From: a virus
Length of the DNA stretch: 32,268 nt
Virus record (IMG/VR): IMGVR_UViG_3300017969_003627
Coordinates: 1 to 32,268 of that record
Direction: 5' to 3' (one strand)
How positions within the stretch are numbered: the first letter of the stretch is position 1; each line of letters opens with the position of its first letter. Of the stretch, positions 1-32,268 are shown piece after piece. The notes beneath the pieces were generated by a model. The model saw only the letters and a list, made by a program, of their open reading frames with translations, was not told where the DNA came from and made no database searches. The position numbers were made by a program, and so were the translations under genes.

Positions 1-3000
1 GATGTCTACACAGTGTATTTCACTGACATCAGTGATTCCACAGTGGGAACTGGTTCTATTATTGCTCAAGCAAATAAAAAACGTGTGAGACAATTCAAGA
101 CAGTGATCAGAGGTGATGGTTCAACAACATCATTTACAATTAGAGGCGATGACGGCTTGCCAGCAAGTGCAGATACTTTGATCGAGTTGATTCCTTTTGA
201 TTCGGATGGAGTGTTAACTCCCACAGACGATGACACATTAGACAGCATAGTGTCAGGCGGAAATTTAAAATCGGTATTGGGCCAATCGCCTAGTGACATA
301 ATCCTAGAAGGCGATGCTTTCATAACTCCGGAAACCAGTTACGCACCAGAAGAAAATTTACCAGGTAGTATTTTTGATACAGTAGACATCAAAGTTTACA
401 CAGCACCAGAATCAGGTGTGCCTTTTGTGATGCAAAAAAATTACATCGCGAACGGAACAACAGACACATTCGATATAGGACAATATCCGGGTACACAAGA
501 TTCGGTTATAGTATCTATAAACGGTGTGGTAAAAAGACTTGGAACGGATTACACAGTTGACGTGGGAAACAAAACAATAACTTTAAATTCAACACCCAAC
601 AATGGTGAAACGATCAGTATCAGAAGTTTTGCTATTTCTGGAGTGAACTACATGGTGCTGGACACTTTCACTGGTGACGGATCAACATCTAGTTTTTCAA
701 CATCAACAAGAAATGATTTCGAATCCAAAGAAATACAATATAATACGTCACACACAGGTGACGGTAGCACAAAAGTTTTCGCAACAAGTCCAGACGTCAG
801 TGCACCACAATATGCCAGTGATTTGACAATTTTCATAGATGGTGTGATATTAGATAGAGTCAACGGAGCCACAATAAATTACACAGTTGATGGAACAACA
901 TCGTTTGTTACACTAAAAGACGCACCGTCTGATGGTGCCAGCATCATCATACGACAATCAGTCAGTGCAACGACCAGCCAGTTATATGTTACGATAGACG
1001 GAACACCAACAACAAATTTCACTACAACTGTTAATAATAAATTGATAACAGTTGATTTACATAGTGGTGATGGATCAACAGCAAATCCACCTGCATCTGG
1101 AAAATTGGTACAGATAGCGTCATTCAACAAACCATCAACATCGGGTAGAGCATATTACGAATTACGAACACAGTCATTGACATATGACGGAAGCACAGTG
1201 AGACTTGGATTGACTTATCCACCAGGGGCAGTAGGACCTTATGACAGTTTGACAATGGTGGAGTTAGACGGAAAAATATTGAGAGGTCCGGATAACAGAT
1301 ATTACATAGGAGATGGGTCGACATCGAATTTTTCTTACAGAGGATTTTCTACAAGTGGATTGTCAGTAAGTTCTTCTGGTTATGAAACAGTTTCAACAGG
1401 ATCAAAAGAAAATATCAGTACTTTACAAACAGTAGTGGATTCCATACCAACATCAACTTACGATGGTGCTTGGTATCTGACAGTGAATAAAAATATAGTT
1501 TCCGGTGATTACGAAACATCAGTGATGTCCGTCACACACAACGGCACAATCGCAGTAATATCAGATGCGTTCAGAGTCAACACTGGATCCAGCAGTCATA
1601 CAACATACAGCACTGGCATCAATGGATCGAATTTAGAAGTCTACGGAACAGGTAGTAGTGATTCGAACACTTCGTCGTTCATTCGTATAGGATTAGGTAC
1701 CAGCACATCATCATCGGCGTTGGGTACAGAATCCACGATCACTGGATCAACCACTGATAGTTCTACAATAACATTTGACAGTTGGAATAAAAGCACATAC
1801 AGAGGAGCAAAATATTTCATATCAGTTAAAAATTCTAGTAAATCTGAATATTCTAACTTGGAAGTATTAGCAGTTCATAATGACGTTGATGCTTTTGTTA
1901 GTGAGTTTAATAACGTGAATACAGGTAGTAATGATCTTGTCAGCGTTGATGCAGACATTTCAGGAACCGACGTGAGATTGCGAGTTACAGGACACGAACC
2001 TGGTTTAGAGATTCGTGCTTATAGAATATTATTGAAACATGATGAAATATCAGATGGTACCAACAATCGTGGATCTGTTGTTATTGGATCTGCAGAACAA
2101 ACTATTGATAGTTTCTTGATTACTAATTACTATGCTGGATTTTATGTGATTGTTAGTAAAAATACCGACACAGGAGAATCATCGATTCATCAAGTCAATT
2201 TGATACACAACGGAAGTACTAATGTTTATTTGAATGCTGATCCTTCAATAACAACAAGTGGCGGAACAAATCAGTTAAACTTTTCATCCAGCATTACCGG
2301 AAACACATTATCTTTGAAAGCATCATCAAATGCGGGTTCGAACACTTCTGTAAGTGTTTATAGATTTGGAGTATTAATATCTCCTTCAACGTCATCGATT
2401 AATGATTTAACAAAAATCAAAGTTTATGTAAATGGCAGACAAAAAGTATTATATTCGGATTATAGAATAAACACTGCCACACAGAGTGTAGAAATGTTAT
2501 CAGTTCCGTTATCGACAGATAGTATAGCCATCACAACCTTGATAGGTAATCATTATTACAACGAAGGATCTGACATAATACTAGATCCTACACAAATCGC
2601 AACCGACGGGTTATCATTAACACAAAATAGTACTCTGACAGTCACGACATTTAACAATGCCTTGGGAGCAACTCAACAGAGAGAAGTTTTTGAAGGAGTA
2701 TACTCCGGCGAGTTTTATTTAGAAAATACTCCCACAAAGAGTGATTATGTTTTTGTTTGGTTAAATGGCGAGACCTTGGTAGCAGGACATGATTATCTAG
2801 TGGAAGGAAATAGGATTAAGATTTATTCAAGAAACATACTACTCACAGACAGGATAGATGTGATGTACTTCAAGGCAGTTTCGGCGATCAATGCTGTTGG
2901 CTATAGAATTTTTAAAGATATGTTGAATAGAACGTTCTACAAAAGAATAAGTCAAACACACACGACAAAACTGTCGTTACCATTAGATATTGGTGATGAA

Positions 3001-3567
3001 ACCATAACAGTTGAGGAAGGTAGCAGGTTGAATCCGGTTGATGGTAGTACATTGAAACCGGGAGTGGTGTTCATAGACAAAGAAAGAATTGAATATTTTT
3101 ACAAGAATGGAAATGTATTAGGAAATTTACGTAGAGGAACACTCGGAACAGGAATTAAGGCACATGCCTCCGGCGCAAAAGTGGTAGACGCAGGAGCCCA
3201 ACAAACGGTGCCTTATGCTGATGCTATACACACCAAAACATACACAGGTGACGGTAGCACAGTTACATTTACCACAACATATGCACCATCTTCTGCCAGC
3301 GAATTAGACATATTCATTGGTGGTCAACGATTGTTAATCACTGGCGAAGATGGTAGCACAACTAATTACACTGTGGACGGATCAACAGCATCAGTGACTT
3401 TATCGTCAGCACCTGCATCTGGAACACAGGTAAAAATATTACAAAAACGTGGTCAAGTATGGTATGCACAGGGCGAAAACTCTGCTTCTGATGGAACAGG
3501 TTTACAAAATGCTACAACAATACAGGCTAAATTCATAGACGGAGAACCAACAAATGCACCTGAATAA
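1..3567 (+). CDS. Large repeat-containing virion structural protein (5' partial)
   Basis: The frame is open from base 1 (first codons read D-V-Y-T), so the gene starts upstream; about 1188 residues are visible. The protein is Ser/Thr/Gly-rich and beta-type. Motifs of the form GDGST-x-x-F recur near bases 109, 670, 753, 1063, 1309 and 3244, several followed by an 'FIDG...NYTVDG...V.L..AP..G..I.I' unit that looks like a small beta-sandwich. Three divergent modules of about 110 residues lie near bases 1381-1713, 1720-2045 and 2068-2400, each with a 'Y.GA.Y...V.N' strand, a 'V.HNG' turn and a closing 'YR.G.L'-like strand. The C-terminal third carries 'VFIDKERIEYFY' and 'LRRGTLGT', seen in structural proteins of T4-like marine phages. 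The role is probably fibre, neck or baseplate appendage; the exact structure is unknown. No enzyme motif is visible. Confidence 0.8.
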   Translation, partial: DVYTVYFTDISDSTVGTGSIIAQANKKRVRQFKTVIRGDGSTTSFTIRGDDGLPASADTLIELIPFDSDGVLTPTDDDTLDSIVSGGNLKSVLGQSPSDIILEGDAFITPETSYAPEENLPGSIFDTVDIKVYTAPESGVPFVMQKNYIANGTTDTFDIGQYPGTQDSVIVSINGVVKRLGTDYTVDVGNKTITLNSTPNNGETISIRSFAISGVNYMVLDTFTGDGSTSSFSTSTRNDFESKEIQYNTSHTGDGSTKVFATSPDVSAPQYASDLTIFIDGVILDRVNGATINYTVDGTTSFVTLKDAPSDGASIIIRQSVSATTSQLYVTIDGTPTTNFTTTVNNKLITVDLHSGDGSTANPPASGKLVQIASFNKPSTSGRAYYELRTQSLTYDGSTVRLGLTYPPGAVGPYDSLTMVELDGKILRGPDNRYYIGDGSTSNFSYRGFSTSGLSVSSSGYETVSTGSKENISTLQTVVDSIPTSTYDGAWYLTVNKNIVSGDYETSVMSVTHNGTIAVISDAFRVNTGSSSHTTYSTGINGSNLEVYGTGSSDSNTSSFIRIGLGTSTSSSALGTESTITGSTTDSSTITFDSWNKSTYRGAKYFISVKNSSKSEYSNLEVLAVHNDVDAFVSEFNNVNTGSNDLVSVDADISGTDVRLRVTGHEPGLEIRAYRILLKHDEISDGTNNRGSVVIGSAEQTIDSFLITNYYAGFYVIVSKNTDTGESSIHQVNLIHNGSTNVYLNADPSITTSGGTNQLNFSSSITGNTLSLKASSNAGSNTSVSVYRFGVLISPSTSSINDLTKIKVYVNGRQKVLYSDYRINTATQSVEMLSVPLSTDSIAITTLIGNHYYNEGSDIILDPTQIATDGLSLTQNSTLTVTTFNNALGATQQREVFEGVYSGEFYLENTPTKSDYVFVWLNGETLVAGHDYLVEGNRIKIYSRNILLTDRIDVMYFKAVSAINAVGYRIFKDMLNRTFYKRISQTHTTKLSLPLDIGDETITVEEGSRLNPVDGSTLKPGVVFIDKERIEYFYKNGNVLGNLRRGTLGTGIKAHASGAKVVDAGAQQTVPYADAIHTKTYTGDGSTVTFTTTYAPSSASELDIFIGGQRLLITGEDGSTTNYTVDGSTASVTLSSAPASGTQVKILQKRGQVWYAQGENSASDGTGLQNATTIQAKFIDGEPTNAPE

Positions 3568-3570
3568 ATA
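3563..3570 (+). promoter_or_regulatory. T4-type late promoter-like octamer
   Basis: The octamer AATAAATA matches the NATAAATA late-promoter pattern described for T4-like cyanophages (T4 itself uses TATAAATA). It overlaps the stop codon of the large structural gene and lies 7 bases before the ATG at 3578, so transcripts from it would have almost no leader. In AT-rich DNA this octamer also arises by chance, so this is a weak call. Confidence 0.3.
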
Positions 3571-3577
3571 CAATAAG

Positions 3578-4234
3578 ATGACTGATCAAGAAAATACTAA
3601 AAACATAAAAATAGAAGAAAAAAAGCCTCAAGACAAGAGTGGTATCAAAATGGAAGGGCATATTAAAATTTGGGATCCAACATCCGGCGAAGTGATTGTG
3701 GATAAAAGAAATGCAATCCATTATGAAAATATGAGTATATCTCTTGCAAAAAGTTTGGCCAACAAAAGCACAGGATTCATACACGAGATGGCATTTGGTA
3801 ATGGGGGAACATCAGTGGACGAAACAGGAATAATCACGTATCTAACACCAAATACCACAGGAACAAATGCATCATTGTATAACAAAACTTATTATAAAGT
3901 AATCGATGATAATTCAACATCGAATAAAGACACAACGAGAAATAAAATTGAAACAAGACATACAGCAGGAAACAAGTACACAGACATAGTGGTGACTTGT
4001 ACACTGGATTATGGAGAACCAACAGGTCAAGCCGCATTTGATAACACAACAAATTTTAATGGTGATTATGTGTTTGATGAGTTAGGATTAGTAAGTTGGG
4101 AAGGTACAGAAAATGGAACAACAAACAAATTATTGACTCATGTCATATTCCACCCTGTACAAAAATCTTTGAATAGGCTAATACAAATTGACTACACATT
4201 GAGAATTCAGTCATTAACAACATTTACGGAATAA
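3578..4234 (+). CDS. Conserved phage virion protein, function unknown
   Basis: This encodes 218 residues with no signal peptide or membrane segment. A charged N-terminus of about 25 residues is followed by a compact beta-rich domain: 'GHIKIWDP.SGEV', 'NAIHYENMS', 'HEMAFGNGGT', then 'FDELGLVSWEG' and 'HVIFHP.QKSLNR'. The same pattern is familiar in structural gene clusters of T4-like marine phages, where it is annotated only as a virion or hypothetical protein. I chose the ATG at 3578. An in-frame ATG at 3554 overlaps the upstream gene by 14 bases and has a GGAG nine bases before it, so a start eight codons earlier is possible. It sits between the large repeat protein and the fibre genes, consistent with a fibre-attachment or baseplate-edge role, which is inference. 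Confidence 0.72.
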   Translation: MTDQENTKNIKIEEKKPQDKSGIKMEGHIKIWDPTSGEVIVDKRNAIHYENMSISLAKSLANKSTGFIHEMAFGNGGTSVDETGIITYLTPNTTGTNASLYNKTYYKVIDDNSTSNKDTTRNKIETRHTAGNKYTDIVVTCTLDYGEPTGQAAFDNTTNFNGDYVFDELGLVSWEGTENGTTNKLLTHVIFHPVQKSLNRLIQIDYTLRIQSLTTFTE

Positions 4235-4239
4235 GATAA

Positions 4240-5766
4240 ATGGCTTACATAGTAAACAAAACAAATAGTTCTGCTTCACCAAATCAGTTCGTGGTGTCAG
4301 ACGGAACAGTAAACAATCAGACAGATTTAAGGTTAGTAGGAAAAGGTTATTCCGGTTACGGAGAGGTCATTGCTGAAAATTTTTTACACTTGCTAGAAAA
4401 TTTTTCAAACACAACAGCACCCACAAAACCAGTAAAAGGACAACTTTGGTTCGATGAAACCTCAGGTAAATTAAAAGTATATGCAGGAACATCTTTTCAA
4501 CCTGCGGGCGGTGCCACATATCAAAACACAGAACCATCTCAGGCAACAGCAGGAGACCTTTGGGTAAAAGAATCAACACAACAATTATATTTTAACAACG
4601 GGGTCGAACACGTTTTGGTAGGCCCGGCTTCTACAACAGCATCGGGTTTGTTTTTCAATGATATAAAAAAAGCATCAGATGATTCGGATGTTCAATTGCA
4701 ACAACTCAAAGACAATGCCACAACTATTGCAGTATTCAGCAAAGAGGACAACTACCAACCAAAAACTTCGATAGCAGGATTTCATACAATCTATAAAGGT
4801 ATCACAATAAACAGACCAGGAACAGAATATGTGCCTGGCACATCTTTACCTAAATCGTCCACATATAAATTTTATGGCACGGCAACAAATGCTGATTCAG
4901 TGGGTGATTATCAAGCGTCTGATTTTGTTTTAAAACCTGCCGGGGTAACTTTGGATACAACAGGATTGACAGTTGGAGGTCAGAACAATTTCAAATTTAC
5001 ATCACAGGCAACATACGAAGGTGTTATCAGTAACATCGAAAACAACAAAGATATAATTTTTAAAATCACAGATGGTGGTATCATAAAACCAATATTGACT
5101 TTAAATGCGGCAGAAAATATAGTTGAAGTAGGAACAACGACATATCCTAGTTCCATTGATGTCAAAGGTACAATAACATCAACAGGTACAATAACAGGTA
5201 ACGTCACAGGAAATTTAACAGGAACAGCATCAACGGCAAATGCGGTCACCGTCACGGCAAAGAACACAGAAAATACAACAGTATATCCGACCTTTGTCAC
5301 AGGAACAGGATCGCAAAGTCTATATACAGATAGTGGTCTAAGTTATAATCCATCAACAAATATTCTCACAACAACAGCGTCGGCGGCGCAGTACGCTGAC
5401 TTGGCAGAGATATACGAATCAGATGCCGAGTACGAGCCAGGAACTGTTGTAATATTTGGTGGAGACAAAGAAATTACTCAATGTAATGGAGGAAATGATA
5501 CTCGAGTGGCAGGGGTAATCAGTGAAAATCCTGCTTATCTAATGAATTCAAATGCTACAGGCCAAGCAGTGGCATTGTTAGGAAAAGTCAAATGTAAAGT
5601 ACAGGGATTCATTAGAAAAGGTGATATGTTAGGAACACACAACACATTACCTGGTGTGGCTAAAAAAATATCTTCGCCCGATCCTGGAACAATCATAGGA
5701 AAAGCATTAGAAGATTACGATTCCGCAGAAATAGGCGCAATTAATATTGTAGTAGGAAGGTGCTAA
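4240..5766 (+). CDS. Tail-fibre-like structural protein, paralogue A
   Basis: This 508-residue protein begins MAYIVNKTNSS and is one of three paralogues in the window (the others start at 5777 and 10759). The N-terminal ~130 residues are the conserved part: 'LVGKGYSGYGE..AENFLHLLENFSN..AP..P.KGQLWFDE', then 'G..LWV....LY..NG'. The middle is low-complexity and T/G/N-rich, as in fibre shafts. The last ~125 residues (from about 381) form a separate domain: 'AQYADLAEIYE', 'YEPGTVVIFGG', 'AGVISENPAYLMN', 'ALLGKVKCKV.G..RKGD', 'LPGVAKK'. This resembles C-terminal self-cleaving or chaperone-like domains of phage tail proteins (for example the peptidase G2 type), but I cannot confirm the family. It starts 5 bases after the preceding stop. 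Confidence 0.78.
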   Translation: MAYIVNKTNSSASPNQFVVSDGTVNNQTDLRLVGKGYSGYGEVIAENFLHLLENFSNTTAPTKPVKGQLWFDETSGKLKVYAGTSFQPAGGATYQNTEPSQATAGDLWVKESTQQLYFNNGVEHVLVGPASTTASGLFFNDIKKASDDSDVQLQQLKDNATTIAVFSKEDNYQPKTSIAGFHTIYKGITINRPGTEYVPGTSLPKSSTYKFYGTATNADSVGDYQASDFVLKPAGVTLDTTGLTVGGQNNFKFTSQATYEGVISNIENNKDIIFKITDGGIIKPILTLNAAENIVEVGTTTYPSSIDVKGTITSTGTITGNVTGNLTGTASTANAVTVTAKNTENTTVYPTFVTGTGSQSLYTDSGLSYNPSTNILTTTASAAQYADLAEIYESDAEYEPGTVVIFGGDKEITQCNGGNDTRVAGVISENPAYLMNSNATGQAVALLGKVKCKVQGFIRKGDMLGTHNTLPGVAKKISSPDPGTIIGKALEDYDSAEIGAINIVVGRC

Positions 5767-5776
5767 ATATAAACAA

Positions 5777-7279
5777 ATGGCATACATAGTTAACAAAACA
5801 GATGGTACAGTAGTAACTACAATCGTAGACAGCACGATTGATAACACAACATCACTAACACTATTTGGAAAAAGTTATTCGGGTTTTGGTGAATTATTAA
5901 ACGAAAACCTTGTAAAATTATTAGAAAATTCAGCATCTACATCGGCTCCAACTGCTCCTCTAAAAGGAGAGTTATGGTTTGACACTGTCAGTAATTCATT
6001 AAAAGTTTACGACGGAACATCATTTAAACCATCAGGGGGTGCCAGAACCACGACAACAGAACCATCGTCACCATCAGCAGGTGACCTATGGCACAATTCA
6101 ACAACAGATCAAGTTTATGTCTACTCAGGCAGTGCTTGGGTGTTGGTAGGACCAGTTTATTCATCAGGTCAAGGACAATCAGGATTTAAAATTGAAACGA
6201 TCAACGACAACGGCGGAGTTGCAAGAGTTATATCTTCTCTTTACAACGGAGCAATCAGAGTTGCAGTATTATCAAATGTGACATTTACACCTCAAGTGGC
6301 CATAACAGGATTTGCCTCAATAACAGCAGGATTAACGTTAAACAGTACACTGGGAGCATCATTTGCCGGATCAACAACATCAGCATCGGCAGTGGATATA
6401 TCAGATACAACCAATGCTTCAGCGACAATCATTGCTGGTGGTAACATGATGAGAAAAGACACCGATCAAACACTAGATGGTAGACTAACAGCAGAAACAT
6501 CAATTACACTGGTGTCGGATGTATCTAGTCCTGCAGGCGGATTAGAGATGTCTATAACAGGTATCAATAACACAATTGCCAACAAGTCACAAGGTGGATT
6601 TTTAAATTTAGGTGTAAAACATTCAAGTGGTGATAAAACACCAATCACACTGGACGGAACAAACAACAGAGTGGGAATTCATACATCGGCGCCAACAGCG
6701 GATCTTGATATAACAGGTAATGTTAAAATCACAGGAAATTTAAGTATCACAGGTGAGTACGAGCAGTTATCATCACAAATCAATTTGGTAGAAAATGCTT
6801 TCATTAAATTGAATTCAGGAAATGCAGAAGCAGATGCTGGAATCATCGTAGAAACATCAGACACCGACGATGCCAGATTATTTTACAGAGTGTCAGATAA
6901 CAATTGGGTAGCAGGTGAAGGAGGAACATATTCACAACTCATCACATTGACTGACGCAGTCACAGATGGACATTCTAACCCAGAGAGAGTTTTAAAGACC
7001 ACATCAGCAGGACTTGTGAAAGTCACAACTTTACAGTTGGGTGCTGTTGGTTCTAATATCTCCACAACAGATACATCAAATTTAAACGTTCCTACCACAG
7101 GACAAGTTGCTGAATCAATTGGCAGATGGGGCGGATCTGTCACTACAGGCGGTGGAGCAGATACAGATGCAAGTAATAACATTGCTGGAAAACGATACAT
7201 TGGTTTAGTGGCACCGTCAGCCGGCGTAAACGATGCCGGAACTTCAGACGGAGACATTTGGTTTGTAAGGGAGGCATAA
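5777..7279 (+). CDS. Tail-fibre-like structural protein, paralogue B
   Basis: This 500-residue protein starts MAYIVNKTDGT and shares the N-terminal attachment-like region of paralogues A and C ('LFGKSYSGFGELLNENLVKLLEN', 'APLKGELWFDT', 'SAGDLW'). Residues ~310-395 ('VKITGNLSITGEY', 'INLVENAFIKLN', 'AGIIVE') match the corresponding part of paralogue C rather than A. It lacks the AQYADLAE C-terminal domain found in A and C and ends with a short 'YIGLVAP..G..DAGTSDGDIWFV' tail. The three proteins therefore look like mosaic products of duplication and domain exchange. It begins 10 bases after paralogue A, and its 3' end is 4 bases from the glycine-rich adhesin gene. A shaft or attachment fibre role is inferred from context. 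Confidence 0.78.
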   Translation: MAYIVNKTDGTVVTTIVDSTIDNTTSLTLFGKSYSGFGELLNENLVKLLENSASTSAPTAPLKGELWFDTVSNSLKVYDGTSFKPSGGARTTTTEPSSPSAGDLWHNSTTDQVYVYSGSAWVLVGPVYSSGQGQSGFKIETINDNGGVARVISSLYNGAIRVAVLSNVTFTPQVAITGFASITAGLTLNSTLGASFAGSTTSASAVDISDTTNASATIIAGGNMMRKDTDQTLDGRLTAETSITLVSDVSSPAGGLEMSITGINNTIANKSQGGFLNLGVKHSSGDKTPITLDGTNNRVGIHTSAPTADLDITGNVKITGNLSITGEYEQLSSQINLVENAFIKLNSGNAEADAGIIVETSDTDDARLFYRVSDNNWVAGEGGTYSQLITLTDAVTDGHSNPERVLKTTSAGLVKVTTLQLGAVGSNISTTDTSNLNVPTTGQVAESIGRWGGSVTTGGGADTDASNNIAGKRYIGLVAPSAGVNDAGTSDGDIWFVREA

Positions 7280-7283
7280 TACA

Positions 7284-8699
7284 ATGCCAACTATAACCAA
7301 AACATTTTCATACACAGGTACTACACAACAGGCAACAGTGTTGCCAGGCACATCCACGATAGACATAGAATTATGGGGCGGCGGCGGAGGCGGCGGCGGT
7401 GCCGACAGGAATCCAGGAGGTACGGGTGCTGGTGGATCTTATGTTGTGGCAACAGGTATAGATGTAAGTGCATTGGTTGGACAGACGATAAAAATTGGTG
7501 TTGGTGGCGGAGGCGCTGGAGGATCTGGTGGCGGTAACGCGGCAGGTGGTACCAACGGAAAAAGTTTAACAGGATATTCAGGCGGAGTCGGTGGTAATTC
7601 TGGACCGGCAGGTTCGTCAGGTGCTGGTGGTGGAGGAGGCGGAGCCTCTGTGATCACTATCGGTGGAACACAAATAGCAGTAGCAGGCGGTGGTGGTGCT
7701 GGTGGCGGTGGTGGAAACCACGGCATAGGAGCGTCAGCAACAGGATCAACATCGGCCACAGCAGGAACACCCGGAACATTGGGAGAAAACGGTGCCGGAC
7801 ACTCTGGAGACGGAGGTGGTGGCGGAGCCGGAGGCGGCGGAGCCAATGGAGGCCGAGGTGGAGCAGGAGCAAGTGGTGACACAGGTGGTCAAGGTGGTTA
7901 CACAGGAACCAGTGCGGGAGGAACAGTAACATTGGCTTCTGGAACAACTCCAGGTGGCACAGGATCACCATACTATCCTTCGTCTATAGCATACGGTGGA
8001 GGTCGTGGAGGATCAGGAGGAAACGGTCTAGTAAGAATAACTTTTAATATCAATGTTGACGCACACACAAAAGTTGGCGGAGACTGGAAAAAAATTAACG
8101 AAATGTACACAAAGGTTGACGGTGCCTGGAAGACCATAACTGCCGCTTACACAAAAGTTGGTGGAATATGGAAAGCAATGTTCAATTCGGGAGTTACATT
8201 TTCTCCCACTTCGGCAGATTTTGGAGATTCAACAGGTAATTCTACATCGGCTTCATCGGGATCTGGTGGCGGTGGTTGTTTCTTGGCAGGCACAATGATC
8301 ACAATGGCAGATGGATCATTCAAACCAGTTGAACAGGTAGATATCAAAGACGAGGTAGCAGTGGGAGGATTTGTTTTTGCCACTGGTAAATTCTTGGTTG
8401 ATAATTTATACGATTACAAAGGAATCAAGGTTGCAGGCACACACATGGTCAAAGAAGACGGTAAATGGACAAGGGTTGAAAACAGCAAACACGGAGTATC
8501 GCTAGGTGATGACGAGCATATAGTTTATGTGTTTGGATCAGAAAATAGAAGAATAATTATTAATGGTATAGAATTTACCGACTACTTCGAATTAAGCGAA
8601 CAGCAAGAATTAATAAATCACGGCGAAGGAATATTCAGTAATTGGCAAAATCATGATAGACAAATACATGATAAAAATGTTAATATACTAAATGCTTGA
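7284..8699 (+). CDS. Glycine-rich adhesin-like protein with C-terminal Hint domain
   Basis: This 471-residue protein has three parts. Residues ~1-255 open with a beta strand region ending 'IDIELWGGGGGGGG', followed by long glycine runs ('GVGGGGAGGSGGG', 'AGGGGAGGGGG'); such regions can pack as polyglycine-II helices, as in the gp38 adhesin of Salmonella phage S16. Residues ~262-305 hold three copies of a ~16-residue unit, 'YTKVDGAWKTI'. From Cys332 the sequence 'GGGGCFLAGTMITMADGS' is a classic Hint block A, followed by 'VEQVDIKDEVAVGG', a block-B-like 'VAGTHMVKEDGKW' with His387, and 'RRIIINGIEFTDYFE'. No terminal His-Asn splice motif is visible, so autocleavage rather than full splicing is more likely. 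It is probably a host-recognition tip protein; the function of the Hint part is inferred. Confidence 0.82.
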   Translation: MPTITKTFSYTGTTQQATVLPGTSTIDIELWGGGGGGGGADRNPGGTGAGGSYVVATGIDVSALVGQTIKIGVGGGGAGGSGGGNAAGGTNGKSLTGYSGGVGGNSGPAGSSGAGGGGGGASVITIGGTQIAVAGGGGAGGGGGNHGIGASATGSTSATAGTPGTLGENGAGHSGDGGGGGAGGGGANGGRGGAGASGDTGGQGGYTGTSAGGTVTLASGTTPGGTGSPYYPSSIAYGGGRGGSGGNGLVRITFNINVDAHTKVGGDWKKINEMYTKVDGAWKTITAAYTKVGGIWKAMFNSGVTFSPTSADFGDSTGNSTSASSGSGGGGCFLAGTMITMADGSFKPVEQVDIKDEVAVGGFVFATGKFLVDNLYDYKGIKVAGTHMVKEDGKWTRVENSKHGVSLGDDEHIVYVFGSENRRIIINGIEFTDYFELSEQQELINHGEGIFSNWQNHDRQIHDKNVNILNA

Positions 8700-9369
8700 T
8701 AAAAGTTTTTACCACGGCGAACAAGGAGAATGTTTTAAAAAATTAGAAAAACATTTTCAAGAAATCAAATACGAATTTGAGTCACAGCCCAACAAAGTTT
8801 TTTTAGATCCTGAAGATTTCTCAGATGGTGTTAGGGGATTGCCGGAAGATTTTTCCGACACAGACAGGCCCGGGGATTATGTTCACGGTGAATGGAAAGC
8901 ATTAGGAATACAATCAGGTGAGCATGAAGGACAGGAATACAACGACTATCCTATGTTGTATTCGATACTAAGAAAATTTCCCTATAAAACAAATGTAGCA
9001 TTTATGACAGTTGGACCAAATACCAAAATTGGTAATCATACAGACAACGAGGGAGGATGGAGATATCAATTGTGTATCGATGACGGTGGAGGTTCCGATA
9101 GTGGTATGTGGGTAACAAATTTAAAAACCAATAAACAAGAACTATACACATGGAAAACAGGTGAAGCATATGTTTTTCAACCTGGATTGCAGTTACATAA
9201 TGGATTCAACAACAATCCAGGACATAGAACCACATTACTCATTGACTTTTATAAAGAATCGCAATACACTAAAGAAAAATTTGATGAATATTATCAAAAT
9301 TATTCAGAATGTTTTGAGGGTTTAGACAATTTGGTAAAAGTTTATGAGGACAGAAAAAATCAAAAATAA
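8692..9369 (+). CDS. 2-oxoglutarate/Fe(II) oxygenase, aspartyl/asparaginyl beta-hydroxylase-like
   Basis: This 225-residue protein shows the double-stranded beta-helix signature of the aspartyl/asparaginyl beta-hydroxylase branch. H116 and D118 (in 'KIGNHTDNEGGWRYQL') and H169 (in 'LQLHNGFNN') are the predicted Fe(II) ligands, and R179 ('PGHRTTLLIDF') the predicted 2-oxoglutarate anchor. 'W.TGEAYVFQPG' before H169 fits the usual 'W..GE...F' strand. The enzyme would couple 2-oxoglutarate decarboxylation to hydroxylation of a protein side chain or small molecule in the host cytoplasm. The start codon overlaps the end of the Hint-adhesin gene by 8 bases, implying translational coupling, so a fibre protein is one candidate substrate (inference). 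The last codons overlap the SDR gene. Confidence 0.82.
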   Translation: MLDKSFYHGEQGECFKKLEKHFQEIKYEFESQPNKVFLDPEDFSDGVRGLPEDFSDTDRPGDYVHGEWKALGIQSGEHEGQEYNDYPMLYSILRKFPYKTNVAFMTVGPNTKIGNHTDNEGGWRYQLCIDDGGGSDSGMWVTNLKTNKQELYTWKTGEAYVFQPGLQLHNGFNNNPGHRTTLLIDFYKESQYTKEKFDEYYQNYSECFEGLDNLVKVYEDRKNQK

Positions 9370-9928
9370 GATAGCAATAGTGGGTCACACCAAGGGAATT
9401 GGTAAAGCCATCTCTGATTTATACAAGAAAAAAAATTATACTGTCGTTGGATTTAGCCGAAGCAACGGTTTTGATCTAGAAAAACAACAGAATGAAATAT
9501 TAGAAAAATTAGATGATTGTCGTTTGATCGTCATCAATGCATACGCCAAAAAAGGACAATTAGAGTTATTAAAAAGAATTTATGGAAAATATCTATATTC
9601 GAACAAAAAAGTTGCTGTGATCACAAGCACATCAGGAACATCAGCAGGTCAAGATTCCGAACACACAACTAAAACTTATATAGAGTATTGTAAAATGAAA
9701 AAACAATTGATAGGTTATATATCAGAATTACAACAGGAATTGTTACAACCAGGAACAATGTCGGTACATGACATATGCCCAGATACAGTAAGAACAGAAA
9801 TGTCAAAAGGACTGTGGGAAGATTATCCCAAACTAAAAGCAACAGATGTGGCAGAATGTGTTGACTTGGTTTTTTCAACAAACAAATATAATATAAACAA
9901 AATAGTGATTCAGAAATATGAAAAGTAG
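9344..9928 (+). CDS. Short-chain dehydrogenase/reductase (SDR)
   Basis: This 194-residue Rossmann protein is on the short side for a classical SDR (about 250). It shows the nucleotide-binding motif GHTKGIG (14-20), an 'INAYAKKG' stretch in place of the NNAG strand (about 64-71), the active-site serine strand 'ITSTSGTS' (93-100) and a catalytic Y-x3-K (Y115/K119). 'CPDTVRTEMS' fits the usual PG-x-V-x-T segment after the active site. It should reduce a carbonyl or oxidise an alcohol using NAD(P)H; the substrate is unknown. The gene overlaps the oxygenase gene by 26 bases and the following GNAT-like gene by 11 bases, so the three are probably translated together. Confidence 0.82.
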   Translation: MRTEKIKNKIAIVGHTKGIGKAISDLYKKKNYTVVGFSRSNGFDLEKQQNEILEKLDDCRLIVINAYAKKGQLELLKRIYGKYLYSNKKVAVITSTSGTSAGQDSEHTTKTYIEYCKMKKQLIGYISELQQELLQPGTMSVHDICPDTVRTEMSKGLWEDYPKLKATDVAECVDLVFSTNKYNINKIVIQKYEK

Positions 9929-10388
9929 AAAATGGCATAGAAAAAAAGACTACGAAACACTGGTCAAATGGTGGAATCAACATGAGTTTGGAGTGGTACC
10001 TCAAGAAGTTTTACCCCCGGACGGAATAATGATTGAAAAAGACGGAGTTCCAATTTGTGCAGGTGGTTTGTACATAGGTAAAGGTACGAGATTTGCCTTC
10101 ATGGAATGGGTAGTAGGAAACAAAGAAGCGAATAAAAGAGATCTACACACAGGTCTCAAACTCTGTATCGACTCCTTATTTCAATTGGCAAAGGACAAAG
10201 GAATGGATTTAGTGTTTACAACCACCGGACAAGAAGCATTACAGAAAAGATATACCAAATATCATGGCATGGAATTAACTGAAAATGCAGTCAAAACCTA
10301 TCTTAAAGACCTTAAAGGTAACACCTATAAAAAATTGGATTGGATACAGGATGATGAGCAAATAAGCAAACGTTATTCTAATAAATAG
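9918..10388 (+). CDS. GNAT-like N-acetyltransferase (putative)
   Basis: This 156-residue protein has the compact alpha/beta pattern of GNAT acyltransferases: an N-terminal helix with 'LVKWWNQHEFG', a strand 'VPICAGGLY' (about 44-52), the central strand 'FAFMEWVVGN', a helix 'GLKLCIDSLFQLAKDKG', and a final 'LQKRYTKYHGMEL' that resembles the 'Y.K.GF' end of GNAT folds. A canonical acetyl-CoA pyrophosphate loop (Q/R-x-x-G-x-G/A) is not clear, so the activity is provisional. Similar proteins occur near fibre genes of T4-like marine phages. It is the last of a three-gene enzyme block inserted among structural genes; the substrate could be an amino sugar or a fibre residue (inference). Confidence 0.58.
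   Translation: MKSRKWHRKKDYETLVKWWNQHEFGVVPQEVLPPDGIMIEKDGVPICAGGLYIGKGTRFAFMEWVVGNKEANKRDLHTGLKLCIDSLFQLAKDKGMDLVFTTTGQEALQKRYTKYHGMELTENAVKTYLKDLKGNTYKKLDWIQDDEQISKRYSNK
10380..10387 (+). promoter_or_regulatory. T4-type late promoter-like octamer
   Basis: AATAAATA matches the NATAAATA late-promoter pattern of T4-like cyanophages. It ends 21 bases before the ATG of the first micro-gene (10409), leaving room for the AAGGA Shine-Dalgarno at 10393-10397. It would allow separate late transcription of the two micro-genes and fibre paralogue C after the enzyme block. It overlaps the stop codon of the GNAT-like gene. Confidence 0.4.
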
Positions 10389-10408
10389 CAGTAAGGATAC
10401 TATAAAAA

Positions 10409-10585
10409 ATGACAACAAAAGCAGAAGTAACAGCATATATTGATTCAACCTGGTCTGAAGCATGGACTAGTGATGAAGAGTCAAAAATAGATGCCATGCT
10501 TAATCCTGAAATCGCAGACATATTAATCAAGGTTGTTGGCGAGGTAGAATTTTTAAAAGAAGTAGCGGGTAATAAAAGTAATTAA
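10409..10585 (+). CDS. Small acidic phage protein, micro-gene 1 (58 aa)
   Basis: This short frame encodes 58 residues starting MTTKAEVTAY and ending with TAA at 10583. AAGGA lies 11 bases before the ATG. The C-terminal half 'NPEIADILIKVVGEVEFLKEV' is predicted helical and is clearly related to the same part of the next gene ('TPEIATILIKLLGDVAFLTEI'). Conservation of this pattern between two adjacent frames is the main evidence that both are real. No known domain is recognised. Its place immediately before a fibre gene suggests a small virion component or fibre-assembly factor, but this is a guess from position. Confidence 0.7.
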   Translation: MTTKAEVTAYIDSTWSEAWTSDEESKIDAMLNPEIADILIKVVGEVEFLKEVAGNKSN

Positions 10586-10586
10586 A

Positions 10587-10754
10587 ATGATCACTAAACA
10601 ACAAACAGCAGATTATATAAATTTAAATATACATGAAGTATTGAGTGAAAGCGAAAAAGAAATTCTTCGTGGAGTGATCACACCAGAGATTGCAACAATC
10701 TTAATTAAATTATTGGGAGATGTTGCATTTTTAACAGAGATAAGAGACAACTAA
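10587..10754 (+). CDS. Small phage protein, micro-gene 2 (55 aa), paralogue of micro-gene 1
   Basis: The start ATG lies one base after the stop codon of micro-gene 1, and its own stop (TAA at 10752) is 4 bases from fibre paralogue C. The 55 residues begin MITKQQTADY. From about residue 32 the sequence aligns with micro-gene 1 without gaps (P-E-I-A-x-I-L-I-K, G-x-V-x-F-L-x-E), pointing to tandem duplication followed by divergence. Both share a 'K...T.AYI/DYI' N-terminal helix. The function is unknown; a small helical homo- or hetero-oligomer is plausible. Confidence 0.7.
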   Translation: MITKQQTADYINLNIHEVLSESEKEILRGVITPEIATILIKLLGDVAFLTEIRDN

Positions 10755-10758
10755 TATT

Positions 10759-12369
10759 ATGGCATATACAGTAAACAAAACAGACGGTACAACATTAATT
10801 GTGTTACAAGATGGAACAATTGATCTTGCATCAACTGATCTAGCACTTTTTGGTAAAGGGTATGCCGGCTTCGGTGAAAGATTGAATGAGAACTTTGTCA
10901 AGATGTTAGAAAATTTTTCTAACACCACTGCTCCTGCAAATAAAATCAAAGGACAGTTATGGTACGATTCTTTAAACAACCAAGTCAATGTTTATAATGG
11001 AACAGAATTTAAACCGGTGGGTAGCAGTCGAAATTCTTCTACACAACCCACATCAGGAAACCTAGGTGATACTTGGTTTGATACAACAAACAATCAATTG
11101 TATGTGTACAACGGTTCAGGTTGGACATTGATCGGCCCAACCTCAGTATCTGGTTCTGGAGTCACACAAATAGTTTCAGACACAGTGGAAGATAGTGTGG
11201 GTGTTAATAGATCGATTTTAAAAATGATCACAAACGATATCATAGTGGCAATAGTCAGTCAAGTACAGTTTGTACCAAAAACAACAATTTCTGGATTCTC
11301 AACAATTTTTGTTGGGATCACATTGAACTCAACATCTCTTTCCGGAGCAAAATTACACGGTACATCAACTAACTCCGATGCTTTAGATGGCACATCGGCT
11401 AGCGCCTACATAGAAACAACAGGTGGTGCCATAACTGGAAGTTTATCAATAACAAACGGAATATCTGTTGGAGCAAGCCTTAACGGATCTCTATCAATGA
11501 TAGCAGATGATTTGATATTAGAAAACAATATCAATAATGGAGACATAAAATTAAATGTCAATTCGGGCAGTGTGTTGTCAACTAATGCATTAACAATAGA
11601 CGGTGGAACAGCATCAGTTATCATTCCAAGAGATCTACGAGTCAAAGGAACATTGACAGTTGAAGGTTCACAGACCATTATCAATACAACTACTTTATCG
11701 GTAGAGGACAACATTATCGAGTTGAATAGAAATATATCCAACAATGCCAGTATGCCGAATCATACAGGATTAAAAGTTAATAGGGGTGTGGGAACGTCTC
11801 CTGTGGAAGAAGATTTATATTGGGTATGGGATGAAACATTTGCAGACGACGGAAGCACAATTTATGGCAACGCCGGTGGTGCCTGGACTGCATTCAGATC
11901 ATCCACAGATAATTTAAGTGCACCGACACTGACAGACATCAGAGCCAACATAGTACACGCAACATCAACATCGGCACAATACGCAGATTTGGCGGAAAGG
12001 TACGAAGCAGATATGGCAACAGAGCCCGGCGATGTTGTGATATTGGGTGGTGAAAAAGAAGTGACGATTTGCAAAGAGGAATTATCTAATCAAGTATTTG
12101 GTGTTGTTTCGGAAAAACCAGCATTTTTAATGAACAAAGATGCCGGAAACAACGATTCGCACCCAATGATTGCTCTAAAAGGCAGGGTAGATGTAAAAGT
12201 TACGGGCACAGGCAAAAAAGGTGATCGTATTGTTAGCAGTAGCACCCCTGGAGTGGCAAAAGTAGCACAATTAGACGATTGTACACCGTTTAACGTGCTA
12301 GGAAGACTGTTAGTAGATAAATATACAAAGATAACACAATTAGTACAATGTGCAATAGGAGTTAAATAA
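10759..12369 (+). CDS. Tail-fibre-like structural protein, paralogue C
   Basis: This 536-residue protein starts MAYTVNKTDGT and repeats the N-terminal region of paralogues A and B ('LFGKGYAGFGERLNENFVKMLENFSN', 'IKGQLWYDS', 'NLGDTWFD'). The middle has 'LRVKGTLTVEGSQ', 'VEDNIIELN' and 'HTGLKVNRG', the equivalent of the 'ITGNL.I.G ... VENAFIKLN' region in B. From about residue 404 it carries the same terminal domain as A: 'AQYADLAERYE', 'EPGDVVILGGEKEV', 'FGVVSEKPAFLMN', 'ALKGRVDVKVTG.GKKGD', 'PGVAK'. It is separated from A and B by the enzyme block and the micro-genes. A host-range fibre role is inferred. Confidence 0.78.
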   Translation: MAYTVNKTDGTTLIVLQDGTIDLASTDLALFGKGYAGFGERLNENFVKMLENFSNTTAPANKIKGQLWYDSLNNQVNVYNGTEFKPVGSSRNSSTQPTSGNLGDTWFDTTNNQLYVYNGSGWTLIGPTSVSGSGVTQIVSDTVEDSVGVNRSILKMITNDIIVAIVSQVQFVPKTTISGFSTIFVGITLNSTSLSGAKLHGTSTNSDALDGTSASAYIETTGGAITGSLSITNGISVGASLNGSLSMIADDLILENNINNGDIKLNVNSGSVLSTNALTIDGGTASVIIPRDLRVKGTLTVEGSQTIINTTTLSVEDNIIELNRNISNNASMPNHTGLKVNRGVGTSPVEEDLYWVWDETFADDGSTIYGNAGGAWTAFRSSTDNLSAPTLTDIRANIVHATSTSAQYADLAERYEADMATEPGDVVILGGEKEVTICKEELSNQVFGVVSEKPAFLMNKDAGNNDSHPMIALKGRVDVKVTGTGKKGDRIVSSSTPGVAKVAQLDDCTPFNVLGRLLVDKYTKITQLVQCAIGVK

Positions 12370-12370
12370 C

Positions 12371-13342
12371 ATGGCGTATACAGCAGGTGACACAATTTTA
12401 GATGATGAATATAACTCGTTCGCGGCGAGTAGCTCATCACCTTACGGAATCAACCACATGATCGGAACAGGATCAGGTGATTATGGTTTAGGACAAACGA
12501 CAATTTCAACAGTAACAGCAGGTAACACGGTAACAGCGGCCCAATGGAACTCACTATTCGGTGCCATGGATAACCTTGCCAACCATGCAGAAGTTTCATT
12601 AACATCAACAACAGCAAAAGCGGCAGGTGATAATGTTGCGATCATTTCAGCATTACAAACTGACTTGGCAAATCTAGCCACAGCGGTTGCGGCAGGATGC
12701 CCATCAGCATCAGGAGGACTAACACAATCAGCGGCATTACAAAATGCAGACTCCAGCACAAGATGGACAGGTAGCCATGTATCAGAACTTACTACAAACT
12801 TTTCAAGTGGTAATGAAATGAGATGGTTCTTTAACGCTGGCGGAAAAATTCAAATAGACACATCAAGAATAGGTAATGGTGGTTCTTCAGCAACATCAAA
12901 AGACAACTCACTCAGCGAATTAGTAACTGGGTTGGGAAGACTTGCGATTGGTTCAAAAGAATCTACAAGATCAGGTTCAACTGAAACAGTAAGTACAAAC
13001 GGACTTGCTCTTGGTTATCATGACCTAACAACGTCTTATCAAACAATACTTAGACTCACACAAGATGGTGGCAGTTACACTTCAATGTACCTAGACATAC
13101 AAGCAAAATTGAATGGTGCAGTGGGAACAGCAACAGCGATCACAGTGAGAGTAGAGTTCAATGATCCAGACGGCGGAGATGGCACATTTACATCTGGTAA
13201 CACTTCAGGTGTTGATCAATATGCCAACTTCATTGGTCAGACAAGACACACATTGTTGACTTTAGACCCTAACACAACAAACGGTTTAACAACAGCGTAT
13301 GTTCCGTCTTCGACTGCGGTAACATCAAACAGTACTGCCTAG
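12371..13342 (+). CDS. Putative structural/fibre protein
   Basis: This 323-residue protein begins MAYTAGDTILDDEYNSF one base after the stop of paralogue C. The N-terminal ~70 residues ('SSPYGINHMIGTGSGDYGLGQ', 'VTAAQWNSLF') are a conserved start seen in structural proteins of T4-like marine phages. Then comes an Ala/Thr-rich helical stretch (about 75-125), and from about 130 a beta-rich domain with 'MRWFFNAGGKIQIDTS', 'GLALGYHDLTTSYQTIL', 'TVRVEFNDPDGGD'. It reads as a trimeric fibre or baseplate-associated protein with an attachment segment, a helical linker and a terminal beta domain; this is inferred from composition. It is the last structural gene before the enzyme island. Confidence 0.68.
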   Translation: MAYTAGDTILDDEYNSFAASSSSPYGINHMIGTGSGDYGLGQTTISTVTAGNTVTAAQWNSLFGAMDNLANHAEVSLTSTTAKAAGDNVAIISALQTDLANLATAVAAGCPSASGGLTQSAALQNADSSTRWTGSHVSELTTNFSSGNEMRWFFNAGGKIQIDTSRIGNGGSSATSKDNSLSELVTGLGRLAIGSKESTRSGSTETVSTNGLALGYHDLTTSYQTILRLTQDGGSYTSMYLDIQAKLNGAVGTATAITVRVEFNDPDGGDGTFTSGNTSGVDQYANFIGQTRHTLLTLDPNTTNGLTTAYVPSSTAVTSNSTA

Positions 13343-13359
13343 TAATTAATTTTACCAGG

Positions 13360-13388
13360 TTGAGTTCTAGCCATAATTATGTTATAAT
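13360..13388 (+). promoter_or_regulatory. Sigma70-type promoter with extended -10
   Basis: A -35 box TTGAGT (13360-13365) is separated by exactly 17 bases from a perfect -10 box TATAAT (13383-13388). A TG dinucleotide one base before the -10 completes an extended -10 (TGTTATAAT). It lies in the 52-base gap between the last structural gene and the enzyme island, so it is well placed to drive the island with host RNA polymerase. The predicted transcription start falls at or next to the ATG at 13395, so that gene would be leaderless from this promoter, while 13711 has its own AGGG ribosome site. Confidence 0.6.
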
Positions 13389-13393
13389 TGTGG
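13371..13393 (+). promoter_or_regulatory. Hairpin/operator-like inverted repeat overlapping the -10 box
   Basis: CCATAATTAT (13371-13380) pairs with ATAATTGTGG (13384-13393) around a 3-base loop, giving ten pairs including one G-T. The right arm covers most of the -10 box. There is no U-run after it, so it is a poor intrinsic terminator; an operator or a structure at the 5' end of read-through mRNA is more likely. Confidence 0.4.
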
Positions 13394-13394
13394 T

Positions 13395-13709
13395 ATGGAT
13401 TTATCTGACTTAAAAAAACAATCGGATCTAAGTTTCGAAGTAGCAACGGCCAAAAGGAATGCTCTGGAAAGAGCAAGGTCCAGACAAGTTGTTGCTTATA
13501 ACGGTTCTATATTTTCTGCGGATGCTGATACCATCAACCTAGTTGACACATTAAAAAAAACACACAAAACATTTTTCATTCTAGACAGCAACGAAAATCC
13601 CTGCGAAATAACCAACCCAGAAGAATTTTTAGAAATACTGTTAAAACGAAATCAAGAAGCACTAAACGAATATCATCAATTATATAATCAATTAAAAAAA
13701 AGGGTTTGA
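13395..13709 (+). CDS. Small protein resembling phage fibre-assembly-associated DUF4376-like proteins
   Basis: This 104-residue soluble protein has a helical N-terminus ('FEVATAKRNALERARSR'), a short 'VAYNGSIFSADADTI' strand-turn, then 'FFILDSNENPCEITNPEEF', and a closing helix 'YHQLYNQLKKRV'. The order of helix, 'YNG..F.AD', 'DSNEN...IT..E', and terminal helix ending in 'LK..I/V' resembles the DUF4376-type domain found near phage tail-fibre genes. The assignment is from pattern memory and is tentative. Lying just after the fibre genes fits a chaperone or fibre-accessory role. No Shine-Dalgarno precedes the ATG, and the promoter's predicted start point coincides with it. Confidence 0.55.
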   Translation: MDLSDLKKQSDLSFEVATAKRNALERARSRQVVAYNGSIFSADADTINLVDTLKKTHKTFFILDSNENPCEITNPEEFLEILLKRNQEALNEYHQLYNQLKKRV

Positions 13710-13710
13710 T

Positions 13711-14460
13711 ATGTCAGCAGGTGTATTAATCTACTGTTTTGATTCGGAAAAAATCAAATATCATACAGTTACTAATTTCTGCATTCAGCAGATCAAAAAA
13801 CATTTAAATCTTCCCGTGACAGTGGTCACTAATGAATCGACAAAAAAATTTTTAAAGGATGTTGACAGCACAGTGGTCATAGAAAATAAGTCAGGAAATA
13901 AAAGAGTTTATAAAAATAAAACTGTGGATTGGTTCAATTTAGAAAGAGCAAAATCCTATGAGTACACTCCCTATGACACAACAATACTATTAGATGCCGA
14001 CTATTTTGTTTACACAGATAATTTGTTACAATTTGTTGATACTGGTTATGATTTTTTATTACACAACAAAGTACATGACCTAACCGGTAGAAATAAATTC
14101 GAATACAGTTCGTTAAGTATGTTACCTATTGTTTGGGCAACAGTGACTATTTTTAAAAAAAATAAAACAACCGAAAACATATTTCGATTGATACAACACA
14201 TACAACACAATTACAATTATTTTTGTAATCTATACAGGATAGATTTTAAGAACTTCCGCAATGATTATGCTTTTGCGATTGCTATGCATCAACTGAACAT
14301 CAAAAATTACATACCGGTTAAAATGAGTATGTTACCCACAGATGTTGACATATTAGAAATTAATGATTCTTCAATTAAGTTCCGATATGCTGATTGTGTT
14401 GGTATGACGGAAAAACAAGATGTACACATTCTAAACAAGGAGATACCAATCGATGTCTAA
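13711..14460 (+). CDS. GT-A-fold glycosyltransferase-like protein
   Basis: This 249-residue protein begins with a nucleotide-sugar-type Rossmann half ('GVLIYCFDSEKIKYH', then 'LPVTVVTNE') and has a D-A-D motif at 95-97 in 'TILLDADYFVYTDNL', the metal and nucleotide-diphosphate binding site of GT-A enzymes. 'MLPIVWATVTIFKK' and 'FRNDYAFAIAMHQL' fit the later acceptor-side strands and the helix seen in small glycosyltransferases. It would transfer a sugar from a nucleotide donor in the cytoplasm; donor and acceptor are unknown. AGGG lies 12 bases before the ATG. It overlaps the next glycosyltransferase-like gene by 8 bases. Confidence 0.72.
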   Translation: MSAGVLIYCFDSEKIKYHTVTNFCIQQIKKHLNLPVTVVTNESTKKFLKDVDSTVVIENKSGNKRVYKNKTVDWFNLERAKSYEYTPYDTTILLDADYFVYTDNLLQFVDTGYDFLLHNKVHDLTGRNKFEYSSLSMLPIVWATVTIFKKNKTTENIFRLIQHIQHNYNYFCNLYRIDFKNFRNDYAFAIAMHQLNIKNYIPVKMSMLPTDVDILEINDSSIKFRYADCVGMTEKQDVHILNKEIPIDV

Positions 14461-15259
14461 AGGTTTTCTATGGTTTGCACAGAACAACGAAAAAACAGAT
14501 TATGCTAAATTAAGTATCGAGTTGGCAAAATCTATTAAACAACACAATAATGAAAACCTAATATGTGTTGTCACGGATAAACTGACAAAAATTAATAGCG
14601 ATTATATAGATTATGTTGTTGTTTTAAAAGATGACAACAGCGAGAAGCATTCAAACAAATTTTCAAACGAATACAAAGCATTTGGTTTGACACCGTTTAC
14701 ACATACAATTAAATTAGAAGCCGATATGTTGTTCACATCCTGCACTGACGAATGGTGGAATCATTTAGGACAGCACGACATGGTGTTCTCGATCAATTGT
14801 AGAAATTATAAAGATGAAATTATTAATAATAGTCCTTATAGAAAAATATTTAATAAAAATTTATTGGCAGATGTTTATAACGGAATGTTTTATTTTAGAA
14901 AAAGTGTTTTATCTAAAAAATTTTTTGATATTTGCAAAACAATTACACTAAATTGGAGCACAGTAAGAGATGAAATGTTGATTAATTGTCATGACGACGT
15001 ACCGACAACAGATGTAGTTTATGCTCTTTCATTGAGAATTTTAGATCCCACGAATCAATTATTGGTAGACTATCCATGGTTTAAATTTATACATAATAAA
15101 CCTGGAATAAACAACACAGAAAGTGTCATGGATCAACACAATTATCTTTATCCAACACGACTCGCTGATAGGATGTATCTGGGAGGTAAGAGATTAAACA
15201 GGGTATGGCATTATTATCAAAAAGACACAACGGAGTTATTGAATGACCGAATTTTTTAA
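14453..15259 (+). CDS. GT-A-fold glycosyltransferase-like protein
   Basis: This 268-residue protein opens 'GFLWFAQNNEKTDYAKLSIELAKSIKQ' with a following 'LICVVTD' strand. The metal-binding position reads E-A-D (89-91, 'TIKLEADMLF'), a conservative variant of DxD preceded by the typical 'YKAFGLTPF' helix. 'YNGMFYFRKS' and 'TTDVVYALSLRI' correspond to the acceptor-side part of the fold, and 'WHYYQK' near the end supplies a late His. It resembles the upstream gene in size and layout but not closely in sequence, so it is probably a different specificity. It overlaps both neighbours by 8 and 17 bases. Confidence 0.68.
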   Translation: MSKGFLWFAQNNEKTDYAKLSIELAKSIKQHNNENLICVVTDKLTKINSDYIDYVVVLKDDNSEKHSNKFSNEYKAFGLTPFTHTIKLEADMLFTSCTDEWWNHLGQHDMVFSINCRNYKDEIINNSPYRKIFNKNLLADVYNGMFYFRKSVLSKKFFDICKTITLNWSTVRDEMLINCHDDVPTTDVVYALSLRILDPTNQLLVDYPWFKFIHNKPGINNTESVMDQHNYLYPTRLADRMYLGGKRLNRVWHYYQKDTTELLNDRIF

Positions 15260-15548
15260 CGCATTAGGTAATTTCAAGCCTAGGAAAAGAAAACCAGATC
15301 TGGTGACCATAGATGGAAAAATTATGGAAGTGTCTCACGAAACAATGTTAGAAATACAAAAATCAGGAATAGAACAATGGATGTTGGACAGTGATGGCAA
15401 GATTGTAAAAAAACCTATCAAAAAGACCGGCAGAATATTTAATGAACTTAAAAAATCAAAAGAAGGATATGTGTTCTTAGATGGAGATCCATATTGGCCC
15501 GTAGGATTCAAGGAAGGGGGATACACATGGCAGACACCGTTAGAATAA
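15243..15548 (+). CDS. Hypothetical protein (101 aa)
   Basis: This small soluble protein is rich in Lys and Gly and has no recognised domain. Visible features are a basic N-terminal patch 'FKPRKRKPD', a beta hairpin 'VTIDGKIMEVS', 'EQWMLDSDGKIVKKP' and a C-terminal 'GYVFLDGDPYWPVGF...YTWQ'. The start overlaps the preceding glycosyltransferase gene by 17 bases, and the end overlaps the next by 22 bases, so it belongs to the same translation chain. The overlaps on both sides and the absence of a better frame support it as a real gene. The function is unknown; a small partner of the flanking glycosyltransferases is one possibility. Confidence 0.6.
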   Translation: MTEFFNALGNFKPRKRKPDLVTIDGKIMEVSHETMLEIQKSGIEQWMLDSDGKIVKKPIKKTGRIFNELKKSKEGYVFLDGDPYWPVGFKEGGYTWQTPLE

Positions 15549-16414
15549 GTGATTTAGATTTTGTGTTCATATCTTTTTATGAACCCAACAAGGAAGAAAA
15601 TTATGCTAATCTATTAAACATCGTGCCTTGGGCAAAACGTGTGGATGGAGTCAAAGGTTTTGATAATGCACACAAAGCCGCGGCAGAGATCGCAGAAACA
15701 GATTTTTTTATATCCATAGACGGAGACAATGTTATTGATCCTTCATTTTTATTACAAAAATTAGATTGGACGAAAACTAATAAAAAAGCAGTACACAGAT
15801 GGAAAGCAAAAAATTCAATAAACGGATTGATATATGGCAACGGAGGAGTCGTTGGATGGGATAAAGAAACCTGTTTGAAAATGAAAACCCACGAAAATGC
15901 AGAGGACGAAAAAGCCAAAATAGATTTTTGTTGGACAGTACCTCATGAAAATTTACATAATGTTTATAGTAATACAGTAATCAACTTTTCACCGGAGCAG
16001 GCATTTGTTGCCGGATTTCGAGAAGGTGTAAAGATGAGTTTAGATCAAGGTAATAGAATTTCACCTTTGGATTTTTCAAATAAGATACATCAACACAATT
16101 TACGAATATTGTCCATATGGCAAAGCATCGGGGCAGATGTTGAATATGGAAAATACGCCATGTTAGGTGCAAGAGTTGGTTGTTATCAAGCAACCATAAA
16201 AAGTAATTTTAATTTAGAAAATGTTAGAAACTTAGACAGTTGTAAAAGTTTTTTTCATGCAATCAATGATTTGGATGAAGATATAGAAATGTACGGAAAT
16301 AGTCTGAAACAAAAATTAGATATTCCAATCAGCACTTTTAATGCCGAAGGCAGTCGTTTTTTTAAATTTTGTCAAAAACCTTATGTTAATAAAGGAGTGC
16401 AGGATCGTGAGTAG
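15527..16414 (+). CDS. GT-A-fold glycosyltransferase-like protein
   Basis: I take the ATG at 15527, giving 295 residues, because a strong purine-rich ribosome site (AAGGAAGGGG) lies just upstream; the frame is open to a TTG 33 bases earlier, which lacks this support. The protein has 'FVFISFYEPNKEENYANLL' at the N-terminus, 'VPWAKRVDGVKGFDNAHKAAAE', and a D-G-D motif (65-67) in 'FISIDGDNVIDPSFL', typical of family-2-like GT-A glycosyltransferases. 'LIYGNGGVVGWDKE' is a plausible acceptor loop and 'GVKMSLDQGNRI' follows. The substrate is unknown. Its last 8 bases overlap the first radical SAM gene. Confidence 0.7.
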   Translation: MADTVRISDLDFVFISFYEPNKEENYANLLNIVPWAKRVDGVKGFDNAHKAAAEIAETDFFISIDGDNVIDPSFLLQKLDWTKTNKKAVHRWKAKNSINGLIYGNGGVVGWDKETCLKMKTHENAEDEKAKIDFCWTVPHENLHNVYSNTVINFSPEQAFVAGFREGVKMSLDQGNRISPLDFSNKIHQHNLRILSIWQSIGADVEYGKYAMLGARVGCYQATIKSNFNLENVRNLDSCKSFFHAINDLDEDIEMYGNSLKQKLDIPISTFNAEGSRFFKFCQKPYVNKGVQDRE

Positions 16415-17777
16415 TGTTTACAAATCAGATGCCGAGAAAGCCAAGGAAAAATTACTTTCAATTTCGCCTACGATGTGTCTAGCAAAATGGAATCAGGTGT
16501 CTTTACATCTACCCACTGGATTAACCAATTCATGTTATCATCCTCCACTGCATGAGATTGATAAAGATTCGCTGGCATCAAATCCAGCGGCATTGCACAA
16601 CACCGAAGAAAAAATTCGACAACGAAAACAAATGATCGCAGGTGAACGACCTGCAGGTTGCTCTTACTGTTGGAAAATGGAAGACACTGGCGAAATGAGT
16701 GACCGACACTATCGTTCTGGTGAGCCATGGGCCATGGAGGATTTTGATAAAATTAAGCAAGATCCTTTTAATACAACACATACTCCTCGTTATGTAGAAG
16801 TCAATTTTAACAATGCCTGTAATTTTGCTTGTTCCTATTGTTCTCCTCAATTTTCAACAACGTGGGGTAAAGAAATCAATATGTACGGTGGATATCCTAC
16901 ATCACCTGTACACAATGACCCGACACATTTCTCAGGAAGAAGACAACCCATACCAAATAGAGAATCTAATCCGTATGTGGAAGCATTCTGGAAATGGTGG
17001 CCTGAATTGTATAAGGGATTGAAACATTTTAGAATGACTGGAGGAGAGCCCATGATGGATGTGAACACTTACAAGGTATTTGATTACATCATAGATAATC
17101 CAAAAAAAGATCTACACCTAAATGTAACTTCGAATATGTGTCCACCTGATCCCAAGTTAAAAACAAGATATTTTAATGCAGTTAGTCGTATTTGCCATGA
17201 AGAAAAAGTAGAACATTTCATGCAGTTCGTCTCTGTAGATACCTGGGGTAAACAAGCAGAATATATTCGTAATGGTCTTGATTACAACAAAATGTTAGAC
17301 AACGTAGATCATTTTTTGACAATGATTCCTGTACGTAATTCAGTTACCTTCATAATAACCTATAACAATCTTAGTGTCACGGGTCTAAGAAAGTTACTTG
17401 AAGATATCAAGCATCTTCGAGAAAAACATTCAACCACGTATCAACGAGTATGGTTCGATATACCCATACTACGTCAACCAGAATGGCAACAAGTAACACT
17501 ATTACCCGAATCGTATCAAGAGATACACAAAGACAATATCGAATGGATGAAATCGAATTCGGGAGAGAATCAAAAAGATTTTTCGTTGTTTAAAGATTTT
17601 GAAATACAAAAAATGCAACGTAATCTTTCTTATTGGCAAAAAAATTATACCGATGATAAAAAACAAAAAAAGAATTTTTACACATTTTTTACAGAACACG
17701 ATCGTAGACGAAGAACAAATTTTGAAAAAATATTTCCTGAAATGCGAGAGTTTTGGGAGGAGTGTAGAAACTCATGA
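16407..17777 (+). CDS. Radical SAM protein with N-terminal twitch domain, copy 1
   Basis: I take the GTG at 16407 as start (456 residues) because AAGGAG lies 9 bases upstream; an ATG at 16341 would add 22 residues lying within the previous gene. The N-terminal ~90 residues hold four cysteines (C24, C43, C85, C88) in 'C.AKW ... C.HPP ... ERPAGCSYC', the pattern of a twitch/SPASM-like auxiliary iron-sulfur domain placed before the catalytic core. The radical SAM motif is C138-x3-C142-x2-C145 ('CNFACSYC'), with GGEP at 212-215 for SAM binding. It should cleave SAM to a 5'-deoxyadenosyl radical; the substrate is unknown. It is the closest relative of copy 2. Confidence 0.88.
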   Translation: MSSVYKSDAEKAKEKLLSISPTMCLAKWNQVSLHLPTGLTNSCYHPPLHEIDKDSLASNPAALHNTEEKIRQRKQMIAGERPAGCSYCWKMEDTGEMSDRHYRSGEPWAMEDFDKIKQDPFNTTHTPRYVEVNFNNACNFACSYCSPQFSTTWGKEINMYGGYPTSPVHNDPTHFSGRRQPIPNRESNPYVEAFWKWWPELYKGLKHFRMTGGEPMMDVNTYKVFDYIIDNPKKDLHLNVTSNMCPPDPKLKTRYFNAVSRICHEEKVEHFMQFVSVDTWGKQAEYIRNGLDYNKMLDNVDHFLTMIPVRNSVTFIITYNNLSVTGLRKLLEDIKHLREKHSTTYQRVWFDIPILRQPEWQQVTLLPESYQEIHKDNIEWMKSNSGENQKDFSLFKDFEIQKMQRNLSYWQKNYTDDKKQKKNFYTFFTEHDRRRRTNFEKIFPEMREFWEECRNS

Positions 17778-18373
17778 GCACAATAGGTTTTTTTGGAGAT
17801 AGTTTCTGTGCCAGCAATCAATCCGAGAGTTGGTGTAATATACTTCAAGAGAAATTAGGTTGTGATCGTATACGATGGTTTGGCGAACCTGGAAGAAGCA
17901 TATGGAGTGTATTTTTTAGGTTTAACAAATTGATAGAACAAGATCGTGTTCCGGATTATTCGATATTTTGTTGGACAGAACCATATAGACTATACCATCC
18001 GAATTTGATATTGAGTGCCAACACAGAACCACTGGAAGGAGTAGACCCAGACATTTATAAAACACTGGAAAATTATTGGAAACATTTACACAATTATGAC
18101 AAAGACGAATTAGCATACGAGTATGCTTTGAAATATTATGATCAACACGTTTTATCTAAATTACAAAACAAAAAAATAATACAGATGTGGAGTTTTAAAC
18201 CATTTGAAACGGCAGACAAAAATGCCAATATAAAATTAACAACAGGAATATTCATCGATGAAAGTATGTTCAGTTTCAGTGGTGGCCGAGATCATTGGGG
18301 CAAAGGAAAAATAAATCATATGACGATTGAACAAAATAAACAGTGGGCAGAGAAAGTGTTTAAGTACATATAA
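17774..18373 (+). CDS. SGNH/GDSL-type hydrolase-like protein (short form)
   Basis: This 199-residue protein starts 'STIGFFGDSFCAS': GDS at 8-10 is block I with S10 as likely nucleophile. 'GEPGRSIWSV' (37-46) fits the block II glycine, and 'INHMTIEQNKQWAEKVF' (180-196) supplies a late histidine, H182, as expected for block V. There is no signal peptide, so it acts in the cytoplasm. SGNH enzymes remove or transfer acyl groups on sugars, lipids or peptidoglycan. Its start overlaps the radical SAM copy 1 stop by 4 bases and its stop shares a base with the copy 2 ATG, so it is embedded in the radical SAM array and probably works on the same product. Confidence 0.72.
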   Translation: MSTIGFFGDSFCASNQSESWCNILQEKLGCDRIRWFGEPGRSIWSVFFRFNKLIEQDRVPDYSIFCWTEPYRLYHPNLILSANTEPLEGVDPDIYKTLENYWKHLHNYDKDELAYEYALKYYDQHVLSKLQNKKIIQMWSFKPFETADKNANIKLTTGIFIDESMFSFSGGRDHWGKGKINHMTIEQNKQWAEKVFKYI

Positions 18374-19716
18374 TGAAAGATATAGATTACAAAAAACAGT
18401 TTTTAGATTCGATATCTCCATCGTTTTGTGGAGCAAAATGGTACAATGCTACCATATGGCTGGGATCTGGCATGACCACAAGTTGCCACCATCCGCCAGC
18501 ACACAAAGTTGATCTTGCTAAAGTAACGCAGAATCCAAAATTGTTACACAATACTCCGGAAAAGAAAAACGATCGTGCCAAAATGATCGCGGGAGAAAGA
18601 CCCGCAGGTTGTGAATATTGTTGGAAGATAGAGGACATGAAAAGAGATGCTGTAAGCGATAGAGTATATAAAAGCAAAATATATTCTAATGCAGACATGA
18701 TAACAGCAAGCCAGACTCCTATAACCGAAGATATCAATCTCAAAACTTTAGAAATTGCATTTGATAGAACTTGTAATTTTGCTTGTTCTTACTGTAATCC
18801 TGCATTTTCGTCGACATGGGCAAACGACATCAAACAAAAAGGACCCTATACAGATTTAAAATCAGACGGACGTAATCATTTCACACATTCTCATGAAGAA
18901 TCACAACCGTATAAATTGAATGAGACCAATCCGTATGTGGAAGCATTTTTTAAATGGTGGGATTCGGACCTACATAAAACTTTAGATGAACTAAGAATAA
19001 CAGGTGGAGAACCAATGATGTCTCCTCACCTATGGAGATTGCTAGATTGGATAGAAACCCAAGGTGATAAAATGAATCCAGATATGCGTATTGCTATGAA
19101 TTCTAATCTAGGAGCAAAACAAAGCATAATCGATGATTTTAAAACTAAACTAAAAGGATTTAAAAACTTTCATTTATACACCAGTAATGAAGCAACTTTT
19201 AAACAAGCAGAATATATCAGAGATGGATTGGATTATGGAGATTGGTTCAGCAGAGTGTTACACATGATGGTAGATAAAGTGCCGGTAGAGATCCACAATA
19301 TGTGTACAATCAATGCATTATGTTTAGAGTCGTTACCGGAATTTCTTGAAAAGATTGTTTGGTTCAAACATTCTAGCAAGGTCTATGGACCAAAGATTAA
19401 TTACACACTCAACATATTAAGATTTCCTAGTTTCCAATCACCGTTAGTATTGCCCGACGAATTAAGAAACAGATTTAAAGGTGACATTGAAAAATTTTTA
19501 ACGAACAACGAAAAATGGTTGGAACAAATGGAAATAAATCACACAACACGATTAATAGATTACCTTGATGTGGTCAAAACACCACACGCAGGTGCGGCCA
19601 CACAGGATAAATTACAAAAAGATTTTAAGGCATTTTATAGTCAATATGACAAACGTAGGGGCAAGGATTTCAAAAAAACTTTCCCAATTATAGGAGAATG
19701 GTACAATGGCATATGA
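18373..19716 (+). CDS. Radical SAM protein with N-terminal twitch domain, copy 2
   Basis: This 447-residue protein has the same layout as copy 1: N-terminal cysteines C19, C38, C80 and C83 ('SFCGAKW', 'SCHHPP', 'AGCEYC'), the radical SAM motif C134-x3-C138-x2-C141 ('CNFACSYC') and GGEP at 211-214. Shared stretches with copy 1 include 'MIAGERPAGC', 'NPYVEAF.KWW', 'QAEYIR.GLDY' and a 'DKRR....F...FP' tail, so the two are recent duplicates compared with copies 3 to 5. The start ATG overlaps the stop of the SGNH gene. The target is unknown; radical chemistry on a sugar or peptide is likely. Confidence 0.88.
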   Translation: MKDIDYKKQFLDSISPSFCGAKWYNATIWLGSGMTTSCHHPPAHKVDLAKVTQNPKLLHNTPEKKNDRAKMIAGERPAGCEYCWKIEDMKRDAVSDRVYKSKIYSNADMITASQTPITEDINLKTLEIAFDRTCNFACSYCNPAFSSTWANDIKQKGPYTDLKSDGRNHFTHSHEESQPYKLNETNPYVEAFFKWWDSDLHKTLDELRITGGEPMMSPHLWRLLDWIETQGDKMNPDMRIAMNSNLGAKQSIIDDFKTKLKGFKNFHLYTSNEATFKQAEYIRDGLDYGDWFSRVLHMMVDKVPVEIHNMCTINALCLESLPEFLEKIVWFKHSSKVYGPKINYTLNILRFPSFQSPLVLPDELRNRFKGDIEKFLTNNEKWLEQMEINHTTRLIDYLDVVKTPHAGAATQDKLQKDFKAFYSQYDKRRGKDFKKTFPIIGEWYNGI

Positions 19717-20998
19717 GTACGGGGCCAAAGAGCCTGAAAAATTAAAAATAAAAGACATGACCGATAGGGAGAAAGAGTTACTGATCGAAAGTGACACTTT
19801 CTGTATACTACCTTGGATGCATCTTCATGCATATCCTGATGGCAGAGCGTATCCTTGTTGTTTTGCGTTTGATCCTTATCCGGTGGGAAATCTAAATGAA
19901 AACAGCATGGAAGAAGTTTTCAACGGTGACAAAATGAAAGACATGAGAATACGTATGCTGAACAATCATAAATCTCGAGAATGTATGAAATGTTACGATC
20001 AAGAGAAATCTGGATTTTTTAGCCTACGTCTAAGTTCTAACAAACATTTTGGTCATAACATTCCGTTAGTACACAACACGCTTCCAGACGGCAAAGCAGA
20101 TTTTGTTATGAAATATTGGGATATACGTTTTTCAAATTTATGTAACATGGCTTGTAGGAGTTGCGGAACATGGTTCAGTAGTAACTGGTATGAAGATCAC
20201 AAAAAACTTACAGGTAGTCCTCCTCCACACGCCAAGGTAATGAAAGTTGGTAGAAGCACAAATGATCTATGGGAACAGATGCTAGAACAGTTTGAGCACA
20301 CAGAACAGTTTTATTTTGCTGGTGGAGAGCCAATAATAATGGAAGAACATTATCGTATTTTAAAAGAACTAGACAAACGTAAAATGTATCATGTTAGGCT
20401 TATATACAATACCAACTTTAGTAGAACGACATTTAAGGACATAGATGTTTTTGAATTATGGAATAAATTTGATTCAGTGTCAGTTGGAGCCAGTCTCGAT
20501 GCCGAGGGTCCTAGAGCAGAATTAATGCGTAAAGGCACAGTGTGGGAACAAACAATAGCCAATAGAAAGCGTATGATGGAAATATGTCCGCAAGTGGACT
20601 TTTATATCAGTTCAACGGTGGGACTTATAAACAGTCTTCATGTCACTGATTTCCATAAAAGTTGGGTAGAACAAGGTCTGATTAAACCACAAGATTTTAA
20701 TTTTAATTTATTACAACATCCTATATGGCAACGGATGGACATATTGCCGCCGGAATATAAAGAACAAGTGAAAGAGAAATACAATGAACACATCAAATGG
20801 TTGAAGGACCAGGATTCCCTTACTAGGGCAACAAAAGGTTTTGAATCTGCATTGGATTGGATGTTCTCAACAGATAACCAAAAACATCTAGATCTATTTT
20901 TTGTTAATACACGGAGATATGATAAGATAAGAAATGAAAATACTCTTGAAATATTTCCAGAATGGAAAGAGTTATTTGACAAATATGAAAAAAATTAA
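19706..20998 (+). CDS. Radical SAM protein with N-terminal twitch domain, copy 3
   Basis: This 430-residue protein has the clearest N-terminal twitch/SPASM-like module of the set: C33 ('FCILPWMHL'), C51-C52 ('DGRAYPCC'), 'PVGNLNENSMEEVFN', then C93 and C96. This matches the usual C-terminal SPASM order, but placed before the catalytic domain. The radical SAM motif is C146-x3-C150-x2-C153 ('CNMACRSC') and GGEP lies at 206-209. 'YNTNFSRTTF' is shared with copy 4. AGGAG lies upstream of the ATG, which overlaps copy 2 by 11 bases. Such proteins are known from T4-like marine phages but have no defined substrate. Confidence 0.88.
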   Translation: MAYEYGAKEPEKLKIKDMTDREKELLIESDTFCILPWMHLHAYPDGRAYPCCFAFDPYPVGNLNENSMEEVFNGDKMKDMRIRMLNNHKSRECMKCYDQEKSGFFSLRLSSNKHFGHNIPLVHNTLPDGKADFVMKYWDIRFSNLCNMACRSCGTWFSSNWYEDHKKLTGSPPPHAKVMKVGRSTNDLWEQMLEQFEHTEQFYFAGGEPIIMEEHYRILKELDKRKMYHVRLIYNTNFSRTTFKDIDVFELWNKFDSVSVGASLDAEGPRAELMRKGTVWEQTIANRKRMMEICPQVDFYISSTVGLINSLHVTDFHKSWVEQGLIKPQDFNFNLLQHPIWQRMDILPPEYKEQVKEKYNEHIKWLKDQDSLTRATKGFESALDWMFSTDNQKHLDLFFVNTRRYDKIRNENTLEIFPEWKELFDKYEKN

Positions 20999-22298
20999 GC
21001 CTAACGAAGGCAATAAAACATTTTGTATGGCGCCTTGGACGCACACATACCTTTCTCCACAAACAGAAAGGCGTATGTGTTGTGCTTCAAGAGAACCAGC
21101 ACAAAGTTTTAAGCAGTACATAGATACAGGAAATGATGCCAATGAGTATAAACCTCTAACGTTAGAAGAACATTGGAATTCAGAACATATGCGTTCTGTG
21201 AGACGAAGAATGCTAGCCGGAGAAGAATTATCCGAATGCCAGGTATGTGATCATAAACTGTTGAATACAAATGTCTATAGATCTTATTGGAACAAACTCT
21301 TTGCTAATAAAATAGACGAAGCATTTGAAAGCACAGACGAAAACGGAGCAACCACAATGCCTACGATAAGTTTTGATTATAGATTTAATAATCTATGTAA
21401 TTTCAAATGTAGAATGTGCGGAGATATGTTGAGTTCCAGTTGGGAAGCCGAGTCGAGGAAAAACAAAACATGGAACGAAGATTCTCAACCATGGATGGCT
21501 TCTCCGTTGCGTGAACAAATTAAAAATTTTCAAGACACACAAATAGTACAAGAGTTTACTGATGCGATAGAAACAAAAAAAATAAAAGAAATATATTGGT
21601 GTGGCGGAGAACCGTTGATGTGGGAAATACACTGGAACAGTATGCAAAGGATAATTGATTTGGGATTTTCAAAGGATGTTTATGTTAGATATAATACCAA
21701 TTTAAGTAGAACAACATTTAAGAATATTGATCTTTTTAAGTTGTTGCCACAGTTTCAGGATTGGCAAATATGTGCTTCGATCGACGGAACAGGAGATGTG
21801 GGAGAATACATACGTGATGGATTGAATTACAAAGAATGGTTAGGTAATTTTAAAAAAGGATTGGCGGTAGCAAAAACATCAAGGGAAATGAGATTAGATT
21901 TCACAATCACAATGCCAGGATTATTAGAATTAAAAAATATGTTTGATCTGAGCCAGGAATTAGATGTAGAAATATTGACCAAAGTGATGTTCACTTTTAG
22001 TGCATCGGCTGTGTTGAGTCCGTTGGCATTGCCTAGAGAACTCATGTGCGAAATTATAGATGAAGCATTAGAATACATGGAACCAAAGGCAAACAGAAAA
22101 CAACAGGCATTGATAGACACTCTCAAAAATTTAAAGATGAGAGAAAATATCGATGATATGTTTTTGGGATTTGATGCTTTCAGGGGAAAAAAGAGTGGTA
22201 AGAGCAGACAAGAATCAATCGATAAATTAAGGAATCAAGACATAACAAAAATACTTGAAAAAGATAAAAGGATATTAGACTGGTGGAAAAATATTTAA
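20985..22298 (+). CDS. Radical SAM protein with N-terminal twitch domain, copy 4
   Basis: From the ATG at 20985 the protein has 437 residues; the frame also offers an ATG at 20934 that would overlap copy 3 by 65 bases and adds nothing conserved. The N-terminal cysteines are C14 ('FCMAPW'), C32-C33 and C85/C88 ('SECQVC'). The radical SAM motif is C138-x3-C142-x2-C145 ('CNFKCRMC'), with GGEP at 207-210. It shares 'YNTNLSRTTFKNID' with copy 3, and the 'YIRDGLNYKEW' segment with copies 1 and 2, so it bridges the two sub-groups. The gene overlaps both neighbours by 14 to 16 bases. Confidence 0.87.
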   Translation: MKKIKPNEGNKTFCMAPWTHTYLSPQTERRMCCASREPAQSFKQYIDTGNDANEYKPLTLEEHWNSEHMRSVRRRMLAGEELSECQVCDHKLLNTNVYRSYWNKLFANKIDEAFESTDENGATTMPTISFDYRFNNLCNFKCRMCGDMLSSSWEAESRKNKTWNEDSQPWMASPLREQIKNFQDTQIVQEFTDAIETKKIKEIYWCGGEPLMWEIHWNSMQRIIDLGFSKDVYVRYNTNLSRTTFKNIDLFKLLPQFQDWQICASIDGTGDVGEYIRDGLNYKEWLGNFKKGLAVAKTSREMRLDFTITMPGLLELKNMFDLSQELDVEILTKVMFTFSASAVLSPLALPRELMCEIIDEALEYMEPKANRKQQALIDTLKNLKMRENIDDMFLGFDAFRGKKSGKSRQESIDKLRNQDITKILEKDKRILDWWKNI

Positions 22299-23482
22299 AA
22301 AGTAATATGTGTCATCTTCCATGGACTAGTTTAGAAACTAGGCCCGATGGCAGGTACAAGCCTTGCTGTTTGTATAGGGAAGAATTGAAAGACACTTCCG
22401 GGAAAAAATACAATACAACGGAACATTCGATATCGGAAGTAATGAATTCCGATGCCATGGATGATTTGAGAAAACAATTTTTAAATGGAGAAAAACCCAG
22501 TAGTTGTAGCAGTTGTTGGAAAGAAGAAGCAGTAGGTAAAACTTCAAAGAGACAACATATGTGGTTAAAGGCAGGAGTAATAGGTCAAACTCATATACAA
22601 AAAAATATAGTTTCGCCTAGATTTATTGATTTAAAGTTAGGGAATATTTGTAATCTAAAATGTAGAATATGTTCGCCTCACTCAAGTTCTCAATGGACGA
22701 ACGACATGATCAAGATAGACCCAAACAGAAAAGACTATTGGAAAAAATTCAATCGAGATGGATTATGGCCAAGACAGCCTAACAAATTTTATGAAGATCT
22801 AGAGAAGCACATAGACTCGATAAGATTTTTTGAGATCACGGGCGGAGAGCCATTAATGATAAAAGAGCAATTTTCAATTTTACGTAAGTGTGTGGAAGCA
22901 GGAGTGGCAGATAAAATAGAAGTTCATTACAACACCAATGGTACACAGTATCCGGAAGAAGCAGTAAAAGACATTTGGCCACATTTTAAAAGGGTAGAAA
23001 TAGCATTCAGCATTGACGATATTGAAAAACGTTTTGAGTATCAAAGACATCCTGCTGTATGGACAGAAGTTGATTCAAACATAAATCGATTTTTAAATTC
23101 AGGATTAAAAAATCTTTCTACGCAGATATGCACAACTCTAAATTTTTTTAACATATGGAACATTGACGAGTTAGCACATAAAGTAAAAGAATGGAATCCA
23201 GATTTTTGGTACATAAACATATTGCATCATCCTGTGGAGTTTGATATACAACAGATTCCTAGAGAGCTCAAGCAACAGATAATTGACAAACTTAGAAAAA
23301 CTGAAATATACCAACAAGAAATACAGACGGCTATTGACTATATTAACGGAGAACCTGACTACAAGATTAAGGATTGGAAAAAAGCATTAACTGAAAAAAT
23401 AAAATCAATCGATTCCGTCAGGAAAGAAAATTTTGGAGAAACTTTTAAGGATTTAAATAATCTATTAAAGATTTATGAGTGA
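22283..23482 (+). CDS. Radical SAM protein with N-terminal twitch domain, copy 5
   Basis: The start is GTG at 22283, with AAAAGGA ending 10 bases upstream; an ATG at 22307 lacks a ribosome site. The 399 residues are the shortest of the five. N-terminal cysteines are C10 ('MCHLPW'), C28-C29 ('YKPCCLYR'), C75 and C78 ('SCSSCW'); the radical SAM motif is C123-x3-C127-x2-C130 ('CNLKCRIC'), and GGEP lies at 187-190. 'VHYNTNGTQYP' and 'IAFSIDDI' are typical core strands. It closes the array and overlaps the second SGNH hydrolase gene by 8 bases. Confidence 0.88.
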   Translation: MEKYLKSNMCHLPWTSLETRPDGRYKPCCLYREELKDTSGKKYNTTEHSISEVMNSDAMDDLRKQFLNGEKPSSCSSCWKEEAVGKTSKRQHMWLKAGVIGQTHIQKNIVSPRFIDLKLGNICNLKCRICSPHSSSQWTNDMIKIDPNRKDYWKKFNRDGLWPRQPNKFYEDLEKHIDSIRFFEITGGEPLMIKEQFSILRKCVEAGVADKIEVHYNTNGTQYPEEAVKDIWPHFKRVEIAFSIDDIEKRFEYQRHPAVWTEVDSNINRFLNSGLKNLSTQICTTLNFFNIWNIDELAHKVKEWNPDFWYINILHHPVEFDIQQIPRELKQQIIDKLRKTEIYQQEIQTAIDYINGEPDYKIKDWKKALTEKIKSIDSVRKENFGETFKDLNNLLKIYE

Positions 23483-24284
23483 CGTATTGGTAGCAGGTGG
23501 TTGTAGTTTTACATTTGGTAACGAATTATCTGACGACGATGGTATCAATCCTTCAAAAATGTCATGGGCGGCATTGTTGTCACAACAAACAGGCATGGAT
23601 TTTGTCAATTCGGCAAAAGGAGGGTTAGGGAACTCCGGTATAGCCAGAAGGGTGTTCAACGCAGTTTCGGACAACGATAACAGAAAGGTTGCTGTGACTG
23701 TCATGTGGACTTTTCCTTCACGTTATGATTGGGCGATGCCTAGACATAACATATTAGAAGATACTCGTTGGGCCACTATAACCCCCTGGGACTGTACAGA
23801 AAACGAAGCAGAAGTATTAAAAACTTTGATAGGTAATGATTCAGTAATACGAGATTTTAAAAAAAGAAGAAAAGAATTTTCTGATGCGAAAGTCACAGCA
23901 TTTGCCGATTCACTTTATAAGAATGCGGCAAATCGTTATCATGAAACATATCTAAGTTGGAAAAGCATCGTTTGGTTACAAAATATATTAGAAAAAAAGA
24001 AAATACCATTTATGTTTACACTCGCCGATAACACATTATTCTGGGAAGAATTTGAATTATTATACCAAAACGACAAATTATTAAAAAATCTTTTAAAAGA
24101 AATAGATTTTACCAAATGGTTCACTTTTGGAGACAGGCATATGGGATTTAACCAATGGGCACTTTTAAATGACTATCCGAGAGCATCAACTCATCCGCTT
24201 GACCAAGCACATAAAGATGCTATAATGTTAATGTTACCCGAATTTAAAAAAATAATAGGAGAAAAAAATGATCAAATGGATTAG
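23475..24284 (+). CDS. SGNH/GDSL-type hydrolase-like protein (long form)
   Basis: This 269-residue protein begins 'DVLVAGGCSFTFGNEL': GCSFTFG replaces GDS, with S11 the likely nucleophile, a variant common in SGNH proteins of phage and surface-glycan clusters. 'SAKGGLGNSGIARR' (47-60) supplies the block II glycine and asparagine. 'RASTHPLDQAHKDA' (235-248) provides the late histidine (H240 or H246) in the usual 'HP...AH' setting. No signal peptide is seen. It differs strongly from the 199-residue SGNH protein inside the array, so it is a separate recruitment. Acyl removal or transfer on a glycan is the most likely chemistry (family knowledge; substrate unknown). Confidence 0.78.
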   Translation: MSDVLVAGGCSFTFGNELSDDDGINPSKMSWAALLSQQTGMDFVNSAKGGLGNSGIARRVFNAVSDNDNRKVAVTVMWTFPSRYDWAMPRHNILEDTRWATITPWDCTENEAEVLKTLIGNDSVIRDFKKRRKEFSDAKVTAFADSLYKNAANRYHETYLSWKSIVWLQNILEKKKIPFMFTLADNTLFWEEFELLYQNDKLLKNLLKEIDFTKWFTFGDRHMGFNQWALLNDYPRASTHPLDQAHKDAIMLMLPEFKKIIGEKNDQMD

Positions 24285-24372
24285 GTCTTTGATTGATAAA
24301 GTAAAGCAACAAATTGCTTATAGAAAAAGACTAAAAGAATTAAAGAAAAAAGACCCTTTTATTTACAAGTAA
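24268..24372 (+). CDS. Basic micro-protein (34 aa)
   Basis: This 34-residue frame starts MIKWIRSLIDKV and ends 'KKKDPFIYK'. It has a very good ribosome site, AGGAGA at 24257-24262, five bases before the ATG. It overlaps the SGNH gene by 17 bases and ends one base before the methyltransferase ATG. It is one amphipathic helix with a hydrophobic/Trp face at the N-terminus and a Lys/Arg-rich C-terminal half, closing with D-P-F-I-Y. I have an impression of similar small basic proteins ending in DPFIY in T4-like marine phages, but cannot verify it. The function is unknown; membrane-surface or nucleic-acid contact is possible. Confidence 0.68.
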   Translation: MIKWIRSLIDKVKQQIAYRKRLKELKKKDPFIYK

Positions 24373-24373
24373 A

Positions 24374-25036
24374 ATGAAAACAGTACACAATTGGTTTTTG
24401 CCAGACTATGATGTTCATTATGAAGAATGGATGCGTATCAACAATGAAACAACGTATCAACGCCTTCAACGAGAATATGCATTGGCCAGAGTAAAACAAT
24501 TTCGAAAAGCAATTGATATAGGTGGCAATATTGGATTTTGGAGCAAAGATTTTTGTAATAAGTTCAATGAAGTGATAATTTTTGAACCGGATCCGTCAAA
24601 TATTAAATGTCTTAAAGAAAATTTAAAAACCTATAAAAACTTCACTTTACATGAAGTTGGTTTAGGTAGTAAAGAAGAAGTCAAAGAATTTTATATCAGT
24701 CCTACAACATCAGGAGGACATAGTTTTTTTAGAGATCAAATATTTGAAGATAATGTTGATAAATCTGAATTACAAGTAAAAAAATTAGATGATTTTAAAT
24801 TTACCGATGTTGATCTAATAAAGATTGATACACAAGGCAGTGAATACGACATCTTATTAGGCGGCGAAGAAACACTACGAAATAATGACTGTGTATTGAA
24901 CGTGGAAATAGAACATAAAAATGAAGCACAAAGAAGAAAAGGAAAACAAATAATAGAGTTTTTAGACAGTGTGGGATATAAAGAATTTGGGAGATCAAGA
25001 AAAAAAGAAGTAGTTTTTACAAAATGGAAAAATTAA
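24374..25036 (+). CDS. FkbM-family SAM-dependent methyltransferase
   Basis: This 220-residue protein shows the class I methyltransferase core: motif I 'AIDIGGNIGFWS' (46-57), the acidic end of strand 2 'IIFEPDPSN' (68-76), and the FkbM-typical 'LIKIDTQGSEYDIL' (148-161). FkbM enzymes methylate hydroxyl groups, often on sugars of surface glycans or natural products. In this setting O-methylation of a sugar is the natural inference. It starts one base after the micro-protein stop and overlaps the next gene by 13 bases. Confidence 0.87.
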   Translation: MKTVHNWFLPDYDVHYEEWMRINNETTYQRLQREYALARVKQFRKAIDIGGNIGFWSKDFCNKFNEVIIFEPDPSNIKCLKENLKTYKNFTLHEVGLGSKEEVKEFYISPTTSGGHSFFRDQIFEDNVDKSELQVKKLDDFKFTDVDLIKIDTQGSEYDILLGGEETLRNNDCVLNVEIEHKNEAQRRKGKQIIEFLDSVGYKEFGRSRKKEVVFTKWKN

Positions 25037-25587
25037 AAGAAAAAATAAACAATATTTTTCGAAAGAATTCTAAATTTAATTTGATCGAAATGAATGATAT
25101 AGATATAACAGAGGATCCGGTGAGACCGGAATTGTCTCTCACATTTCGTACTATCTACGGAAGAAAAATTTATGGACTCAAAAACAAAAATGGTGATATC
25201 ATGGCAATCATATGCATAGCATTCACAAATGAAATCCCCACAACAGTCGAAGAACTAGATATGTTGAGTCGTGATGCGGCCGGTCCGTCGGTGTTGCGGG
25301 CAGGCATAGTGGGAAAAATAGCAGTTGCTTATACAGTTTGGGCCAAAATGAAAGGTGGCGGAAAACACATATTAAACGAAATTTTTAAAAAATTTAAAAG
25401 AGAACAACACATAGAAAGATTAGTCACTTTAAGTCCTTTGACAGAAATGGCCGAAAGGTTTCATATAAAGAACGGAGCAAAACTATTACAACGCAACGAC
25501 ACAACACAAAATTTTGAATATGACATTACACTGGAACAATGGAACAAGTATTTAGAAAGAGCGAAAGGGTTTTTTAAACTAAAATGA
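25024..25587 (+). CDS. GNAT-like acyltransferase (putative)
   Basis: This 187-residue protein has a beta strand 'IMAIICIAFTNEIP' (about 59-72), a central 'GKIAVAYTVWAKMKGGGKHIL' region in which 'KGGGK' could be a variant acetyl-CoA loop, followed by a helix, 'ERLVTLSPLTEMAERFHIKNGAKLL' and 'TQNFEYDI'. The latter resembles the GNAT end 'A..F..K.GA...' plus closing strand. The fold assignment is by pattern and moderate only. An acyl transfer to an amino sugar made by the downstream aminotransferase would fit the cluster, which is inference. It overlaps the kinase gene by 4 bases. Confidence 0.52.
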   Translation: MEKLKEKINNIFRKNSKFNLIEMNDIDITEDPVRPELSLTFRTIYGRKIYGLKNKNGDIMAIICIAFTNEIPTTVEELDMLSRDAAGPSVLRAGIVGKIAVAYTVWAKMKGGGKHILNEIFKKFKREQHIERLVTLSPLTEMAERFHIKNGAKLLQRNDTTQNFEYDITLEQWNKYLERAKGFFKLK

Positions 25588-26021
25588 AAATATTGATAAT
25601 GGGACTACCCGGATCGGGCAAAACTACATTGGCAAAAATGATAGCACCAAGGTTGAATGCTGTATGGCTAAATGCTGACAAGATAAGAGAAGAATGCAAT
25701 GATTGGGATTTCTCAGACGAAGGCAGAAAGAGACAAGCACTGAGGATGTGGACGTACGCCGAAGAGGCGTTAGACAAAGGCAGAGTTGTGATTGCTGATT
25801 TTGTTTGCCCCACTGAAGAAACAAGAGCACAATTCAAAGCAGATTATCTGATATGGATGGACACAATCAAAGAGGGTAGATTTGAGGACACCAACAAACT
25901 TTTTCAGCCACCGACAACGTTTGATTTTAGATGTACATCAAAAGATGCTGAGACTTGGGCATTTTTGATAACACAGGAAATACGAGATATAATATGGGAG
26001 AAGAAAAATGTGGGACAATAA
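25584..26021 (+). CDS. APS-kinase-like P-loop kinase
   Basis: This 145-residue P-loop protein has Walker A GLPGSGKT at 7-14, then 'VWLNADKIREECNDWDFSDEGR', 'VVIADFVCPTEETRAQF' and 'DTIKEGRFEDTNKLFQPP', all closely matching the order of motifs in adenylylsulfate (APS) kinases. It is shorter than typical CysC (about 200). It could phosphorylate APS to PAPS, a sulfate donor, or have been redirected to a sugar or nucleoside hydroxyl. It overlaps the nucleotidyltransferase gene by 14 bases, so the two probably act in succession. Confidence 0.8.
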   Translation: MKILIMGLPGSGKTTLAKMIAPRLNAVWLNADKIREECNDWDFSDEGRKRQALRMWTYAEEALDKGRVVIADFVCPTEETRAQFKADYLIWMDTIKEGRFEDTNKLFQPPTTFDFRCTSKDAETWAFLITQEIRDIIWEKKNVGQ

Positions 26022-26373
26022 AAAACCAACAGCACAAATGCTAGGAAGATGGCAACCGTTCCATGACGGGCACTATAAATTGTTCCAGGAGATACACAAA
26101 AAAACAGGGCAGGTATTGATAATGGTCAGAGATGTGCAAGGTGTTGATGACAATCCATTTGATTTTGAAACTGTTAAGAAAAATATTGAGGAAAGGCTCA
26201 ATCCCAAGTTTGAAGGGCAGTTCAAAGTGATACTAGTACCCAACATAACAAACATATGTTATGGCAGGGGTGTGGGTTACAAAATAGAAGAAATAGTGTT
26301 AGATGAAGAAACTCAAAAGATATCCGCAACAAATATAAGACAACAGATGCGTGATCGTGGAGAACTGATATGA
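26008..26373 (+). CDS. HxGH-type nucleotidyltransferase
   Basis: This 121-residue protein carries the HxGH motif at 19-22 inside 'GRWQPFHDGHYKLF', and the second family motif ISATNIR at 105-111. This identifies the cytidylyltransferase/adenylyltransferase superfamily (relatives include TagD, NadD, CoaD and NadM). At 121 residues it is a minimal version similar to TagD-like enzymes. It would couple a phosphorylated small molecule to CMP or AMP. GGGAGAAG lies before the ATG. Directly following a kinase, it could make a nucleotide-activated building block for the glycosyltransferases (inference). Confidence 0.83.
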   Translation: MWDNKKPTAQMLGRWQPFHDGHYKLFQEIHKKTGQVLIMVRDVQGVDDNPFDFETVKKNIEERLNPKFEGQFKVILVPNITNICYGRGVGYKIEEIVLDEETQKISATNIRQQMRDRGELI

Positions 26374-26753
26374 GAGAAGATCTAATGGTACAACAGCAGG
26401 TCAAAAACAAATGGCAACACATGGTAGGTGTTATCTGCCTCAATCAAACTTACAGAAAACAAGCCAAACGTGTTTTAAGTGAATTATTCAAACGATATCC
26501 GAATGCCAAAAGTTATCTCAAAGGTAGATTATCAGCACAGCAAAAATTATTAAAACCTTTGGGAATGTGGCGTGTGAGATCGGAAAGATTGAGAAAAATG
26601 AGCGAGCAATTTTTAAACTGGAATGGTGAAGATGCGTCGGATCTACACGGAATAGGAAAATATGGCAGTGATAGTTATAGGATATTTTACAAAAATGAAA
26701 TACCTACCGATGTACAGGATAAAGAATTAAAAAAATATATAGAATCTTTATGA
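26370..26753 (+). CDS. MBD4-like HhH-GPD DNA glycosylase
   Basis: This 127-residue protein aligns by eye with the catalytic domain of MBD4 mismatch DNA glycosylase: 'ICLNQTYRKQAKRVL', 'LLKPLGMWRVRSERL', then 'LHGIGKYGSDSYRIF' (92-106), the helix-hairpin-helix with its GIG loop, and 'QDKELKKY' (116-123) with D117 at the position of the catalytic aspartate. MBD4 removes T or U from G mismatches. The protein is slightly shorter than the MBD4 catalytic domain at both ends. It overlaps the nucleotidyltransferase gene by 4 bases (ATGA) and the carbamoyltransferase by 4. A DNA repair enzyme inside a biosynthetic run is unexpected; it could act in repair, host DNA attack or DNA modification. Confidence 0.8.
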   Translation: MREDLMVQQQVKNKWQHMVGVICLNQTYRKQAKRVLSELFKRYPNAKSYLKGRLSAQQKLLKPLGMWRVRSERLRKMSEQFLNWNGEDASDLHGIGKYGSDSYRIFYKNEIPTDVQDKELKKYIESL

Positions 26754-28237
26754 GAATATTAGGAATAAATTGTATGAATCATGATGCCGCCATGGCTGTG
26801 GTTGACGGCCGAGATATTCTATGGGCCGCACATAGCGAGAGATACAGCAAGATAAAAAATGATCATCACCTGAACTGGGGGATAGTGAACGAGGCAATGA
26901 GTTATGGTCCTTTTGACAAAGTGGTGTATTATGAAAAACCATGGTTAAAAAAGAGACGACAGATTAGAGCGGGACAATGGTCGGAAGTTTTTACAACACA
27001 GAATCTGCCATCGGAACATTTAAAACAGTTTGGAATCAAAATTGACCAGTATGTAGATCATCATCATTCGCATGCGGCCGGAAGTTTTTTCACATCGCCC
27101 TTTACAGATTCCATGGTGTTGTGTGTGGATGCCATAGGAGAATGGGAAACTATGACTATATGGAAAGCCAAAGGCAACGAAATAGAAAAACTGGAAAGCA
27201 TGGAATATCCTCATTCATTGGGAATCTTATATTCTGCTTTTACACAAAGAGTTGGATTGAAACCCGCAGAGGAAGAATACATATTGATGGGAATGTCAGC
27301 ATACGGAACACCAAAGTACCGAGATAATATCTACAATGAATTGTTGGATTATCGAACTCTGGAATTAAAAAGAAATTTACACAGAGGAATAGGAAATTGG
27401 TTACCGGAAGCGGATCCCATGGATCTTGCCGCATCCATTCAAAAAGTCATACAAGAAGCACTCACTCATATATGGCAATGGAGTACGACTTACATACCAG
27501 ACGGACAACGTGCTGTGAGCAAATATGGTGAAAGTCGTAATTTATGTTATGGTGGAGGCGTGGCATTGAATTGTGTGGCCAATGCAATTTTAATGAACAA
27601 GAAAATATACGATAAATCATGGATCATGCCCAATCCCGGAGATGCGGGTAGTTCGTTGGGTTGTATAGCCGCTTCGATGCACAGACACCTAAATTGGAAA
27701 CATCCATTTTTGGGCACGAACATAGAGGGTGAATATCCTGTGGATGCTCTCATAAAGGAATTGTTGGAAAATAAAATGGTGGGAGTGGCCAATGGTCGGG
27801 CGGAGTTTGGACCAAGAGCACTTGGTAATAGATCATTACTTGCTGATCCTAGAGGATCAAAAATCAAGGATTTGGTAAATGGTATTAAAAAAAGACAGAA
27901 GTTTAGACCATTCGCACCAGCCATATTAGAAGAGGATGTGAACGAGTATTTTACCCTACCTAAAGGTGTTAAAAACACCCCTTATATGCAACACACAGCG
28001 GTTTGTACGCATGGTAAAGACTTTCCTGCCATAATACACTACGATAACACGAGTAGGGTTCAAACAGTGTCTAAAGCAGACAATCCAGGTTTTTATGAAT
28101 TGCTTACGCAATGGAAAAAGAAAACAGGTTGCCCTATACTGCTTAACACCAGTTTGAATATAAAAGGACAACCTATAGTAAATGACAAAGATGATGGTAA
28201 AGCATTTACCAACAAATATGGAGTAAAAGTTTTATGA
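26750..28237 (+). CDS. NodU/CmcH/TobZ-family O-carbamoyltransferase
   Basis: This 495-residue protein shows the N-terminal ASKHA-like start 'ILGINCMNHDAAMAVVDG', 'HHHSHAAGSF' (104-113), 'CVDAIGEW', 'YGGGVALNCVAN' (267-278) and the C-terminal domain signature 'GRAEFGPRALGNRSLLADPR' (349-368) followed by 'FRPFAPAIL'. These are diagnostic for carbamoyltransferases that use carbamoyl phosphate and ATP to carbamoylate hydroxyls of sugars (NodU) or antibiotics (CmcH, TobZ). It is somewhat shorter than typical members (about 550-600). Carbamoylation of a sugar made by this cluster is the likely role. It overlaps both neighbours by 4 bases. Confidence 0.92.
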   Translation: MRILGINCMNHDAAMAVVDGRDILWAAHSERYSKIKNDHHLNWGIVNEAMSYGPFDKVVYYEKPWLKKRRQIRAGQWSEVFTTQNLPSEHLKQFGIKIDQYVDHHHSHAAGSFFTSPFTDSMVLCVDAIGEWETMTIWKAKGNEIEKLESMEYPHSLGILYSAFTQRVGLKPAEEEYILMGMSAYGTPKYRDNIYNELLDYRTLELKRNLHRGIGNWLPEADPMDLAASIQKVIQEALTHIWQWSTTYIPDGQRAVSKYGESRNLCYGGGVALNCVANAILMNKKIYDKSWIMPNPGDAGSSLGCIAASMHRHLNWKHPFLGTNIEGEYPVDALIKELLENKMVGVANGRAEFGPRALGNRSLLADPRGSKIKDLVNGIKKRQKFRPFAPAILEEDVNEYFTLPKGVKNTPYMQHTAVCTHGKDFPAIIHYDNTSRVQTVSKADNPGFYELLTQWKKKTGCPILLNTSLNIKGQPIVNDKDDGKAFTNKYGVKVL

Positions 28238-29178
28238 GAATTTTAGTCACAGGAGGTTATGGTTTTATAGGATCTAGGATTGTTGAAAGATTAATTGAAA
28301 TGAATCATAGTGTTATAGTAATGGATAATAAAGAAACATATGGAGTGATTTCGGAAAAAGATCTCGAAAAATTATATTCTTGGAGACAGAGAAACTGGAA
28401 AAACGTTTATTGTAAAAACGGAGATGTAACAAAACAAGATGATGTATTGTCTGCTTTTAAAAATAGACCAGATTATGTGATACACCTAGCATCATATCCT
28501 AGAGCAAAAATAGTAAACAATAATCCGTGGGTGGGAGTACAAAATATTATAGGAGGAACAGTAAATCTTCTTTCTCATTGCCAATATATGCCTGTGAAAA
28601 AGTTTGTGTTTGTTAGTTCGTCAATGATATACGGACACTTCTCCGATGGAACCAAAGAAGACGCAGATACCAAACCGAACAATTTATATGGAGAATCTAA
28701 ATTAACTGCGGAACGATTCGTCAAACATTATCACGCTCAACATAAAATAAATTATGCAATAGTAAGACCGAGCGGAGTCTATGGTCCAGGAGACATGGAA
28801 GATAGGGTATTAAGTAAATTTTTCCAGAAAGCAATGAATAACGAAACAATAGAAGTACACGATGGTGACAACAAAGTAGATTTTACTTATATCAATGACA
28901 CAGCAGAAGGTATCATAAAAGCAACATTATCAGACGAAGCCAATCAAAGTTTCAATATTACTGCGGGCAATGCCACATCATTACGTGTGGCGGCAGAAAA
29001 GATCATAGAACTCACAGGCAGTAAGAGTGATATAGTTGATACAGGTGCTCATAAACTTTATCCTCGTAGAGGAACATTGGATATATCCAGAGCCAAAAAA
29101 TTATTGAATTATCAACCAGAAACAACTTTTGATCAAGGACTAGAATACTATTATGAGTGGTTACAAAATAAAATTTAA
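28234..29178 (+). CDS. NAD-dependent sugar epimerase/dehydratase (extended SDR)
   Basis: This 314-residue protein begins 'RILVTGGYGFIGSRI' with the Rossmann GxxGxxG (7-13), has 'VIHLASYPRA' (82-91), the active-site serine strand 'VFVSSSMIYG' (125-134) and Y152-x3-K156 ('LYGESKLTAERF'). 'YAIVRPSGVYGPGD' and 'FTYINDTAEGI' are typical of GalE/RmlB-like nucleotide-sugar enzymes. The size matches the family. It would epimerise, dehydrate or reduce an NDP-sugar; the exact reaction cannot be read from motifs. It overlaps the aminotransferase gene by 26 bases, a natural pairing for making an amino sugar. Confidence 0.9.
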   Translation: MRILVTGGYGFIGSRIVERLIEMNHSVIVMDNKETYGVISEKDLEKLYSWRQRNWKNVYCKNGDVTKQDDVLSAFKNRPDYVIHLASYPRAKIVNNNPWVGVQNIIGGTVNLLSHCQYMPVKKFVFVSSSMIYGHFSDGTKEDADTKPNNLYGESKLTAERFVKHYHAQHKINYAIVRPSGVYGPGDMEDRVLSKFFQKAMNNETIEVHDGDNKVDFTYINDTAEGIIKATLSDEANQSFNITAGNATSLRVAAEKIIELTGSKSDIVDTGAHKLYPRRGTLDISRAKKLLNYQPETTFDQGLEYYYEWLQNKI

Positions 29179-30223
29179 CGGTGTCGACAGATTGTATGAT
29201 GCATACTCGTGGAGACTGACTCGTAGAGCGAAAAAAGTATGGAGCTCTGGAAATGTGTTGTTAGGTGCAGAACTAAAAAAATTAGAAAATAACATTTGCA
29301 AAAAATATAAAAGAAAATATGCGGTCGGAGTGGGATCAGCCACAGACGGACTGTACTTTTCAATGAAGGCACTGGGACTAAACAGATCGTCGACCATAGT
29401 GTGTCCGGCATTAAGTTACGTGGCCACCGCGGGAGCAATCAAAAGGTTAGGTGCAAAAATACGTTTTGTTGATGTGGACGACATTGGAAATATTGGTAGT
29501 ATAAATTTACAGACTAAACCAAATGCCATACTTTACGTAAATTTATATGGCAATGTAGCGGACTACAATCGATTAAAAGAATATTGCGAAGATAATAAAA
29601 TATTTCTCATAGAGGATGCCGCACAGTCACAAGGGGCATATTTAGGAAACTGGTTTAAAAAAATTCCATCTGGAACACTGGGTGACATATCGATCTTTAG
29701 TTTTGATCCTATGAAGAATATGCCTTGCTTTGGATCAGGCGGCATGATATTAACCGATTCTTTACAGGTATACGAAAACTTGATCAGTTTAAGAAGACAC
29801 GGCTTACACAACAACATGGATTATGGTTACAACAGTGTGATTCCAGAAGATCATTCAGCACAATTAAATTTTTTATTAGATAAGTTTGATTCATTGCAAA
29901 GTATGAGAGAAAAAGTGGCCAAAAGGTATTTTAAAAATCTACCTACTGAATCATTTATAAAATCTAAAAATAACACTATAAGCAGTTATCATAAACTGGT
30001 GTTGCTACATGAAAAAAGAGATGATTTACAAAAGTATCTCAAGGAGCACGGGATAGAAACAAAAATACACTATTCAAAAACCTTGAACCACGGTTGGCTT
30101 ACGTCTTATCCAAATGCTGAAAAAATTTGTAAACGTGCATTAAGTTTACCGATCTATCCATACCTAACCGATAGTGAAATTGATTATATTTGTAAAAGGA
30201 TAAAAGAATTCAATGGCATTTGA
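29153..30223 (+). CDS. DegT/DnrJ/EryC1/StrS-family sugar aminotransferase
   Basis: This 356-residue protein has the family motifs for PLP binding: 'GVGSATDGLYFS' (58-70), 'VCPALSYVATAGAI', 'LIEDAAQSQGA' (152-162) with D155 contacting the PLP nitrogen, and 'FSFDPMKNMPCFGSGG' with K188 as the Schiff-base lysine. The late 'RALSLPIYPYLTDSEIDYI' closes the fold. Such enzymes transfer an amino group from glutamate to a keto-sugar nucleotide. All key residues are present, so it should be active. The coupled epimerase upstream could supply the keto sugar. Confidence 0.92.
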   Translation: MSGYKIKFNGVDRLYDAYSWRLTRRAKKVWSSGNVLLGAELKKLENNICKKYKRKYAVGVGSATDGLYFSMKALGLNRSSTIVCPALSYVATAGAIKRLGAKIRFVDVDDIGNIGSINLQTKPNAILYVNLYGNVADYNRLKEYCEDNKIFLIEDAAQSQGAYLGNWFKKIPSGTLGDISIFSFDPMKNMPCFGSGGMILTDSLQVYENLISLRRHGLHNNMDYGYNSVIPEDHSAQLNFLLDKFDSLQSMREKVAKRYFKNLPTESFIKSKNNTISSYHKLVLLHEKRDDLQKYLKEHGIETKIHYSKTLNHGWLTSYPNAEKICKRALSLPIYPYLTDSEIDYICKRIKEFNGI

Positions 30224-31514
30224 TTGTGTAATTGTCGATTTTCAAAAAGATCAAAAAAACAAGGAGTTTTTATTCAATAAATTTCCTTATGCTCTTTCGA
30301 CTCCGTTTGTAGGAAGTTACTTTGACATCCTTAAAAGTTTTGTTGATGGTGTAAAAACTGATTTTTTTTGGTTAACAAGTGATCTTGTAAATTTACAACA
30401 TTTTGATTTTAATTTTATTCCCGATCAACACCAACAAAAACAAATTCATGTATGGAATACTCAATCACAGAGAGAGGGAGATATAATGTTGTTGCCCACT
30501 AACGAATTTAAATCTCAAATGAATCATATAAAGTTTTTGAGAGATTATAAGGATATAAACTATCATGATACCAATTTTGAATACAACGAATGGCCGTCAT
30601 TTAAATTTACATTTGATAATTTGACAGAACAAATAAAAAATCAAAAAACAAGATATGCAAATTATTATTTCAAAAAACAGCATAGCATAATACCAAGTTT
30701 TTGGGAAGATCAAAAGTTATATGTGTTGGACAAGAATCGTTTAAATTTATTGGTACCGAGATTTGATATGAAAGAAGAGTTGTACGAATATTCTCCCACA
30801 TTGTTGATGGATAATCCCAGTGAAAAATTAAATTTTGATATTTGTTATATACACAACGGAGAACCGCAGGCACAAGAAAATTTGATGTTTTTAAAACAAC
30901 ATCTAAAGAAAAAACCAAACAAACTTCACATAATCGAAGGAGTCAAAGGTCGTAAGGAAGCCTACCAAACTGCCGCACGAGCAAGTGAAACAGAATATTT
31001 CTATGCCGTTTTTGCCAAACTAAAAGTAAACAAGGATTTTGCTTTTGATTTTGTGCCAGACACATTGAAATCTCCAAGACATTATATTTTTGATTGTTTT
31101 AATCCTGTGATCAATTACACTTACGGACATCAAGCAATCATACTTTATAATAAAAAACTTACATTAGAAAATGACGGCAAAGGTCTGGACTTTACACTAT
31201 CACAGAAGCACGACCATATTTCTTTATTGAGTGCAGAGACAACTTTTTATACCGATCCACAAGTATGTTATAGAACTGCTTTTCGCGAAATAGTCAAGTT
31301 GCTTTATAATAAAAAACTAAAACCAACAGTTGAGAATAACTTTATACTGAAAAAATGGTCAGACTTGGATATTGTTCCGGGTGCTTCATATGTGAATGCC
31401 GCAAGAGAAGATGCCTTACAATTTGTACAATCTCATGATTATAATTTTGATGTTATTTTTAAGAGTTATGAATGGGACTATGTTGATGTCTTTTATAAAA
31501 AAAGATACAACTAA
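30213..31514 (+). CDS. Phage glycosyltransferase-like protein, uncharacterised family
   Basis: This 433-residue soluble protein has a first half 'FDCVIVDFQKDQ', 'KTDFFWLTSDLVNL' and 'WPSFKFTFDNL', and a second, more conserved half: 'FDICYIHNGEPQAQENL', 'IEGVKGRKEAYQTAA', 'TEYFYAVFAKLKVN', 'PRHYIFDCFNPV', 'YGHQAIILYNKKL', 'DFTLSQKH', 'YRTAFREIVKL'. The 'DICYIHNGEP' and 'TEYFYAVFAKLKV' strands look like the halves of a GT-A nucleotide-sugar fold with the DxD position altered. I recall the family from T4-like marine phages without a defined role. It is the last gene of the island, overlaps the aminotransferase by 11 bases and its stop abuts that of the minus-strand gene. Confidence 0.65.
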   Translation: MAFDCVIVDFQKDQKNKEFLFNKFPYALSTPFVGSYFDILKSFVDGVKTDFFWLTSDLVNLQHFDFNFIPDQHQQKQIHVWNTQSQREGDIMLLPTNEFKSQMNHIKFLRDYKDINYHDTNFEYNEWPSFKFTFDNLTEQIKNQKTRYANYYFKKQHSIIPSFWEDQKLYVLDKNRLNLLVPRFDMKEELYEYSPTLLMDNPSEKLNFDICYIHNGEPQAQENLMFLKQHLKKKPNKLHIIEGVKGRKEAYQTAARASETEYFYAVFAKLKVNKDFAFDFVPDTLKSPRHYIFDCFNPVINYTYGHQAIILYNKKLTLENDGKGLDFTLSQKHDHISLLSAETTFYTDPQVCYRTAFREIVKLLYNKKLKPTVENNFILKKWSDLDIVPGASYVNAAREDALQFVQSHDYNFDVIFKSYEWDYVDVFYKKRYN

Positions 31515-31874
31515 TTAATTTTCTTTAAATGTTTTTTTCATTAATTTTGATGTTTTAGATTCCATATCTTGTTTTAATCTCGGAACATCAAATTTTAAAT
31601 CGACAGTTTGTATGTTGTTATAATTGTCGTTTATATATTTTCTTAGAGCATTCGCAACATGGGTCTGTGATTTAATTTTTAAATCTTTCTGTACATCAAC
31701 GTGTATAGTTACTCTATTTCTTAAAATGATATCACACCATTTCACGTAACGAATTGGCAAGTTTGTAAAGGATAGCCCGTCTAATACCTCGGGCCATTCC
31801 TTAACAAATTCTTGTGTGAGTTGAACCCAAGTACGATTATTTCTTGGATTTTGTTGTTTTCTTTTTTGTTTCAT
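31515..31874 (-). CDS. Hypothetical phage protein (119 aa)
   Basis: This minus-strand protein of 119 residues is basic at both ends (N-terminus MKQKRKQQNPRNNR; C-terminal 'SKTSKLMKKTFKEN'). The centre, 'TWVQLTQEFVKEWPEVLDGL', 'IRYVKWCDIILRNRVTIHVDV', 'THVANALRKYINDNYNN', is mixed alpha/beta with no motif I recognise. It overlaps the upstream minus-strand gene by 38 bases, so the two are co-translated. Its stop codon directly abuts the stop of the plus-strand glycosyltransferase-like gene. Strand and style differ from the enzyme island, so it probably belongs to the next functional block of the phage genome. Confidence 0.7.
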   Translation of the reverse strand: MKQKRKQQNPRNNRTWVQLTQEFVKEWPEVLDGLSFTNLPIRYVKWCDIILRNRVTIHVDVQKDLKIKSQTHVANALRKYINDNYNNIQTVDLKFDVPRLKQDMESKTSKLMKKTFKEN

Positions 31875-32268
31875 CTGTAGATTTTTCGGAAGTTTTAGGT
31901 TGATCTAATAATGAAAGTTCGTCTACAGAGATACCTTTTTGTTTAGCAATTTGTTCATTTAAATCAGAGAGAATAATTTCGTCTGAATTTCCCGAACCAA
32001 ATGTAACTATTATTTGATCAGTTGAAAATTTTTTAAGAAAATTATTTCTATGTAAAAATGGTAAAATTTCAACACCGTCTGAAAATCTAGATTTCATTAA
32101 ATGATGTCCTAATTCGAAAGCATTTTGTCCTTCAAAACTTTCCAAGGCCTTCATGAATGTATCCTGATAGTTTGTGTCTAGAAATTTTGTTCCAACGACT
32201 AGACAATTTTTAGGTTCACCAGGAACAGTTCTAAACACAATGGCTACTGGTGCACCACCGTCTTTTAA
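31837..32268 (-). CDS. Hypothetical phage protein (5' partial)
   Basis: The frame stays open to the right edge of the window: ten codons (L-K-D-G-G-A-P-V-A-I) precede the GTG at 32238, so that codon need not be the real start. About 143 residues are visible. The body 'VFRTVPGEPKNCLVVGTKFL', 'DTFMKALESFEGQNAFELGHHLM', 'DGVEILPFLHRNN', 'DQIIVTFGSGNSDEIILSDLNEQI' suggests a compact alpha/beta protein, followed by a Lys/Thr-rich, probably disordered tail ('KSTDETKKKTTKSKK'). I recognise the general look from T4-like marine phages but no function. It overlaps the downstream minus-strand gene by 38 bases. Confidence 0.7.
   Translation of the reverse strand, partial: LKDGGAPVAIVFRTVPGEPKNCLVVGTKFLDTNYQDTFMKALESFEGQNAFELGHHLMKSRFSDGVEILPFLHRNNFLKKFSTDQIIVTFGSGNSDEIILSDLNEQIAKQKGISVDELSLLDQPKTSEKSTDETKKKTTKSKK

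Follow-up and report, generated by a model that had tools for sequence, protein, structure and literature searches.

In a 32,268-base IMG/VR record (IMGVR_UViG_3300017969_003627; this whole stretch is hereafter referred to as the window), five N-twitch radical SAM (rSAM) genes, which we designated A, B, C, D and E, jointly span positions 16407-23482 and, as judged from sequence comparisons, are an intact, co-maintained and non-redundant five-part set. We regard A-E as a co-maintained five-enzyme system that reflects neither decay nor redundant duplication, and it is highly probable that they co-operate as one. Neither the N_Twi_rSAM family nor the occurrence of numerous rSAM genes in T4-like phages is new; the fixed five-enzyme set appears to be undescribed, and our search of the open-licence literature found no published account of the A-E set, its gene fusions, its partner family X8 (see below) or the bacterial arrays.

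Five N-twitch rSAM genes in the window

When each protein was searched against family profiles, as the preliminary description had proposed, all five gave full-profile matches to NCBIfam NF033640 (N_Twi_rSAM), with scores of 297.8-397.2 bits against a curated cut-off of 170 bits. The same search of the whole record returned A-E and no sixth member, and no internal stops were found. All five genes lie on the plus strand. rSAM A (16407-17777; 456 aa; 326.8 bits) has twitch cysteines C24, C43, C85 and C88, core cysteines C138, C142 and C145, and GGEP at residues 212-215; its start codon is GTG, preceded by AAAGGAG, and the mechanical ORF begins at 16341. The corresponding cysteines are C19, C38, C80, C83 and C134, C138, C141 in rSAM B (18373-19716; 447 aa; 297.8 bits); C33, C51/C52, C93, C96 and C146, C150, C153 in rSAM C (19706-20998; 430 aa; 397.2 bits); C15, C33/C34, C86, C89 and C139, C143, C146 in rSAM D (20982-22298; 438 aa; 316.3 bits; mechanical ORF from 20934); and C10, C28/C29, C75, C78 and C123, C127, C130 in rSAM E (22283-23482; 399 aa; 361.1 bits). 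The motif layout is C-x17/18-C(C)...CxxC, then CxxxCxxC, then GGEP, with a single cysteine at the position of the CC doublet in A and B; the four-cysteine N-terminal twitch, CxxxCxxC and GGEP read earlier in the five genes are therefore all present. With Pfam, the rSAM core was detected in all five proteins and the SPASM signature in the N-terminal part of three (C, 2.6e-13; D; E), mostly below the Pfam cut-off. Alignments of each orthologue group place the four twitch cysteines N-terminal to the rSAM core in every case. A chance origin of the five-gene observation is excluded by the profile scores and by conservation across hundreds of contigs.

The array had also been described as lying in one transcription unit. 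Same-strand, overlapping genes agree with this description (the junctions in the window are -1 to -17 bp). However, A-E are not strictly consecutive, because an SGNH-hydrolase-like gene (17774-18373, plus strand) separates A and B, and the promoter and terminator scans gave signals at chance level. The late promoter TATAAATA had no match, fewer than the 3.45 expected by chance.

Conservation of the set among viral stretches

IMG/VR scans with A, B, C, D and E as the query returned 588, 456, 75, at least 599 and 5 relatives, respectively. Overlapping loci were merged into 206 viral stretches, and 1,019 full-length homologues were clustered. Five dominant clusters were obtained, one per window gene (190, 195, 197, 181 and 181 members), and every other cluster had at most 10. 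Compared with the corresponding protein of the window, group members show median identities of 57% (A), 60% (B), 52% (C), 53% (D) and 40% (E), and identity between the five groups is 22-32%. All five orthologues are present in 155 of the 159 stretches having enough sequence beside A or D to judge completeness, a sample that does not amount to 159 independent tests because its members are related and partly near-identical, although it still spans a range of about 50% identity. The order is ABCED in 93 of the complete stretches and ABCDE, the type of the window, in 50, the remainder being minor variants; three of the four incomplete stretches lack E only, which is the terminal gene. A sixth or further rSAM copy is sometimes present.

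CxxxCxxC and GGE were found in all 942 group members and the N-twitch pattern in 937; in a diverse selection from each orthologue group, CxxxCxxC, GGE and the twitch cysteines showed no variation. The earlier statement that the cysteines are intact and the array not decaying was supported. In a tree made by a quick method and containing several long branches, groups A, D and E are each confined to one side of a supported branch, and B and C contain a few bacterial intruders. The dN/dS ratio was 0.11 for E, the single pair whose synonymous sites could be scored; the other comparisons were uninformative owing to saturation. Correlations of divergence among A-E did not exceed those with a neighbouring tail gene, and co-divergence is therefore not diagnostic.

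The genes are tightly packed, junctions being at most 20 bp in 889 of 914. Between the genes no short ORF turned up repeatedly, and no embedded precursor peptide was found at these 914 junctions, a check that a distant precursor would escape. Natural fusions join A to B (L306), C to E (L294, L295 and L301, all of the same length and probably one lineage), an SGNH-like protein to B (L096; a family other than that of the gene between A and B in the window) and another domain to A (L150, L153 and L293). Sequencing errors could account for some of the fusions; the lengths of the three C-E cases agree.

The maintained run of five proposed earlier was borne out by these counts. An array of ever-varying copy number with no conserved partners is the opposite of what we found: the set is nearly always complete, and the neighbour listing, suggested in the preliminary description, revealed X8, a carbamoyltransferase and a glycosyltransferase (GT) module as recurrent partners.

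The T4-type major capsid protein Gp23 was detected in 16 of 18 array-bearing records; none was found in the available part of the window's near-identical 84-kb relative, and the window is no more than a fragment of 32 kb. These 18 large records contain 4-13 NF033640 members each, showing that dispersed N-twitch copies exist outside the array, in agreement with the 12 rSAM genes of the T4-like genome TARA_ERS488813_N000010 (PMC5332604). As pelagimyophage host-recognition clusters also carry rSAM gene cassettes (PMC7029224), multi-copy phage rSAMs had already been published, and the view that single phage rSAMs were the known state needs correction. Phage Fe-S carrier genes accompany the array in only 6 of the 18 records. 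Among cultured phages, A and D retrieved only Vibrio phages K566/K567, at 23-25% identity, and E gave weak KVP40-type matches; a DNA-level search gave no match. The array is carried by hundreds of large T4-like viruses that infect marine and lake bacteria. Although their genome size is under pressure, these phages retain about 7 kb of adjoining genes for five iron-sulfur enzymes that are sensitive to oxygen, and they do so at many sampling sites and over wide sequence divergence. A single genome can have as many as 13 members of the family. The chemistry would seem to be valuable to phages and of a kind not yet known.

Neighbouring genes, the X8 family and bacterial relatives

Most arrays are preceded by a pair of GT8/glycogenin-like proteins and by another conserved protein, which carries an IDGDN motif. 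The array also follows tail-fibre genes, fibre-type proteins being recognised upstream; VrlC and gp14 genes were not identified. In the window, where all the genes described here are on the plus strand, the p104-GTa-GTa-GTb module comprises the small protein p104 (13395-13709; 130 contigs; 77 of 80 GTb-anchored loci), the GT8/glycogenin-like glycosyltransferases GTa1 (13711-14460; profile versus glycogenin, 1.2e-4; cluster 0, 169 contigs) and GTa2 (14453-15259; same family), and, directly upstream of A, GTb (15527-16414; cluster 1, 198 contigs), a probable glycosyltransferase by its IDGDN motif only, which had no match in the databases searched. An rSAM gene lies within 6 kb in 69 of the 80 GTb-anchored loci and in none of the other 11; thus, the GT module has a wider distribution than the rSAM array. 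The SGNH-like protein between A and B was assigned by its GDSFC motif and had no Pfam match; its family (cluster 20) occupies this interval in 15 of 27 cases and follows D in 8.

Downstream of the arrays are SGNH-like proteins and a NodU/CmcH-type carbamoyltransferase. In the window, an SGNH-like protein of a weak family with conserved GxS and H (23475-24284; cluster 3, 137 contigs) overlaps the end of E. It is followed by an FkbM-type methyltransferase (24374-25036; TIGR01444, 3.1e-25), an APS-kinase-like P-loop kinase (25584-26021; PF01583, 1.1e-10), a cytidylyltransferase-like protein (26008-26373; PF01467, 2.7e-5), the carbamoyltransferase (26750-28237; PF16861, 7.7e-53, and PF02543, 1e-43; 156 contigs), an NAD-dependent sugar epimerase/dehydratase (28234-29178; PF01370, 8e-50), a DegT/DnrJ/EryC1 aminotransferase (29153-30223; PF01041, 1.1e-65) and a second GTb-family protein (30213-31514; cluster 1).

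X8 matched neither Pfam nor PDB sequences. Its model (pLDDT 87) gave no significant PDB fold match, cyclophilins recurring as best matches at E > 0.5. In all 80 X8-anchored loci D is nearby, directly upstream of X8 in every arrangement listed, and the carbamoyltransferase is present in 75. X8 accompanies the order ABCED in 115 of 122 cases and the order ABCDE in 0 of 52; the 139-kb and 197-kb records of two phages of the ABCDE type also lack it.

The five-enzyme set is not purely viral: Bdellovibrionota also carry A-D type enzymes and, in one case, a complete chromosomal array. When genomes were scanned with A, the matches were phage contigs that had been binned into MAGs and a single Bdellovibrionaceae MAG, UBA1609; the phage contigs (L318-L321, probably also L323/L324) were excluded as cellular evidence. 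The A-type gene of UBA1609 (L322) adjoins flagellin genes and FliW, and the A profile matched in 45 of 141 genomes of its order. Flagellin was rejected as a general rSAM partner, as only one bacterial locus out of about 20 has this neighbourhood. The complete array, B-D-E-C-E-A-B (L527), is chromosomal because it stands directly beside the genes for ribosomal protein L21 and Obg; glycosyltransferase-2 and NTP-transferase-like genes, judged by eye, are near. A 2.66-Mb contig of genome G051 (L356) carries A, B, B, D and E-like genes near SGNH, glycosyltransferase-2 and NTP-transferase genes (Pfam). Single A or D-E genes also occur in bacteria. D-type genes are rare, occurring in 12 of 291 Bdellovibrionota genomes, and were absent from about 300 sampled Pseudomonadota apart from a phage contig in the centre MAG. 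X8 was found in 20 of the 291 Bdellovibrionota genomes; an A-type rSAM was present in all 20, compared with 3 of 19 X8-negative genomes (genomes not chosen for having D). In one locus (L531), A-type rSAM and X8 form a two-gene unit with a 4-bp overlap, and neither there nor in L327 are glycan genes nearby. In the tree, with its quick method and several long branches, the phage A group is nested within bacterial A genes, one bacterial D gene groups as the sister of the phage D genes, and the phage groups B and C enclose bacterial members.

Proposed function and relation to known systems

The explanation that we favour overall, tentatively, is that A-E are five non-redundant enzymes performing successive radical steps on a glycoconjugate building block. 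From what is known of the family, each would bind, besides an AdoMet-cleaving [4Fe-4S] cluster, a single auxiliary cluster in its N-terminal twitch and would make 5'-deoxyadenosyl radicals. A with B, C with E and, in the ABCED type, D with X8 may form complexes or act in channelled succession; we infer the A-B and C-E pairs from the fusions and tight packing, and TrnC/TrnD, two rSAMs that form a complex and act jointly (PMC12093266), offer a precedent. Successive hydrogen abstractions would lead to oxidation, deoxygenation, epimerisation or cross-linking of the building block, which the adjacent glycosyltransferases, SGNH acyl-hydrolase/transferases and carbamoyltransferase may then assemble into a glycoconjugate displayed on tail fibres or on the surface of the infected cell. 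The absence of X8 from the ABCDE sub-type of the window speaks against this explanation.

We put the chance that the substrate is a glycoconjugate at about even, the assignment being made because of the neighbour genes. It is favoured by the glycogenin-like GTa, by the epimerase, DegT, FkbM and CTP-transferase genes in the window, by the glycosyltransferase-2 and NTP-transferase-like genes near the arrays of L356 and L527, and by BlsE, a nucleoside-sugar decarboxylase, being the closest fold to A in a mixed list; however, glycan-gene neighbours are to be expected anyway, because the region is a host-recognition/LPS-type cluster. Against it stand the 11 GTb loci without rSAM, the A-type genes with X8 but no glycan genes (L531, L327), the A-type gene beside flagellins (L322) and the about equal fold matches of the peptide maturases SkfB and SuiB. 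Of these objections, the general abundance of glycan genes in the region and the bacterial pairs of A-type rSAM and X8 without such genes weigh most. The top folds for the AF2 model of A (pLDDT 90.6) were BlsE, SkfB, SuiB and viperin, with E-values differing by no more than one to two orders of magnitude, so close that the fold does not decide the substrate class; the E profile matched SkfB (6efn) at 6.5e-7.

Action on protein is somewhat unlikely in our estimation: A-E would introduce, in a RiPP-like manner, cross-links, epimerised residues or other radical modifications into a virion protein (tail fibre or adhesin) or host surface protein, with X8 as the substrate-binding partner in the ABCED type. 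The best-known SPASM/twitch enzymes work on peptides, and the SkfB match of the E profile, the matches of the A model to SkfB, SuiB and EpeE, the position of the array directly behind fibre genes, the flagellin-FliW neighbourhood, the bacterial A-type-X8 unit and the non-significant cyclophilin matches are in keeping with such a role; but no precursor-like small gene recurs in arrays, flagellin is a neighbour at a single bacterial locus, and glycosyltransferase and carbamoyltransferase partners are persistent. It is less likely still that A-E are auxiliary metabolic enzymes that work independently and in parallel on several small, related compounds (nucleotide-sugars or nucleotides) and are kept side by side by selection for co-expression. 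The dispersed copies in the 18 large records, the single bacterial genes and the resemblance to BlsE, viperin and MoaA, all acting on nucleotides, would fit this arrangement, but exactly these five types occur together in nearly every judgeable stretch, and neighbouring genes are fused.

Viperin-like antiviral nucleotide chemistry, or phage-phage exclusion, is very improbable. All five proteins gave weak cross-matches to viperin and pVip models, but the scores reach at most 30.8 bits, far below the family cut-off of 180, the matches, those of PADLOC included, cover only the rSAM core shared by all such enzymes, and viperin-type proteins lack this N-terminal twitch. Neutral tandem duplication without joint function is more improbable again: A-E are paralogues of one family, at times with an additional copy, but their divergence is ancient, conservation is one-to-one, motifs are intact in essentially all members and the scorable dN/dS of E is low.

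Returning to successive radical steps, it is conceivable, with somewhat less confidence than attaches to the explanation itself, that A-E, joined by X8 in one branch, are a new multi-enzyme rSAM assembly line common to aquatic T4-like phages and Bdellovibrionota, which would modify a virion or cell-surface glycoconjugate or protein in a way so far unknown for any biomolecule. The five-part set with X8 provides a defined unit for expression, and L527 and L356 its cellular counterparts.

Among known enzymes, BlsE (cytosylglucuronate decarboxylase) is the best fold match of A (E = 1.8e-5), at 14% identity and a TM score of 0.34-0.45 that reflect mainly the common rSAM core. The SPASM/twitch RiPP maturases (SkfB, SuiB; TrnC/TrnD) share the rSAM core and a cysteine-rich auxiliary-cluster domain; in them this domain lies at the C-terminus and the gene for a precursor peptide is adjacent, whereas in A-E the domain is N-terminal and no precursor gene was found. 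A-E are full-length NF033640 members far above the cut-off, but that family is defined gene by gene, without function, and neither separates the five orthologue groups nor recognises their joint array. The isolated Vibrio phages K566/K567 likewise have several clustered N-twitch-like rSAM genes (OZ196521.1, 161548-168284), which in the long-branched tree form a separate clade and are not one-to-one orthologues of A-E. The pelagimyophage cassettes (PMC7029224) and TARA_ERS488813_N000010 (PMC5332604) likewise come from aquatic T4-like phages with rSAMs beside tail fibres and glycosyltransferases; they were published as variable cassettes or counts, whereas here we describe a fixed set of five with its order, fusions, X8 partner and bacterial counterparts.

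Fibre-type and adhesin-like genes upstream of the array

Three paralogous fibre-type proteins, encoded at positions 4240-5766, 5777-7279 and 10759-12369 of the window, have in common the N-terminal domain phrog_15511, a case of several alternative fibres in a single phage. The protein encoded at 7284-8699 is tail/adhesin-like and rich in glycine, and its C-terminus resembles a Hint (intein/hedgehog) domain at a score below the cut-off (PF05203, 2.8e-3). Among the fibre genes, the 8692-10388 segment probably encodes a 2OG-Fe(II) oxygenase, an SDR and a GNAT, as assigned by eye.

Radical SAM relatives in bacterial genomes

In a Bdellovibrionaceae metagenome-assembled genome (MAG; UBA1609, locus L322), an A-type radical SAM gene (9956-11386) adjoins three flagellin genes and has a FliW-like gene upstream; its product could possibly modify flagellin or a flagellar glycan. 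N-twitch-like radical SAM genes are expanded in Bdellovibrionales genomes (G082, G113 and others), where a first look gives as many as about 40 candidates in a single genome. Phage contigs carrying the whole or partial array (L318-L321 and probably L323 and L324) occur in MAG bins of Betaproteobacteria, Rickettsiales, Pelagibacter, Verrucomicrobia and Neomarinimicrobiota, reflecting either contamination or a host signal.

Radical SAM proteins and Fe-S carriers in other phages

At three loci (L150, L153 and L293), the N-terminus of radical SAM A is fused to a domain of ~175 amino acids containing a GxGGNRYY motif. Six array phages (G647, G649, G650, G651, G654 and G655) each encode one or two A-type Fe-S carriers (PF01521). 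The isolated Vibrio phages K566/K567 contain a separate cluster of N-twitch-like radical SAM genes (OZ196521.1, 161548-168284), through which they may offer a laboratory system.
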